Positions 1 through 64,000 of a DNA stretch of 64,000 nucleotides are shown here, piece after piece. Positions within the stretch are counted from its first letter, which is position 1. Each line of letters opens with the position of its first letter. The notes beneath the pieces are model-generated. The model was not told the DNA's origin and searched no databases. It saw only the letters and a program-made list of their open reading frames with translations. This stretch comes from Amniculibacterium aquaticum (GTDB taxonomy: Bacteria; Bacteroidota; Bacteroidia; Flavobacteriales; Weeksellaceae), in the NCBI RefSeq assembly GCF_003852705.1, contig NZ_REFA01000003.1, forward strand, positions 1 through 64,000. The letters run 5' to 3'. The position numbers and the translations under genes are program-made.

Positions 1-966
1 AAAATGAAGGTAAAAAGGCTAAAATTGATGAACTCGAGCCCTCGCTACGCCCCTCGCCTTCTCAAACAGAATCAATTTTTTAACGCCTTTTTATCTTCAT
101 TTTTTAACGCCACGAAAATGAGGTCGACTCCATTGGATGGTTGATGGTGTTTGGTATTTTGTTTCTAGTTGAGGTTGGTGGTTATTTATATGTTCTTTTC
201 CTTGATGAAAAGAACCAAAAATCAAGACTGCATTTTCCTTGGCTAAAATGAAGGTAAAAAGGCTAAAATTGATGAACTCGAGCCCCCGCTTTACCCCTCG
301 CCTTCTCAAACAGAATCAATTTTTTAACGCCTTTTTATCTTCATTTTTTAACGCCACGAAAATGAGGTCGACTCCATTGGGGGTTGTTGGTGTTTGGTTT
401 TTAGTGTTTTGTTTTTAGTGTTTTGTTTTTAGTGTTTGGTGTCTAGTTGAGGGTTGGTGGTAAGTGGTTTGTTTATTTGTTCTTTTCCTTGATGAAAAGA
501 ACCAAAAATCAAGACTGCATTTTCTTTGGCTAAAATGAAGGTAAAAAGGCTAAAATTGATGAACTCGAGCCCTCGCTTTACCCCTCGCCTTCTCAAACAG
601 AATCAATTTTTTAACGCCTTTTTATCTTCATTTTTTAACGCCACGAAAATGAGGCCGACTCCATTGGATGGTTGATGGTGTTTGGTTTTTAGTGTTTGGT
701 GTCTAGTTGAGGGTTGGTGGTAAGTGGTTTGCTTATTTGTTCTTTTCCTTGATGAAAAGAACCAAAAATCAAGACTGCATTTTCTTTGGCTAAAATAAAG
801 TTAAAAAGGCTAAAATTGATGAACTCGAGCCCTCGCTTTACCCCTCGCCTTCTCAAACAGAATCAATTTTTAACGCCTTTTTATCTTCATTTTTTAACGC
901 CACGAAAATGAGGTCGACTCCATTGGATGGTTGATGGTGTTTGGTGTTTTGGTGTTTGGAGTTGGG
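1..966. repeat. Four-copy tandem array of a palindromic 244-287 bp repeat unit
   Basis: Four units start at 1, 245, 532 and 792; the array may continue left of the window. Each begins with a large imperfect inverted repeat. In unit 1 the arms are 1-29 and 71-104: 19 bp with one mismatch, a short asymmetry, then 9 bp more, around a roughly 41-nt loop containing CTCGAG. A second small hairpin with 9-bp arms (GTTCTTTTC / GAAAAGAAC) lies at 192-215, 479-502 and 739-762. The rest of each unit is a degenerate 7-bp repeat of the TGTTTGG / TTGATGG type, whose length accounts for most of the size difference between units. No convincing gene lies here; short open frames such as 97-309 only read through the repeat. 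Confidence 0.88.
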
Positions 967-1023
967 TTGGAAGTGTTACTAAGAATGGGAAGATTGCATG
1001 AACAGTAAAAATTATTAAAATAA

Positions 1024-1056
1024 AAACCTCCTAAGGTTTCAAATCTTAGGAGGTTT
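1024..1056 (-). terminator. Rho-independent terminator of polysaccharide system A
   Basis: A perfect 12-bp stem (AAACCTCCTAAG and its complement, 1024-1035 and 1045-1056) has a 9-nt loop. On the minus strand it is followed by a T-rich stretch. It lies 12 bp after the stop codon of the last gene of the minus-strand operon. Confidence 0.9.
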
Positions 1057-1068
1057 ACTGTAGGTTTT

Positions 1069-2235
1069 TTATCCGAATACTTTTTGTACCACTGCTGCTA
1101 TGCGTACTCTGTCTTCATCCGTAAGGTTGGATCCCGATGGCAGGCACAATCCGTCGTCGAACAATTCTTCGGCTACTTTTCTGCCGTAATACGGACTGTC
1201 CGCAAAAACCGGTTGCAAATGCATGGGTTTCCACAAAGGTCTGGACTCAATGTTGTCTTCCAAGAATGCTAATCTCAAGTCTTCTCGGGTTTTCCCCGCA
1301 ATTTCAGGATTGATGAGAATGGCGGACAACCAATGGTTGGAGAAATAGTTGTCGGTTGTTGGTTGATGGTTGTCGGTTTCAGACAGATTGGGTTCTGTGA
1401 AGACGGTAACTCCTTTGATATCTTTAAAAAGTTCTTGGTAAAAGGCATTCATCTTTCTTCTTGCTGCTACTCTATCGTTTAGAACTTCCATTTGTCCACG
1501 ACCGATACCGGCAGAAATGTTGGACATTCTGTAGTTGTAGCCGATGTGTGAATGTTGGTAATGCGGCGCATTGTCTCGGGCTTGTGTGGAGAGAAAAACC
1601 GCTTGGTCTTTGTCCGCCTGAGTTTGGCACACCAAGGCACCGCCACCGGAAGTGGTAATGATTTTATTCCCGTTGAAGGAGAGCACTCCGAACTTACCGA
1701 AAGTACCGCAAGCCTTGCCTTTGTAGGTGGAGCCTAGAGCTTCGGCAGCATCTTCTATCAATGGAATGTTATATTTTTCGGCAACGGCAGTTACCTCATC
1801 AACTTTGAAAGGCATACCGTACAAATGCACAGCGACTATGGCTTTGGGCGTTTTTCCTTGGGCTATTCTGTCTTTTATTGCCTCTTCCAGAGCGATGGGA
1901 CAGAGGTTCCAGGTTTCTTTTTCTGAATCTACAAAGACCGGCGTTGCCCCCAGATAAGCGATGGGATTGGCAGAAGCCGAGAAAGTCATGGATTGGCAGA
2001 TGACCTCGTCACCGTGGGAAACGCCGCACTCGATAAGGGCAAGGTGGAGGGCAGCTGTACCGGCAGATAAAGCCGCTACTTTAACATCGGTTTTCAAGAA
2101 TTTTTCCAAATCCTCTTCCAGTCCGTTCACATTTGGACCAAGTGGAGCCACCCAGTTTTCATCAAAAGCTTCGTGGATGTATTTCAGTTCATTTCCGCCC
2201 ATGTGTGGGGAAGAAAGCCAAATTTTTGAGTTCAT
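1069..2235 (-). CDS. pglE: DegT/DnrJ/EryC1-family sugar aminotransferase, PglE-like
   Basis: A 388-aa PLP-dependent aminotransferase that would convert a UDP-4-keto-6-deoxy-HexNAc into the UDP-4-amino sugar in the cytoplasm. The PLP lysine is Lys191 in SFNGNKIIT. The glycine-rich GGG after it and the EDAAEALG motif (about 161-168) are typical of the family. Residues about 286-297 (ETDNHQPTTDN) are a foreign-looking insert encoded by four exact 7-bp repeats at 1349-1376. The gene is the last of system A and is followed by a terminator. PglD and PglC homologues lie directly upstream, and a PglF homologue lies at 35058-36983, which points to UDP-N,N'-diacetylbacillosamine. Its base composition is richer in GC than the neighbouring cassette. 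The exact sugar is inferred. Confidence 0.88.
   Translation of the reverse strand: MNSKIWLSSPHMGGNELKYIHEAFDENWVAPLGPNVNGLEEDLEKFLKTDVKVAALSAGTAALHLALIECGVSHGDEVICQSMTFSASANPIAYLGATPVFVDSEKETWNLCPIALEEAIKDRIAQGKTPKAIVAVHLYGMPFKVDEVTAVAEKYNIPLIEDAAEALGSTYKGKACGTFGKFGVLSFNGNKIITTSGGGALVCQTQADKDQAVFLSTQARDNAPHYQHSHIGYNYRMSNISAGIGRGQMEVLNDRVAARRKMNAFYQELFKDIKGVTVFTEPNLSETDNHQPTTDNYFSNHWLSAILINPEIAGKTREDLRLAFLEDNIESRPLWKPMHLQPVFADSPYYGRKVAEELFDDGLCLPSGSNLTDEDRVRIAAVVQKVFG
1349..1376 (-). repeat. Four in-frame heptamer repeats inside the PglE-like gene
   Basis: Four consecutive units read TTGTCGG, TTGTTGG, TTGATGG, TTGTCGG on the plus strand. On the coding strand they give an Asn/Gln/Pro/Thr/Asp-rich insert just before the conserved C-terminal domain (NHWLSAIL). 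The motif matches the 7-bp repeats in the 1-966 array. Confidence 0.85.
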
Positions 2236-2297
2236 TTGTTATGTTTTTAGTTAAATCAAATTTAGCATTTTACATTCTTCCGAATCAATAAAACACC

Positions 2298-2990
2298 CTA
2301 TTTATTTTCACATTTTTCTATCTCAATCACAGGTTCATTATATTTAATAATTTTACCAGGATTCCCCACTACAACCGCATAATCTGGCACATCTCTAATA
2401 ATTACAGATCCTGCACCAATGGTACAATATTTACCTATAGTATGTCCTTGTGTAGAACAGCAACCAATCCCTAAAAAAGATCCCCTATCTACTCTCGTAA
2501 ATCCGGCTATATTAACACCTGGAGATAATGTTGAGAATTTATTTATACAACAATTATGTCCAATAGAAACATTCATATTAATTGTAGTAAAATCACCTAC
2601 CTCTGTTTCATAGTTTATACTTACTCCAGGATATATTATATTTCCTTGACCTATTTTAACTTTTTTACTAATCCAGGTATTATTATGAATAAAATTTGGG
2701 AAAAATATATTTGAAGTATTTGATATAGAATTATAAATCTTTTGTTTAATTATCGGATTTGCTATAGAAATTACAATACCTAAGCGTTCATATCTAGATG
2801 TAAATTTAGGTAAGTCATTTACAGTTCCTACTACTTTTATTCCCCAAAACTCTTTCCCTATTTTAGAAATATCATCATCTAAAATACCAATCACTTCATT
2901 GGAGCTACTAAATTGATCTATATTATTAATTATAAATCCTCCTACATTACCCCCTCCTATTATTAGAATTTTTTCTTTAATTTTTTCCAT
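2298..2990 (-). CDS. pglD: NeuD/PglD-family sugar O/N-acetyltransferase
   Basis: A 230-aa acyltransferase of the left-handed beta-helix type. It has an N-terminal Rossmann-like subdomain ([11 protein letters not shown], about residues 8-18) that binds the UDP-sugar. A run of hexapeptide repeats follows (about 100-215, for example [30 protein letters not shown]). PglD proteins acetylate the 4-amino group of the PglE product with acetyl-CoA. The gene overlaps the upstream PglC homologue by 14 bp and precedes pglE, so the three are probably cotranslated. It is much more AT-rich than pglE and forms the left end of the AT-rich cassette. Regiospecificity cannot be read from sequence. Confidence 0.85.
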
Positions 2991-3582
2991 TAAAAGCTTC
3001 AGTTGTTACATGACCTTCTTTACTAATACCTTCTCTAATAAAAACTTTTTTAATTGTTAGAAAAAATATTTTTAAATCCAACATTAGACTAATATTATTT
3101 ACATAATAAACATCTAATTCAAACTTTTTAGTCCATGAAATAGCATTACGACCATTAACTTGTGCCCAGCCTGTAATACCAGGGCGAACATGATGTCTTG
3201 TTTTTTGTACCTCGCTATATAGAGGTAAATAATATGTACGTAAAGGACGAGGCCCGATAATGGCCATATCCCCTTTCAAAACATTAATTAGTTGTGGAAT
3301 TTCATCTAAGGATGTTTTACGAACAAACGAACCAATTGGTGTTAAACGATCGGCATCTGGTAAAAGTTTTCCATCAGCATCTTTTTTATCATTCATCGTT
3401 TTGAACTTAATGATATAAAATATTTTATCATTTAATCCTGGACGTTCTTGAAAAAAGAATGGTTTACCTTGATTTGCAAAATACAATCCGATTGTAACCA
3501 CAATAAAAATAGGAGATAAACAAATTAATCCTACTAATGCTATTATAAAATCGAATAACCGTTTAAGATAGTTTTTATACAT
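2977..3582 (-). CDS. pglC: Small monotopic phosphoglycosyl transferase, PglC-like
   Basis: A 201-aa minimal bacterial sugar transferase, the size of Campylobacter PglC. An N-terminal reentrant membrane helix (about 10-35) is followed by FFFQERPG and KFKTM. The catalytic Asp-Glu dyad is Asp93-Glu94 in SLDEIPQL, at the same position as in PglC. LKGDM, IGPRP and the [12 protein letters not shown] motif also occur. It transfers a phospho-sugar, probably diNAcBac phosphate, from UDP to undecaprenyl phosphate at the inner membrane and so starts each repeat unit of system A. It overlaps pglD and follows the ATP-grasp gene by 10 bp. Confidence 0.9.
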
Positions 3583-3592
3583 TTCAATTCGT

Positions 3593-4603
3593 TTACTTGT
3601 ACTTCTCTAAAATATCTTTCATTCCTTTTTTAACAGGTAACTGCCATAAAGCTTTACACCAATTATGATTTCCTTCAATGAAATCTATTCCATCATTTGT
3701 GATTGCGATATCCCAACCAACTCCTCTATTTTGAGGATGTGCTAAAGCTATTTTTTCTGTTAATTCGACTACTTTATCCCACATTGGAATTTGAAAACCG
3801 ATTAAAGAAATATTTGTAATTGGGTGATGTGTTTCGTCTTGCTTTGTAATATCGCTATAAATACCCGGTCCGTTTATTTTACCAGTTTCTATATCTATTG
3901 GACAAGCAATGTTTCCAGAAGCTAAATTATCTACATGGCTATTTACACTAATTCTTAAACGCGCACCAATAAAATCTACTCCACCTTGATTATTAATTAT
4001 GGTAAACATACGTACTGTATTTAATCCTGTAGCTGAAATTTTATTAATTTCATCATGTTGTTGGATAAAAGCTTCGGCCATATCGTAACCTTTAGATTGC
4101 ATATATGTAGCAAGATTATCTAACGTGTAATCTGATGTTTTAACAATTTCCACATCATATCCACATTGTCCTAAAGAATCTTTAAGCACCATTTTACCTG
4201 TTTTATTGTCTAAAACAGCTTTGGCTTCATCATTTTTATTTTTTATATCTTGTAGTTTACAAAAAGGATGAAAAATAAATTCTTTATAAGCGTCATAAAA
4301 CTCTAACTTGTTTTCAAGAATTGAACGGGTTTCTTTTGGGTTTGTTTTTAAATCGAATTCGTATTTATATCCAGTTCCAACCCATTTAGATCTTTCCTCT
4401 TCATTTTTTTCAAAAAAACGAAAGATAAAATAGTCCATTATTCCTACATTATATTTATATGTAGAATTAATCATATCTAAAATGATATTAAATTTTGATT
4501 TCCCTGTTAATTTACAAGTGTAATTTAAGAACTTCGAAAATTTATTATAATCTAGTTCTTTTAAATAATAAAGAAAATATTTTGTTCTATTTATTGCCTG
4601 CAT
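3593..4603 (-). CDS. Sugar-transfer-associated ATP-grasp protein
   Basis: A 336-aa protein resembling the ATP-grasp group found in capsule loci (ATPgrasp_ST, PF14397). Recognisable parts are a lysine-bearing segment ([13 protein letters not shown], about 133-145), the [11 protein letters not shown] strand, the arginine-rich [10 protein letters not shown] and ARLRISV segments, and the C-terminal [20 protein letters not shown], with Asp, Glu and Asn placed as metal ligands. ATP-grasp enzymes join a carboxylate to an amine or thiol. In this locus, rich in uronic acids, it could amidate or add an amino acid to the glycan; that is inference. It sits 4 bp after the upstream glycosyltransferase in the AT-rich cassette. 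Confidence 0.75.
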
Positions 4604-4607
4604 TGTA

Positions 4608-5678
4608 TTAAATTTTAATTGCTTTAGAAAAAGCTTCTAAAGTTTTGTTTAAGTTTAATCTTTCTCTTATTTCTAATGATTTCTTACTGAAAAAGCTTCT
4701 CTCTTCATCATTATTAATTAACCTACTTAAAGCCATAGCCATTTCATCTACACCATCTACTGGAACTTTAATTCCGTTAGCGTTATTAATAATAAAATCT
4801 TCATCACCTCTCCATGGCATACAATCTGTAACAATACAAGGTAATCCAAGTGACATTACTTCTAGAAGAGCCATAGGGAAATTCTCTGTTTTAGAAGGCA
4901 TAACATAAATTTTAGCCGTACTTAAGAAATCTGCTATGTTTTTTTGATTTCCAAGAAAAACCACTTTTTCTGTAATATTTAATTTTTCTACCAATTTAAT
5001 AAGTTCAGCTTTTAAAGGTCCATCTCCTAAAAAATGTAATTCCCAATCCTTATTATCCGATTTTGCAAAAGCTTTAATTAATATATCTTGACCTTTTTCT
5101 GATGATAAACGCCCCATTGAGATAATAATATTTTTAGATTCTATTTTTTCATTCTTATCTAAAAATAAAACTGGATTTTCTACAATAGTAATTTTCTTCG
5201 CTTGCGGTACTTTTTTATTAATTACTTCTTTTGCAGCTTCTGATAAAACTAATATATTATCTGCTTTTTTATAAGCAATTTTATCTGCAAAAGCATAAGG
5301 TGATTGTTTTTTTCTTAGTGGATTTGAATGATCGAAAAAATACACCTTTTTAGTCCCCGTATTTACTGAAGCAAAATAAGAAAATGATGTAATCCACTCT
5401 CCATTCACAACTAAACGATCAAACTTATATTCTTTAAATACTTTACGTAAAAAAAGAAATGTGTTAATCGTATAAGATATTTTATTCCCTACACTCCTTA
5501 TACTATCATTTTCAATTATTTTAATTTTAGAACTTACTTCGAATAATGGAATTATCTTATGTAAAACAATTATATAAACATCATTATTTGTATTCTCCGC
5601 TATAAGGTTTGCGTAAGTTGTTGCCACTCTTGCTATTCCACCATCTTGTAAACTATTTAAAACAAAACCTATTTTCAT
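4608..5678 (-). CDS. GT4-family glycosyltransferase (GT-B fold)
   Basis: A 356-aa retaining glycosyltransferase. The N-terminus (FVLNSLQDGGIARVA) is the usual acceptor-side glycine loop. The C-terminal domain holds GRLSSEKGQDILIKAF (about 192-207), FLGDGPLKAEL, and an E-x7-E motif in SKTENFPMALLEVMSLG (about 264-280). It should act on the cytoplasmic face, adding one sugar to the lipid-linked repeat. Its start overlaps the stop of the upstream glycosyltransferase by 4 bp, so the two are translationally coupled. Donor and acceptor are not predictable. Confidence 0.88.
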   Translation of the reverse strand: MKIGFVLNSLQDGGIARVATTYANLIAENTNNDVYIIVLHKIIPLFEVSSKIKIIENDSIRSVGNKISYTINTFLFLRKVFKEYKFDRLVVNGEWITSFSYFASVNTGTKKVYFFDHSNPLRKKQSPYAFADKIAYKKADNILVLSEAAKEVINKKVPQAKKITIVENPVLFLDKNEKIESKNIIISMGRLSSEKGQDILIKAFAKSDNKDWELHFLGDGPLKAELIKLVEKLNITEKVVFLGNQKNIADFLSTAKIYVMPSKTENFPMALLEVMSLGLPCIVTDCMPWRGDEDFIINNANGIKVPVDGVDEMAMALSRLINNDEERSFFSKKSLEIRERLNLNKTLEAFSKAIKI

Positions 5679-6799
5679 CTTTTTATGTATTTATTGTAAA
5701 TAGTTATCATCGAATTTAAAGAATTTTTAATTTCAAATTCTTGAGCTTTAATATAGGCTGCTTCTCCCATTTTCAATCGTAAATTTTCATCTTGATATAA
5801 CAGATTTACATATTCTATAAACTCTTCTAAGTTTCCTTGCTGAAACATGTAACCATTTTCTCCTTGAACAACCATTTCTTTATGCCCTCTATCATAACTA
5901 GCGATAATAGGAACTTTACAAAACATTTCTTCAGTCAACCCTAGACCTAACCCCTCATGTTTACTTGATGAGATTCCAATATCAGCAATAGCACTTAATA
6001 AATGTACATCTTTTCTAAAACCAAGAAATTTGATTGAACTATCAACTTCAAGTTCTTTAGATAATTGTTTCATTTTATCCAACAACTCTCCTTTACCTGC
6101 AAATAATACTTGTAAATTAGGTATAGTTTTCTGAAGTGATTGAATTGAACGAATTACAAACTCATGATTTTTTCGTGGAATAAATTCTGCTACATAAAGT
6201 AATACAAATTTATCTGGATCTAATCCTAGCTCTATTCGCTTTTCACTCTTTTCTTCTTTATTTAAAGGTTTAAAACGTGATGAATCTACTCCAATTCCTT
6301 TTATATGGTATGAATCCTTATGCAACATTTTATTATTTACATAACCATAATCTTCTTTATTTATAGTAATAATTGCATCGGTAAATTTACTTAAAGCATA
6401 TTCAGCACTATAATACATTAACCAACGAGAAAGAGGAGCTCCTTTATAAAAATGGAACCCATGAGCAGTATATAGAACTTTTGCACCTTTTGCTCTTGCA
6501 GTTCTTGCAGCTAACCGAGTTAGCATGCTTGGAATTGGGGTATGGCAGTGTATAATATTATAGTTCCCGTTATCAATAATTTTTTTAAGTGATTTATAAT
6601 TAGACAATAGTTTTTTGTTTGTTATAGATCTTGGAAAATCTAAACAAAAAGTATTTGCAACACCCTCAAATTTTATATTCCCTCTATTTTCTACTACAAT
6701 ATCTACTTGTACTCCATTATCTACCAACCACTTTAAATATGGTTTATGAAAAGTAGCCAAATGAATATCGCTTGTAGCTATATACAATAACTTATTCAT
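5675..6799 (-). CDS. GT4-family glycosyltransferase
   Basis: A 374-aa GT-B enzyme. An N-terminal GT4-like domain (DIHLATFHKPYLKWL, HCHTPIPSMLTRLAA, YTAHGFHFYKGAP) precedes the nucleotide-sugar domain with LLYVAEFIPRKNHEFVI, FAGKGELLD and the E-x7-E-like region SKHEGLGLGLTEEMF (about 280-294). The HxxxxSxx / AHGFHF pattern resembles N-acetylgalactosaminyl- or rhamnosyl-type capsule transferases, but I do not assign a donor. It overlaps both neighbours by a few bases (4 bp downstream, 8 bp upstream), typical of a tight serotype-specific operon. Confidence 0.88.
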   Translation of the reverse strand: MNKLLYIATSDIHLATFHKPYLKWLVDNGVQVDIVVENRGNIKFEGVANTFCLDFPRSITNKKLLSNYKSLKKIIDNGNYNIIHCHTPIPSMLTRLAARTARAKGAKVLYTAHGFHFYKGAPLSRWLMYYSAEYALSKFTDAIITINKEDYGYVNNKMLHKDSYHIKGIGVDSSRFKPLNKEEKSEKRIELGLDPDKFVLLYVAEFIPRKNHEFVIRSIQSLQKTIPNLQVLFAGKGELLDKMKQLSKELEVDSSIKFLGFRKDVHLLSAIADIGISSSKHEGLGLGLTEEMFCKVPIIASYDRGHKEMVVQGENGYMFQQGNLEEFIEYVNLLYQDENLRLKMGEAAYIKAQEFEIKNSLNSMITIYNKYIKR

Positions 6800-7664
6800 A
6801 ATCTTTCTTTAAAGTTTTCAAATTAGTTGAAAATTTTTCTTTCTCATATATTTCAGCTTCTAAACCTCTGCTTTTTATTAATTCCCTATGATTTACAAAA
6901 AATATTTTAATATTAATATAAAACCATTTCATAATTGATAAAATAAATATTTTAAAACCTGAGAACGGATAATCATATAAGATATACATACCTCTTAGAG
7001 CTTCACTTAAATAGCCATCTAATATTTTTTTTGAATTAACTGATGTAAATTCTGAATAATAATATAAAATTTCATTAGTTACATAATACTTATTATTATT
7101 AATATATCTTGTAAAATAGTCAGTGTCTTCAGCGTATTTTAATTTACTATTATACTTTATTGTTTTAGCTTTAGGTAATCTAATCATTGAAGGAGCTCTT
7201 GCAGGATAAAAATGCATTGAAATTTTATACATTTCAGGTCCAATTTTTTTATTTCCTTTTACAGTAATTAAATCAAAATTATCATCATAACATCCCATTC
7301 CACAACTTACTAAATCAACCTGAGGATAATCATTAAATATTTGAAGCTGTTTTTTCAACTTTTCTACATGATAAAAATCATCAGCATCTAAAAATGTTAG
7401 ATATTCACCTTCAACTAAATCCAAAGCAATCTGTCTAGCTTTTGAACGTCCTTGATTCATTTCCAAATGAATAATAATAAATCTAGAATCATCTAAATTA
7501 TCTAATATATCTTTTGTAGAATCTGTTGATCCATCATTTATAATATAACATTTCCAGTTTTTATAAGATTGTAACTTTAATGACTCTAAAGCTAGTAAAA
7601 TTGTCTTTTCACCATTAAACACAGGCATAATAACTGATACTAATGGATTATTATTTTTAACCAT
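6792..7664 (-). CDS. GT2-family glycosyltransferase (GT-A fold)
   Basis: A 290-aa inverting glycosyltransferase. It starts VSVIMPVFNGEKTILLALESL (about 9-29), has the DGSTDST nucleotide-binding loop and the metal-binding DxD in FLDADDFYH (about 94-102), then an ED pair in KYAEDTDYFTRY (about 175-186) typical of the catalytic base region. A hydrophobic stretch near 235-260 may anchor it to the membrane. It lies in the AT-rich cassette, overlaps the next gene by 8 bp and starts 1 bp after the previous gene ends. The sugar is unknown. Confidence 0.88.
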   Translation of the reverse strand: MVKNNNPLVSVIMPVFNGEKTILLALESLKLQSYKNWKCYIINDGSTDSTKDILDNLDDSRFIIIHLEMNQGRSKARQIALDLVEGEYLTFLDADDFYHVEKLKKQLQIFNDYPQVDLVSCGMGCYDDNFDLITVKGNKKIGPEMYKISMHFYPARAPSMIRLPKAKTIKYNSKLKYAEDTDYFTRYINNNKYYVTNEILYYYSEFTSVNSKKILDGYLSEALRGMYILYDYPFSGFKIFILSIMKWFYINIKIFFVNHRELIKSRGLEAEIYEKEKFSTNLKTLKKDYE

Positions 7665-7665
7665 G

Positions 7666-8802
7666 TTATTTATTTAAAAGATTATCTATTTGTAATAAAA
7701 TTTTTGATTCATCATAATCATATACTCGGTTAGTTGCATTTTTTACATAATAATCTCTCAGTTTTTGACTATTTATCATTTTTTCAATTTTATTAGATAA
7801 ATCTTCAACAGTATGATCTGATAATAAAGCATATTCTCCATTATCAGAAATTTCAATAGCACCACTATTACGAGTAGAAACAATTGGTATCTTTAATATC
7901 ATTGCTTCTATTAAAACTGTAGGTAAAGCTTCTGAAGAAGAGGATAAAATAAATATATCACTTGATTTCAAATAAGGATAAGGGTTAGCTACAAATCCAT
8001 TAAGCTTTATATAATCACTTAAACCTTTACTATTAATTTGATTTTGAAGATCATTCTTTAAAGGTCCATCTCCAAAGATTTGTAATTCTAAATTATTTAT
8101 TTTTGAAATTAATATATGAATAGCATCTATTAATTTTCTAAACTCTTTAACTTCTACTAATCTTCCTATTGCGATTAATTTAACATGCTTTTTATCGTTT
8201 ACAATATCGTTTACAATTACATTTGACTTTTCTAAAATAGAGTTCGAATCAAATATATTAGATATAATTACTCTATTAGAAACATCACCGAATAATTGTT
8301 CAAATTCAAGCTTAGATTGTTTACTTACAAAAACTATATTGTCTAATATATTATATCTATTTTTAACTAGTTTTTTATTATATTCTTTTTTATAAACATT
8401 TTCTAATCCTTTTTGACTTTTATAACATGAATGTACCCAAGTAATTTTCTTTTTTAATCTGTTATTTAACATCAATAACACATCTGTTAATAAACCATCT
8501 GAAAAACAAATACCAACATCATATTCATTTTTAATTTTATGTAAAGCTATTCTCTTTAATAAAAAAGATATTCTAAGTTTTCTTTGTAGAAAAGTAAATA
8601 CTCTTGCTAAAAATGAGTTATTAAATATACTTATAACTTTAACACCTTTTGGGACCTCAGTTAAATATTCACCATAATAACCAAATAAACATATGGTTAT
8701 ATCATATTTATTATAATCTATCTTTTTTAAAAGATTTATTAAAACTCTTTCTGCTCCACCAATAGACAAAGATGGTATTAAAAATAAAATCCGTTTTCTC
8801 AT
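7666..8802 (-). CDS. GT4-family glycosyltransferase
   Basis: A 378-aa GT-B enzyme. The N-terminus has IPSLSIGGAERVLINLLKKI (about 8-27), the classic GT4 glycine-rich loop. The C-terminal half has AIGRLVEVKEFRKLIDA, IFGDGPLKNDLQ, LNGFVANPYPYLKSSDIFILSS and the E-x7-E motif SEALPTVLIEAM (about 293-304). It is very AT-rich and coupled (4-bp overlap) to the upstream NodB-like gene. It probably adds one residue of the system A repeat. Confidence 0.88.
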   Translation of the reverse strand: MRKRILFLIPSLSIGGAERVLINLLKKIDYNKYDITICLFGYYGEYLTEVPKGVKVISIFNNSFLARVFTFLQRKLRISFLLKRIALHKIKNEYDVGICFSDGLLTDVLLMLNNRLKKKITWVHSCYKSQKGLENVYKKEYNKKLVKNRYNILDNIVFVSKQSKLEFEQLFGDVSNRVIISNIFDSNSILEKSNVIVNDIVNDKKHVKLIAIGRLVEVKEFRKLIDAIHILISKINNLELQIFGDGPLKNDLQNQINSKGLSDYIKLNGFVANPYPYLKSSDIFILSSSSEALPTVLIEAMILKIPIVSTRNSGAIEISDNGEYALLSDHTVEDLSNKIEKMINSQKLRDYYVKNATNRVYDYDESKILLQIDNLLNK

Positions 8803-9923
8803 AAATCAACCATATTTATAAGTATGCCTAGTTCGTTTGTTGACTTAAAAACGACATCTGGATGTAACCTTTTAACTTCCGTTATTAAGTTTTTTAATAA
8901 CATTAAGTTATTCTTTCTATTGTCTTCGTTAAGACTACCCATAAAGTTTAAACGGTGCATTGATATTACTGCTGGTTTATTCCATTTAAACGCTACATTA
9001 ATCCTCTTTAACGCATCTGCCACCCAATTAAATTTTGGATTTAAACTAGGTTCAAAAAATACATTTCGTGTAATGTAAGTTTGGTTTAATCTATTTTGTT
9101 TTCCAAAAAGATTAATTTTTTTTCTATAAAAATCATCCTTTGGTATATTTTGTACAATTACACCTTGAATATATTTTACATTATTTTCACTTAATCGTTC
9201 TTCTATATTATCATTCCAAATATATCGAGGAGCAATAAAAGATTCAGATTTAAAACCAAAAAATTTTTCAAACATTAAAGTTGCTTCATCTATAGATTGG
9301 AGCATCTGATGCTCGTCGTTCATATTTCTATAATGATAAGCCGAAAGAAAACTTTGTTTATTGGTTGAAAACAATTTTGTAGGATGGCCGTAAACCTCAT
9401 TATCAAATGCAAAAAGTGTTTCTTTATCCCCTTCTTTTAATTTATCTAACCATAAATTAACTTGTAGATGTTCTCTTCCATGCAATTGAGGTATAAACAA
9501 ATTATTATTTTTTCCTTGTAAAAAAGTATTAAATGTATCTTGATTGTTTAATCGTTTATAAGTCGCTGTAAAATCTTCGTAAAAATACTTTTGATAATTA
9601 GAGGATTTAATTTTTTCAAAATCAGGGTTAGCAACAATTGTATTCGCTGTAATTTTTAAAGGATTATTATTTTTATCTCTCAAAGAAAATAACAAATCAT
9701 AAATAGCTTCTAAATCATTATTTGTTTCGAGATTATCAAATCTATTGTATGGACATTTATCAACTGATATTCCATTATTTAATAAATTAGTATAAGCTTG
9801 ACTTGAGGACATACGAATGCTACCCCAATCATCAGATTCTATGACAAGAACTTTTTGATTAATTTTTTTGCCAAGAATATTTTGAGCATTAATTGATGCG
9901 TTATTTATAACACTTTTTATCAT
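8799..9923 (-). CDS. Divergent NodB/CE4-like putative carbohydrate deacetylase (copy 1)
   Basis: A 374-aa protein without signal peptide, so presumably cytoplasmic. I see motifs arranged like the metal-dependent polysaccharide deacetylase (NodB) fold: an acidic pair Asp31-Asp32 in ESDDWGS, a His-x3-His motif at 148-152 (HGREH), Arg233 in APRYIWND, and a late His323 in ISMHRLNF. That is the order of NodB motifs 1, 2, 3 and 5, but with different surrounding residues. It is a paralogue of the next gene (9930-11015), sharing HGREHL, ITRNVxFEP and the SxHRxNF end. The role is probably N- or O-deacetylation of a repeat-unit sugar or precursor; the assignment rests on motifs only. Confidence 0.6.
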   Translation of the reverse strand: MIKSVINNASINAQNILGKKINQKVLVIESDDWGSIRMSSSQAYTNLLNNGISVDKCPYNRFDNLETNNDLEAIYDLLFSLRDKNNNPLKITANTIVANPDFEKIKSSNYQKYFYEDFTATYKRLNNQDTFNTFLQGKNNNLFIPQLHGREHLQVNLWLDKLKEGDKETLFAFDNEVYGHPTKLFSTNKQSFLSAYHYRNMNDEHQMLQSIDEATLMFEKFFGFKSESFIAPRYIWNDNIEERLSENNVKYIQGVIVQNIPKDDFYRKKINLFGKQNRLNQTYITRNVFFEPSLNPKFNWVADALKRINVAFKWNKPAVISMHRLNFMGSLNEDNRKNNLMLLKNLITEVKRLHPDVVFKSTNELGILINMVDL

Positions 9924-9929
9924 AAAATA

Positions 9930-11015
9930 TTATTTAAAAACATCTCTAATTGGTACAAATTCTACATCGGGCCATTTAGAAACAATCGCATCTAACAATT
10001 CTTTTAAGTTTTTCAATCCTTTATCTCGGTTCGAAACATCTTTACTTCCTACAAAGTTTACACGATGCGAACTAATAATTGCAGGTTTATTATATTTAAA
10101 AGCAACTGCAATTGCATTTAAAGCATTAGTAACAGCATTAGGACCATCATTTGGTTCAAACATTACATTTCGTGTGATGTATTTTTGACCTAAATTATTT
10201 GTTTGACCTAAATAATGGAATTTTTTTGATTTAGCTCCAGTATAATTTGGCATCATACGAGATCGTGCCATATCAATATATTTAATACCTACAGAATTTA
10301 AATCACTATGCATATCATCATGATGAATTAAAGCAGAAGGTGTAAATAATACAGAACGATAACCAAACAATTTTTCAAATAAATCTAATCCATCTTTTGT
10401 TATACTATTTAATTCGTCTATATGATTCTGTTCAATTAAATCATAAGCAGCCATATAATCATAATTTTGCTTAATCTTAGGATTAACCCCAATTGAATTA
10501 TGATTAAAAGCTTTTAAAATATTTTCATCTTTATTTCTCAAATAGTTCATCCAAAAACGTACATTTAAATGTTCACGTCCATGAAATTCAGGTACAAATA
10601 TTCCTTCTTGTATTCCTTGTTTCCAAAGGTTTTTTATCTCATTACCATCTTCTCTTTTATCCAGTGTTTGATAAAAATTTTCGTAAAAGTAACTTTTAAA
10701 ACCACTTTCTTTAATTGCTTTAAAATCAGGATTAGCTACCACAGTTACTGGTGTAAAAATTGCTGCGTGCCCATTTTTATCTTTTACTGATTTTAGAACT
10801 TTAAAAAGCATTTCAAGATCTTCCTTAGAAGCTATGTCATCAAATTTATTAAAACGATTATCTGCAACTGTATTGTCATTTTTTTCTAATTCTGCTAAAG
10901 CTTCAGAAGAAGCAATACGAATTGTTCCATAATCATCTACTAAAAAAGCAACTAACTTTCTGTTCGTTTTATATCCTTGAAAATTTATAATAAAATCTTT
11001 AATTGACTTAAGCAT
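9930..11015 (-). CDS. Divergent NodB/CE4-like putative carbohydrate deacetylase (copy 2)
   Basis: A 361-aa paralogue of the downstream gene, separated by 6 bp. It has the acidic pair Asp27-Asp28 in LVDDYGT, HGREH at 145-149, and His317 in ISSHRVNF. It lacks the arginine of motif 3: FTPSALIHHDD takes the place of APRYIWND. The two copies are therefore not equivalent, and one may have changed substrate or lost activity. There is no signal peptide. It lies between a glycosyltransferase and the other copy in the AT-rich cassette. A family name beyond NodB-like is not justified from sequence alone. Confidence 0.58.
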   Translation of the reverse strand: MLKSIKDFIINFQGYKTNRKLVAFLVDDYGTIRIASSEALAELEKNDNTVADNRFNKFDDIASKEDLEMLFKVLKSVKDKNGHAAIFTPVTVVANPDFKAIKESGFKSYFYENFYQTLDKREDGNEIKNLWKQGIQEGIFVPEFHGREHLNVRFWMNYLRNKDENILKAFNHNSIGVNPKIKQNYDYMAAYDLIEQNHIDELNSITKDGLDLFEKLFGYRSVLFTPSALIHHDDMHSDLNSVGIKYIDMARSRMMPNYTGAKSKKFHYLGQTNNLGQKYITRNVMFEPNDGPNAVTNALNAIAVAFKYNKPAIISSHRVNFVGSKDVSNRDKGLKNLKELLDAIVSKWPDVEFVPIRDVFK

Positions 11016-11018
11016 AGT

Positions 11019-12110
11019 TTATTTTTTTATTAGATTAACAAATTGATTTGCAACATTTTTTATATCAAAACGATCTAAATCATTTATATTAAGTTGATTA
11101 ATAAAATTATAATCCAGAAATTCATTGACTAATTTTTCATCAACATTTCCTTTTTTAACATTTAAGATTGGACGATCAGCAATTTTATAATCAATTAATT
11201 TACTTGGTGATTGAACTGTTTCAGCATTATCTATATTTACCAAAAAGTCGGCTTTAGAAAGCTCTAGCATTAACTCTTCTCTAGGTATATAATCTCTAAT
11301 TTCAATTTTACTTCCTAATGTTTTTAAATAAGGTTCAATTAATCCGGTTGTATTTGTGTAAATAATAAATTTAAAATCTTTATTTACTTTTGTTAAATAT
11401 TCTAAAAAAGGTTGTGGATCTCTATATCCTGGAATAAAACCACCTGCATAAATAAAAGTTGGGACCTCATTTTTTTGATACTCGGATTTGTTAATATTAA
11501 AATCAAATCCTTGAGGAATGATATTCATTTTATGATGAAATTCTGCAAAATAACCTTTTTTACCTTCTTCAATCGGAATTGTGATTTTATCCATTTTAGA
11601 AAAAACCCATTTTTCAACAAATTTAAAATGGAATAGTTTTTTAAATGAATCTGAAGTATCGCCGTAATAAGGATCACCACAATCTGCTATCCAAGTTTTA
11701 GCAATGTTTTTCCAATCAGAAGCAGCAACTCCCCAATGAATTGGATAAGGAACTGCAATACTTATAAGCGCATCATATTGTTTATTTTCCTTGTTAATAT
11801 AATCCTTAACTAAACCAGTTAATTCAACCGCTGGGTATTCAGCAACTAACTGCATAGTTCTTCTTAATCCCCTTTTTATTTTAGATGAAATTCCACCCCC
11901 TTGAATAGAAATTTCTTTCCATTTTAAATCAGGTAAATATTTAAATTCTACATTAAATTCTTTGGAAAACTCTGCATGTTTAGAATTATGTAATGTAACT
12001 ACTGTTACTTCATTTCCTTGACGAACTAATTCTTTTGCTAATTCTGTAGCTCGAAATGATCGAGGATTAATTAAAGGAAAAAAATGAGATGATATTAATA
12101 GTATTTTCAT
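11019..12110 (-). CDS. GT-B fold glycosyltransferase, GT4-like
   Basis: A 363-aa protein. The ATG at 12110 is preferred because MKILLISSHFFPLINPRSFRA is the expected first strand and loop of a GT4 enzyme, and because it leaves a 1-bp gap to the preceding gene; an in-frame ATG 24 bp upstream would run into that gene. It shows EVTVVTLHN, YAGGFIPGYRDPQPFLEYL (about 221-239) and a divergent end (DNAETVQSPSKLIDYKIADRPIL) where the usual E-x7-E motif is only partly kept. A polyprenyl-linked acceptor is expected; the donor is unknown. Confidence 0.8.
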   Translation of the reverse strand: MKILLISSHFFPLINPRSFRATELAKELVRQGNEVTVVTLHNSKHAEFSKEFNVEFKYLPDLKWKEISIQGGGISSKIKRGLRRTMQLVAEYPAVELTGLVKDYINKENKQYDALISIAVPYPIHWGVAASDWKNIAKTWIADCGDPYYGDTSDSFKKLFHFKFVEKWVFSKMDKITIPIEEGKKGYFAEFHHKMNIIPQGFDFNINKSEYQKNEVPTFIYAGGFIPGYRDPQPFLEYLTKVNKDFKFIIYTNTTGLIEPYLKTLGSKIEIRDYIPREELMLELSKADFLVNIDNAETVQSPSKLIDYKIADRPILNVKKGNVDEKLVNEFLDYNFINQLNINDLDRFDIKNVANQFVNLIKK

Positions 12111-12111
12111 G

Positions 12112-13311
12112 TTAATAAATAAATAATGAAACAATTGGATTGTTTATAAAATGATGGATATTAAATGTATGGATGCCTATAACTCTAAAATTATAAAAAG
12201 TATAAATTAATATTATTGGGACTGTGTATATTATATAATTTGAGAATTTGAATTTTTTATATTCTTGCACAAAATAAAACATTACGCCATACAGTATAAA
12301 ATCAGCAATAACTAAATATCTCCCACCTGATGGCATTTGGCTTAATATATTTGCAAAGCTACCTAAAAGCAAGTAAAAAAGAAATAAACGAAACATTATA
12401 TCTTTATTAAACTCTTGCTTATTGATGTATAAAATATTTGTAAAAAAAAGAATAATACCGATTCTTACTGTTTTAGATATTTGATAGTAGATACTATAAT
12501 CATCTAACCTTTCGTTTACGACTTCTACATAAGCTTCTGATGTATAAGAATTTAATTTGCTAGATAAAAAACTTGGTGCGTAATTATTTATTGATGTACG
12601 AACTACTTCCATATCTAACTCTGCCAAAAAAAAAGTAAATAAAAAAAACAGAAATAATGGATATAATGGAATTTTTATACTTTTGAATAGGAAAACAATT
12701 AACACTGGTAACAATAAACCTAAATGCATAAAACAAGCCATTATTAAAAATAAATAGCCTTTTATTTTTTTTAAAACTAATAAATTAAATGTAGCATAAA
12801 TAAATATATGAGCCGCACACCAAAAACGCATACCGTTTATATTCCATATACCAATTTGTACAATTAACAGTATTAATATAGCTAAAGCTTGGAGTGAAAT
12901 TTTACCTTTTGTTTTATCGATAAAAAACCAAATATTTCTGGAAAAGAAAAAACCAAACAATATCCCATACATTAATAATAAATAATGATAATCTCTGGTC
13001 GTTTGACTCACTAAATAGGAAGTAAGTGGTTCTATAACATCTAATGTTGTTGAACCTTCGCTATATAAAGATCTTATAAATTCTGGTATGGAATAAACTT
13101 GATCTGTGTATGAGTTAAATTTATTGATATAAGCATTAATATCTGCACCTTCGTTTGGAGCAGAAAAATGATAGGCATAAAATGCTGTAAAAGCACACAC
13201 AACATTTTTAGCCCATTTTTCTCTGTAATTATTAATTGCTATAATTAAAGAAAGAATAGGTAAAAACAAGAAGGTGATGTATCCAAAAGAGGAGTGGACT
13301 TTTTTGTGCAT
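12112..13311 (-). CDS. wzy: EpsG-like O-antigen/capsule polymerase (Wzy) of system A
   Basis: A 399-aa protein with about ten hydrophobic segments and the N-terminal pattern of the EpsG family: a first helix, then the loop FSAPNEGADINAYINKFNSY (about 50-69) with a charged D-x-x-x-Y stretch, followed by paired helices and a large periplasmic loop (about 225-275). Wzy enzymes join flipped repeat units block-wise at the periplasmic face. Placement beside wzx supports the call. Sequence similarity among Wzy proteins is low, so the family call rests on topology, context and the loop. Confidence 0.75.
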   Translation of the reverse strand: MHKKVHSSFGYITFLFLPILSLIIAINNYREKWAKNVVCAFTAFYAYHFSAPNEGADINAYINKFNSYTDQVYSIPEFIRSLYSEGSTTLDVIEPLTSYLVSQTTRDYHYLLLMYGILFGFFFSRNIWFFIDKTKGKISLQALAILILLIVQIGIWNINGMRFWCAAHIFIYATFNLLVLKKIKGYLFLIMACFMHLGLLLPVLIVFLFKSIKIPLYPLFLFFLFTFFLAELDMEVVRTSINNYAPSFLSSKLNSYTSEAYVEVVNERLDDYSIYYQISKTVRIGIILFFTNILYINKQEFNKDIMFRLFLFYLLLGSFANILSQMPSGGRYLVIADFILYGVMFYFVQEYKKFKFSNYIIYTVPIILIYTFYNFRVIGIHTFNIHHFINNPIVSLFIY

Positions 13312-13313
13312 CT

Positions 13314-14813
13314 TTAAAATCTATTAAATTTAATCTTATTTAATAAAGGGTTTATAATTTCCATATAATCTATCTTTATAATTCTTACATATACATAATA
13401 CGTAATTAAGTAAAATAATCCTGTCAAGAATATCAGAACAAATAAATTTTCAACATTAAAAAATAATAACAATAAAAACTTAATGCCAAAAATTAAAACG
13501 AAAGATGGTATAATTATTTTTAATGATAATTTTATTGGAAACAAATCAATCAATTTAACATTAAAATAAGATGCAATAAAACTCATCATGATTACAATTC
13601 TTCCAATTTGACAAAAAACTGAAGTCGCTGTAACTAAATAAGGCGAATCAAATAAAGTCACAACAAGCCACTCTAATCCAACAAGAATAAAGGCACCATA
13701 CATATGCACATTAAAATAAAATTTTTCTCCTCCAATAGATAATAATAAAGGCCCATATGCAATAACAGTGAAAAAATTAACAATTAATTTAATTTGAAAA
13801 TATGTCCCTGAATCGGCATACTTTTCCCCATACAATATAACCATGATTGAAGAAGCGAAACAAAAACAAAATACAACTAATGGATAAATGATTTTTACTG
13901 TTTTACTTAGTACAGACTGCCAAAGTAAAAGTACTTCGGCTTTAGAGTCTTTCCCTTTCTCAAAAACGTGTTTTGAGAAAATAGGTGCAAGCACTGTAGA
14001 AGTTGAAGCTATGATCATTCCAACGAATGGCAATTCTAAAGAACCATTCGCAAAATCTGCAAAAACCTCACTTCCAAAATATCTACTAATAAAAAACTGA
14101 TCTGAAGAAGTAATTATGATCCCCCAGATACTTGCTCCCATAATTGGAATTGTATATTTAAATATTTCTTTATAGGTTACGACAGATTTTTCTTTACCGT
14201 AGTTTTTTATTGGATTATTTTTTAAAAACAACGCTACTAAAAAACATAAGAAAGACGAAATAGTAAATCCAATAATAGCCGTATTAATTGTCCCTTTAAA
14301 TAAAATAACTGGTAAAACTACTGCAGCTAACATAAAAAACTGGGAACAAGTTTTATAAACTGCTAAAAGTTGGGTTTTTTTATATGTTGCCAAAATACCT
14401 TCTACTCCCATTGTAGGTAATAGAAATAAAGGAACTAAAGAAAAGTATTTTATAGGTACAACTAATTCGTTATTTTTTAAAACAGATGCAAATAAATCTG
14501 CCCCAAAAAAGAAACAAGCTGACATGATTAATCCCATGCCCATTAAAATTAAATTTAATTTAGAAATTAAATCTTTAGCTTGTCCTTTTGTAACTCTGGG
14601 TAAAAAATAACTGAATGCTTTAGGTAATCCTAAAGTAAAAACAACTAATAAAGAACTATAAACATACATTACTTGTTTATAAGTACCATAGTCATTTTTA
14701 TTAAAATAACGACTTAAAAGCATTGAACTTACAATTGTAAACCCAAATGCGGATAAACTACCTAATAAAACCCAAAAAGCTTGTACTGTATTACTACTGG
14801 ATTTATTTTCCAT
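13314..14813 (-). CDS. wzx: Wzx-type polysaccharide flippase of system A
   Basis: A 499-aa membrane protein with 12 or more predicted helices. It starts TVQAFWVLLGSLSAFGFTIVSSMLLSRYF, the usual first helix of the MATE/MOP polysaccharide transporter group, followed by NKNDYGTYKQV, close to the GxYG motif of Wzx proteins. It should move the lipid-linked repeat unit across the inner membrane. It sits 2 bp after wecC and 2 bp before wzy. Confidence 0.88.
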   Translation of the reverse strand: MENKSSSNTVQAFWVLLGSLSAFGFTIVSSMLLSRYFNKNDYGTYKQVMYVYSSLLVVFTLGLPKAFSYFLPRVTKGQAKDLISKLNLILMGMGLIMSACFFFGADLFASVLKNNELVVPIKYFSLVPLFLLPTMGVEGILATYKKTQLLAVYKTCSQFFMLAAVVLPVILFKGTINTAIIGFTISSFLCFLVALFLKNNPIKNYGKEKSVVTYKEIFKYTIPIMGASIWGIIITSSDQFFISRYFGSEVFADFANGSLELPFVGMIIASTSTVLAPIFSKHVFEKGKDSKAEVLLLWQSVLSKTVKIIYPLVVFCFCFASSIMVILYGEKYADSGTYFQIKLIVNFFTVIAYGPLLLSIGGEKFYFNVHMYGAFILVGLEWLVVTLFDSPYLVTATSVFCQIGRIVIMMSFIASYFNVKLIDLFPIKLSLKIIIPSFVLIFGIKFLLLLFFNVENLFVLIFLTGLFYLITYYVYVRIIKIDYMEIINPLLNKIKFNRF

Positions 14814-14815
14814 AA

Positions 14816-16024
14816 TTATTTAATCACTCCACAAAAATCTAATACAATTTGATTTTCGTTGAATTCTAAATTTTTAAATTCTTCATGTGCTACTAACAAT
14901 ACAACAATATCTGCTTTAGTTATAGCTTCTTTATATTCTGTTAGTTTAAAAATTTTATGTTCATGTACATTTGGTTCAACAATAAATAAATCGGAATTAC
15001 CGGCTTCTTGAATAATACGTTCTGCAATATAAATAGCAGGAGATTCGCGTAAATCATCAATATTTGGTTTAAAAGCCAATCCCATAATAGCAATTGATGG
15101 TTGACGACCGTGTTTTAATTCGAACTCTAAACGAGCCGATTTTACTTTTTCTGCACACCAAAAAGGTTTATAATTATTCGTTAAACGCGCTTGAGCAATC
15201 ATTCGAGATTCCATCGGATAATCTGCAGTAATAAAATACGGATCTACAGCAATACAATGTCCACCAACACCACAACCTGGTTGTAAAATATTTACACGCG
15301 GGTGTTTGTTTGCTAAATGGATTAACTCCCAAACATTGATTCCGGCTTTATCACAAATTAATGATAATTCGTTAGCAAAAGCAATTTGTACATCACGCGA
15401 AGAGTTTTCGGTTAATTTACACATCTCTGCGGTACGCGCATTTGTAGGATGTAATTCACCTTTAACAAATTGAGCATAAAACTCGATTGCTTTTTTTGTA
15501 GAAGTTTCATCAACTCCACCAATTACACGATCGTTATGTACTAATTCGTACATTACATTTCCTGGTAAAACACGCTCTGGACAATATGCTAAATAAATTT
15601 TATCTTTTAATTCTGGACGAACTGTAAAAATTAAATCCATCATTTTTTCTGTAGTACCTACAGGTGATGTAGATTCTATAATGTATAAATCTCCCTCTTT
15701 TAATAAAGGAATAATACCTTCTGTTGCTGCTTGTACATAAGAGATATCTGGTTCGTGATTCCCTTTAAATGGAGTTGGAACAACAATTAAATACGTATCC
15801 GCTGCTACAGCTTTTGTAGCTGCTTTTAAAAATCCGTTTGCTACGGCATTTGCAACAGATTTATCTAAATCAGGTTCTACAATATGAATTTTACCTTGAT
15901 TAATTGTATCTACCACGTGCTGAGAGATATCAACACCTAAAACTGGTATTTTATTTTCTGCTATTAAAGCAGAAGTTGGTAAACCGATATATCCTAAACC
16001 TATTGTTACTACTTTTGGATTCAT
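14816..16024 (-). CDS. wecC: UDP-N-acetyl-D-mannosamine dehydrogenase
   Basis: A 402-aa NAD-dependent nucleotide sugar dehydrogenase that oxidises UDP-ManNAc twice to UDP-ManNAcA. The N-terminal Rossmann motif is VVTIGLGYIGLP (about 5-16). The catalytic cysteine is Cys257 in GCGVGGHCIAVDP, and the signature SPVGTTEKM (about 120-128) and ESPA near the C-terminus are intact. The length matches WecC. It lies 31 bp after the WecB homologue, so the pair supplies UDP-ManNAcA from UDP-GlcNAc. It is within the AT-rich cassette. Confidence 0.93.
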   Translation of the reverse strand: MNPKVVTIGLGYIGLPTSALIAENKIPVLGVDISQHVVDTINQGKIHIVEPDLDKSVANAVANGFLKAATKAVAADTYLIVVPTPFKGNHEPDISYVQAATEGIIPLLKEGDLYIIESTSPVGTTEKMMDLIFTVRPELKDKIYLAYCPERVLPGNVMYELVHNDRVIGGVDETSTKKAIEFYAQFVKGELHPTNARTAEMCKLTENSSRDVQIAFANELSLICDKAGINVWELIHLANKHPRVNILQPGCGVGGHCIAVDPYFITADYPMESRMIAQARLTNNYKPFWCAEKVKSARLEFELKHGRQPSIAIMGLAFKPNIDDLRESPAIYIAERIIQEAGNSDLFIVEPNVHEHKIFKLTEYKEAITKADIVVLLVAHEEFKNLEFNENQIVLDFCGVIK

Positions 16025-16055
16025 TTTTTTATTTAGTTATTATTATCTAGTTATT

Positions 16056-17177
16056 TTATAGTGCCTTTATAAACTCTGCAATTCTTTCACAAGCTTTTCC
16101 ATCTCCATAAGGATTATGTAATTCACTCATAGAGTTATATTTTTCGTGATTATTTAATAAAAGGTTCGCTTCACTAATAATTTTATTCTTATCAGTCCCT
16201 ACTAAAATAACTGTACCTGCTTCCACAGCTTCTGGACGTTCTGTAGTATCTCTCATTACTAAAACAGGTTTCCCTAACGATGGAGCTTCTTCTTGCACTC
16301 CTCCTGAATCTGTAATAATCATGTACGATTGTGTCATTAACCATACAAATGCAGGATATGCTAATGGATCTATTAATTTAATATTATCAACTGCTGCTAA
16401 AATTTCGTTAACAGGTTTTTGAACATTTGGATTTAAATGAACAGGATAAATAATCTGAACATCATCAGTATGTGTTTCAGCAATTTCTTTTAATGCTTCA
16501 CAAATATTTATAAATCCTTGTCCATGATTTTCACGACGATGTCCTGTTACTAAAATTAATTTTTTAGTTGAATCAACTATATTTTTTAATGCTTCTATTT
16601 CACTATTATCTATTTCTTTTACACGAGAAGAACTATCTAATAAAGCATCAATAACCGTATTACCAGTAATTACAATATCCTCTTCTTTAATATTTTCTTT
16701 AATTAAATTATCGAATGATTGTTGTGTTGGAGCAAAGTGATAATCAGCTAATCTACCTGTTAATTGTCTGTTCATTTCTTCAGGAAATGGAGACCATTTG
16801 TTATGTGTTCTCAATCCAGCTTCGATATGACAAACTTTTGCTCCTGAATAAAATGCAGCTAAAGCAGCTATAGAAGATGTTGATGTGTCTCCATGCACAT
16901 AAACATAATCAGGTTTAAAGTCATCTAATATTGGCTTTAAATCTGTAATTATATCAGCTGTTAGCGTATATAAGTTTTGGTTTGGCTTCATCAGATTTAA
17001 ATCATAATCAGGTTTTATTTCAAAAAAATCTAATACCTGATCTAACATTTCTCTGTGCTGAGCTGTTACACAAACTTTAGTTTCAAATTCTGTATTTTTT
17101 TGAAATTCTTTTACCAATGGAGCCATTTTAATAGCTTCTGGCCTTGTTCCAAAAATTATTAAGTGTTTAGTTTTCAT
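16056..17177 (-). CDS. wecB: Non-hydrolysing UDP-N-acetylglucosamine 2-epimerase
   Basis: A 373-aa cytoplasmic enzyme interconverting UDP-GlcNAc and UDP-ManNAc. It shows [15 protein letters not shown] at the N-terminus (about 8-22), VHGDTSTS (about 94-101), [15 protein letters not shown] (about 132-138), TGHRRENHG (about 215-223) and [14 protein letters not shown] (about 291-304), all diagnostic for WecB. It sits 9 bp after ugd copy 1 and directly before wecC. It could also feed an essential ManNAc pathway, but the context favours capsule. Confidence 0.95.
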
Positions 17178-17186
17178 TTTGTGTTT

Positions 17187-18353
17187 TTAATCGTTACCAA
17201 ATAAATCGCGTGTATATACTTTGTTTTTAACATCAATTAAATCATCTGTCATTCTATTAGATATAATTACATCACATTCTTGTTTAAACTTATCTAAATC
17301 TTTCATAACAGTAGAACCGAAAAATGTTTCTTCATCTAAAACTGGTTCATAAACAACAACTTCAATTCCTTTTGCTTTGATACGCTTCATGATTCCTTGG
17401 ATTGCTGATGCTCGGAAATTATCAGATCCTGATTTCATTATCAAACGATAAATCCCTACTATTTTAGGTTCTTTTTCAATTATTGAATTCGCTATAAAAT
17501 CTTTTCGCGTTCGATTTGAATCAACTATTGCTTTGATTAAATTATTTGGTACTGTATCGTAATTCGCTAATAATTGTTTTGTATCTTTTGGTAAACAATA
17601 GCCTCCGTATCCAAATGATGGATTATTGTAATGAGAACCAATACGTGGATCTAACCCTACTCCTTGAATTATCTGTTTACTATCTAAATTATAAGTCTGC
17701 GCATAACTATCTAACTCATTGAAATATGCAACACGAAGAGCTAAATAGGTATTAGAAAACAATTTTATTGCTTCGGCTTCTGTTGAATTGGTAAACAAGG
17801 TTGGTATATCAGTTTTTATCGCTCCTTCTTTTAAAAGATTTGCAAATTGTTCGGCTCTTTCGCTTATTTCTCCAACGATGATTCGAGAAGGATATAAATT
17901 ATCGTATAATGCTTTTCCTTCTCGTAAAAATTCAGGAGAAAAAATTACATTTTCAATTCCTAAATCTTCTTTTATTTTTTGTGTAAAACCAACTGGAACG
18001 GTTGATTTAATAATCGCAATTGCTTTTGGATTTATAGTTTTTATGTCTTTTAATACAACTTCTACACTTGTTGTATTGAAGTAATTTGTAGATGGATCGT
18101 AATCTGTAGGGGTTGCTACAATTACAAAATCAGCATTTTTATAAGCTTCTACTTTATCTAATGTTGCTTTAAAATTTAAAGATTTATTGGATAAAAAATC
18201 ATTAATTTCAGTATCTTCAATCGGAGATTGTTTATTATTTAACAACGCAATTTTTTCTGGAACAATATCCAACGCAATTACTTCGTTATTTTGTGCCAAA
18301 AGCATCGCATTTGATAAACCGACATAGCCTGTTCCTACAACTGTTATTTTCAT
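17187..18353 (-). CDS. ugd: UDP-glucose 6-dehydrogenase, AT-rich copy
   Basis: A 388-aa single-domain-type UDP-glucose dehydrogenase making UDP-glucuronate. It has [16 protein letters not shown] (about 5-20), KSTVPVGFT (about 116-124), [20 protein letters not shown] (about 138-157) and the catalytic Cys253 in [10 protein letters not shown]. It is nearly the same protein as the one at 20826-21992, with the same length, but the DNA is clearly more AT-rich. It forms the right end of the AT-rich cassette, 2 bp after the stop of the preceding dehydrogenase gene. The likely explanation is that it came in with the cassette while the other copy is resident. Confidence 0.93.
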
Positions 18354-18355
18354 TA

Positions 18356-19690
18356 TTACAATCTATTATCAGCTTCAGCTAAAATCCCCTTTACATCATA
18401 AATAATTCCACCTTCTTTTAGGTATTGAGATAAATCTAAAGTTGTAAATTCTTTGTGTGCTACTGTTAGGATGATGGCATCAAATTGGTTTTCGGCTGTT
18501 GGTTGTTGGTTGTCGGTGGTTAATGACTGGTGACTGGTGATGCCGTATTCGTGCATCACTTCTGCCGGATTGGCCCAAGGGTCAAAAGTGCTTACCTCCA
18601 AACCATAATCTTCCAATGCTTTGATGACATCTACGGCTTTGGTATTGCGTACATCAGGGCAATTTTCTTTGAAAGTAATCCCCAAATTCAAGATTTTGGC
18701 TCCATTGACATGGATGTTTTTCTTGATCATGGTTTTCACGACTTGAGAGGCTACATATTCGCCCATAGAGTCGTTCAATCTTCTACCGGCCAAAATAATT
18801 TCCGGATGATAGCCGTGTTCTTGTGCTTTTTGTGCCAAATAATAAGGATCCACACCGATGCAATGTCCACCTACCAATCCTGGTTTGAACGGAAGGAAGT
18901 TCCATTTGGTTCCGGCCGCTTCCAATACCGCATGGGTATCGATATCCAAAATATTAAAAATTTTAGCCAATTCATTCACAAAAGCAATGTTAATGTCGCG
19001 TTGAGAATTTTCAATTACCTTGGCAGCTTCGGCTACTTTAATGGTCGGTGCCAAATGCGTACCGGCAATGATGACTGATTTGTACAAATCGTTTACAACT
19101 TCTCCAATCTCCGGTGTAGAACCCGAAGTTACTTTCAGTATTTTTTCGACCGTATGCTCTTTATCGCCCGGATTGATGCGCTCTGGAGAATAGCCTGCAA
19201 AGAAATCTTCGTTAAATTTAAGGCCAGATACACGTTCTAATACAGGAATACATTCTTCTTCAGTTACTCCTGGATAAACCGTGGATTCATAAATCACGAT
19301 GTCTCCCTTTTTTAGGACTTTTCCTACGGTTTCAGAAGATTTATATAGTGGCGTCAAATCGGGTCTGTTGTTTTTATCGACCGGAGTAGGAACGGTAACA
19401 ATGTAATAATTACAATCTTTAATATCCTCCAAATTATTACTTACAAAAAGTCCGTTTTCTGAATTATTTTCAGATTTTAATACCGCTTGAAGAATATCAT
19501 CCTCAACTTCCAAGGTAGAATCTTTCCCTTGTCTTAATTCGCTAATTCTACTTTGGTTAATATCAAAACCAACAACATTATATTTGGTAGCAAACAACCT
19601 AGCTAGTGGCAATCCTACATAACCTAAGCCAATGATGGCGATTTTATGACTTGGAGTCTGAGTTTCTTGATGTATATTTTTTGTTTCCAT
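18356..19690 (-). CDS. UDP-HexNAc 6-dehydrogenase, TviB/WbpO-like
   Basis: A 444-aa NAD-dependent dehydrogenase related to TviB (Vi antigen) and WbpO. It has [15 protein letters not shown] (about 19-33), [15 protein letters not shown] (about 135-149), [15 protein letters not shown] (about 166-180) and the catalytic Cys277 in [12 protein letters not shown]. It would oxidise UDP-GlcNAc or UDP-GalNAc to the uronate. With the 4-epimerase encoded next to it, the product is probably UDP-GalNAcA. Residues about 385-402 ([15 protein letters not shown]) are an insert encoded by 7-bp repeats at 18489-18537. The gene is GC-richer than ugd copy 1 next door, so the cassette boundary falls in the 2-bp gap. 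Confidence 0.9.
18489..18537 (-). repeat. Heptamer repeats inside the TviB-like gene
   Basis: Seven consecutive 7-bp units are readable on the plus strand: TTTTCGG, CTGTTGG, TTGTTGG, TTGTCGG, TGGTTAA, TGACTGG, TGACTGG. They encode the insert before [13 protein letters not shown]. The middle units are identical to those in the PglE-like gene at 1349-1376. The tract lies about 135 bp from the edge of the AT-rich cassette. Confidence 0.82.
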
Positions 19691-19726
19691 AATTATTTTT
19701 GATAAGTTTTTTTATTTTTTGTGTTG

Positions 19727-19812
19727 GTTAGACGGTTAGACAGTTAGATGGTTAGAATGATAAATAATCCCAATTACTTCCTAACTTTCTAACTTCTTAA
19801 CTTCTTAACTTC
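19727..19812. repeat. Two inverted octamer repeat tracts
   Basis: Left tract: four 8-bp units GTTAGACG, GTTAGACA, GTTAGATG, GTTAGAAT at 19727-19758. Right tract: CTAACTTT, CTAACTTC, TTAACTTC, TTAACTTC at 19781-19812, approximately the reverse complement. Together they could form a long, imperfect hairpin in the gap between two genes of the operon, ending 1 bp before the epimerase stop codon. Confidence 0.85.
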
Positions 19813-19813
19813 C

Positions 19814-20788
19814 TCACAACATCTCCTTATGTTCCCAATACCATTTCACGGCTTCTTTTAAACCGCTTTTAATAGGATGAGTCGGTTCATAGCCCAGCAT
19901 TTGTTTTGCTTTGTCCACCGAAGCCAATGAGTGTGGAATGTCGCCTACTCTATTGGGTCCGTATTTAATTTCAATATTAGAAATCCTGTGGTCGTATTCC
20001 GCTAAAAATTCTTTTAAATATTCAGCCAATTGGTTCAGATTGGTTCTATCGCCCACTGCGGTGTTATAAACGGTATTGACCGCTTCGGGATTTTCTGTTA
20101 GCATCGCCAATTCATTCATCTGAATGACATTGTCGATATAAGTGAAATCTCTGGAGTTTTCGCCGGTTCCGTTGATGGTTGGGCTTTCATTCTGAATGAA
20201 CAATTTGGTAAACAACGGAATAACTGCTGCATAAGCCCCTTGAGTATTCTGTCTTCTTCCAAAAACATTAAAATACCTGAGTCCGATGCACGACAAACCA
20301 TAGGTTTTTGCAAAAACATCGGCATACAATTCATTGACATATTTGGTTACTGCATAAGGAGAAAGAGGCTTCCCAATTACATCTTCCACCTTTGGTAAAG
20401 ATTCAGAGTCTCCGTAAGTAGAGGAAGAAGCGGCATACACAAATCGTTTGATGTTTTGGTCTCTTGAAGCCGTTAGCATGTTTAAAAATCCGCTTACATT
20501 GACTTCATTGGAAGTGATTGGATCTTTAATGGATCTAGGAACCGAGCCTAATGCCGCTTGATGCAAGACAAAATCCATACCTGCACACGCTTTTTGGCAA
20601 GTCTCCAAATTTCGGATATCACCTTCTATTAATTCATAGTTTTTGTTGGCTAAAAATTCTTCTACATTGTGCTTGTAGCCTGTAGAAAAATTATCCAAAC
20701 ATCTTACAAAATAACCTTTATTTAAAAAATACTCGGTAAGATTGGAACCAATAAATCCGGCTCCTCCGGTAATTAATATTCGTTTCAT
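19814..20788 (-). CDS. UDP-HexNAc 4-epimerase, TviC/WbpP-like
   Basis: A 324-aa extended short-chain dehydrogenase. The NAD motif GGAGFIGSN lies at about 8-16. The catalytic set is the serine run near 121-123 with Tyr145 and Lys149 in SPYAVTKY. HQAALGSVPRSIKDP (about 76-90) is the signature seen in TviC/WbpP, which prefer N-acetylated UDP-sugars. Working with the TviB-like dehydrogenase, it would give UDP-GalNAcA. The 123-bp gap to that gene holds the octamer repeat tracts. Confidence 0.9.
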   Translation of the reverse strand: MKRILITGGAGFIGSNLTEYFLNKGYFVRCLDNFSTGYKHNVEEFLANKNYELIEGDIRNLETCQKACAGMDFVLHQAALGSVPRSIKDPITSNEVNVSGFLNMLTASRDQNIKRFVYAASSSTYGDSESLPKVEDVIGKPLSPYAVTKYVNELYADVFAKTYGLSCIGLRYFNVFGRRQNTQGAYAAVIPLFTKLFIQNESPTINGTGENSRDFTYIDNVIQMNELAMLTENPEAVNTVYNTAVGDRTNLNQLAEYLKEFLAEYDHRISNIEIKYGPNRVGDIPHSLASVDKAKQMLGYEPTHPIKSGLKEAVKWYWEHKEML

Positions 20789-20825
20789 AGTTTAGTTTTT
20801 AGTTTTAGTTTAAATCCTCAATATA

Positions 20826-21992
20826 TTAATCCCCCCCAAACAAATCTCTGGTAAACACTTTCTCTTTCACTTCTTCCAATTCTGGAGCGTTGCGGTTGGA
20901 GATGATGACATCGCATTCCTGTTTGAAGGCTTGCAAATCCTTCATCACTCTGGAGCCAAAAAAGGTTGCGTCTTCCAGTACCGGTTCATAGACCACCACC
21001 TCTATCCCTTTGGCTTTTATTCTTTTCATGATGCCTTGTATCGCCGAGGCACGGAAGTTGTCGGATCCGGATTTCATGATCAATCGGTAAACGCCTACTT
21101 TTTTAGGATTTTTGGCGATGATGGTATCGGCAATAAAATCTTTTCGGGTACGGTTGGCATCCACAATGGCTTGTATGATGTTGTTGGGTACCGCATCGTA
21201 ATTCGCCAAGAGCTGTTTGGTATCTTTTGGCAGGCAATATCCACCGTAACCAAAAGAAGGATTGTTGTAATGCGAACCAATTCTTGGATCCAGTCCTACG
21301 CCTTCTATGATTTGTTTGCTGTCCAAATTATGGATTTGCGCATAGGAATCCAACTCGTTGAAGTACGCCACACGCATCGCCAAATAGGTGTTGGAGAACA
21401 ACTTGATGGCTTCGGCTTCCGTAGAGTTGGTGAACAAGGTAGGCACCTCTTGTTTGATGGCGCCTTGTTGCAAGAGCTGTGCAAAGATTTTTGCCCTTTC
21501 GCTTTGCTCACCAATGATGATCCTGGACGGATAAAGATTGTCGTACAAGGCTTTGCCCTCTCTGAGAAATTCCGGAGAGAACATGATATTTTGAACCCCG
21601 GTTCTTTCCTTCAAATCTTGGGTAAAGCCCACCGGTACGGTCGATTTGATGATGATGACCGCCTGTGGATTGTGGTTTTGCACTTCCTGCACCACGGCTT
21701 CCACAGATTGGGTGTTGAAATAATTGGTTTTGGGATCGTAGTCCGTAGGGGTAGCCACAATGACAAAGTCGGAATTTTTATAGGCTACTTCTTTATCTAA
21801 AGTCGCTTTGAAATTAAGCTTCTTGGATTGTAAAAATTCGGAAATTTCTTTGTCCTCGATGGGAGAAATTCCTTTGTTCAGCATTTCTACTTTTACTGGA
21901 ATGATGTCTAAGGCTACGACCTCGTTATGCTGTGCGAGAAGCATCGCATTGGAGAGTCCTACATATCCGGTTCCTACAACGGTTATTTTCAT
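20826..21992 (-). CDS. ugd: UDP-glucose 6-dehydrogenase, resident copy
   Basis: A 388-aa UDP-glucose dehydrogenase with the same motif set as the copy at 17187-18353: [39 protein letters not shown] and Cys253 in [10 protein letters not shown]. Its GC content matches the genes next to it (wzc, the epimerase), so it looks like the original gene of this locus. It supplies UDP-glucuronate. It is the third gene from the system A promoter, after wza and wzc, 24 bp downstream of wzc. Two intact copies 2.5 kb apart in direct orientation could recombine and delete the two genes between them. Confidence 0.93.
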
Positions 21993-22016
21993 TTAGTTTT
22001 TTTCGATTTGAGTATT

Positions 22017-24386
22017 TTACCAAAGGCCTAAAAAGCCTTTCTTTTTGTTTTTTTCGTGCAGGTGTCCATATCCATATCCATATCCATATCCATATCCATA
22101 ACCTTTGGAGTAGTCTATCCCGTTGATGATGACGGCAAGGTTGTTGAGTTTATGGGATTCGTAGGATTCTTCCAATACGGCAAGCATTCTCTTGTCCATG
22201 TGGTTGACACGGGTGAGATAGAGCGTAAGGTCTGCATGTTTTGCAATGATCTGCGCATCGCCCACCAAAGAAACCGGAGGGGCATCTAAGATGATGTAAT
22301 CGTACTGGGACTTCCATTGGTTGATCAGTTGCTCCAATCGATCGGTCATCAACAATTCGGCAGGATTGGGTGGTATGCTCCCGGAGTGGAGAATGTCGAA
22401 CCCGTATTTGGCTGTGCTCTTGATAATCGTTTGAGACAGATCCAATTGTTCATCGGCCAAGAGATTGGACAAGCCCGACTGGGATTTGTACGCATCCAAA
22501 TCCATGTACGCCAATAGTTTTGGAGATCTAAAATCGGCACCTATCAGTAAAACTTTCTTTTTGGATAGGGAAATAATCTGCGCTAGATTGATGGACGCAA
22601 ATGTCTTGCCCTCTCCGGGAATGGCAGAGGTTAGCAATATGGTTTTGCAGCCTTCGACCTGTGGCATCATGAACTGCAGATTCCCACGCAATATCCTGAA
22701 CGATTCGGCTACTGAAGAGTGGTCGTTGTTGGAAATGACATAGTTGGGTACTTCTGCCAAAGGAATATCTCCCAAGATGGGTCCTTTGTATATTTTTTTG
22801 ATGTCGTGTCTGCTTTTTACTTTATTATCCAGCATAAAGAGCAGATACAGAATGGAGACCGGAATGACCAACCCCAAGATGAACGCTCCAAGGTAGATGA
22901 TGTTTTTCTTAGGACTTACGGGGATGCCGTTGCTGTACGCCAGATCCACAATTTTTATGGCATCTACTTTTGCCGATGCCTTAATCTCGGCTTCTTCTCT
23001 TTTCTCTAACAAGAAAAGGTAGATGGCTTCGACAATTTGCTGTTGTCTGGCAATTTTTTTGAAACCCAATTCTTGCTGAGGCATCTTGTTGAGCTTGGAA
23101 GTCAACTCCCCTTTTTTTGCCTCTACGGCTGACAATCTTGTCTGAAGTGTAGATTGGAACAGTCTCAGGTTATTTTTTACAGAAGATTTTACATCTCTAA
23201 TGTTCTCATTTAGAGCCTGCATGACAGGATTGGCGTCCTTCATGGACTTGCTAAGGTCTTGTTTTTCCAGTACCAATTGGTTGTAGCTGTCGATCCCGGA
23301 ATTGAGGCTAACATCTTCCAGACCTACATTGGCCGGCAAGAGCACATCTTTGGAACGGCTAAGGTTGGCCATCATTTGGTTTGCAATTTGAAGCTGAGCG
23401 GTTAGGGAAACCACATCTTTGTCCACTTGGAAGGCATTGGTCATGTACATCCCGCCTTCGGCTTGCAGGTCGTTGACTTTATTGCTTGTTTTGAAACTTT
23501 CCATGGACTTGTCCACACCGGAAAGGTCGTTGGAAATGATCTTCAAACGGTTGTTGATAAAGTCAGCCGTAGCTTTGGAAATTACATTTTTATCTTCCTG
23601 CAAATCGGTGTTGTACACATCGATCAGGGTATTGATGGTGCTTTCGGCTTTTTTGACATCGTTGCTCACCAAAGAGAGGTTGACCACTTTGGACTTGCCG
23701 TCTTTTTCGGCTTCCACCTGAAGCCGGTTTCTCAATTTATCCGCTGCAAAATTAATGGACTGAAAATGAACCTCAAAAGCTTGAGCGCCTGAGAATTTTT
23801 TAGGATTTTTATTGATGACGAAGAGTCCAAAGTCGGATTTCACCGGTGTTCCGTAGGTGTATTTTCCTTCTTGAACGAAGGATTTGTCTAAAATCTCATA
23901 GCCTTCCTTACTCAACTTCAAAAATAGAGAACCTTTCAGTTTTTCATCGTGAAAAACATTTGGATTTTGAAATGAAAACACAACAGGGCTTTCGGATTTA
24001 GAAACCTCTGAAGTATTGATCCTTCCTTTGTTGATGTACTGTACATTAAGCTCATTTTTTTCCACGACTTTGGTCATCAATCTTCTGGACTTTAGAATCT
24101 TGGATTGATCCGTAACCATGGCGTTGTCTTTGGAACCGAAGCTGACTGCATCTTTAATGGCCTCCAATTCTGGAGAAGCTGCATCTTTGTCCTTCAACAA
24201 GATCTGTGCAGAAACATTGTACTGTTTTGTGGCGTATCTTAAATATAAAAACGCTAAAGATAAACACAGGAAAATGGATAACAAAAACCATTTCCAATAG
24301 GCGATGTATTTTTCTAAAAGTTCTCTTAAATTAATGGTTTCCTCTTCTTGTTCGGTGTTGTATTGAGAAAAATTCTGATTGTCCAT
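22017..24386 (-). CDS. wzc: Wzc-like polysaccharide co-polymerase / tyrosine autokinase, system A
   Basis: A 789-aa inner-membrane BY-kinase. The ATG at 24386 (MDNQNFSQYN) is chosen: the in-frame extension upstream runs into wza. There is a membrane helix near 35-55, a large periplasmic coiled-coil region, and a second helix near 515-540. The kinase domain has Walker A GEGKT (about 591-595), Walker A' GADFR (about 616-620) and Walker B LDAP (about 700-703). The C-terminal tail is an alternating Tyr-Gly run (about 762-775), the likely autophosphorylation cluster, encoded by a hexamer repeat. Wzc controls chain length and export together with Wza. It starts 8 bp after wza. Confidence 0.93.
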   Translation of the reverse strand: MDNQNFSQYNTEQEEETINLRELLEKYIAYWKWFLLSIFLCLSLAFLYLRYATKQYNVSAQILLKDKDAASPELEAIKDAVSFGSKDNAMVTDQSKILKSRRLMTKVVEKNELNVQYINKGRINTSEVSKSESPVVFSFQNPNVFHDEKLKGSLFLKLSKEGYEILDKSFVQEGKYTYGTPVKSDFGLFVINKNPKKFSGAQAFEVHFQSINFAADKLRNRLQVEAEKDGKSKVVNLSLVSNDVKKAESTINTLIDVYNTDLQEDKNVISKATADFINNRLKIISNDLSGVDKSMESFKTSNKVNDLQAEGGMYMTNAFQVDKDVVSLTAQLQIANQMMANLSRSKDVLLPANVGLEDVSLNSGIDSYNQLVLEKQDLSKSMKDANPVMQALNENIRDVKSSVKNNLRLFQSTLQTRLSAVEAKKGELTSKLNKMPQQELGFKKIARQQQIVEAIYLFLLEKREEAEIKASAKVDAIKIVDLAYSNGIPVSPKKNIIYLGAFILGLVIPVSILYLLFMLDNKVKSRHDIKKIYKGPILGDIPLAEVPNYVISNNDHSSVAESFRILRGNLQFMMPQVEGCKTILLTSAIPGEGKTFASINLAQIISLSKKKVLLIGADFRSPKLLAYMDLDAYKSQSGLSNLLADEQLDLSQTIIKSTAKYGFDILHSGSIPPNPAELLMTDRLEQLINQWKSQYDYIILDAPPVSLVGDAQIIAKHADLTLYLTRVNHMDKRMLAVLEESYESHKLNNLAVIINGIDYSKGYGYGYGYGYGYGHLHEKNKKKGFLGLW
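22065..22100 (-). repeat. Hexanucleotide microsatellite (TCCATA x6) in the wzc tail
   Basis: Six perfect TCCATA units encode the Tyr-Gly alternation at the Wzc C-terminus. Slippage by one unit would add or remove one Tyr-Gly pair without changing frame. Confidence 0.93.
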
Positions 24387-24394
24387 GAAAAAAA

Positions 24395-25144
24395 TTAACG
24401 GGTGATGATGGCGATTAACGAAACGGCAATACTGATGGCCCCAATCCAAATGGAATAGTTGACCACGGAGTTTTGTACCTGAGCTCTATTCGGTTCTACA
24501 TAGACCAAGTCATTTTGTTGCAGGTAGTACGCAGGAGAATCCAAGACTTCTTTTTTGGTAAGGTCCAAAGTATAAGTCGTTTTTTGTCCGTTTTTTTCAC
24601 GGATCACCAAGACATTTTCTCTTTTCCCCTGTATGCTAAGATCTCCAGCCATGGCGATGGCTTCTAGAACGGTTACCCTTTCGGTGGGCAGCGTAAAGTT
24701 ACCCGGTCTTGCAACTTCTCCCAAAACGGAGACTCTGAAATTGGTAAAGTTGATGTTAACTCCAGGATCTACGATGTACTTGTTGAGTTTTTCTTTGATT
24801 TCGTCGGTTGCTTGTTGACGGGTTAGTCCAGCCAATTGAAGTTTCCCGAGTATTGGAAAATCGATGCTTCCGTCTTGCTGTACGGTATAATTTTTAGCAG
24901 TACTTGCAGTTGCGGCACCCGTTTGTGACAATTGGTTAAAAGGCGCTGCAGCCTTCATGTCCACAGCGGTCACATTGATCGCCAAGATATCGTCTGCCTG
25001 AATTTTAGGAATGTTGTTTTCGTAAAGGGTGTTGAGATTTGCATCTCCCTGAAAATACACAATATTTTTTTTGGAAGCGCAAGAAAAAAGCACGAAAAGT
25101 ATAGAAAAACCGAGGAAAATCGGCTTCAATGCTGGTCGTTTCAT
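24395..25144 (-). CDS. wza: Wza-like polysaccharide export outer-membrane lipoprotein, system A
   Basis: A 249-aa export protein. The signal peptide ends in a lipobox (LFSC, Cys about 22). A polysaccharide-export domain (ADDILAINVTAVD, about 51-63) and an SLBB domain (VSVLGEVARPGNFTLP, about 139-154) follow, and a hydrophobic C-terminal helix (YSIWIGAISIAVSLIAII) ends the protein. It forms the export channel together with Wzc. It is the first gene of system A, about 33 bp from a -7 box at 25178-25185. Confidence 0.9.
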   Translation of the reverse strand: MKRPALKPIFLGFSILFVLFSCASKKNIVYFQGDANLNTLYENNIPKIQADDILAINVTAVDMKAAAPFNQLSQTGAATASTAKNYTVQQDGSIDFPILGKLQLAGLTRQQATDEIKEKLNKYIVDPGVNINFTNFRVSVLGEVARPGNFTLPTERVTVLEAIAMAGDLSIQGKRENVLVIREKNGQKTTYTLDLTKKEVLDSPAYYLQQNDLVYVEPNRAQVQNSVVNYSIWIGAISIAVSLIAIITR

Positions 25145-25177
25145 GAGTTTAATTTATTAGTTTAATTTGAAGTCAGG

Positions 25178-25208
25178 CAAAAATACGGTTTTCTATTGAA
25201 AACACGGT
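25178..25208 (-). promoter_or_regulatory. Putative promoter of system A with an overlapping palindrome
   Basis: On the minus strand a perfect Bacteroidetes -7 box TATTTTTG (plus-strand 25178-25185) lies 33 bp before wza. No clear TTG -33 box is seen, only GTG about 17 bp further upstream. An inverted repeat GTTTTC-N4-GAAAAC (25188-25203) fills the spacer and could be an operator. The terminator of system B lies upstream, so a separate promoter is needed here. Confidence 0.55.
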
Positions 25209-25284
25209 ATTAGGAATGTTAAATTTAAAAAAATGTTTGATTTAGTGAATGTCCTTCGGTAGTTGACGGAACTTTGATGAAGGG

Positions 25285-25340
25285 ATGGAGTGATGGAGTG
25301 ATGGGGTGATGGAGTGATGAAGGGAAGGAGTGATGGAGGG
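25285..25340. repeat. Octamer tandem repeat (ATGGAGTG-type, seven units)
   Basis: Seven 8-bp units follow one another: ATGGAGTG twice, then ATGGGGTG, ATGGAGTG, ATGAAGGG, AAGGAGTG, ATGGAGGG. The tract lies between the system B terminator and the system A promoter, and no gene covers it. Confidence 0.85.
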
Positions 25341-25360
25341 AAGCAATTGACCAAATATAA

Positions 25361-25396
25361 AAAAACGAGCTGAAGACTTAGTTTCCGCTCATTTTT
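25361..25396 (-). terminator. Terminator of system B, overlapping a stop codon
   Basis: On the minus strand AAAAATGAGC pairs with GCTCGTTTTT (10 bp, one G-T wobble) around a 16-nt loop, followed by more T. The 5' arm lies inside the last codons of the phosphoglycosyl transferase gene. Confidence 0.65.
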
Positions 25397-26322
25397 ACGA
25401 CGACTTTTACAGTCTTCAACAAGGTTTCTACATCTAAAAATATGGACATGTTCTTGATGTAGTAAAGGTCGTATTCTAATTTTTTCAGATTGTCTTTGGG
25501 CGTTGCTTTGGGCAAATGCACCTGAGCCCAACCGGTAACTCCGGGTTTTATGATGTGCCTAAGATCAAAGTAGGCATTTTCGTCGTTGGCCATTCTTACA
25601 AACTCTGGTCTTTCCGGCCGTGGTCCTATTAAAGACATATCGCCTTTTAGAATGTTAAGGATCTGCGGCAGCTCGTCGATCTTGGTCAGCCTGAGCCATT
25701 TACCAATTTTCAACACTCGGGAATCTTTGGCTTCTGTATAACCGCCGCTGTGTTTCAGCTTCATGGTTCTGAGCTTATAGATGTTAAAAGGTTTGGAGTT
25801 TTTCCCTACTCGCTCTTGTACAAAAAAGACTTTTCCCGGTGAGGAAATCCAAATAAGCACAGCTCCTAAAAGAATGAGTGGCAAAGCAAAAGGGATAAGA
25901 AGAATGGAAATGAGCAAATCGATGAATCTTTTGAGAAAAAGATATCCGGTTTTATTTCCCAAAGACAGGGTTTCATCGGCCAAATAGGTATTGGTATTGT
26001 ATTTGACCAAAGGAACTCTTTGGTTGACTAATTCGTAAAAGTCGTGGATTTCGAAAACCTTAACGCCCATGAATTTCGAAGCGACCAACTCGTGGGTAAG
26101 CTGTTGGGATATGGAGCGCACACTGGATGCTTCAACAATAATGTACTGTATATTATTGTCCTTACAAAAGTCGGTATTTAATTCTTCTTCAACAGAATCA
26201 AAATGAAATGCTTTGTAATTTTTATCGAACTTTTTACCGTCGAACAATTTTTTAGAAATATCGTTGACATTGATAAAAAGACAATTAATTTTTCCCGTTC
26301 TGAATCTACCCTCCACTTTCAT
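25378..26322 (-). CDS. Polyprenyl-phosphate sugar phosphotransferase, system B
   Basis: A 314-aa initiating phosphoglycosyl transferase. Residues 1-125 form a Rossmann/CoA-binding-like domain (YIIVEASSVRSISQQL, GVKVFEIHDFYE), followed by one membrane segment (about 133-160) and the catalytic domain with FFVQERVGK, YKLRTMK, Asp216-Glu217 in KIDELPQ, LKGDMSLIGPRPERPEF and PGVTGWAQV. It lacks the four N-terminal membrane helices of full-length WcaJ/WbaP, so it is intermediate between WbaP and PglC. It primes the lipid carrier for system B and is the last gene of that operon. Confidence 0.9.
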   Translation of the reverse strand: MKVEGRFRTGKINCLFINVNDISKKLFDGKKFDKNYKAFHFDSVEEELNTDFCKDNNIQYIIVEASSVRSISQQLTHELVASKFMGVKVFEIHDFYELVNQRVPLVKYNTNTYLADETLSLGNKTGYLFLKRFIDLLISILLIPFALPLILLGAVLIWISSPGKVFFVQERVGKNSKPFNIYKLRTMKLKHSGGYTEAKDSRVLKIGKWLRLTKIDELPQILNILKGDMSLIGPRPERPEFVRMANDENAYFDLRHIIKPGVTGWAQVHLPKATPKDNLKKLEYDLYYIKNMSIFLDVETLLKTVKVVVKMSGN

Positions 26323-26353
26323 GTTTACTAAGGTTGCAAAGTAAATAAAAATT

Positions 26354-27421
26354 TCATAATAAAGAATACAAGTTCATATATTTTTTATACATTTCTTGGA
26401 TATCGAATGATTTTTCATAAGTTAATCTCGCATTTTTAGAAAATTTAAGATATTTTTCATCGTTATTAACCGTTTGATGAATGGCATCAAGAAAATCTTC
26501 TTTGGTATTTTGTACCGCAAAACCGTTTTCGCCGTCTAAAATTTCGGTGATGCCCCCCACGGCTGACGCCACCACAGGAACTCCGTAACAAAGGGCTTCC
26601 AATATGGACATGGGCAAACCTTCGTAATTGGAAGGCAGCATAAAAACATCGGCATATTTTAGATATTGATGCGCATCGGGAGCTTCGCCCATGCAAAAAA
26701 CATTTTCAGGCGCATCCTTTACAACTTCCCGATTTCCTATCCAGACAAATTTGAAACGAGGATCGTATGAAAAAGCTTGAGCCACTTCACAAAAAAGATC
26801 GAAGCGTTTAGGAGCAGACAGCCTTGCAATACAGAGTATAATTTTGGCTCCGACTGTTTTATTTTTTGTTAAAAAATCCGTTATATCCGGTCTTTGGTCT
26901 TTAATTTCCGTTCTTGTAAAATCGGAAATGGCGTTGTAGATGCACGATACATTTTGCGTGATGCCTTCGGCCTTCATGCCTTCAACATCGTACTTGCTGA
27001 CCCCGACAATTTGTGCACATTTGTTTTGGCAAAACTTTTCTACGGGTAAAAATTTTCTAAACGCCACACGAATGGAATCGAAACCGTGAACGGTATAGAC
27101 GATCTTGGACGATGGAAAAACCAACCTTCCCAAAGCGCCAATTTTGGAGGAATGAAGGTGGATTACATCCGGCTTGTGCAGGCGATGGGCTTTTTTCAGC
27201 GCTGCCATCACTTTCACTTCTTTGATGGGAGATATGGCTCTTTGGAGACTCTTGATGCGGATCTGCCCTACCCTTTTGTCCAACAAATCCCACATGGGAC
27301 CTTGAAGTTCTGAAAGCACAAAAACCTCATGCCCGTCTAGTACCAAGCGGTTCACCAAATTAAGCACCACCGATTGTGCTCCGCCCAAATCGGCTAATGT
27401 TATGACATGGAAAATTTTCAT
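26354..27421 (-). CDS. GT4-family glycosyltransferase, system B
   Basis: A 355-aa GT-B enzyme. The N-terminal loop is ITLADLGGAQSVVLNLVNRL (about 8-27). There are IHLHSSKIGALGR (about 92-104) and VYTVHGFDSIR, and in the C-terminal half CIARLSAPKRFDLFCEVA and the E-x7-E motif SNYEGLPMSILEAL (about 279-292). It overlaps the upstream beta-helix gene by 4 bp, so translation is coupled. Its donor is unknown. Confidence 0.9.
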   Translation of the reverse strand: MKIFHVITLADLGGAQSVVLNLVNRLVLDGHEVFVLSELQGPMWDLLDKRVGQIRIKSLQRAISPIKEVKVMAALKKAHRLHKPDVIHLHSSKIGALGRLVFPSSKIVYTVHGFDSIRVAFRKFLPVEKFCQNKCAQIVGVSKYDVEGMKAEGITQNVSCIYNAISDFTRTEIKDQRPDITDFLTKNKTVGAKIILCIARLSAPKRFDLFCEVAQAFSYDPRFKFVWIGNREVVKDAPENVFCMGEAPDAHQYLKYADVFMLPSNYEGLPMSILEALCYGVPVVASAVGGITEILDGENGFAVQNTKEDFLDAIHQTVNNDEKYLKFSKNARLTYEKSFDIQEMYKKYMNLYSLL

Positions 27422-28554
27422 TGAAGTTTTAATCCCGCTTTCGATTGTACGGTTTCTTTAAATTTCTGATTTTTCTGAACATCATTAATGTTCACTTTAT
27501 TAAAAAGTATATTGATTCGGTGTTTTTCTGGTGTGGTCCAAAAACTTGCCTCTCGATTGTTCAACCATTGCGTGTTTTCGACTTTAATGGTTCCTTTGGC
27601 ATCAAATTTATTTTTTTGATCGCCTTGGTTTAGAGAAGTTAGAAATGCATGATTGGATCCCTGATCAATATGTCCGTCAATGGTCAGGCCTATACTTTTT
27701 GCTGCTGAATCGGTATTTACATTTAGTGCATTCATGTTCACGGCAATACCGGCTTGCTTGTTGTTGTAGGTGTAGATGTTTTTTAAATTCACATTCTCAA
27801 TAACATCTTTGTACCAGCTGGGTTCTACATCGACACCGGCTTCGGGGTCATGACCGAAAGTGTTGGATATAAAAAGTTGTTCTACCCACACATTTTTTCC
27901 GGAGGTTATCGACAGTCCGTTTCTTCTTGCCGAATCGATCCACCCTCCTTTCACTTGGATGTTTTCTGAAAATCCGCCGTCTTCCGAACCTATGAACAAG
28001 CCGTCGCCAAAGGTATTTTTAATCCTAAGATTTGTAATTTTTATATTTTTTGAATTGAGAATGCAAATACCGGCAGACCATTGTCCTTCTTGTTGGATGC
28101 GTGCAAATTTGCTCCCTTCGATTTGTGGATTGATCAATACTACATTTTCAACATTATAAATTTTCAAAACATCATCCAATTTTTTCATGGCGGGACCTTG
28201 AAAAATAAGCCAAGCATTTTTAGGGAAATATACCGTTTGGTTGGATTTTAATTTCAATCCATTTTTATTAATCAATACCGGGAAGTTGGGCATCATGACT
28301 TTGTCGTAACCATCGATGGCCTTTTGCAAATATTGGGTATAATCTACATTCCCTTTTACCGAATAATTTTTGGGCAATGCTTTGGTCAGATCGTAATAGC
28401 CCTTCACTTTTTGAGAAGAAACTTTCCAATATTTCGACACCAAAGATGTGGGTACGGTTTGGTATTGGTGGTTAGATTGCGACTTGAAACAGGATTGAAA
28501 CACCGAAAAAATCAAGCACAGTACGAAAATGAATTTCAGATTATACTTTTCCAT
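27418..28554 (-). CDS. Right-handed beta-helix lipoprotein (pectin-lyase-like fold)
   Basis: A 378-aa secreted protein. The ATG at 28554 is preferred over a TTG 15 bp upstream. A signal peptide ends in a lipobox (FQSC, Cys about 22). The body has repeated coils of the parallel beta-helix type (VENVVLINPQIEGSKF, SKNIKITNLRIKNTFGDGLFIG, GISITSG-like turns, VNLKNIYTYNNKQAGIAV). Proteins of this fold in polysaccharide operons are often lyases, hydrolases or epimerases that trim the product. Asp/Glu residues in DPEAGVDVEPSW (about 234-245) are candidates for the active site. The activity is not known. Confidence 0.75.
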   Translation of the reverse strand: MEKYNLKFIFVLCLIFSVFQSCFKSQSNHQYQTVPTSLVSKYWKVSSQKVKGYYDLTKALPKNYSVKGNVDYTQYLQKAIDGYDKVMMPNFPVLINKNGLKLKSNQTVYFPKNAWLIFQGPAMKKLDDVLKIYNVENVVLINPQIEGSKFARIQQEGQWSAGICILNSKNIKITNLRIKNTFGDGLFIGSEDGGFSENIQVKGGWIDSARRNGLSITSGKNVWVEQLFISNTFGHDPEAGVDVEPSWYKDVIENVNLKNIYTYNNKQAGIAVNMNALNVNTDSAAKSIGLTIDGHIDQGSNHAFLTSLNQGDQKNKFDAKGTIKVENTQWLNNREASFWTTPEKHRINILFNKVNINDVQKNQKFKETVQSKAGLKLQ

Positions 28555-29368
28555 GGATAAGGTCTTCAATTTTTAAATTGTCTAGTGGAATTGCATTTCT
28601 ATTTTGAATCATCAAACCTTCTTTACCCACCAAGTCCATTAAAAAATATACGGCTTGAGCGGCAAAATAGCGCAATGCAAATTTAATAAAAATAGGGCTG
28701 TAGCCGTGTTTCTTCAAGGCATACAGTACTCCTTTATTTCCTTTTACATATTTCTTCCAATATTTGTTACCAAACTCTCTGTAAAACAACAAAGGCTCTG
28801 ATAATTTCATGAATTTGGATTGCTGAAACTGACTGAGCCACAATTCAGCATCTTCAATTCTTTCTGCTTGTACATCGTAAGGATGTTTTCTGAACCATTC
28901 GGTTTTTGCCATAACGGTTGGGTGCCAAAATGTTCGTACCGGGACGACTTTCTCTGTACTTATTTCATCACGAATGCCGTTGACCGCATCGTTTTCGTCT
29001 ATGGAATAAATATTGGTTCCCAAAACATCAATAGTAGGATCTTGAAGCAAGGCTTGCAACTGTTTGGCAATTCTTTCGGGATGCATGATGTCATCGGCAT
29101 CCATGCGGGCCAGATATTCGGTTTCGACCAAAGATGGAATTTGGTTAAGTCTGAAACCTAAATTTTTATTCATTCCGTCTGAATACACCTTAATTCTAGG
29201 ATCTTTTTCTGCATATTTATTCGCAATACCCAAAGATCCGTCGGTAGATCCATCGTCCATTAACAACAGGACAAAATCTTTATGGGTTTGCCAAAGAACA
29301 GACTCTATGGCCTGTGCCAAATAGGTTTGAGCATTGTAAAAAGGTATGGCAATGGTTACCGCTGTCAT
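28541..29368 (-). CDS. GT2-family glycosyltransferase, system B
   Basis: A 275-aa GT-A enzyme. The ATG at 29368 (MTAVTIAIPFYNA) gives the canonical first strand and a 4-bp ATGA overlap with the upstream polymerase gene; any longer start would sit inside that gene. There are LMDDGSTDGSLGIA (about 34-47) and the metal-binding ARMDADDIMHPERI (about 86-99). A C-terminal hydrophobic stretch may attach it to the membrane. It overlaps the beta-helix gene by 14 bp. Confidence 0.9.
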   Translation of the reverse strand: MTAVTIAIPFYNAQTYLAQAIESVLWQTHKDFVLLLMDDGSTDGSLGIANKYAEKDPRIKVYSDGMNKNLGFRLNQIPSLVETEYLARMDADDIMHPERIAKQLQALLQDPTIDVLGTNIYSIDENDAVNGIRDEISTEKVVPVRTFWHPTVMAKTEWFRKHPYDVQAERIEDAELWLSQFQQSKFMKLSEPLLFYREFGNKYWKKYVKGNKGVLYALKKHGYSPIFIKFALRYFAAQAVYFLMDLVGKEGLMIQNRNAIPLDNLKIEDLIHGKV

Positions 29369-30444
29369 GATTGATAATACATAGATTGGAAAATTACAAA
29401 AATTATGGCTAGGAACAATACGGAAACTATTGAAGTTCGGTACTGTCCGTTTTCTGCAAAAGCAGGTGCCAATAAAAAGGGGATAAACATCCAAGACATG
29501 ACTCCCCAACGATCGGAAAAAGGCAATTGGAACATCATAAAAAACATCATACTCAGCGCCATATAAGTCTTGAATAAGACATCATAGTTTTCTTGCTTTT
29601 GTCCATACTTTCGAATGAGAAAAAAGATGAGCAAAAACAGGGTATTAAAAATAACAAACTGAGGTTTGAAACCGATGCTAAATTCTTTATCGAAAGATCC
29701 GTCGATGTATTTGGACTTTCTATCTCCTGCAAAAACATCACCCAAAACCGGCCCTAAGGAGAGTAAACTTACCTTAAAATACGCCAAAACAACAAATACA
29801 AAGTACAGTACGGTATAATATTTTATTGGCAATTTCCTAAAGACATTCACCAAAATTAATACGACAATAATAGCAATACTGGTTACATGGAATCCTACAG
29901 AGCAGAGAGCCGCCAACAGCCACAGTGCAACATTTCTAGGATTACGAAGATATAAAGCCACAGCCAAAAGCAAAAATGCCAACGAAACTCCTTGCCGAAC
30001 AATATTGACCCCTAAACTTTGAAAACTGTACAAACTAACAAAGGAAAACAACACAAACAAGACATTGTATTGGAATTTTCTAGAAAAAACAAGACTTGCC
30101 AAATACAAGACCAACAAATACAATGCGGATAGAGAGAAAATATAATATCGGGGATCGTTAGACCAACCGTGTACAAAAGCCATGAACCATTTGACCAAAA
30201 TCTCAGTACCAAAATCAATCTTTTTATAATAGGTGTATTGATATTTGTACATCAAAGTATCGGTACCTACTTTGTAATCCCGCAGTCCAAAAAGAATGAC
30301 AATAGCGGTCATAAAAAATACAGAAACCAAAACCCCTAAAGTTTGTGCTTGCTTTCTGCGCACATCGACCTTCAATGCAAACAACAATGCAAAGAATACG
30401 AAAAATGCATACATTAAAAAATATGTAAAATTAAATTCTTTCAT
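29365..30444 (-). CDS. wzy: EpsG-like polymerase (Wzy) of system B
   Basis: A 359-aa protein with about ten hydrophobic helices. The EpsG-type signature GLRDYKVGTDTLMYKYQY (about 53-70) follows the second helix, with the conserved R-D-x-x-x-G-T-D-T. It is expected to polymerise the system B repeat unit at the periplasmic side. It is unrelated at first sight to the system A polymerase except for this loop. It lies 25 bp after wzx. Confidence 0.8.
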   Translation of the reverse strand: MKEFNFTYFLMYAFFVFFALLFALKVDVRRKQAQTLGVLVSVFFMTAIVILFGLRDYKVGTDTLMYKYQYTYYKKIDFGTEILVKWFMAFVHGWSNDPRYYIFSLSALYLLVLYLASLVFSRKFQYNVLFVLFSFVSLYSFQSLGVNIVRQGVSLAFLLLAVALYLRNPRNVALWLLAALCSVGFHVTSIAIIVVLILVNVFRKLPIKYYTVLYFVFVVLAYFKVSLLSLGPVLGDVFAGDRKSKYIDGSFDKEFSIGFKPQFVIFNTLFLLIFFLIRKYGQKQENYDVLFKTYMALSMMFFMMFQLPFSDRWGVMSWMFIPFLLAPAFAENGQYRTSIVSVLFLAIIFVIFQSMYYQS

Positions 30445-30469
30445 AATTTTTAGCGTTCACCACTCTGGG

Positions 30470-31759
30470 TTATTCCATTATTTTTCTTTTGAAAATAATC
30501 ACAAATGTAATAAAGTAAAGGATAAACAAAAACATATAGGCCATAGCAGCGCCATCGACTCCAAAACGATCGACCAAAAAATAAGTGAGAACGATCTGGA
30601 CAACAATGGCCAATACATCAATAACAATAACCGTCCACACTTTGGCTCTTGCCACCAAAGCAAAGCTGAGAATCTGAGCACAAACCTTAAAAAAATCGCC
30701 AATCAATTGATATTGAAACAAACTCTGAGCCGGCAAGAAGCTTTCATCGGCCAAAAGTATAATCATCCAATATTTGAAAATAAATATCGCCAACAGCAAA
30801 ACCACCACGATCGGTACGATCATTTTATAAACCGATTTTATCTCGCTCACGATGGATTCATACGATTTTAACGAGGATATTTTGGGAATGAAATAAGTGG
30901 TAACCGTAAGAGAAAAAAACATGAGACTTGCACCAGAAATCCTGAGTACCAACTCATAAAGCCCGGCTGAAGACAAACTTACTTTGTCGATAATGATGTT
31001 CCGAATCACGATCGCCGACCATGGGAAAAATGCATACGAAACGATTCCCAACAAGCCAAAATGCGCTAGACTTTTGAGGTGTGGGATTTGAATTTTCTGC
31101 ATGAAATGGTCTTTCTTAAACCATTCTTTTTTTCTTAGGACAAACAAGACCACCAAAAGTGAAAATACAGGAGCCAAAACCACCGAGAGTAAAGCGCCGG
31201 TTATCCCATAAAGATAAATAAATACCAATGACAATGCTAGAGTTATGACATTGGATATGATGTTGAGCCGATTGGTTAGTTTGTATTGTCTAAAACCATT
31301 GACCACAGAAATCAACAAATTATTGACCACATACAGCAAAAGCGAAACTCCAAAAACATAAAATACAATTTCGTACTGTTCCGAGTCGAATATCCAAACT
31401 GAAAAGGTTTTGGGCAGTATCAATAAAAATAATCCTATCGTTGATGACAATATTAACGACACCTGAAAGCATGTCGAAATAATCGATTTTAAATCGTGTT
31501 GATTTTGGTGTGTTGAATATTCTGAAATATACTTGATCAACCCCTGACTGAATGCACCACCTCCAAAAACCAAAACGATGAGTACAAAACTGTAGAGCTG
31601 TCCAAAAAGTGCCATACCCTCGGTACCCAACTTCAAAGCGATGAATTTCCCAATAATCAAGGTCGTTAGGATCTTAATCACGGAAGCAATGGCAGAATAG
31701 AAACTTGCCGAAACAAATTCCTTTCCTTTCAGTTTGGCCAAAATACCTTGAAGATTCAT
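30470..31759 (-). CDS. wzx: Wzx-type flippase of system B
   Basis: A 429-aa membrane protein with about 12 helices. The ATG at 31759 is preferred to a TTG 9 bp upstream. It starts with KEFVSASFYSAIASVIKILTTLIIGKFIAL, typical of the WzxE/polysaccharide-synthase branch, with LGTEGMALFGQLYSF resembling WzxE. It translocates the system B lipid-linked unit. It is 18 bp from wzc and 25 bp from wzy. Confidence 0.88.
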   Translation of the reverse strand: MNLQGILAKLKGKEFVSASFYSAIASVIKILTTLIIGKFIALKLGTEGMALFGQLYSFVLIVLVFGGGAFSQGLIKYISEYSTHQNQHDLKSIISTCFQVSLILSSTIGLFLLILPKTFSVWIFDSEQYEIVFYVFGVSLLLYVVNNLLISVVNGFRQYKLTNRLNIISNVITLALSLVFIYLYGITGALLSVVLAPVFSLLVVLFVLRKKEWFKKDHFMQKIQIPHLKSLAHFGLLGIVSYAFFPWSAIVIRNIIIDKVSLSSAGLYELVLRISGASLMFFSLTVTTYFIPKISSLKSYESIVSEIKSVYKMIVPIVVVLLLAIFIFKYWMIILLADESFLPAQSLFQYQLIGDFFKVCAQILSFALVARAKVWTVIVIDVLAIVVQIVLTYFLVDRFGVDGAAMAYMFLFILYFITFVIIFKRKIME

Positions 31760-31777
31760 TAGCGACAAAGCTCGATT

Positions 31778-34144
31778 TTAGGATCTAAAAATCTTTTGCC
31801 ACCATTTCTTTTCAGAAGCATGATATCCGTAACCTAGGGTATTTCCATAGCCGAAATTTCGCTTTTGAACATCGTTCAAAACAAAATTTACATTGTTCAA
31901 TCGTTTGGCCTCCACAGAATGGTTGGCAAATTCGATAAACGATCTTTCGGATTTTTCGGAACGCGTCATGTACAAAGTTGCATCGGCAATATCCGAAATA
32001 ATGAAGGTGTCCGTCACCAACATCAACGGCGCACAATCGATGATGAGATAGTCGTATTGGTCTTTTACCTGATCAATCAATTGACTGTATCTACCATTTT
32101 CCAACAGCGTGGTCGGATTTGGCGGAATGGTTCCGGAATAAATAATATCGCAATACTTAGAAAAAGGACTCGGATGCATGATACTTTCTACCGAATCGAC
32201 ATTCTCTGAAAGATACTCGGACAGACCGGGAGCCGAAAACTTGCTCGGGTCGTAGCGTTGCAACTGAGGATTTCGGATGTCCGAACCGATCAACAAAACT
32301 TTTCTTTTTGGTGACCCCAAAGCTATGGCCAAATTGGATGACACAAAGGTTTTCCCTTCTCCTTTTGATGAGGAAGTGATCATGATGATCCTACCTTTAT
32401 CTTTTTTCGGTAATATAAAATTAAGATTGGTCACCAGAATCCTAAACGCTTCAGCCATGGGCGACACATCGTTCATCTGAATAAGCGGTTGGGCTTTACG
32501 ATCCAAACGAGGGATCTCACTGATGATTGGGATGTTGGACATCTTCTCGATGTCGTGCTTGGTTTCAATACTGTTGTTGAACAATTCTTTGAGATAGATG
32601 AAAGTAAATGGCAATAACAATCCAAGAACTAACGAAGCCAAAAGAATGATCATTTTCTTAGGTGATTCCGGCTTTTTTAAGGTGTAGGCTTGATCGATTA
32701 CCCTAGCCTTATCCGATGTCATGGCCAAAGAAATGGCGGATTCTTCTCTTTTTTGTAAAAGCAAAAGATAAAGACCTTCCTTGATCTGTTGTTGTCGTTC
32801 TATGGTTCGGAATAATTTTTCCTGAGTTGGGAATTTATTTATTTTGGAATCAAAACTTCCTTGTTGCGAAATGATTTGAGCCCTGGACATATTCAAGGCT
32901 GAAATGTGTTTAGCCAAACCTTCTTTCACAGAATTGCGCATTTGTTTAATTTGAGCTTCCACCTCTATCACCAAAGGGTTTTCTTCGGTTGCATTTTCCA
33001 ACAATTTATTTCTTTGCAAGACCAAAGAGTTGTACACTTCTATATTCTTACTGGCGGCAACATTGTCCAGACCTACATTGGCCGGTAGGGTCTGTCCCAG
33101 TCCTTGTTTGTTAAGAAATCCTAGAAGCATCTGGCTCATCTGAAGTTGGTTTTCCAAATTCAATTCTTTAGCCGTAGCTTCGGTGCTTAGTTGCAGATTG
33201 AGTTTAGCTTCAGTAGGGATATCAACAATTTCGTTGGATTTTTTAAATCGTTCTCTTTCGTTTTCTACATCGCCTAATTCTTTGGAAATGATGGAAATCC
33301 TCTCATCGATAAAATCTTTTGTTCTTTTGGACTCGGTATTCTTATCGGTAATCGCATCCAGATTGTAGTATTTCACCAAAGTATTAAGAAATTCTTTAGA
33401 TTTCTCCCTATTTTCACCTACCAACACCAGATTGATCACCGTAGCATCTTTATCGGCCAAATCCACAGTCAGTTGTTTTTGAAAACCTTCTACAGCATCG
33501 GCAAAAGTTTGATATCTGAATTTGAATTCGTTATCGTTTCTAAACTTCAAAAATTTAGGCTTTTGATAAGCTTTATTTTTCTGAATGATGATGTTGGCAA
33601 AAGGTAGAGAAATGGTTTTATCAAACTCAGACTTAATTTTCCCAGATAATTCAGGAGAAGAAATCACCAATTGATTTCCATTGATTTCCACTTCAATTTG
33701 TTCTTTAGGAAATTTTTCAACTTCTTTTTCAGCAAGTACATGCACCGTAAAAGGACTGGTTTTTTGGTACAACTCGCTGTCGTAATACTTACCAATGCTG
33801 AACACCGGAATTTGCACCCCCAAATCTTTCACAACATCGCCGATGAGTTTTTTGGTACGGAAAACTTCCAATTCGTTTTCGATGCTGTTGGTTCCCATCC
33901 CGCTAAAACCGGCTAAATTTTGCAAGACCCCAAAATCTCCAGAAGCCGAAGACATTTTTTTGGCATCTTTGATAAGGACTTTGGTTTCGGATTTGTAAAC
34001 CGGAGCGGTTATTTTGATGTACACCAAACTCAACGCCAAAAACATTGCAACGCAAAAAGCAAATGTTTTCCATTTGCTGATGTAAGGTTTCAAAATATCG
34101 CTAAGATTGGTCTCTTTTTTTATTTTTCCTGCTTCTTGATTCAT
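31778..34144 (-). CDS. wzc: Wzc-like polysaccharide co-polymerase / tyrosine autokinase, system B
   Basis: A 788-aa BY-kinase; the ATG at 34144 is preferred to an in-frame TTG 9 bp upstream. The first membrane helix is near 32-52 and the second near 520-540, with a long periplasmic coiled coil between. The kinase core has Walker A GEGKT (about 595-599), Walker A' GSDIR (about 620-624) and Walker B IIDCAP (about 701-706). The tail carries a few tyrosines (FGYGNTLGYGYHASEK), much shorter than the repeat-encoded tail of the system A paralogue. It should regulate length and export through the Wza encoded 65 bp upstream. Confidence 0.92.
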   Translation of the reverse strand: MNQEAGKIKKETNLSDILKPYISKWKTFAFCVAMFLALSLVYIKITAPVYKSETKVLIKDAKKMSSASGDFGVLQNLAGFSGMGTNSIENELEVFRTKKLIGDVVKDLGVQIPVFSIGKYYDSELYQKTSPFTVHVLAEKEVEKFPKEQIEVEINGNQLVISSPELSGKIKSEFDKTISLPFANIIIQKNKAYQKPKFLKFRNDNEFKFRYQTFADAVEGFQKQLTVDLADKDATVINLVLVGENREKSKEFLNTLVKYYNLDAITDKNTESKRTKDFIDERISIISKELGDVENERERFKKSNEIVDIPTEAKLNLQLSTEATAKELNLENQLQMSQMLLGFLNKQGLGQTLPANVGLDNVAASKNIEVYNSLVLQRNKLLENATEENPLVIEVEAQIKQMRNSVKEGLAKHISALNMSRAQIISQQGSFDSKINKFPTQEKLFRTIERQQQIKEGLYLLLLQKREESAISLAMTSDKARVIDQAYTLKKPESPKKMIILLASLVLGLLLPFTFIYLKELFNNSIETKHDIEKMSNIPIISEIPRLDRKAQPLIQMNDVSPMAEAFRILVTNLNFILPKKDKGRIIMITSSSKGEGKTFVSSNLAIALGSPKRKVLLIGSDIRNPQLQRYDPSKFSAPGLSEYLSENVDSVESIMHPSPFSKYCDIIYSGTIPPNPTTLLENGRYSQLIDQVKDQYDYLIIDCAPLMLVTDTFIISDIADATLYMTRSEKSERSFIEFANHSVEAKRLNNVNFVLNDVQKRNFGYGNTLGYGYHASEKKWWQKIFRS

Positions 34145-34209
34145 TCTGATCAATTAATATCTTTCAATTGTATTTTTCTAAAGTTCATGGACTAAAAAGT
34201 CTCTTCCGA

Positions 34210-35022
34210 TTATTTTCTAACAAAAAGAGCCAACAACCCCAAAGCTACGGATGCCACAGAGATCCAAACGGTGGTTTGTGGACCAAAAGCCGAGGCGTTC
34301 TGTCTAGTTTTGTTGGCAGGAACCACAATGATGTCGTTTTGTTTTAAAAAATAATACGGCGAATTGATAAACTCCGATTTGGAGATATCGATGGTGTGAC
34401 TGACCGGCGTACCGTCGGTATTCCTAAGTACCATAATTTTATTTCGCTCGCCGTAGATGGTCAAATCTCCCGCCATGGCTATGGCTTCTAAGACATTGAT
34501 GTTTTGCCCATCCGGTACGGTAAAACGACCGGCTTTATTGACTTCTCCCAAAACGGAGATTTTAAAATTAACCAATCGAACACTTACCGAAGGTTCTTTG
34601 ATGTATTTTTTCAATCGATCCTGAAGTTCATTTTTCAATTGCTCTGTGGATTTATTTTCCGTACGGATCAATCCCAGTTCTGGAAATTGTATGCTGTTGT
34701 CTGCACCTACCGTATAGGTGGGCCCAGAAAAAGGCACCTGAGTCTGTGTAGGAACATTGGAGCTCGGTGTCGAATACAAAGGATTTTCGGACGAGGAATA
34801 ATTTTGGTTAAATGGTTTGGCTACATTGTTGTCTTTTGCAGAAACCAAAATCATCAGATGATCCCCCGGCTGAATGGTAAAAACCGAATTTTCTTTGGAA
34901 GAAGCCAAGGCAACCTGCTGAATATCTTCCATATAATTGATATTTGTTTTTGACTTACAAGAAGTCAGCACCACTAAAATAGTAGAAATTAAAAACAAAT
35001 AGGATTTTTTCTTCATAATCAT
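34210..35022 (-). CDS. wza: Wza-like polysaccharide export outer-membrane lipoprotein, system B
   Basis: A 270-aa lipoprotein. Signal peptide with lipobox LTSC (Cys about 22); two ATG codons, 6 bp apart, are possible. A polysaccharide-export domain (GDHLMILVSAKDN, about 53-65) is followed by an insert rich in Ser/Pro/Thr, an SLBB domain (ISVLGEVNKAGRFTVPDG, about 154-171) and a C-terminal hydrophobic helix. It is paralogous to the system A export protein. It lies 35 bp after the PglF homologue. Confidence 0.9.
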   Translation of the reverse strand: MIMKKKSYLFLISTILVVLTSCKSKTNINYMEDIQQVALASSKENSVFTIQPGDHLMILVSAKDNNVAKPFNQNYSSSENPLYSTPSSNVPTQTQVPFSGPTYTVGADNSIQFPELGLIRTENKSTEQLKNELQDRLKKYIKEPSVSVRLVNFKISVLGEVNKAGRFTVPDGQNINVLEAIAMAGDLTIYGERNKIMVLRNTDGTPVSHTIDISKSEFINSPYYFLKQNDIIVVPANKTRQNASAFGPQTTVWISVASVALGLLALFVRK

Positions 35023-35057
35023 TAAAAAAATTGAAGCACAAATATAATATATCTAAA

Positions 35058-36983
35058 TTAATCCAACGATTGATAAACAGAATTATTGCTCTTAAATTCA
35101 GGAACTATTAATTTTAAATGTTTCACCACTTCCATTTTGTCTCTTCGCATGGCCGCTTTTATAACCTTTCTGGTCATGTCATCGATGTCTTGGAAGCCTC
35201 TACAAGGATCTTTAGAGATCAAAATTTGCTTGTGATTGGTTGGCAATGTCGTCGTATCGTCGCTCAGCAATTCTTCGTACAGCTTTTCTCCGGGTCTTAG
35301 TCCTGTAAAGGTAATGGGAATATCCAGATGCGGTTCCAACCCGTATAATTTAATCATTCTGGTCGCTAAGTCTAAAATTTTCACCGGTTTGCCCATATCA
35401 AAAACATAGATTTCGCCTCCATTCCCCATTGCTCCAGCTTGCAACACCAATTCGCAAGCCTCGGGTATGGTCATAAAATATCGTACAATTTCCGGATGCG
35501 TGATGGTTACCGGTCCACCATTTTCTATTTGCATTCTAAAATGCGGAATTACAGATCCGTTGGATCCCAAAACATTTCCAAAACGGGTGGTGATGAACTT
35601 GGTATCGTTGCAATCTTCATTTTGCAAAGCTTGTACGAACAGCTCGGCCACTCTTTTGGAAGCCCCCATCACATTGGTCGGATTCACGGCTTTGTCTGTC
35701 GATACCATAACGAAACGATCTACCTTGTATTTGCATGCATACGAAGCCAATAATTTGGTTCCGTGTATATTAACGAAAATGGATTCGTGTGGATTTTCCT
35801 CAATCATCGGAACATGTTTGTAGGCCGCTGCGTGATAAACTACATCAAATTTGTATTCGGAGAACAACTCTTCCATACGGTAGCCGTTGGAAATATCCGC
35901 CAATACAAATTTGCAATTCAAATTGGGAAAAAATTGTCTGATCTCCAGTTCTAAAGAATACAAAGGGGTTTCGGCTTGATCCAAAATCAATAAAAAGGAA
36001 GGATTGTGTTTGGCTACTTGCCTTACAATTTCACTCCCGATAGATCCCGCACCACCGGTGACCAAAATTCTTTTGTTCGCAAGTTGTTCTTCTACCACTT
36101 GGTGTCCAATAGCTATGGACTTTCTATTCAGTAAATCTTCAATTTGAATTTTCTGAATTCCTCCTACCAAATCTTTATCTCTTAATTTCTGTATGGATGG
36201 GGCTTTTAATACTTTAATGTTCAGATCCATTAAAAAATTTACCCAAGCATTGATTTCTTGACGGGACAGGTTTTCTTTAATCAACAAAACGGCTTCTAAT
36301 TGTTGGTTTTCAACAAAATCTTTAGACAAACATTTTTTTGAGAATATATTTTTCCCTAATATTTTAGGAGCTCCATTTTCTTTTTTGTTCACCAAGAATC
36401 CCATCACTTCATAAGGACTGTTTGGACTGGTTATGATGGCCTTGGCAAAAGAAATGGCATCGTCATCGGTACCAAGGATCATAATCTTTTTCAAATATTT
36501 GGTTCTGTTGATATCGTTGATCAGTTTATACAATCCTCGAATGAACAGTCTAAATAAAAATAAAAAACCAAAGGCAACAGCGGAATACACCACCAATATC
36601 GGATTTCTTATGATGAATGAAGTAAATTTATACTGGTATAAATAATTGATGATTACCAATACAATCCCTGAAAACAGCATGACCAAAAAGAGTCTGAATA
36701 AATCGAAAAAAGTCGAGTGTCGTATGACGCCAGAAAAGCTACGAAACACCAGCATAAATACCACATTGACTCCAATTACTAATGATGCTTTCGTTGTAAA
36801 ATCCACCATTGAAGTGGGTCTAACATGAAGCATACCCAAGATAAAGTAAGTGAGATTGAATGCAAAAATTAAGATCAATACATCCACCAATAAGATGAAC
36901 CATCTTGGCGAATACCGGTTGTTGCTAAATTGTACGACCCAGGAAACAAAGTCTCTGAGTTTGCAATTGTTTTTAAAATTCAT
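35058..36983 (-). CDS. pglF: PglF/WbpM/CapD-type membrane UDP-HexNAc 4,6-dehydratase
   Basis: A 641-aa inner-membrane enzyme that converts UDP-GlcNAc to UDP-4-keto-6-deoxy-GlcNAc. Four membrane helices span about 28-150, a first Rossmann domain follows (about 165-290), then the catalytic short-chain dehydrogenase domain with VTGGAGSIGSE (about 308-318), AAYKHVPMIE, STDKA (about 428-432) and NVMGASKR with Met439 in place of the usual tyrosine and Lys443, as in PglF and FlaA1. It is the first gene of system B, but the enzymes for the next steps (PglE, PglD, PglC) end system A, so it probably serves both. Confidence 0.92.
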   Translation of the reverse strand: MNFKNNCKLRDFVSWVVQFSNNRYSPRWFILLVDVLILIFAFNLTYFILGMLHVRPTSMVDFTTKASLVIGVNVVFMLVFRSFSGVIRHSTFFDLFRLFLVMLFSGIVLVIINYLYQYKFTSFIIRNPILVVYSAVAFGFLFLFRLFIRGLYKLINDINRTKYLKKIMILGTDDDAISFAKAIITSPNSPYEVMGFLVNKKENGAPKILGKNIFSKKCLSKDFVENQQLEAVLLIKENLSRQEINAWVNFLMDLNIKVLKAPSIQKLRDKDLVGGIQKIQIEDLLNRKSIAIGHQVVEEQLANKRILVTGGAGSIGSEIVRQVAKHNPSFLLILDQAETPLYSLELEIRQFFPNLNCKFVLADISNGYRMEELFSEYKFDVVYHAAAYKHVPMIEENPHESIFVNIHGTKLLASYACKYKVDRFVMVSTDKAVNPTNVMGASKRVAELFVQALQNEDCNDTKFITTRFGNVLGSNGSVIPHFRMQIENGGPVTITHPEIVRYFMTIPEACELVLQAGAMGNGGEIYVFDMGKPVKILDLATRMIKLYGLEPHLDIPITFTGLRPGEKLYEELLSDDTTTLPTNHKQILISKDPCRGFQDIDDMTRKVIKAAMRRDKMEVVKHLKLIVPEFKSNNSVYQSLD

Positions 36984-37113
36984 GTTTTATGGTTATCTTT
37001 TAGTTTCTATTTTCTTACGAAATGAAAGGTTTAAAATAGTGCTCAGCGCAATCCCAGTACTACTTTCAGTGAAATGTCATATTCACAATCCTTTAATCAA
37101 TCGTTTAGACCTA

Positions 37114-37144
37114 CAAATATAAAATATTTCAACCCCCTTTCCAA
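37114..37144 (-). promoter_or_regulatory. Promoter of polysaccharide system B
   Basis: On the minus strand, TTG (plus-strand 37142-37144), 20 bp, then TATATTTG (37114-37121) fits the Bacteroidetes sigma-A promoter (TTG, about 19 bp, TAnnTTTG). The start point would be near 37107, leaving a leader of about 125 nt before pglF, long enough for post-transcriptional control. Confidence 0.7.
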
Positions 37145-37169
37145 GATGGGTATTGTATTTTTTTTAAGA

Positions 37170-37625
37170 TTATTTAAGATTCATTAACAGTTCATATTCA
37201 AAACCTCTCGACAACAAATACTTTACGGTTTTCATTTTTTTCTGATATTCTTTCAAACCTGATAGTTTGGAATAGTAAGTCTGATACTGTTTTTCCATTT
37301 CGTTTTCATAATCGGCATCGTCAATTTCATTCCAACATTTGGAAATTAATTTTTCGTTAATTTTTTTTTGTAAAAGGTTTAATTTTATCTTAACCCTACC
37401 CCAACCTTTCATGTAAAATTTGCCCCGAATATAGCTTCTCACAAAGCGTTCTTCGTTCAGGAAATTCTCTTGGATGAGATAGAGTAAAATCTCTTCTTTA
37501 GCCTCCGGTATCAGTACAAATTCACGCATCTTTTGCTCCACTTCTTCATGGCAGCGATCTTGATAAACGCAGTAGTTCGCCATTTTTTGTTTGATTTCCA
37601 GAAAAGTATAGACTTTTTTATCCAT
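37170..37625 (-). CDS. recX: RecX-family regulatory protein
   Basis: A 151-aa protein; the ATG at 37625 (MDKKVYTFLEI) is preferred to a TTG 9 bp upstream. It is built of three-helix repeats: QKMANYCVYQDRCHEEVEQKM, then LLYLIQENFLNEERFVRSYIRGKFYMKGWGRVKIK, the RecX signature with NEERFVRSY and GRxKI, then a third repeat. RecX binds RecA filaments and inhibits recombination. It stands alone, between the promoter of the polysaccharide locus and glyA. Confidence 0.88.
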   Translation of the reverse strand: MDKKVYTFLEIKQKMANYCVYQDRCHEEVEQKMREFVLIPEAKEEILLYLIQENFLNEERFVRSYIRGKFYMKGWGRVKIKLNLLQKKINEKLISKCWNEIDDADYENEMEKQYQTYYSKLSGLKEYQKKMKTVKYLLSRGFEYELLMNLK

Positions 37626-37735
37626 TGTTTTCAATTTCTATTCAGTGAAACAAAATTGCTGTTCTTTATTTTTTACAATCTTTCCGCAAAGATAAGACTC
37701 TAACAAAGTCCACGCAATTTGCATTTAAAGACAAG

Positions 37736-37774
37736 CAAAAAAAAACAGGTTTCGAAATTTGAATTCGAAACCTG
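37736..37774 (-). terminator. Terminator of glyA
   Basis: On the minus strand an 11-bp perfect stem (CAGGTTTCGAA and complement, 37746-37756 and 37764-37774) with a 7-nt loop is followed by nine or more T residues. It starts 22 bp after the glyA stop codon. Confidence 0.92.
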
Positions 37775-37796
37775 AAATTATTTGTTTTAAATGGAA

Positions 37797-39068
37797 TTAA
37801 AAGCTGAACAAAGGCCTACCTTCCATCATCGCATTCACCTTCTTACGAACATCTGCCAATACCGCATCGTTATTGATGTTATCCACAACATTCGAAATAA
37901 GTTCGGCAATGTTGTCCATTTCGTTTTCCACAAGACCTCTGGTAGTTATGGCAGCCGTACCCAAACGGATCCCCGAAGTGGTGAAGGCCGATTTGTCATC
38001 AAAAGGAACCATATTTTTATTACAAGTGATATCGGCTTTTACCAAAGCTTTTTCAGTTTCTTTACCGTTCACATTTTTATTTCTAAGATCGATCAGCATC
38101 AAGTGATTGTCGGTACCGCCGCTCACAATCTCGAAACCTCTATCCACCATGGATTTGGCCAAGGCTTGGGTGTTAGCAACCACTTGTTTGGCATAAATTC
38201 CGAAATTATCCGTCAATGCTTCACCGTAGGCAACCGCTTTGGCTCCGATCACATGCTCTAAAGGTCCACCTTGAATACCCGGAAAAACTGCAGAATCCAA
38301 TACGGCTGACATCATTTTCAATTCGCCTTTTGGAGTTTTGTGTCCGTAGGTATTTTCAAAATCTTTGCCCATCATGATCATCCCACCTCTCGGCCCACGC
38401 AGGGTTTTGTGCGTGGTCGTTGTAACCACATGACAATGTTCAAACGGAGAATTTAACAATCCTTTCGCAATAAGACCTGCCGGGTGTGCGATATCTGCCC
38501 AAAGTGTCGCTCCTACTTCGTCGGCTACTTCACGGAATTTTTTATAATCCAAATCGCGGGAATATGCAGAATAACCGGCGATAATCATTTTTGGTTTTTC
38601 ACGAAGGGCCACTTCACGCATTTGTTCGTAATCGATCCTTCCGGTTTCTCTATCGACACCGTAAGAACAAACTTGATACTGTATTCCTGAGAAATTCACA
38701 CCCGATCCGTGGGTAAGGTGACCGCCCATGGAAAGATCCATTCCCATGATTTTGTCTCCCGGCTTCAAAACGGCCAAATAAATGGCTGCATTGGCTTGAG
38801 AACCGGAATGCGGCTGAACATTCACATAATCGACACCGAATAATTTTTTAGCTCTTTCGATGGCTAGGGTTTCCACCTCGTCCACCACTTCGCAACCTCC
38901 ATAATATCTTCTTCCTGGATAGCCTTCAGCATATTTGTTGGTTAAAACGGAGCCCATCGCTGCCATCACCTCATTGGAAACGAAGTTTTCCGAAGCAATA
39001 AGTTCAATTCCGTGAGATTGTCTTTGTCTTTCTTTCTCGATCAGTTCGAATACAATATCTTGTGTCAT
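37797..39068 (-). CDS. glyA: Serine hydroxymethyltransferase
   Basis: A 423-aa PLP enzyme that interconverts serine and glycine with tetrahydrofolate, feeding one-carbon metabolism. The ATG at 39068 ([13 protein letters not shown]) gives the family N-terminus; the open frame upstream is not conserved. There are [11 protein letters not shown] (about 21-31), [12 protein letters not shown] (about 55-66), the PLP lysine Lys221 in [14 protein letters not shown], and the C-terminal [15 protein letters not shown]. The length is normal. An inverted repeat lies about 75-100 bp upstream. Confidence 0.97.
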
Positions 39069-39141
39069 TGTTAATTGTTTTAAAATTTTGAAAGGGCAAT
39101 TTAAGATTATTTCGCCACATGACAAAAGAAATGCATGCACA

Positions 39142-39166
39142 AAAGTCATCTAAAACGCATGACTTT
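39142..39166. repeat. Inverted repeat upstream of glyA
   Basis: AAAGTCAT (39142-39149) and ATGACTTT (39159-39166) are perfect 8-bp arms around a 9-nt spacer, in the gap between the nrdA terminator and glyA. They could be an operator or an RNA hairpin in the glyA leader. Confidence 0.5.
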
Positions 39167-39173
39167 CGACCAT

Positions 39174-39197
39174 AAAAAAACTCAGCCTAAGCCGAGT
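39174..39197 (-). terminator. Terminator of the nrd operon
   Basis: On the minus strand ACTCGGC and GCTGAGT (7-bp stem with one G-T wobble, loop TTAG) are followed by a run of seven T residues. It lies about 25 bp after the nrdA stop. Confidence 0.85.
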
Positions 39198-39221
39198 TCC
39201 TATTTATTCTTTTCAAAAAAA

Positions 39222-40877
39222 TTAAGCTTCACAAGAAGAGCAGGTCACAAAATTGACCATCAATTCTTTGGAAACCGAAGAACTTCTTTGGTAATACAAT
39301 GTTTTCACGCCCTTTTTCCATGCTTCAATCATCAGATAATTGACATCTTTTACCGGCATGGTGGACGGAATTTGCAAGTTCAAGGATTGAGTTTGATCGA
39401 TATATTGCTGTCTTTGAGCTGCTTGGGAGATAATTTCCATTGGCGAAATCTCTCTAAATGTCTTGAACACTGCTTTTTCCTCGTCAGACAATTCGGTCAT
39501 GTGTTGTACAGAACCGTGGTTCAGCATGATGGTTCTCCAAGTTTCTTCGTTGTCCAATCCTTTTTCTTCCAACAATTTCGCAAGATATTTATTCTTACGC
39601 ATAAAGTTTCCTTTTGCCAAACCTGCTTTGTAATAATTGGATGCGAAAGGTTCGATTCCTGGGGAAGTTTGTCCCAAAATTGCCGAGCTGGAAGTGGTTG
39701 GAGCAATCGCCATCAGGGTGGTATTTCTCATTCCGTAGCCTTTCAGCAACTCGGGTTCACCGTAAATATTTGCAAGTTCTCTGGACGCTTGTTCGGCCTG
39801 TTCCTTGATCTGTCTGAAAGCTCTAGCATTGAACTGAGTCGCTTCGAAACTCTCGAAAGGGATCATATTTTTTTGTAAATACGAATGGTATCCTAAAACG
39901 CCCAAACCTAAAGCTCTGTGTCTGATGGCAAAGTTTCTGGCGCCTTGCAAGTAGAAATTACCTTCGGTTTTTTCGATAAATTCCGATAGTACGGCATCCA
40001 AGAAATAGATGGCCAATTTCACCGCGTTGGTATCTTTCCATTCGTCGTACAACTCCAAGTTCATGGAAGACAAACAGCAGATGAAACTTTCTTCCAAGGT
40101 GGATGGCAGCATAATTTCCGAGCAAAGATTGCTGGCATTAATGGTCATTCCGTGGTCTTTATAGACTTGAGGTTTGTTTCTATTCACATTATCCGTGAAG
40201 AAAATGTAAGGCAATCCTTTTTGTTGGCGACTCTCCAACACTCTCGCCCAAATTTTTCTTTTTTCGGTATCGCCTTCAATCATGTCTTGCATCCAATAAT
40301 CCGGCACACAAACCCCTGTAAACAAGTTTTGGATCGGACTTCCGATGTCTTTTATGGATAAAAATTCTTCGATATCTCCGTGGTCAATATCCAAATATGC
40401 TGCAAAAGCGCCTCTTCTCACACCACCTTGCGAAACCACATCCATAGCGGTATCAAACAGCTTCATGAAAGATACGGCTCCTGAAGATTTCCCGTTATCC
40501 GTAACGGCAGTACCACGGTTTCTAAGTTCGCCAAAATATCCGGAAGTACCGCCACCAATTTTGGTTTGCATAATGACTTCTCCCATTTTTCCGGTAATCC
40601 CTTCGATACTGTCCGGGACATGAACATTAAAACAAGAAATTGGCAACCCCCTTTGTGTCCCCATATTAGCCCAAACGGGTGATGAAAAAGAAATCCATCC
40701 TTTCACAATCATTTCCTTGAAGGCCGGTTGCAACTCGGGCTTGTACAATCTTTTAGCTGCCGATGTGGTAATTCTGTCTATGGCTCCTTCAACGGTTTCG
40801 CCTTTTAACAGATACCCTCTGTTGAGCATTTGTTCGGACTCTTCGTTGAGCCACCATATATTTAGATTTTCTTCCAT
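39222..40877 (-). CDS. nrdA: Class I ribonucleotide reductase, alpha (catalytic) subunit without ATP-cone
   Basis: A 551-aa subunit that reduces ribonucleoside diphosphates. The ATG at 40877 (MEENLNIWWLNE) is preferred to a TTG 18 bp upstream. Active-site parts are Cys82 in PISCFN (redox pair), Asn250-Cys252-Glu254 in SNLCSEI (thiyl radical site), Cys267/268 in FICCLSSMNL, TLYYQRS (the radical-transfer tyrosine pair) and the C-terminal TCSSC for re-reduction. It begins directly in the ten-helix domain and has no N-terminal ATP-cone. It is the last gene of the nrdB-ORF-nrdA operon. Confidence 0.95.
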   Translation of the reverse strand: MEENLNIWWLNEESEQMLNRGYLLKGETVEGAIDRITTSAAKRLYKPELQPAFKEMIVKGWISFSSPVWANMGTQRGLPISCFNVHVPDSIEGITGKMGEVIMQTKIGGGTSGYFGELRNRGTAVTDNGKSSGAVSFMKLFDTAMDVVSQGGVRRGAFAAYLDIDHGDIEEFLSIKDIGSPIQNLFTGVCVPDYWMQDMIEGDTEKRKIWARVLESRQQKGLPYIFFTDNVNRNKPQVYKDHGMTINASNLCSEIMLPSTLEESFICCLSSMNLELYDEWKDTNAVKLAIYFLDAVLSEFIEKTEGNFYLQGARNFAIRHRALGLGVLGYHSYLQKNMIPFESFEATQFNARAFRQIKEQAEQASRELANIYGEPELLKGYGMRNTTLMAIAPTTSSSAILGQTSPGIEPFASNYYKAGLAKGNFMRKNKYLAKLLEEKGLDNEETWRTIMLNHGSVQHMTELSDEEKAVFKTFREISPMEIISQAAQRQQYIDQTQSLNLQIPSTMPVKDVNYLMIEAWKKGVKTLYYQRSSSVSKELMVNFVTCSSCEA

Positions 40878-40919
40878 TCTTATTTTTCTTTTCAACTGTT
40901 ATATTTCCTAAACAAACGA

Positions 40920-41192
40920 CTAGGACACTTGTAATTCTTTATTTTCAACCCATTCAAACTTCTTGGTTCTTTCCAATTCGCCGACCTTCACTTTGTTGAT
41001 GTGCGTAAAGGTTAGTTGATGATCTTTTTCGGAAAACTGCAAGGCCTTTTTTATGCAATAATCAATTTTGTAACCTACTGCAATACACACGCGGTGTTCT
41101 CCTACTTTTGCCATGGCCATATAAATGTATTGGCCAAGCTTAAAATTTTCTGATTGGATGTAATCGATTTCAGATTTAATATCTTGTGTCAT
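40920..41192 (-). CDS. Small conserved-looking protein between nrdB and nrdA
   Basis: A 90-aa hypothetical protein; the ATG at 41192 (MTQDIKSEIDYIQ) is chosen since upstream codons overlap nrdB out of frame and look unconserved. It is soluble, mixed alpha/beta, with two cysteines (HRVCIAVGYKIDYCIKKAL). It lies 28 bp after nrdB and 42 bp before nrdA, so it is coexpressed with the reductase. I do not recognise a family. A link to dNTP supply or reductase assembly is inferred only from position. Confidence 0.75.
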   Translation of the reverse strand: MTQDIKSEIDYIQSENFKLGQYIYMAMAKVGEHRVCIAVGYKIDYCIKKALQFSEKDHQLTFTHINKVKVGELERTKKFEWVENKELQVS

Positions 41193-41220
41193 TTGGGTAA
41201 AGGGTGTTGGTATTCGATGT

Positions 41221-42195
41221 TTAGAAAAGGTCGTTGGCGGTGATGCTCTTGTCGTGTTTGGTATAATCAACAGGTCTTTTTGCAAAGAAATCGTCCATGG
41301 AATTGGCAAAAACTTCTTCTTCAAACCAAACCATAGGCTTGTATTCTTCAGCCGTAACATTGTATCTCAAATTCATACCGATTTTCTTTAAACTATCGTC
41401 CACACGGAATTTCATGAAATTCAGGAGATTTTCTTTGGTAGCATGGTCAATTTCTCCCAATTCAAAAATCCAATCCAAGATTTCGGCTTCCAATTCTACC
41501 GATTGGTCCACCAAAGTATAAATATCATCAATGTCCGAATCCGTCAATAAATCGGGTTGTTCTTCTCTAATTTTATTAATTAGATAAATTCCTGCATTGG
41601 CATGAATTTGCTCGTCAACAGAAGTCCACGCAATGATGTTGGAAACATTTTTCATAAATCCTTTGAAACGGGTGAACGAAAGGATGATGGCAAATTGGGA
41701 GAATAAAGAAACATTTTCTATCAAAATACTAAACAACAGCAAGGACGATACATACTCTTTTTCTGTGGTTGCATTGGCATGTTTCAGAACATTCGAAAGG
41801 AAATCAATTCTTTTTTTAATTGCTGGAATTTCTACCACTTTTGTGAACTCGTCGTTGTATCCCAAAACTTCTAACAATCGAGAATATGCTTCGGAATGGC
41901 GGAACTCGCATTCGGCAAAAGTAGCTCCCAAACCGTTAAGTTCAGGTTTTGGCATGTGATTATACAGGTTTCCCCAAAAAGTTTTTACCGAAACTTCGAT
42001 TTGAGCAATGGCTAAAAGTGCATTTTTGATGGCATTTTTTTCATGAGGCTCCAATTGTGAATGGAAGTCTTGTATATCGGCTGTAAAATCGATTTCGGAA
42101 TGTACCCAAAAGGATTTGTTGATCGCTTCAATAAATTGTAATACCTCAGGGTATTCAAAAGGTTTGTAGTTGACTCTTTTCTCAAAAATTCCCAT
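41221..42195 (-). CDS. nrdB: Class I ribonucleotide reductase, beta (radical-generating) subunit
   Basis: A 324-aa ferritin-like subunit that holds the diiron-tyrosyl radical. Ligands are visible: Glu97 and His100 in ECEFRHSEAY with the radical tyrosine at Tyr104 (the E-x2-H-x3-Y spacing of class Ia), then the Glu of IENVSLF and the Glu-x2-His of SVDEQIHANAG. There is no N-terminal ATP-cone, which some Bacteroidetes NrdB proteins carry. The C-terminus (KSITANDLF) would dock into NrdA. It is the first gene of the operon. Confidence 0.95.
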   Translation of the reverse strand: MGIFEKRVNYKPFEYPEVLQFIEAINKSFWVHSEIDFTADIQDFHSQLEPHEKNAIKNALLAIAQIEVSVKTFWGNLYNHMPKPELNGLGATFAECEFRHSEAYSRLLEVLGYNDEFTKVVEIPAIKKRIDFLSNVLKHANATTEKEYVSSLLLFSILIENVSLFSQFAIILSFTRFKGFMKNVSNIIAWTSVDEQIHANAGIYLINKIREEQPDLLTDSDIDDIYTLVDQSVELEAEILDWIFELGEIDHATKENLLNFMKFRVDDSLKKIGMNLRYNVTAEEYKPMVWFEEEVFANSMDDFFAKRPVDYTKHDKSITANDLF

Positions 42196-42543
42196 ATCTA
42201 ATGCATTTTTAGAATTAATACTTGTGGTTAAAAAACTTTATTTCACTGAAAAACAATACGATGAAATAAAATTTGACAATAAAAAATTGGATTTTTTCTA
42301 CCCGAATGGATATGGACAAAAGTAAAAAAGAAAAGCCTATTTTGAAAGTTGAAACAGGTAATAAATATAAAAATCGACCTAAAAGTTTTCCACAAAAATA
42401 CAGGAAGCAGACAATCAATAAGATAGCGCATCAACCCTGCGTTAGAAGGCTATTTTGAAGAATTTAGGATTAAACAATAGCCAATAACAAATTAATAAAT
42501 AAAACATTACACTTAAACAATAGAACTTAAACCAATATTTAAT
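42196..42543. other. 348-bp intergenic region upstream of nrdB
   Basis: No gene or strong hairpin is seen. A possible -7 box TACTTTTG for the minus strand lies at 42317-42324 without a good -33 partner, and would give a leader of about 115 nt. One near-match to a DnaA box (TTTTCCACA) occurs at about 42386. The rest is AT-rich and featureless. Confidence 0.5.
42317..42324 (-). promoter_or_regulatory. Possible -7 box for the nrd operon
   Basis: TACTTTTG on the minus strand fits TAnnTTTG. No TTG is found at the expected distance upstream, so support is weak. Confidence 0.3.
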
Positions 42544-43194
42544 TTAAGAAAGCGAATCCCATTCGTTCAGAAATTGCTCTAAAAAAGAGTGCATAAATTG
42601 ATGCCTTTTTTCGGCCAATTCTTTGGCTTTTTCAGTATTCATCAGGTCTTTGAGCAACAACAATTTTTCGTAGAAATGATTGATGGTGGTTCCGTCAGAC
42701 TTTTTGTACTCTTCCTTTGTCATGTTTAACTTTGGCGGCATATCCGGGTGGTGCATCAAATTGTTTTTGAAACCTCCGAAATGAAAAGTTCTTGCGATAC
42801 CAATAGCTCCAATGGCATCCAACCGATCGGCATCTTGCACAATTTTCAATTCGATGGGGATTGTCTTTGGCAATGATCCTCTGTTTTTGAACGACAGGTG
42901 CTTGATGACAAACAAAACCTGCTCAATACAATCTTTTGGAACGCCAATAGAAGTTAAAAAGTCATTGGAAATGGACAGAGCCAAAGTTTCATCACCCTGA
43001 TGAAACTTTGGCTCTGCGATATCATGAAGTAGGGCTGCAAGCTGCACCACTACCAAGTTGCACTGTTCAGTTTTAGCAATAATTTCGGACAGTTTGTACA
43101 CCCTTTCAATATGAAACCAATCGTGACCGGCTTCAGCATTTTCCAACTTTAGTTTTACAAATGCTTTCGTTTGGGCAACCCACTGATCTTCCAT
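42544..43194 (-). CDS. HD-domain phosphohydrolase
   Basis: A 216-aa metal-dependent hydrolase of the YedJ/YpgQ type; the ATG at 43194 is preferred to the TTG just before it. The HD motifs are His near 20 (AGHDWFHIERVYKL), His-Asp in ALLHDIAEPKF (about 56-66) and a late Asp in IVQDADRLDAIGAIGIART (about 115-133). Such proteins hydrolyse nucleotides or other phosphoesters; the substrate here is unknown. It follows the FMN protein gene by 3 bp, so they share a transcript. Confidence 0.88.
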   Translation of the reverse strand: MEDQWVAQTKAFVKLKLENAEAGHDWFHIERVYKLSEIIAKTEQCNLVVVQLAALLHDIAEPKFHQGDETLALSISNDFLTSIGVPKDCIEQVLFVIKHLSFKNRGSLPKTIPIELKIVQDADRLDAIGAIGIARTFHFGGFKNNLMHHPDMPPKLNMTKEEYKKSDGTTINHFYEKLLLLKDLMNTEKAKELAEKRHQFMHSFLEQFLNEWDSLS

Positions 43195-43197
43195 CAA

Positions 43198-44805
43198 TTA
43201 TGCCATTTGAGGATGGATGCCCCAAGCATTCATATTGGAAAGTTGGAAATCCAATTTATATTTTTCCGGAATCGTTTCTTCATTTAACATTGCTCCTAAC
43301 TTGATGGAAGGGAAGATTTCCTCGTAAGTTAACATTTGGTTCAATGAAATTCTTCTGTAGATGTGGGATCTGGTAAGGTTTTTCATATCATCTAATCCTG
43401 AAGCCCCAAGCATTTCTACAAAATTTTCTATAGTCCCTTTGTGATAATTGGCAACACGAACTTTTTTATCATCGACCACCAATCCGACAGTCAATTTAGG
43501 ATCTTGAGTTGCAATTCCGGTAGGACACTTGTTGGTGTTGCACAACAAAGCTTGGATACAACCCAAAGCCATCATCATGGCTCTTGCCGAGTTACAAGTA
43601 TCTGCACCTAGAGCTAGGGCACGAGCAACATGGAATGCCGAAGTAATTTTTCCTGAAGCGATAATTTTAATGTGCTGACGAATATTAAGACCGTTCAAAA
43701 TATTATGAACAAAATCCAATCCGTCCAACATTGGTGCACCTAAATAATTAGAAAACTCTTGTGGAGCTGCACCTGTACCACCTTCACCACCATCAACGGT
43801 AATAAAATCCGGATAGATATCCAAATGGATCATCGCTTTACAAATGGAGATAAATTCGCTCTTATGACCGATACACAATTTAAAACCAACAGGCTTCCCT
43901 CCGGACAATTCTCTTAATTTACCAATGAACTGAATCATCTCAATTGGAGTACTGAAAGCCGAGTGATACGGTGGAGAAGCAATGGTTGTATGCGGTTTTA
44001 CATGTCGAATTTTAGCAATTTCTTCTGTATTTTTAGAAGCCGGCAAGATTCCTCCATGACCCGGTTTGGCTCCTTGAGAAATTTTCAGCTCAATCATTTT
44101 CACATTTGCTATTTTAGATTTCTCAGCAAAAAGTTCAGGATTGAAGTTTCCGTGTTCGTCACGGCACCCGAAGTAACCGGTACCGATTTGCCAGATGATA
44201 TCTCCACCTTGTTTTAAGTGGAAATCCGAAAGTCCACCTTCTCCAGAGTTGTGGGCAAAGCCACCGATTTTAGCACCTCCATTCAGAGCTTCAATCGCTT
44301 GGGAACTAAGAGATCCGTAACTCATTGCAGAAACATTTAAGATGGATGCTGAATAGGGTTGTTTGCAATCTTTATTTCCGAACATCACTCTTGGGTTGTG
44401 GTTAAGAGATGCAAAAGCTTTAGGAGCCACAGAATGACACATCCACTCATAACCTTCGGCATAAACATCAAGCTGAGTTCCAAACGGAATGGTTTCTAAT
44501 TCTTTTTTGGCTCTTTGGTAAATGGTCGAACGATCCACACGATTGATGGGTCTTCCGTCGATATCCGATTCGATAAAATATTGATACAATTTTGGTCTTA
44601 GCTCTTCAAGCACATATCTCATTCTACCGAACAATGGATAAATCCTTTTGATGGCGTGCTTGTTTTGATACATATCTTGGTATCCCATTAGGGTAAATAC
44701 CAACAAAACTGCTAAAACGACAAACCAATTGGCACTGATAAAAATTCCAAGTGCTATAGTGATTAAAATTAATACACTAGAAACGATAACAAACTGTTTA
44801 CGCAT
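43198..44805 (-). CDS. FMN-binding glutamate-synthase-like membrane protein
   Basis: A 535-aa protein. Two N-terminal membrane helices (about 7-45) are followed by a domain like the FMN (alpha2) part of glutamate synthase: MSYGSLSSQAIEALNGGAKIGG (about 160-181), HNSGEGGLSD, KPGHGGILP, SPPYHSAFS, DGGEGGTGAAP (about 339-349), and CNTNKCPTGIATQDP (about 419-433), the cysteine-rich segment that binds the 3Fe-4S cluster in GltB. It has no glutaminase domain, so it is not a complete GOGAT. The electron partner and substrate are unknown. Confidence 0.9.
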   Translation of the reverse strand: MRKQFVIVSSVLILITIALGIFISANWFVVLAVLLVFTLMGYQDMYQNKHAIKRIYPLFGRMRYVLEELRPKLYQYFIESDIDGRPINRVDRSTIYQRAKKELETIPFGTQLDVYAEGYEWMCHSVAPKAFASLNHNPRVMFGNKDCKQPYSASILNVSAMSYGSLSSQAIEALNGGAKIGGFAHNSGEGGLSDFHLKQGGDIIWQIGTGYFGCRDEHGNFNPELFAEKSKIANVKMIELKISQGAKPGHGGILPASKNTEEIAKIRHVKPHTTIASPPYHSAFSTPIEMIQFIGKLRELSGGKPVGFKLCIGHKSEFISICKAMIHLDIYPDFITVDGGEGGTGAAPQEFSNYLGAPMLDGLDFVHNILNGLNIRQHIKIIASGKITSAFHVARALALGADTCNSARAMMMALGCIQALLCNTNKCPTGIATQDPKLTVGLVVDDKKVRVANYHKGTIENFVEMLGASGLDDMKNLTRSHIYRRISLNQMLTYEEIFPSIKLGAMLNEETIPEKYKLDFQLSNMNAWGIHPQMA

Positions 44806-44852
44806 GATGGATGTTTTTCAATTTTTACTTTCAGGTTACTTTTTAAAAAACG

Positions 44853-44878
44853 CAAATTTATGAATTATTTCAATACAA
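44853..44878 (-). promoter_or_regulatory. Possible promoter of the GltS-like / HD operon
   Basis: On the minus strand TAAATTTG (plus-strand 44853-44860) fits the -7 box; a TTG lies 15 bp upstream (44876-44878), shorter than the usual spacing. It is about 50 bp before the start codon. Confidence 0.4.
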
Positions 44879-44965
44879 AACCTATACATTTTGCACCGTC
44901 TAAAACATTCAGAACAACAAGTCATACAAAATCTTATACCACATTGATTCTCCGCAACATAAAGA

Positions 44966-45319
44966 CTAATCCATTTCTTCTAAAATTGATTTCAGAACCT
45001 GTGCTTGATTAAATTTTTCGTCTTTTGCTCCAAATAACAGACATAATAATCCCTTTTTAGAAAAATCGTTGAGCCGTTTCAGCTCCTCGACTTTGTCTTT
45101 CAATTCATTTCTGTACCTATCAGAAAATTCCTGAAAGCGTTCTGGATCGTGGTTAAACCATTTTCTAAGTTCGGTACTTGGTGCGAGATCTTTGTCCCAT
45201 TCATCCAAATGCGCTTCCTCTTTAGAAATGCCTCTTGGCCAAAGCCTATCGATCAAAATTCTGTATCCATCGTCTTTTGAGGCCGGTAGATAAATTCTTT
45301 TTAAAATGATATTTCCCAT
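44966..45319 (-). CDS. DUF488 family protein
   Basis: A 117-aa small cytoplasmic protein. The pattern ILIDRLWPRGISKEEA (about 21-36), WDKDLAPSTELRKWFNHDPERF (about 41-62) and a closing CLLFGAKDEKFNQAQVL is that of the DUF488/YeaO family. Function is unknown in the family. It lies 11 bp after the methyltransferase gene and is likely in the same transcript. Confidence 0.88.
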   Translation of the reverse strand: MGNIILKRIYLPASKDDGYRILIDRLWPRGISKEEAHLDEWDKDLAPSTELRKWFNHDPERFQEFSDRYRNELKDKVEELKRLNDFSKKGLLCLLFGAKDEKFNQAQVLKSILEEMD

Positions 45320-45330
45320 ACAAAAGTGTT

Positions 45331-46113
45331 TTATGAATTTAAATTGGTCAAATTTGGTTTTTCTGCTACAACGGCAATGGCGATCAAGTTTTTAGAATAT
45401 TTTCTAAAAACTCTTTTCATTTCCATTACATGCTGCCTGGTGTTGGGCTGAGTCAGCAATCTGAATACGATTTTTATGAGTCCCAGCACACCTTCATCGG
45501 CAATCAATCGTTTGGGTTCCAGCAACAGCATAGGAGATTTTATGACCTTTACAATACGAAAACCGCTCTGTTCCAATAACTCTACCCATTCGGTTTGAGT
45601 CAAGGGTCTTGCATTCACCCTACCGGCTTTTGACAAATCTTTGAGCATATTTTTTTTGAAATCAAGCCCCAAATCTTCAGGCTCTAGACCCAATTCATGA
45701 ATTGCATATCGACCTCCAGGTGCAAGTATCCGAAAAGCTTCAGAAATAATTTCAGTTTTTCTATGATCGACTTGCATGGTCAACATGGCCTCTCCAACTA
45801 CTGCATTTGCTGATTGATTTTCTAACCCCGTATAAGCAGCAGATGACTGTAAAAATTTACAATAATCCTGAGGAAATTTTTGTTTCAATTCGGAAATGGT
45901 TTGAGCCTCGATATCTATTCCAAAATAAGAAAAAGGTGCTTGAGACAACAACAGCTGTGTTGTAAAACCTTTTCCTGGAGCAAATTCGACCACCTTTGTC
46001 CGGTTAGAAATATCAAGAGCCTCTATTAGTTTTTCGGTAAGTTCCTTACCTCCGGGGCGCAACACTTTCTTCCCCAATTTGGACAATACCCAAAATCCCT
46101 TTTCTGAACTCAT
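45331..46113 (-). CDS. Class I SAM-dependent methyltransferase
   Basis: A 260-aa enzyme. The SAM motif is VVEFAPGKGFTTQLLL (about 38-53), followed by an acidic residue at the end of the next strand (FGIDIEAQT, about 64-72), then a motif II/III-like segment (VVGEAMLTM) and ILAPGGRYAIHELGL (about 128-142). It resembles UbiE/COG2226-type small-molecule methyltransferases. The substrate is unknown. It is the first of two closely spaced genes (DUF488 follows). Confidence 0.85.
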   Translation of the reverse strand: MSSEKGFWVLSKLGKKVLRPGGKELTEKLIEALDISNRTKVVEFAPGKGFTTQLLLSQAPFSYFGIDIEAQTISELKQKFPQDYCKFLQSSAAYTGLENQSANAVVGEAMLTMQVDHRKTEIISEAFRILAPGGRYAIHELGLEPEDLGLDFKKNMLKDLSKAGRVNARPLTQTEWVELLEQSGFRIVKVIKSPMLLLEPKRLIADEGVLGLIKIVFRLLTQPNTRQHVMEMKRVFRKYSKNLIAIAVVAEKPNLTNLNS

Positions 46114-46287
46114 AATTTAGGTTAAATTTTAGAATTATACGAGCATCTAACTCGAAAGTTAAGTCGAAAAATCGAAGTACGAAGTTAGTAAGAATTGCAA
46201 TTTAAAGACCCATTTGTCCATTTATAAAAATCAACAATAAAGATAGGCAAAAACAATATTTGCAAAAAAATTCTTAAATCCCGACCA

Positions 46288-47133
46288 TTATTGCAGGATC
46301 CACGACATCGGTATCTGCCACAACAACAGATTGTAGGACCTGAAAAAATTGACATGCCCGATCGTTTTTTGTGGAGAATCTGAAACTTTAAGTTCTTGAA
46401 ATTCAACTTTCAACCGAGGGTAAGTTTCTGAAATTAGAGATTTCATGCCTTTCATGGTGACCCAATGATCGTCCTGTGCATAGAGGAACAATGTGGGCTG
46501 ATCCAAAGTTTTTGAAACATCAATGCGGTTGTTTTTCAGTAAAAAATTGGTAGATTCTTTGTGCAAAATCAAAGTTCGCCAATCAAAAGCACAGCCTGCC
46601 GGCAGACTTTCGCCCAAACCCAAATAATGAGCAGGAAAATAATTGAATAAATGCGTTAAAAAAGGCTGTACCACACCAAATCCCAAGGCTGCTGAACAGC
46701 GAACTTTCCAATTCAGATTACCAATGTGCGCCTTTTGCGTGGCTATAAAAATGTATTTTTTAAAAATGGTAGACTGAGGATTCATCCCCATGATAAGCGC
46801 GCCAACAGAATGCCCCAAGCAATACTTTTCGAAGTCAGCAAACTCGAGTTGCAACCAATCTGTAATGGCTTCAAAATCTACAGATCCCCACATTCTCATG
46901 CTGGCTGAAAAGCCCTTCATTTTTTCGGGTTTGGACAATCCTATCCCGCGGTAGTCGTATGTGATGACCGTGAAACCTTGTTTGGAAAAATAATCCGCAA
47001 AAGCAAAATACATCTGCTGTTTTACTCCTGTCGCCGAATTGATTAACAACAATTTCCGAATGGAAAGTTCGGGATGAAAAACATGAAGCGTTAATGGATA
47101 ACCATCTCTAGCATGGACAATTATTTTTTCCAC
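46288..47133 (-). CDS. Alpha/beta-hydrolase, COG4757-like
   Basis: A 281-aa hydrolase. It probably starts with GTG at 47133 (VEKIIVHARDGYPL), since no in-frame ATG fits the first conserved strand. The nucleophile serine is in CLGHSVGALIMG (about 100-111), the oxyanion region is LLINSATGVKQQMY (about 29-42), and the acid and histidine are in YAQDDHWV (about 213-220) and the GHVNFF segment (about 262-267). The family is annotated as predicted esterases or acyl hydrolases without a known substrate. It is 11 bp after the kinase gene. Confidence 0.83.
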   Translation of the reverse strand: MEKIIVHARDGYPLTLHVFHPELSIRKLLLINSATGVKQQMYFAFADYFSKQGFTVITYDYRGIGLSKPEKMKGFSASMRMWGSVDFEAITDWLQLEFADFEKYCLGHSVGALIMGMNPQSTIFKKYIFIATQKAHIGNLNWKVRCSAALGFGVVQPFLTHLFNYFPAHYLGLGESLPAGCAFDWRTLILHKESTNFLLKNNRIDVSKTLDQPTLFLYAQDDHWVTMKGMKSLISETYPRLKVEFQELKVSDSPQKTIGHVNFFRSYNLLLWQIPMSWILQ

Positions 47134-47144
47134 GGTGCATAGAT

Positions 47145-48032
47145 TTACACAAGATCCTTCAAATAGGGCAAACCGGTTTGCGCACCTCTTTTTTGTGCGA
47201 CTTTCATGGCCGAAAAATTACCAAAATCTACGGCTTCTTCAACGGAATTGCCATGACACAAAGCCACTGAAAACCCGGATGTAAAAGCATCGCCCATACC
47301 CATATTGTACTGCAGTGGTAGCTGAGAATTACGCTGATTTTTCATAACACTTCCATTGAAATAAGTGGTTGAATTGTCTTCGTCTCGAATAAATAATTTA
47401 TTGGGATATTTTTTCAAAATGGAATCCGAACTTTCGGTTCCAAAAATCTTAGAAATTTCATTTGATTTGCAGATGATGAAATCCAATTGATCCATCATCT
47501 CACTTGGCAAATGACAAGCCGGAGCAGCGTAGATTCCTACTTTTTTATCGTATTTTTTAGCTAAGGAAACCACAAACTCATTCACTTCCAAAGGCACTTC
47601 TAACTGCAAAAGCACCAAATCGCAAGTTTGAAAATATTTTTCAGCTTCTAAAATATGGCTGTTGGTCAAAGAATAATTGGCTGCCGGAACCACAATAATG
47701 CTGTGTCGTCCCATATCACTCGCCACATACGCTTTACCTGTCTCTTCGTCTTCAATTTCGGACACAAAACCTATATTCACATCTTCTTCCACCAAATGCC
47801 TCATAATTTGTTGACCTGAGGGATCCATCCCTACGCAACCCATCAAATAAGAACTTGCACCCAATCGAGAGACTCCAACTGCCTCATTGGCACCTTTGCC
47901 GCCAAAGAAAGTTTCTGAATTGGAAGCAATTACCGTCTCGTTAAACCCGGGAACCTTGTCCACATACAAAACCAAATCTATAGCACAACTTCCAACCACG
48001 ATGATTTTGGGTTGATGAGAAGAAATATTCAT
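47145..48032 (-). CDS. rbsK: PfkB-family sugar kinase, ribokinase-like
   Basis: A 295-aa kinase; the ATG at 48032 is preferred to a TTG 6 bp upstream. It has VVGSCAIDLVLYVDKVPGFNE (about 11-31), FGGKGANEAVGVSRLGA (about 42-58), the two-glycine signature of ribokinases, and GMGDAFTSGF (about 248-257) with the catalytic aspartate. Ribokinase activity is the best guess, but other sugars are possible. It is followed by the hydrolase gene. Confidence 0.85.
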   Translation of the reverse strand: MNISSHQPKIIVVGSCAIDLVLYVDKVPGFNETVIASNSETFFGGKGANEAVGVSRLGASSYLMGCVGMDPSGQQIMRHLVEEDVNIGFVSEIEDEETGKAYVASDMGRHSIIVVPAANYSLTNSHILEAEKYFQTCDLVLLQLEVPLEVNEFVVSLAKKYDKKVGIYAAPACHLPSEMMDQLDFIICKSNEISKIFGTESSDSILKKYPNKLFIRDEDNSTTYFNGSVMKNQRNSQLPLQYNMGMGDAFTSGFSVALCHGNSVEEAVDFGNFSAMKVAQKRGAQTGLPYLKDLV

Positions 48033-48082
48033 TTTCAAATAAATTTATACAAACTTAATTTATTTTTTCTTGAAAAAAAACA

Positions 48083-48724
48083 TTAGCCTTCGCCAATTTC
48101 TATTAGCTCCATAATAATTTTCACAGGTCTATCTTGGGCATCAAATCCGATGTAAGAAGCGAAAAAGCCCTCAGTTTCGCCTATTTCAAATGCAAAAATG
48201 GAATTGTGCAAGCTTGGGTTGGGCTTCAAAAAGGCATAATTCCTTATCATTTTTTCGCCTTCAAAAAAAGCGTTATGAAAAAATTCTTCATAAATTCCTA
48301 AGAAATCATCTTGCTTTTCTTGGAATAATTTTTCTTCCAATGCATTCAGTTCATTCTGGGTTTCAGCATCCATGAAGCTTCCCATGCCGGATGCAACGGG
48401 AAAACCAAAGATCTCTCCTTTTTTCAAATCTTTTAAATTTTGACCTTCCGTTACGGCCATTTGCCACGACTGGCACACTTCATCCGAAAACACCACTTCG
48501 ACATAAGCAATGCCGTGAGAGTCTTTTTCTTGATGAACAATTACATGATGATCGCCTTTTGGGAAATTGACGGTGAACGGTTTCATGTCGTTAGTCAGCA
48601 AAGGATCGCATGCCAACAACTGTCCGGTTGGCAGGTGCAATTTTCCTGCATCGAAGCTTTCAATCAATGGGTTTTCAACAAAATTTTTGCTGAATAGTTT
48701 TTTTATATTGTCTAAATGATTCAT
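48083..48724 (-). CDS. DUF4241 domain protein
   Basis: A 213-aa cytoplasmic protein. The N-terminal part (GKLHLPTGQLLACDPL, about 27-42; FPKGDHHVIVHQ, about 54-65) and the SGMGSFMDAET segment (about 112-122) with the closing IGFDAQDRPVKIIMEL fit DUF4241, a domain common in immunity-type and hypothetical proteins. No catalytic residues are known. It is a single gene between valS and the kinase. Confidence 0.8.
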   Translation of the reverse strand: MNHLDNIKKLFSKNFVENPLIESFDAGKLHLPTGQLLACDPLLTNDMKPFTVNFPKGDHHVIVHQEKDSHGIAYVEVVFSDEVCQSWQMAVTEGQNLKDLKKGEIFGFPVASGMGSFMDAETQNELNALEEKLFQEKQDDFLGIYEEFFHNAFFEGEKMIRNYAFLKPNPSLHNSIFAFEIGETEGFFASYIGFDAQDRPVKIIMELIEIGEG

Positions 48725-48766
48725 TTTTTTATAAATTTTTCCAGCTGCATTATCAATAATTGAGAA

Positions 48767-48793
48767 TTAAAAAGAGCCATATAAATGGCTCTT
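48767..48793 (-). terminator. Terminator of valS
   Basis: On the minus strand, a 9-bp perfect stem (AAGAGCCAT / ATGGCTCTT, 48772-48780 and 48785-48793) with a 4-nt loop is followed by TTTAA. It starts 8 bp after the valS stop. Confidence 0.88.
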
Positions 48794-48800
48794 AAAAAGA

Positions 48801-51419
48801 CTATAAAGATTGAAGTTTTTCTTTTAAAAGTACGATTTTGTCCTGAGCATCTTTTTGTTTTTTGCGCTCATTTTCTACAATTTCGGGTTTGGCATTCGCA
48901 ACAAATTTCTCGTTGGAAAGTTTCTTTTCTACCGACACCAAGAATCCCTGAAGGTAGGCAATTTCTTCTTCGGTTTTCTTTTTTTCTTCTTCCAAATCCA
49001 AGTTTTCACTCAGCGGAATGGCAACCTCCACAGCTCCTACCAAGAAAGAATAAGTAGACTTATCGGTTTTCTCACCAAATGCAATTTTGGAAATTGTTCC
49101 TAATTTTTCAATTACCGCTTGATTTTCAAAAATCGCAGCATTGGTATAAACTTCTACAGCCTCTCTTGGAGAAATTCCTTTGCTTTGTCTGTAATTTCTA
49201 ATTCCGGAGATGACTTCTTTGGCAAAATCAAAATTGGACAAAGTAACAGCATCAAAAGCATCGGCGGTTTTTTGTTGTGCAACGATAAGGGCTTCTTCTG
49301 TAGATCTTTCAGAAATATTTTGCCACAATTCTTCGGTTAGGAAAGGCATGAAAGGATGCAACAGTTTCATCAGTTCTTCAAAATAAACGATGGTTTTGTT
49401 GTACACTTCTTGGGAAATACCTTCACCATAATTGGGCTTGATGGCTTCTAGATACCATGCACAGAAATCGTCCCAAATCAATTTATACACCAAATGCAAA
49501 GCATCAGAAATTCTGAACTTTTCAAATTGATCTTTTATTTCTACAATGGTTTTATCCAACTGATTTCCGAACCAAGAAATCGCTTGATTTTCTGCTTCGG
49601 TTGCTGGCTTGTCCACTTTTTGCCAACCTTGTATCAATCGGAAAGCATTCCATATTTTGGTGGCAAAATTTCGTCCTTGAACCATCAGTTCTTCATCAAA
49701 AAGAAGATCGTTACCCGCTGAAGAGCTCAACATAATCCCTACTCTAACGCCATCGGCACCGTATTTTTCTATCAGTTCCAAAGGATCTGGAGAGTTCCCC
49801 AAAGATTTGGACATTTTTCTTCTCTGTTTGTCCCTTACAATTCCTGTGAAATATACATTTTTGAACGGTACTTTTCCTTTAAATTCTAATCCTGCCATGA
49901 TCATTCTGGCCACCCAAAAGAAAATAATATCCGGTCCGGTCACCAAATCCGATGTTGGGAAATAGTAATCAAAATCTTTTTGATCTTCATCCTCATTCAT
50001 CCCATCAAAAACAGACATTGGCCACAACCATGAAGAGAACCAAGTATCCAAAGCGTCTTCATCTTGTTTCAGGTGGTCTGTTGTTAACAGTGGGTTATTC
50101 GTTTTTACTTTGGCAAGTTCAAGTGCTTTTTCAACAGTTTCGGCAACGACAAAGTCATTCTCGCCTTCACCATAATAGTACGCAGGGATCTGTTGTCCCC
50201 ACCACAATTGTCGAGAAATATTCCAGTCGCGGATGTTTTCCATCCAATATTTGTAGGTATTTTTGAATTTTTCGGGGTGAAATTTCACCTCATCGTTCAT
50301 CACTACATCCAGAGCAGGCTTGGCAATTTCTGACATTTTCAGGAACCATTGTACAGAAACTTTAGGTTCGATAACGGCTCCTGTTCTTTCGGAAGTTCCT
50401 ACTTTATTAACATAATCTTCAGCTTTTAGCAAAAGATTTTTTTCTTCTAATTCTTTGGCTATTTGTTTTCTAACCTCAAATCTATTTTTCCCTTGATAAT
50501 GGAGGCCGTGTTCGTTCAAATTGGCATCATCGTCCAAACTATCGATCATCGGAAGATTGTGTTTTTGTCCGATTTCGTAGTCGTTGATGTCGTGTGCAGG
50601 TGTTATTTTAAGAGCTCCGGTACCGAATTCTACATCCACATAATCGTCTTCGATAATGGGGACAACGCGGTTCACGATGGGTACAACCACCTTTTTACCT
50701 TTTAGGTGCGCATATTTTTCATCACTTGGATTCACACAAATGGCCACATCGCCAAAAATAGTTTCGGGACGGGTTGTGGCAACGGTAAGATATTCTTCCG
50801 AACCTTCGATTTGGTATTTTAAGAAATATAATTTTCCGTTTTGTTCTTTGAAAATCACCTCCTCATCGGAGATGTTGGTTTTGGCTTCAGGATCCCAATT
50901 GACCATTCTGTATCCACGGTAGATAAGTCCCTTATTGTACAGATCCACAAAAGATTTGATGACTTGTGCTGATAATTTGGGTTCAAGAGTAAAGCGGGTT
51001 CTGTCCCAATCGCAAGAGCAACCCAGTTTTTTCAGTTGCTCCAAAATGGTCCCGCCGTATTGTTCGGTCCAGTCCCAAGCGTGTTTTAAGAAACCTTCTC
51101 TGCCAATTTCATCCTTGGAAATTCCTTCGGCTTTTAGTTTTGCTACTACTTTGGCTTCTGTAGCAATTGAGGCATGGTCTGTACCCGGTACCCAACAAGC
51201 GTTGTAACCGATCATTCTGGCTCTGCGCACCAAGACATCTTGCAAAGTGTTGTTCAGCATATGCCCCATGTGTAGGATCCCAGTTACATTGGGTGGTGGT
51301 ATCACAATGGTGTACGGTGGTTTCTGATTGGGTTCTGAATGAAAATAGCGGTTTTCCAACCAATATTGGTACCATTTTTGTTCAGTAGCTTGTGGATTAT
51401 ATTTTTCGGATATAGACAT
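48801..51419 (-). CDS. valS: Valyl-tRNA synthetase
   Basis: An 872-aa class I synthetase that charges tRNA-Val. The HIGH-type motif is in PPNVTGILHMGHM (about 41-53) and KMSKS in RRKMSKSLGNSPDP (about 532-545). The editing domain contains ATTRPETIFGD (about 213-223). The C-terminus is a charged coiled coil (about 805-872) typical of ValRS. The start MSISEKYNPQATEQKWYQYW fits the family. The gene appears to be transcribed alone. Confidence 0.97.
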   Translation of the reverse strand: MSISEKYNPQATEQKWYQYWLENRYFHSEPNQKPPYTIVIPPPNVTGILHMGHMLNNTLQDVLVRRARMIGYNACWVPGTDHASIATEAKVVAKLKAEGISKDEIGREGFLKHAWDWTEQYGGTILEQLKKLGCSCDWDRTRFTLEPKLSAQVIKSFVDLYNKGLIYRGYRMVNWDPEAKTNISDEEVIFKEQNGKLYFLKYQIEGSEEYLTVATTRPETIFGDVAICVNPSDEKYAHLKGKKVVVPIVNRVVPIIEDDYVDVEFGTGALKITPAHDINDYEIGQKHNLPMIDSLDDDANLNEHGLHYQGKNRFEVRKQIAKELEEKNLLLKAEDYVNKVGTSERTGAVIEPKVSVQWFLKMSEIAKPALDVVMNDEVKFHPEKFKNTYKYWMENIRDWNISRQLWWGQQIPAYYYGEGENDFVVAETVEKALELAKVKTNNPLLTTDHLKQDEDALDTWFSSWLWPMSVFDGMNEDEDQKDFDYYFPTSDLVTGPDIIFFWVARMIMAGLEFKGKVPFKNVYFTGIVRDKQRRKMSKSLGNSPDPLELIEKYGADGVRVGIMLSSSAGNDLLFDEELMVQGRNFATKIWNAFRLIQGWQKVDKPATEAENQAISWFGNQLDKTIVEIKDQFEKFRISDALHLVYKLIWDDFCAWYLEAIKPNYGEGISQEVYNKTIVYFEELMKLLHPFMPFLTEELWQNISERSTEEALIVAQQKTADAFDAVTLSNFDFAKEVISGIRNYRQSKGISPREAVEVYTNAAIFENQAVIEKLGTISKIAFGEKTDKSTYSFLVGAVEVAIPLSENLDLEEEKKKTEEEIAYLQGFLVSVEKKLSNEKFVANAKPEIVENERKKQKDAQDKIVLLKEKLQSL

Positions 51420-51498
51420 GAAAAATTAAATAAAAATTAAAATATCTGCAAAAATAAGCCAAACTAAAAAAATTAAACGAATAAATTGAAATAATTTT

Positions 51499-51506
51499 TA
51501 ACTTTG
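51499..51506 (+). promoter_or_regulatory. -7 box for the DUF1573 gene
   Basis: TAACTTTG fits TAnnTTTG and lies 43 bp before the ATG. A TTG exists only 10 bp upstream, too close to be the -33 box. Confidence 0.45.
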
Positions 51507-51548
51507 CTCGTCAAACATTAATTAACAATTTAAAAATCTAAAAAGAAT

Positions 51549-52007
51549 ATGAAAAAATTATTAGCTGGATTTGCAATGATGGGTGCTGTTGCTTTTGCAT
51601 CTGCACAAACAATTGTAGTAGATAGAGAAACTTATGACTACGGAACCGTTAAAACAGGATCTGATGGACATCGTTATTTTGCAGTAAAAAATACGGGCAA
51701 AAAACCTCTAATCTTATCCAATGTAAAGGCTTCTTGTGGATGTACAACTCCGGAATGGAGCAAAGATCCGATCTTACCTGGGAAAACAGCTCTTATCAAA
51801 GTAGGATACAACACGGCTTCCAACGGTTTCTTTAAAAAGAACATTGAAGTTTTCTCTAACGACCCAGAAAAAAGCAGAATTACCCTAAACATAACAGGTA
51901 CGGTAGATCCAAATGCAAAAGATATTGCAAAAGTAGAACCTTATACTGAAAAAGAATTGAAGCACATCTTCAAAAAGAGAGAAGCCGAATTGAAAAATGC
52001 TAAATAA
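51549..52007 (+). CDS. Secreted DUF1573 protein
   Basis: A 152-aa protein with a signal peptide (MKKLLAGFAMMGAVAFASAQ, cleavage near 20). One DUF1573 immunoglobulin-like domain follows: YDYGTVKTGSDGHRYFAVKNTGKK (about 29-52) and the ASCGCTTPEW motif (about 62-71) with two cysteines, then VFSNDP and LNITGTVD. A charged C-terminal tail follows. Domains of this type are common in Bacteroidetes exported proteins; their role is unknown. It has its own promoter-like box and terminator. Confidence 0.92.
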   Translation: MKKLLAGFAMMGAVAFASAQTIVVDRETYDYGTVKTGSDGHRYFAVKNTGKKPLILSNVKASCGCTTPEWSKDPILPGKTALIKVGYNTASNGFFKKNIEVFSNDPEKSRITLNITGTVDPNAKDIAKVEPYTEKELKHIFKKREAELKNAK

Positions 52008-52014
52008 TATTTAA

Positions 52015-52047
52015 TAAAAAAGAGTAGAAATTTCTACTCTTTTTTTA
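52015..52047. terminator. Bidirectional terminator between DUF1573 gene and rnpB
   Basis: AAAAGAGTAGAAA and TTTCTACTCTTTT form a perfect palindrome flanked by A and T runs. It can end plus-strand transcription of the DUF1573 gene and minus-strand transcription of the RNase P RNA. Confidence 0.9.
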
Positions 52048-52099
52048 TTCCATAAACTCCAATTTTGGAATTAAGTATTTGTATAAATTTAACAAAAAA

Positions 52100-52408
52100 G
52101 CAAGAAAATCTATAAGCCGGATTTTGTACTTCAAAAAAGAAGTGCTTGTTATTTATCTGGCCGCACGGTTACCCGTACGATCTAGCTGCTTACCCCTCGT
52201 CAACGGACGAGCTGCCCTTAACTGACGATATACTTAGCATTGCACCGCATAGAGTTTACCTGGTTTCACTACAGCCGAACTGTACTTGCTTTCTGTTGCA
52301 CTTGTCCTCGTATCGCTACGGAAGGCCGTTAGCCTTTATGCTGCTCTGTGGTGTCCGGACTTTCCTACCCTTTCCTAAGAAAAGATCAACAAGCCGATTT
52401 TCTTGCGC
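52100..52408 (-). ncRNA. rnpB: RNase P RNA (class A)
   Basis: The minus strand carries the conserved RNase P RNA landmarks: GGAAAGTCCGGACACC near the 5' end (plus-strand about 52349-52372), the GAGGGGTAAGCAGCTAG-like segment in the middle, GTAACCGTGCGGCC (about 52159-52174), and the closing ACAAAATCCGGCTTATAG (about 52110-52127). The ends pair as helix P1 (GCAAGAAAATC at 52396-52406 with its complement at 52100-52110), which defines the extent. It matures tRNA 5' ends together with RnpA. A -7 box lies directly upstream. Confidence 0.93.
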
Positions 52409-52411
52409 TTG

Positions 52412-52419
52412 CAAAAGTA
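52412..52419 (-). promoter_or_regulatory. -7 box of rnpB
   Basis: TACTTTTG on the minus strand fits TAnnTTTG and is 4-6 bp upstream of the 5' strand of helix P1, where the RNA should begin. Confidence 0.65.
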
Positions 52420-52511
52420 AGTTTTTTTCTAAGTCGAAAATTTATTTTTTACAAAAAATCCGTCGTTCTCGCTTCAAATTTATTATCTTCGTTTTTATAA
52501 ACGAAAAAAAA

Positions 52512-53006
52512 TTGTCTTCAAAGGAAAAAGAATTTGCACAACTCATCAAGAACAATCAGGGACTGATCATAAAAGTATCCCGATTGTACACCAACACTCT
52601 GGAAGACGAGCAAGACCTTTTCCAAGAAATTGTATTGCAGTTGTGGCGAAGCTATGGCAGCTACAAGGGTGAAGCAAAAATATCTACTTGGATGTATCGT
52701 GTGGCTCTGAACACCGCCATCACCCTTTTCAGAAAGAAAACCAAATCCCCGGCAACGGACGAACTGGCCGACTTGCATTATAAAAACTTTGTCGAAAACG
52801 ATGACGAGAAAGAACAACAAGTTTCTTTACTCTACAAAGTCATCAAGATGTTGCCCAATATCGAAAGGGCAATTGTCACCATGTATTTGGATGATCTCCC
52901 GTACAAAGAAATTGCAGAAAACTTAGGGATTACCGAGGTTAATGCTCGAGTGAAAATGAACAGATTGAAAAAAACTTTAAAAGAACTGATGGAAAAACAT
53001 GGCTGA
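52512..53006 (+). CDS. ECF-type RNA polymerase sigma factor
   Basis: A 164-aa sigma-70 family protein. The open frame runs upstream through rnpB with no fitting ATG, so I place the start at the TTG at 52512 (LSSKEKEFAQLIKNNQG). Region 2 holds YTNTLEDEQDLFQEIVLQLWRSY (about 25-47) and KISTWMYRVALNTAITLFRK (about 55-74). Region 4 holds MLPNIERAIVTMYLDDLPYKEIAENLGITEVNARVKMNR in pieces (about 114-152), a helix-turn-helix. The next gene overlaps by 8 bp and encodes a membrane protein, a layout usual for sigma/anti-sigma pairs. Confidence 0.85.
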   Translation: MSSKEKEFAQLIKNNQGLIIKVSRLYTNTLEDEQDLFQEIVLQLWRSYGSYKGEAKISTWMYRVALNTAITLFRKKTKSPATDELADLHYKNFVENDDEKEQQVSLLYKVIKMLPNIERAIVTMYLDDLPYKEIAENLGITEVNARVKMNRLKKTLKELMEKHG

Positions 53007-53679
53007 TTTCGACATCGATAACTTTAAAAAAGATTGGCAAGCGCAAGATAAAAAACGCTTGTACAACAGTTCAGAAATATTAGAAATACTGAACCATAAA
53101 TCCAAAAATTATGTAAAATATATTTTCTGGATAAGCCTTGCTGAATTTATACTTTTCAGTGGTATTACTTTATACTACGCTATCTGGGGCGAAGGCGGCG
53201 AGTCCCTACTCAATATTACAAAAAAAATAGGACTGAACGATACCAACATCATGAAAGCCAATATTGCGCATTTGGACTTCGGAATGAAAATTCTTAATCT
53301 GTTGATTACTGGATATTTCGTGATTTTGTTCTACAAAAATTACAAAAAAATCTCGGTGCAGTCCAACATCAAACAGTTTATCATTCAGATTTTAGAATTT
53401 AAGAAAACAGTTCGATATTTCATCTTAACCAATATTGTTATTTTGGTGATTTTTAACTTGTTAATTTCCATCATCATTTTCAACAACATCCAATCCCAAG
53501 ATCTTCATCTACAATCCTACAATTGGTGGATGCTCATTTTATCCATTGTTTTCACCACTTTATTCAGCATTTTATTAATCTATATTTATTATAAAGTTTT
53601 ATATGGAATTATCCTAAAAAAACTGAGTAAAAACCTGGATCAACTTAAAGAAATCGACCAACAAAACGAAGAAAAATAG
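52999..53679 (+). CDS. Membrane protein, possible anti-sigma partner
   Basis: A 226-aa protein. An N-terminal soluble stretch (FDIDNFKKDWQAQDKK, about 4-19) precedes four predicted membrane helices (about 40-62, 93-113, 136-162, 173-200) and a charged C-terminal tail. I recognise no catalytic motif or classical zinc-binding anti-sigma motif. The 8-bp overlap with the sigma gene and its N-terminal cytosolic segment suggest it controls the sigma factor; that is inference. Confidence 0.75.
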   Translation: MADFDIDNFKKDWQAQDKKRLYNSSEILEILNHKSKNYVKYIFWISLAEFILFSGITLYYAIWGEGGESLLNITKKIGLNDTNIMKANIAHLDFGMKILNLLITGYFVILFYKNYKKISVQSNIKQFIIQILEFKKTVRYFILTNIVILVIFNLLISIIIFNNIQSQDLHLQSYNWWMLILSIVFTTLFSILLIYIYYKVLYGIILKKLSKNLDQLKEIDQQNEEK

Positions 53680-53694
53680 CATTTATATAAAATC

Positions 53695-53740
53695 AAAAAA
53701 GAAAGGCTGATGAAATAAAAATCCATCAGCCTTTCTTTTT
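53695..53740. terminator. Bidirectional terminator
   Basis: GAAAGGCTGATG (53701-53712) and CATCAGCCTTTC (53724-53735) form a perfect 12-bp stem flanked by an A run and a T run. It ends the sigma operon on the plus strand and the metallo-hydrolase gene on the minus strand. Confidence 0.93.
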
Positions 53741-53749
53741 ACTTTTCCA

Positions 53750-54385
53750 TTAGAAAAATGGATTGTGTTTTTTTTCAAAACCAACGGTTGTTGTCTGCCC
53801 ATGTCCGGAATAAACTTCGGTTTCATCAGGGAGTACAAACAATTTTTGCCTAACACTCGTCAACAATTGTTCGTGATTGCCTTTGTAAAGATCGGTTCTG
53901 CCGATGCTTCCTTGAAACAAAACATCACCAGAAATCACAAAATTTTGCAGGGCGCAATGATACGCCAGAGAGCCCGGCGAATGTCCCGGCACAAAATAAA
54001 CATCCAAACGATCCGTATCCAAAGTCAAAGTTTCGCCTTCATTGATAAAAGATAAATCGCCCACAAAAGGCTGGAAATCAAACCCAAATTGCCTTGCCGA
54101 CATGGGATTTCTGTCCAAAATTTCTTTTTCTATTTCGTGCAATATTACCGGGACTTTGTAGGTATCAAAAGCCCATTGCAAACCCAAAACATGATCGATA
54201 TGCGCATGAGTCAGCAGGATATTCTTTATGTTTAATCCTTTTTCTTGGATGAATTTTTCCAAAACTTGAGTTTCCTGTGGACTAAAGTTTCCCGGATCGA
54301 TTAGAAAAGCATATTTATTTTCGTTGTATAGAATGTAGGTGTTTTCCGAAAACGGATTAAAAGAAAACGATTGAATATTTAACAT
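53750..54385 (-). CDS. MBL-fold metallo-hydrolase, glyoxalase II-like
   Basis: A 211-aa hydrolase with the dizinc motif TH-A-H-I-DH (His60, His62, Asp64, His65), PGHSPGSLAYH (about 134-144), a metal aspartate in VISGDVLFQGSIGR (about 150-163) and a late SGHGQTTT histidine (about 193-200). It resembles small hydroxyacylglutathione-hydrolase-like proteins such as YcbL; a thioester substrate is likely but unproven. It starts 53 bp from the divergently transcribed small gene at 54439. Confidence 0.9.
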   Translation of the reverse strand: MLNIQSFSFNPFSENTYILYNENKYAFLIDPGNFSPQETQVLEKFIQEKGLNIKNILLTHAHIDHVLGLQWAFDTYKVPVILHEIEKEILDRNPMSARQFGFDFQPFVGDLSFINEGETLTLDTDRLDVYFVPGHSPGSLAYHCALQNFVISGDVLFQGSIGRTDLYKGNHEQLLTSVRQKLFVLPDETEVYSGHGQTTTVGFEKKHNPFF

Positions 54386-54388
54386 AAA

Positions 54389-54410
54389 TTAAGGTTAAGG
54401 TTAAGGTTAA
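54389..54410 (+). repeat. Hexamer repeat (TTAAGG x3) in a divergent promoter region
   Basis: Three perfect TTAAGG units plus TTAA lie between the start codon of the metallo-hydrolase and a -7 box for the plus-strand gene. Changes in copy number would change the promoter spacing. Confidence 0.75.
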
Positions 54411-54416
54411 AAATTA

Positions 54417-54424
54417 TATATTTG
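54417..54424 (+). promoter_or_regulatory. -7 box for the small membrane protein gene
   Basis: TATATTTG fits TAnnTTTG exactly, 15 bp before the ATG at 54439. The position expected for TTG is occupied by the TTAAGG repeats. Confidence 0.5.
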
Positions 54425-54438
54425 ATGAAAATCTCAGT

Positions 54439-54705
54439 ATGAAAAGCACTACCTCATTCATAATAAGCGTTTTACTGTTTTGTTATTTTTCTTTTTTAAT
54501 ATTAATGAGCTACACTCATTTTTACAGTACTTTTTTTAATGTTATCGCTGAAATCATTACACTTCCTTTGATTTTGCTTACTGTAATATTTTTTATTCTC
54601 TCACTTACAAAATGCATACAGAAAAATAAAAAATTCATTGTCCCACTCATCATCAACAGTATAACTTTAATTCTCATGATTGCATTTTCGATCTTGCAAA
54701 GTTAA
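54439..54705 (+). CDS. Small membrane protein of unknown function
   Basis: An 88-aa protein with three hydrophobic helices (about 8-26, 36-56, 66-85) joined by short charged loops (KCIQKNKKF). No family is recognised. A good -7 box directly upstream and the absence of another explanation for the stretch support a real gene. It is transcribed divergently from the metallo-hydrolase gene and convergently with ligA. Confidence 0.55.
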   Translation: MKSTTSFIISVLLFCYFSFLILMSYTHFYSTFFNVIAEIITLPLILLTVIFFILSLTKCIQKNKKFIVPLIINSITLILMIAFSILQS

Positions 54706-54723
54706 AGAATGAGGAACATTCGT

Positions 54724-56766
<2,043 letters not shown>

Positions 56767-57007
56767 TTAGGATTTAGTTTATAAAATTCCCAATTAATTT
56801 ATGTCCACAAACCCACCTCCATCTTCTAAAAAAACAACTAAAGACCTTTTTTCGATGGCATTAAAACATCAACAAAAAGTTACCTTAAAAATTATGAAAA
56901 CCATAAAAATAAAATTTTTCAAAAGCCATAAAAACCACGATAAAAACCGAATAAATTAGGTAAAATACTGCTTGAAGTTGTAGTTTTACAGTCTAAAATC
57001 ATTTACC

Positions 57008-58507
57008 ATGCAAATTTACGAAGCCATATCCATAGGATTGTACATGCTCCTGATGTTGGGAATTGGGGTCTATTCTTATAAAAAATCCACAGCCAATTCC
57101 GAGGAATTTCTCATTGGTGGCCGAAAACTGGGTGCTGCCGTTACTGCACTTTCTGCCGGAGCTGCAGACATGAGTGGCTGGCTCTTGATGGGACTTCCCG
57201 GCGCCATGTATTTCACAGGACTTTCTAGTGCTTGGATCGCGATTGGACTTACCGTTGGTGCTTTTATGAACTATGTTTTGGTAGCACCACGACTAAGAAT
57301 TTATACGGAAATTGCACAAAATGCCATCACGCTTCCTGTATTTTTTGAGAACCGATACAAAGACAAAAAACATCTGTTAAAGCTCACTTCGTCCATCTTC
57401 ATCTTGGTATTTTTCACTTTGTACACCTCTGCCGGAATGGTTTCTGGCGGAAAGTTATTTGAATCGGCTTTCGGTTTGGACTACCTCACCGGAGTTTTTG
57501 CCACGGGATTGGTGGTGGTTCTCTACACTTTTCTGGGCGGATTTTTAGCCGTAAGTCTTACCGATTTTGTACAAGGCACCATCATGGTTTTGGCTTTGGT
57601 TATCGTTCCATTGGTTGCTATTTTTGAAATTGGAGGTGTTGGCGAGAGCATTTCAATCATCGAAAACAAAGGCAGTCAGTATCTGGATCTTTTCAAAGGA
57701 ACAACCTTCGTGGGCATTCTTTCACTTTTAGCTTGGGGATTGGGTTATTTTGGTCAGCCCCATATTCTGGTTCGTTTTATGGCGATTGACAACCCAAAAG
57801 ATTTGGTGAAAGCAAGAAATATTGGCATTACCTGGATGATACTTACTGTTGCGGGTGCTTTGGTTATTGGTCTCATTGGGATTGCTTATTTGTTAAAATT
57901 CGATCATGCCACCATGCTGAAGTTCGATAGCAACAATCGAGAAGCCGAAACGATTTTTATATATTTTTCCAGAACATTGTTCCATCCTTTGGTGAGTGGT
58001 TTTTTACTTTCGGCCATTCTTGCAGCCGTGATGAGCACCATTTCTTCACAACTTTTGGTTACCTCCAGCTCATTGACCGAGGACATTTACAAGGCCTTCA
58101 TCAACCCAAAAGCCGACAGCAAAAAAATGTTGATGGTAAGTAGAATGTCTGTATTGATAGTAGCAGCCATTGCACTTTTACTTTCATTAACCCCAAGAGA
58201 CAGCATCCTGAACTTGGTAGGAAACGCTTGGGCGGGATTTGGCGCTGCGTTTGGACCTCTTATTTTATTGTCTTTGTTGTATAAAAAATCCACCATGCAA
58301 GGTGCTCTTTCCGGAATGTTGGTGGGTGGAATTACTGTTTTGGCTTGGGTATATTTTGACCACCCTTTCAAAAATTGGTACGAACTGATCCCTGGATTTA
58401 CCTTATCGTTCCTTACGCATTGGGTAGTTTCGCAATTTACTTATCAAAAAAACGACATCATCGAACAAGAGTTTGATGAAGTTGAAAAAATTCATCAAGA
58501 AAAATAA
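57008..58507 (+). CDS. putP: Sodium/proline symporter
   Basis: A 499-aa transporter of the sodium:solute symporter family with about 13 membrane helices. Early motifs YSYKKSTANSEEFLIGGRKLG (about 23-43) and LSAGAADMSGWLLMGLPGAMY (about 49-69) match PutP closely. GLGYFGQPHILVRFMAI (about 244-260) and SAILAAVMSTISSQLLVTSSSLTEDIYK (about 335-362) hold the sodium-site serines and threonines. It imports proline with sodium at the inner membrane. It stands alone. Confidence 0.95.
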   Translation: MQIYEAISIGLYMLLMLGIGVYSYKKSTANSEEFLIGGRKLGAAVTALSAGAADMSGWLLMGLPGAMYFTGLSSAWIAIGLTVGAFMNYVLVAPRLRIYTEIAQNAITLPVFFENRYKDKKHLLKLTSSIFILVFFTLYTSAGMVSGGKLFESAFGLDYLTGVFATGLVVVLYTFLGGFLAVSLTDFVQGTIMVLALVIVPLVAIFEIGGVGESISIIENKGSQYLDLFKGTTFVGILSLLAWGLGYFGQPHILVRFMAIDNPKDLVKARNIGITWMILTVAGALVIGLIGIAYLLKFDHATMLKFDSNNREAETIFIYFSRTLFHPLVSGFLLSAILAAVMSTISSQLLVTSSSLTEDIYKAFINPKADSKKMLMVSRMSVLIVAAIALLLSLTPRDSILNLVGNAWAGFGAAFGPLILLSLLYKKSTMQGALSGMLVGGITVLAWVYFDHPFKNWYELIPGFTLSFLTHWVVSQFTYQKNDIIEQEFDEVEKIHQEK

Positions 58508-58546
58508 AGTAATCTTTCAAAAAACAACATAAATTCGACAAATGCG

Positions 58547-58554
58547 TATCTTCG
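58547..58554 (+). promoter_or_regulatory. Possible -7 box for the flippase-M16 operon
   Basis: TATCTTCG, one base from TAnnTTTG, lies 39 bp before the ATG at 58594. A similar TATCTTCG is found just upstream of the sigma factor gene. No -33 TTG is seen. Confidence 0.35.
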
Positions 58555-58593
58555 CAAATTAATTTTCAGGAAAAACGATCAGAATAAAAATCA

Positions 58594-60069
58594 ATGAGTG
58601 TAGTAGCCCGACAAGGATTCAAATACAGCATAATAGGATATTTAGGATACCTACTGGGTACCGTTTCTTCGTTGTTCATCTTCACCCATGACATGAAGTT
58701 TTATGGCCAACTAAGATTCATCCTTTCCACCACGGAAATCATGGTTCCAATTGTGGTTTTTGGGATTTCCTTTGCCAATGTCAAATTCTTTTTACAAGCT
58801 CAAAAATCCGGGAAACATCAGAATTTATTGTCCCTATCTTTACTTGCCATTTTTATTAATTTCCTACTTTTTATAGGTGGTTTTTTCTTGATTAATTTTT
58901 TATTTCCCGAGTTTAAAACTTCCAAAATATGGTTGTACAAAACCATTATTTTACCGTTGATATTGGTATTGTCATTATCTGCAATTTTCAATAAATACAT
59001 CAGTAATTTCAAGAGGATCGTTGTCCCCAATATTTTCGAAAATATTTTTCCAAAAGTGGCCAACTTGGGTGCTTTCACCCTGTTTTTTTTCCTTGGTTTG
59101 GAGAATACAGCTTTGTTGTTCTTCTTTTCCATGTTTGTGATGTCCATGATTGGATATGCCGTTTATGCCAATAAATTAGAACCTATAAAACTGGATTTTT
59201 CTAAAGATTACATCAAAAAAGATCATCTGTGGAAAGAAATATTGTCCTACAGTTTCTATGGTTTTCTTGGGAACATCGGAAATTATATTGCCATAAGGAT
59301 AGACACCTACATGATTGGTGAAAATATTGACTTGGAAGCCGTTGGGATCTACTCCACTCTTTTCGCGGTGATCTCTCTGATTTCCATTCCTCAAATGGGA
59401 CTTTTCAACATTTCGGCACCCATCATCAACAAATGCATCGCCGAAAATAATTTTGAAGAATTGGATCGTTTTCACAAAAAAACTTCGCTATCCTTATATT
59501 TTTTAGGAGCTGTATTGTTCTCGTGTATTTTGGTGGGTTTCCCTTATCTCACACATTTTATGGGCAACGGCAATCTTTTGAGAGAAGCACAACCGGTTTT
59601 GTGGATTTTGGGTTCAGCCATTTTGGTCGATTTGGCTACGGGTTTCAATGGAAATATCATTTCATTATCAAAATATTACCGATTCAACATCATCATCATG
59701 CTGATTTTAGCTGCATTGACCATTGCGCTCAATTACTATTTCATCTTCCAAACCAGTTGGGGAATAGTAGGTGTGGCATTTGCAACAGCGATATCGTTGT
59801 TAATTTATAATTTAACAAAAATTATCTTTAATTTTGTTAAATTCAAAATACATCCGCTCAGCATCGAGATGATTTTTGTGTCCATACTTTGCACTTTAGC
59901 CATTACCGTTTCCATCTTACTTCCGGATTTCAAAAATCCGATTTTCAACTTGATCTACAAGCCTTTTTGTGTAGTGTTGATGATTGGAATTGGCAACTAT
60001 TTTTTAAAAATTTATTCGTTAGATAAATTCCTAAACAAAGAATTTTTCAAAAGTCTTTTCAAATTTTAA
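58594..60069 (+). CDS. Lone Wzx-like polysaccharide flippase
   Basis: A 491-aa membrane protein of the MOP flippase type with about 12-14 helices. The start (RQGFKYSIIGYLGYLLGTVSSLFIFT, about 6-31) and TYMIGENIDLEAVGIYSTLFA (about 234-254) are typical of the RfbX/Wzx group. It is away from the two glycan systems, which have their own Wzx proteins, and no glycosyltransferase is next to it, so it may serve a conserved surface glycan. It is followed by the M16 peptidase gene after 4 bp. Confidence 0.85.
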   Translation: MSVVARQGFKYSIIGYLGYLLGTVSSLFIFTHDMKFYGQLRFILSTTEIMVPIVVFGISFANVKFFLQAQKSGKHQNLLSLSLLAIFINFLLFIGGFFLINFLFPEFKTSKIWLYKTIILPLILVLSLSAIFNKYISNFKRIVVPNIFENIFPKVANLGAFTLFFFLGLENTALLFFFSMFVMSMIGYAVYANKLEPIKLDFSKDYIKKDHLWKEILSYSFYGFLGNIGNYIAIRIDTYMIGENIDLEAVGIYSTLFAVISLISIPQMGLFNISAPIINKCIAENNFEELDRFHKKTSLSLYFLGAVLFSCILVGFPYLTHFMGNGNLLREAQPVLWILGSAILVDLATGFNGNIISLSKYYRFNIIIMLILAALTIALNYYFIFQTSWGIVGVAFATAISLLIYNLTKIIFNFVKFKIHPLSIEMIFVSILCTLAITVSILLPDFKNPIFNLIYKPFCVVLMIGIGNYFLKIYSLDKFLNKEFFKSLFKF

Positions 60070-60073
60070 ACAC

Positions 60074-62944
60074 ATGTCAGAAAATAAAAATTATACGATA
60101 GAAAAACATACCGACCCCAACGGATATGCATACACCACAGTTTCTAACGACGAAAATGGAGTGAGAACCTACCTTTTAAAAAATGGTTTAACCGTGTTTC
60201 TTGCACAAAATTTCGACGCACCGAAAATCCAGACCTACATCCCTGTAAAGACCGGGAGCAACAACGACCCTGCCGACAATACCGGACTTGCCCATTACCT
60301 GGAGCACATGATGTTCAAAGGGACTTCTAAAATTGCTACCGCCGATTGGGAAAAAGAAAAACCTTTGCTCGATCAGCTTTCGGATCTATTTGAAGTTCAT
60401 AAAAAAGAAGAAAATCCGGAAAAGAAAAAGGAAATTTACAAAGAGATTGATGCCGTATCTTACGAAGCATCCACCTATGCCATCGCCAACGAATACGACA
60501 AAATCATAACTTCCATTGGTGCCACCAACACCAACGCCCATACTTGGTTGGATGAAACGGTGTACAAAAACAACATCCCCAATTACGAATTGGAGCGCTG
60601 GTTGATGATCGAAAAAGAACGATTTTCTGAAATTACCCTTAGGCTTTTCCATACCGAATTGGAGGCGGTTTACGAAGAATTTAACCGCGCGCAAGACAAC
60701 GACTCCCGACTGACCAATTATGCCTTGATGGAAGCCTTGTTCCCCACGCATCCCAACGGACAACAAACCACTTTGGGAAAAGCCGAGCACCTGAAAAACC
60801 CTTCCATGAAAGCGATTCATAAATATTTTGATGACTTTTATGTACCCAACAACTACGCCATGGTCTTGGTGGGCGATTTGGATTTTGAAAAAACCATTGC
60901 CTTGGTCGATCGTTATTTTGGAAGTTTTGAATATAAAGAACTTCCCAAAAAAGTTAAGATTGAAGAAAAACCACAAACAGAAATCATCAAAAAAACCGTA
61001 AAAACCCCTACCAATCCCAGATTGCACTTGGGTTGGAGAACAGACTCTTACGGCAGTCGAGAGGCGATGCTTGCCGATGTGGTAGCAAACATCCTGACCA
61101 ACAAAGGAGAGGCCGGATTGTTGGACATCAACATTAACCAAACACAAAAAGCACTTTGGGCACAGGCGTATTCGGTGGGTTTCAAACAATATGGATATTT
61201 TTCGGCCGTCATCATCCCGAAAGAAAACCAAAGTTTAGACGAAGGCAAAGAATTGCTTTTAAACCAAATAGAACGCATCAAAAAAGGAGAATTTTCTGAA
61301 GATTTGCTACAAGCCATCATCAACGATTTTAAAACCCAAAGGATCAAATCTTGGGAAACCGCAGACGGATTGGCAACAACCCTTTACGACACCTACATAA
61401 AAGGCCGAACTTGGGAAGACGAACTGAACGAAATACCACAGTACGAAAGCATTAGCCACCAAGAAATTGTAGAGTTCGCCCATCGTTTTTTCAAAAATAA
61501 TTTTGTGGAAGTCCACAAAGAAAAAGCAACCAACGACCAATTGATCCGAGTGGACAATCCAGGAATAACTCCAGTGAAAATCAACCGGGAAGGCAAATCA
61601 GATTTTGCAAAAAAAATAGCAACCTTCAAAACTGAAATTGCCAAACCCGAGTACATCGATTATCAAAAAGCCATTGAAGAAGAAGAAATCGCCGGAAAAA
61701 AATTCTCTTTTGTACAAAACCAATACAACAGGATTGCGCAGTTGCATTACATTTTCCCAATCGGTACGGATCACGATAAAGAGCTTTTGCTCAGCACTCA
61801 ATATTTACAATATCTGGGTACCGATTGCTTCAGTCCCGAGGCTTTGAGGCAAGAATTTTACAAATTGGGGATCACCAATGATTTTAGAACTTCCAACAAT
61901 CAATTGTACATCATCCTGACCGGTTTGGAAGAAAATCTTTGTGCCGGAGCCGAACTTTTGCAACATTGGTTGGACAATGCTATTGCCGATCAAGAGGTGT
62001 ATAACGACTTTGTACAAACCGTTTTTGAAAGTAGAGCGTACGCTAAAAAAGACAAAACCCGCATCATGTCTGCCTTGGTCAATTATACCAAATACGGTAA
62101 AAATTCCAGACTGCGAGAAGTCATCAGTCATGAAGATTTGCAAAATATTGATGTTGAAAAACTGATCGAAAAAATGAGAACGATTTTCCAACATCCCTAC
62201 GAAATTTTCTATTACGGCACCGAACCGGAAATCATGAAAAAACATGTTACCAACTACATTAAAAAAGAAAAATTCGGGATTCCAACGGCTAAAAAATTCC
62301 CTGAACCCAAGACAGAAGATAAGGTATTTTTTGTAAATTATGACATGGTGCAAATGGAAATGTCCAGGGTGGCAAAGGCAAAAACGGTAAATCCTGAAAA
62401 TTTCGGAAAAATAAATGTGTACAACGAATATTTTGGACGCGGACTGTCTTCCATTGTTTTTCAAGAAATGAGGGAGAGTAAGAGTTTGGCCTACTCGACC
62501 TATGTATCCTACATGGCTGCTATGGAAAAAGAAAACTCCGATTACATCAGCACTTACATCGGAACGCAACCCGACAAATTGCACATTGCTGTACAAACTT
62601 TGAACGAATTGATGGCTGAGCTTCCGCAAATCCCAATCCAGTTTGAAAATGCCAAAAACTCAGTTCTCAGACAGATCGAGTCCGGCAGAATTGTACGCAC
62701 ACAAGTGTTTCTAAACTTCAGGAGTCTAAACAAACTCGGCATTTATCACGATTTTAGAGAAAACATGTACCGCGAAGTGGAGCAATTGGATTTGGAGCAA
62801 TTGACAACATTTTACCAAGACGAAATTCAACATTTGACTTACAACACGGCCATTATAGGGAAAAGGGAAAACCTGGATCCCGATATCATCAAACCTTTGG
62901 GCGAACTGACCGAACTGAGTTTGGAGGAGATTTTTGGATACTAA
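60074..62944 (+). CDS. M16-family zinc metallopeptidase (two-domain, insulinase-like)
   Basis: A 956-aa peptidase. The inverted zinc motif H-x-x-E-H is His74 to His78 in LAHYLEHMMFKGT, with the third ligand in ELEAVYEEFNRAQ (Glu197 or Glu201). An insert of charged helix (about 105-130) separates them. A second, inactive M16 half covers roughly 520-950 (with RGLSSIVFQEMRESKSLAYS). There is no signal peptide, so it should act in the cytoplasm, degrading peptides. It is cotranscribed with the flippase. Confidence 0.93.
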   Translation: MSENKNYTIEKHTDPNGYAYTTVSNDENGVRTYLLKNGLTVFLAQNFDAPKIQTYIPVKTGSNNDPADNTGLAHYLEHMMFKGTSKIATADWEKEKPLLDQLSDLFEVHKKEENPEKKKEIYKEIDAVSYEASTYAIANEYDKIITSIGATNTNAHTWLDETVYKNNIPNYELERWLMIEKERFSEITLRLFHTELEAVYEEFNRAQDNDSRLTNYALMEALFPTHPNGQQTTLGKAEHLKNPSMKAIHKYFDDFYVPNNYAMVLVGDLDFEKTIALVDRYFGSFEYKELPKKVKIEEKPQTEIIKKTVKTPTNPRLHLGWRTDSYGSREAMLADVVANILTNKGEAGLLDININQTQKALWAQAYSVGFKQYGYFSAVIIPKENQSLDEGKELLLNQIERIKKGEFSEDLLQAIINDFKTQRIKSWETADGLATTLYDTYIKGRTWEDELNEIPQYESISHQEIVEFAHRFFKNNFVEVHKEKATNDQLIRVDNPGITPVKINREGKSDFAKKIATFKTEIAKPEYIDYQKAIEEEEIAGKKFSFVQNQYNRIAQLHYIFPIGTDHDKELLLSTQYLQYLGTDCFSPEALRQEFYKLGITNDFRTSNNQLYIILTGLEENLCAGAELLQHWLDNAIADQEVYNDFVQTVFESRAYAKKDKTRIMSALVNYTKYGKNSRLREVISHEDLQNIDVEKLIEKMRTIFQHPYEIFYYGTEPEIMKKHVTNYIKKEKFGIPTAKKFPEPKTEDKVFFVNYDMVQMEMSRVAKAKTVNPENFGKINVYNEYFGRGLSSIVFQEMRESKSLAYSTYVSYMAAMEKENSDYISTYIGTQPDKLHIAVQTLNELMAELPQIPIQFENAKNSVLRQIESGRIVRTQVFLNFRSLNKLGIYHDFRENMYREVEQLDLEQLTTFYQDEIQHLTYNTAIIGKRENLDPDIIKPLGELTELSLEEIFGY

Positions 62945-63022
62945 GAACTATGGGAAAATACTGCTCATTTACACCAATTCGAAATTTGAGAATTATTCTT
63001 AGGAATTCAAATTAAATATCGA

Positions 63023-63051
63023 GCAGTATTTCTTAAATCAAGAAATACTGC
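63023..63051. terminator. Convergent terminator with repeated arms
   Basis: GCAGTATTTCTT (63023-63034) and AAGAAATACTGC (63040-63051) form a perfect 12-bp stem with a 5-nt loop, followed by TTATTTAT. It can serve the M16 gene and the convergent GLPGLI gene. A further copy of one arm (AAATACTGCTC) lies at 62956-62966 and could pair instead with 63021-63031. Confidence 0.8.
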
Positions 63052-63064
63052 TTATTTATAGAAT

Positions 63065-63844
63065 CTACAATTCAAGTTCTAAAGGATTATACTTTTTAGA
63101 TTTTTCCAAGATTTTTTGCTTTAATAATTTTAGAGTCTCAGGATCTTCTATATAATCGTTGTATTTATCTTGATTTGCCATATCATTTCTTTTGTAATCA
63201 AATATTTTTGATTTGGATACAAATTTAGCATTCGCATTTATATTGGCAGATTTACATAAATACTTTCTCTTTTTAAAACTGTACATCTCAAATCGATAAT
63301 CGCCTTTATCATCGTACACTTCCAAAATAAGCCCAGGAAGTTTATTAAATTTATACGGACCAAATGGCAAAGGGATTGCAGCTGTAAAATAAGCAATCCA
63401 TACTCTACCGTATTTTTTTATAGTTGCTTTCTGACAAGTGTACTTGTCAATCTTTTTGAACTCATTATGAAGTTTCCAATTAAAATCATTCTGTTCCTCA
63501 TATTTAAAATTTTTATCAGAAATTGGAATCGTAACATAAATTTTACCACTTGTAATCCCAATATTTTCGGGGAATGATGTATCGTATTTCATGTGTAAAC
63601 TTATATCGCTAACATCCGTGATTTTCTTTTCAAATTTCAACGAATCACCAATATATTTATTCATGCTCTTAAAATAGGATTCTCTCTCGTTCATTAAAAG
63701 TGCAAAAGCCTCTTCCTGTTGGAAGTCAGTGTTTTTTAAATCTTTATATACTAGTCTATAATCGGCTTCATATACCACTTTAAAGCTCTTTTGAGCATAA
63801 ACCATCGAAGCAAAAGAAAAAAGGGTAAAAAAAAGTAATTTCAT
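63065..63844 (-). CDS. GLPGLI family protein
   Basis: A 259-aa secreted protein; the ATG at 63844 is preferred to a TTG 6 bp upstream. A signal peptide (MKLLFFTLFSFASMVYAQ) is followed by KVVYEADYRLVY. The motif KLPGLILEVYD (about 187-197) is the variant GLPGLI signature that names this Bacteroidetes-specific family. The family is often found beside TonB-dependent receptors, and its function is unknown. No neighbour in the window explains its role. Confidence 0.9.
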   Translation of the reverse strand: MKLLFFTLFSFASMVYAQKSFKVVYEADYRLVYKDLKNTDFQQEEAFALLMNERESYFKSMNKYIGDSLKFEKKITDVSDISLHMKYDTSFPENIGITSGKIYVTIPISDKNFKYEEQNDFNWKLHNEFKKIDKYTCQKATIKKYGRVWIAYFTAAIPLPFGPYKFNKLPGLILEVYDDKGDYRFEMYSFKKRKYLCKSANINANAKFVSKSKIFDYKRNDMANQDKYNDYIEDPETLKLLKQKILEKSKKYNPLELEL

Positions 63845-63966
63845 ATCCAAAACGATATTCTTTATTTAAAATACACAGCAAAAAAAATAAAACACAAGAA
63901 AAAAAAAACAACTCAACCAAAAATAATCAAAACAGCTGATGAGTCTATGTAAAAACCCAATCTCCG

Positions 63967-63996
63967 TCTCCATCTTGGAAATGGAGATTTTCTTTT
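63967..63996. terminator. Possible terminator at the window end
   Basis: TCTCCAT (63967-63973) and ATGGAGA (63981-63987) form a 7-bp stem with a 7-nt loop, followed on the plus strand by TTTTCTTTT. The gene it belongs to is probably outside the window. Confidence 0.45.
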
Positions 63997-64000
63997 ATAG

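Follow-up and report, generated by a model that had tools for sequence, protein, structure and literature searches.

Does a perfect hexanucleotide microsatellite at the 3' end of a polysaccharide tyrosine autokinase gene allow a bacterium to change, one residue at a time, the number of tyrosines in the kinase tail, and with it the surface polymer? The question is raised by wzc-A, a gene in a 64-kb window (the whole stretch of DNA analysed), for which a preliminary description had proposed a length-variable tyrosine tail and graded, rather than on/off, phase variation of capsule chain length.

Genomes and surveys

The genus comparison comprised the window genome (G000) and two MAGs, SZAS-81 (G001) and SZAS-80 (G002), with one genome per species. 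A pattern of four TATGGA units was scanned against one genome per species in about 85,000 species. Given that the matches are by design selected for TATGGA, two unselected sets were therefore examined: 118 tails from Bacteroidota, each having three or more Tyr-Gly (YG) units, and the Sphingorhabdus orthologs of one pure-tract match, which number 15 with that ascertained member and 14 without it.

The hexamer tract and its kinase

The features on which the argument turns are as follows.

22017..24386, minus strand: wzc-A, BY-kinase / PCP-2a polysaccharide co-polymerase (Pfam, NCBIfam, Wzc structures)
22065..22100, minus strand: perfect (TATGGA)6 microsatellite encoding (Tyr-Gly)6 (sequence, translation)
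22020..22106, minus strand: C-terminal tyrosine tail of wzc-A, KG(YG)6HLHEKNKKKGFLGLW (translation)

On the plus strand, positions 22065-22100 consist of six exact TCCATA units, equivalent to (TATGGA)6 on the coding strand, and lie in frame within an 810-residue open reading frame that likely begins at the ATG at 24386 (MDNQNF...) and ends at 22017, with DYSK immediately preceding the G(YG)6 of the product. Sequence and translation thus agree with the preliminary description in that six perfect units encode the Tyr-Gly run, each unit contributing one tyrosine with the frame kept. Seven tyrosines are found in the tail (Y780, 784, 786, 788, 790, 792, and 794 in ORF numbering), and YxY spacing is present, unbroken as YGY in six of them. 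The tract is the only period-6 array with at least four units in the window and the only TATGGA array of at least four units in the 2.55 Mb genome, and TATGGATATGGA has 5 overlapping matches in the window versus 0.01 expected from dinucleotide shuffling. It is a perfect short tandem repeat above chance, which is the property sought in contingency loci.

A single Wzc-A chain contains the Pfam domains Wzz (37-131), GNVR (465-534), and AAA_31 (602-726), all above cut-off, and scores 140 bits with the NCBIfam model TIGR01007 (polysaccharide biosynthesis tyrosine autokinase), whose cut-off is 108. Wzc-A is not an E. coli-type ortholog, because its score with the E. coli-type Wzc equivalog model (190 bits) is far under the cut-off of 1068; its best solved relatives are the cryo-EM structures of E. 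coli K30 Wzc (7nhr/9exo, E 5e-44). The Walker A motif is GEGKT (612-616), with its lysine at the site of K30 K540, and the Walker B region reads YDYIILDAPP (716-725). The acidic tyrosine-pocket residue of K30 Wzc, E675, aligns in an ungapped block with M755, and for this reason the ratchet may differ in detail in Wzc-A; the acidic residue is a trait of the K30 ratchet model and does not define the BY-kinase family. A genome search directed at CpsB/CapC-type phosphatases found none, nor did Pfam detect a phosphatase in the window genes on which it was run. Judged by its sequence, Wzc-A is an ordinary membrane BY-kinase with a genuine, probably disordered tyrosine tail, for which tail autophosphorylation is predicted.

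Two polysaccharide systems in the window

The genes surrounding wzc-A that are relevant to its function are listed below.

24395..25144, minus strand: wza-A, polysaccharide export protein (Poly_export, SLBB), presumed partner of wzc-A (Pfam)
25378..26322, minus strand: initiating sugar transferase (Bac_transf; Pfam)
20826..21992, minus strand: UDP-sugar dehydrogenase, directly downstream of wzc-A (Pfam)
12112-13311, minus strand: EpsG-family putative polymerase, candidate for system A by its position (Pfam)
13314-14813, minus strand: flippase, likewise a system A candidate by position (Pfam)
31778..34144, minus strand: wzc-B, second BY-kinase, short tail (Pfam, NCBIfam, translation)
34210..35022, minus strand: wza-B, export protein of system B (Pfam)
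29365-30444, minus strand: EpsG-family putative polymerase beside wzc-B (Pfam)
30470-31768, minus strand: flippase beside wzc-B (Pfam)

Because each wzc gene has an export protein, a flippase, and an EpsG-family gene, the window appears to hold two adjacent Wzx/Wzy-like systems. The wzc-B tail is NFGYGNTLGYGYHASEKKWWQKIFRS and serves as a control without a hexamer array; the earlier statement that the system B kinase lacks the repeat is therefore accurate.

Three further observations concern the same region. Four UDP-sugar dehydrogenase genes (at 14816, 17187, 18356, and 20826) form a single cluster at 14816-21992, and two of the products have 388 residues. The octamer TGATGGAG is present in eight imperfect copies (25275-25338) in the stretch that separates wza-A from the gene for the initiating transferase, and near the window edge, beside polysaccharide genes, there is a 260-base tandem duplication with 97% matches (418-959).

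Tract purity within the genus

The wzc-A ortholog of G001, 69% identical to that of G000, also carries six TATGGA units, and the copy in G002 is cut by the contig start after at least four units. All 12 tract codons agree between G000 and G001, while at conserved residues outside the tail the same codon is used for only 8 of 19 tyrosines and 7 of 23 glycines; the probability of this tract agreement by descent alone is 4e-6. Since the tract codons agree while synonymous codons elsewhere in the gene are scrambled, the purity of the tract is undergoing renewal. Pure TATGGA tracts of at least four units were found in 3 of the 321 genomes of the family, all three within the window genus. A third Wzc of the window genome (G000:C27, L039), also found in G001 (L037) and G002 (L038), has a longer YG tail with an uninterrupted run of 8 to 9 units spelled in mixed codons. 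With three such kinases in G000 and a pure array in one alone, the genome offers an internal contrast to the pure tract.

Recurrence across species

The pattern scan returned at least 80 loci with four or more TATGGA units, a lower bound ascertained on TATGGA, and 33 among the matches listed are BY-kinase C-terminal tails in the YG frame, including one tail-only contig (L096). As filed, these tails belong among others to Flavobacteriales, other Bacteroidota, Sphingorhabdus, a deltaproteobacterial MAG, Campylobacteraceae, Prochlorococcus, Oscillospiraceae, and a Woesearchaeota MAG. The 31 genomes outside the genus that have Wzc-tail arrays contain no further array of this kind, with the exception of G364, in which a second array of nine units sits in a second Wzc. 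In the listed kinase tails, 55 of the 90 YG units past the first four are TATGGA, compared to 21.3 ± 3.9 expected from the codon usage of each gene, and long pure runs thus exceed what random codon choice would give. The literature searched held no match for a Wzc tail with a perfect slippable array that recurs in several phyla and whose units turn over while the length is constant, which is no proof of novelty.

The repeat was also found in other settings. Read in another frame it encodes (Met-Asp)n, as in two multicopper-oxidase-like loci (L073 and L116) and a secreted-looking one (L059), and two orthologous, lipoprotein-like non-kinases of Flavobacteriaceae (L084 and L120) have TATGGA arrays of nine versus six units.

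Unit turnover at constant length in Sphingorhabdus

In the 14 Sphingorhabdus orthologs, adjacent units are identical in 45 of 72 cases versus 12.4 ± 3.4 expected, a difference whose z-score overstates independence because the species are related. The type of unit varies by species (TATGGG x8, TATGGC x6, TACGGC x4, and TATGGA x6), with TATGGC in many, TATGGG eight times in L344, TACGGC in L352 and L353, and TATGGA in the ascertained member, while tail length is six in 13 of the 14 orthologs (14 of 15 with the ascertained member). Shared descent cannot explain why one unit type has given way to another between species, and a change of unit with the length unaltered fits the prediction of slippage-type turnover combined with stabilising selection on length. 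A preference for good codons fails to predict this pattern, since GGG is the rarest glycine codon of these genes. On these comparisons, slippage-type unit turnover in Wzc tails is well supported, and tail length looks stabilised over the long term.

Unselected Bacteroidota tails and plasmid kinases

When the window genus is set aside, adjacent units of the Bacteroidota tails are identical 61 times versus 92 ± 7 in within-tail permutations, a depletion that has no comparable counterpart in the bodies of the surveyed genes; it persists with one tail per 60% cluster (z about -2.6) and is not significant with one per 50% cluster. In the same tails, units that lie two or three places apart are identical in excess, with 12- and 18-base repeats visible in some, and the depletion of adjacent identity is therefore in part higher-order tandem repetition. 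Selection against slippage was considered as a cause of the depletion and was rejected in view of these longer repeats and the loss of significance under 50% clustering. Eight loci (L221, L243, L274, L275, L283, L284, L303, and L308) have tails in which exact repeats of 18 bases (three YG) or 12 bases (two YG) follow one another, and YG runs of 4, 6, and 8 units are commoner in the survey than runs of 5, 7, and 9. In Dokdonia the tails are short and for the most part mixed. Against this background of sampled tails, the window tract is unusual for its phylum, and as most Bacteroidota Wzc tails are without a pure tract, slippability appears to be unnecessary for function.

The tails of 20 Bacteroidales plasmid kinases are identical, a comparison without power because the entire segment is identical too. 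Plasmid kinases of Levilactobacillus, Lactiplantibacillus, and Lactococcus have non-repetitive tails of constant length, except for one truncated by a stop codon; this is L327 (Lactiplantibacillus plantarum plasmid p3, NZ_CP071895.1), in which an early stop removes the CpsD tyrosine tail that six sister plasmids retain.

Variation in tail length

The suggestion that the tail is length-variable found no support in the lineages with the closest comparisons, in which both complete genus members and 14 of the 15 Sphingorhabdus orthologs have six units. The frame-keeping slippage mechanism proposed with it, in which the tyrosine number changes one at a time, is well supported by the comparisons between species, while standing length variation is partly contradicted by the constant length in these two lineages. 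Tails of other lineages do differ in length. L076 and L108, which are 84% identical, differ by one unit with otherwise gap-free flanks, L063 has 8 YG units and L109 has 6, and in Bacteroidota as a whole the longest YG run has anywhere from 1 to 13 units; searches of the genera of L108 and L063 yielded no second ortholog. Two MAG contigs break exactly inside a pure Wzc array (G002/L034 at position 1 and L133 at position 5664), and these breaks may stem from a sampled population in which repeat lengths were mixed, or from other assembly problems. Pneumococcal 19A subtypes reportedly have Wze tails with 3 versus 4 YGX repeats (PMC8519296), and to that extent there is precedent for the general idea of a change in repeat number.

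Proposed mechanism and alternatives

We lean somewhat towards a reading in which the tract is prone to slippage, its length is under stabilising selection, and variants with one tyrosine more or fewer are transient. As a pure six-base array, the tract is the shortest-period and most slippage-prone spelling of (Tyr-Gly)n. Through slippage of the strands, or through unequal exchange, whole units would be gained or lost with the frame intact and the units would be continually homogenised, and cells with one extra or one missing tyrosine would arise. Selection would hold the common length near six, such that variants would be a short-lived minority in the population and not fixed alleles. Slippage as the agent, the variants within a culture, and the effect on the polymer are all three parts that we infer.

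How such variants might act can be drawn from published work on Wzc. What counts in K30 Wzc is how far the tail is phosphorylated and not any particular tyrosine (PMC8285477; PMC11986026); the tail passes the active site of the neighbouring subunit from C to N, with tyrosine i-2 in the pocket preparing the step, and the octamer is unstable at the fourth phosphate (PMC11986026). Point variants of Wzc in Klebsiella change chain length (PMC10597399). By analogy with this ratchet, tail length could plausibly influence the length of the polymer. The uninterrupted YGYGYG tail would give each ratchet step its YxY partner (the i-2 tyrosine), and each slippage event could add or remove one step, shift the lifetime of the octamer, and so grade the amount or chain length of the polymer.

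The strongest alternative is that the purity of the tract is a neutral by-product: a (YG)n tail is required, any such tail is prone to short-period slippage, purity is passive, and length variants are deleterious and purged, with no role in tuning. We regard this as possible, though less likely than not. It would account for tails that stay at six units in the genus and in Sphingorhabdus while the units turn over, and it agrees with the length-stable, non-repetitive tails of several plasmid kinases and with the avoidance of adjacent identical units in most Bacteroidota tails. It sits less easily with the one-unit difference between L076 and L108, with the range of run lengths across Bacteroidota, and with the 19A subtypes (PMC8519296); because close species and 19A subtypes differ in tail length, some change in length seems to be tolerated or selected.

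A second alternative takes the opposite position, namely that a standing, reversible variation in tyrosine number tunes capsule chain length within a population, which is the graded phase variation originally proposed. The perfect in-frame array and the chain-length effects of Klebsiella Wzc mutations (PMC10597399) are in its favour, as are the 3 versus 4 Wze repeats reported for pneumococcus (PMC8519296) and the contig breaks within two pure arrays (G002/L034 and L133), which hint at mixed lengths. The two complete genus members, however, show no variation, length is constant in Sphingorhabdus, and the contig breaks may have arisen in other ways; on balance we consider it unlikely. Similarly doubtful is the broadest version of the proposal, a recurrent and independently evolved analogue dial in which slippage would set the number of Wzc ratchet steps one tyrosine at a time and polymer length would be under graded control that is heritable, in Bacteroidota, Alphaproteobacteria, cyanobacteria, and others.

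Two further explanations were rejected. Random synonymous choice could have produced six identical units, given that the probability of six TATGGA units for a (YG)6 stretch is 3e-4 under the average codon usage of window genes, that many tails exist, and that pure runs of at least four units in the Bacteroidota tail survey (5 observed versus 3.7 expected) are near the chance number; under the codon usage of wzc-A itself, however, in whose body TAT encodes 7 of 27 tyrosines (TAC the other 20) and GGA encodes 8 of 31 glycines, four glycine codons being used to a similar extent, the probability falls to (0.26 x 0.26)^6, or about 1e-7, and the pure tract is repeated in G001 despite near-saturated synonymous change, which makes chance highly improbable. 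Selection for TATGGA as the best-translated codons at the tail is just as hard to credit, as no specific point favours it, the gene body prefers TAC and has no preference for GGA, and the repeated codon varies among close Sphingorhabdus species, including GGG eight times over in L344.

Comparison with known systems

In-frame hexamer slippage is known from mutL of enteric bacteria, where two residues are affected per event and loss or gain disables MutL. These hexamers are six-base and frame-keeping like that of wzc-A, whereas MutL does not carry a series of phosphorylation sites. The Wzc proteins of E. coli K30 and K-12 (PDB 7NHR, 9EXO, 3LA6) share with Wzc-A the domain order, the Walker A and B motifs, the tyrosine tail, and an adjoining wza; the K30 tail, however, is irregular and has no DNA repeat, and Wzc-A is only distantly related in sequence. 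CpsD/Wze of S. pneumoniae likewise has a BY-kinase tail of Tyr-Gly repeats ([YGX]3-4), phosphorylation of which affects the capsule (PMC4574921), but unlike Wzc-A it is cytoplasmic, separate from the membrane part, and built on a three-residue unit; the pneumococcal sources consulted do not report a perfect microsatellite or slippage for this repeat, in contrast to the pure tract of wzc-A. The Wzc-like gene Amuc_1413 of Akkermansia is a poly-G simple-sequence contingency locus (PMC13055324) and, like wzc-A, a kinase-like gene for a surface polysaccharide with a repeat open to slippage. Its poly-G tract acts on/off by frameshift, while the wzc-A hexamer would keep the frame and change the residue count.

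Implications

The published Wzc model counts phosphorylated tyrosines, and a slippable tail whose units turn over while their number stays at six would be a natural experiment on that count as a ruler. If the proposed role is true, wzc-A and its analogues would join the few bacterial examples in which variation driven by a repeat is graded and not on/off. In the surveyed lineages, tyrosine count could be read from existing isolate collections.
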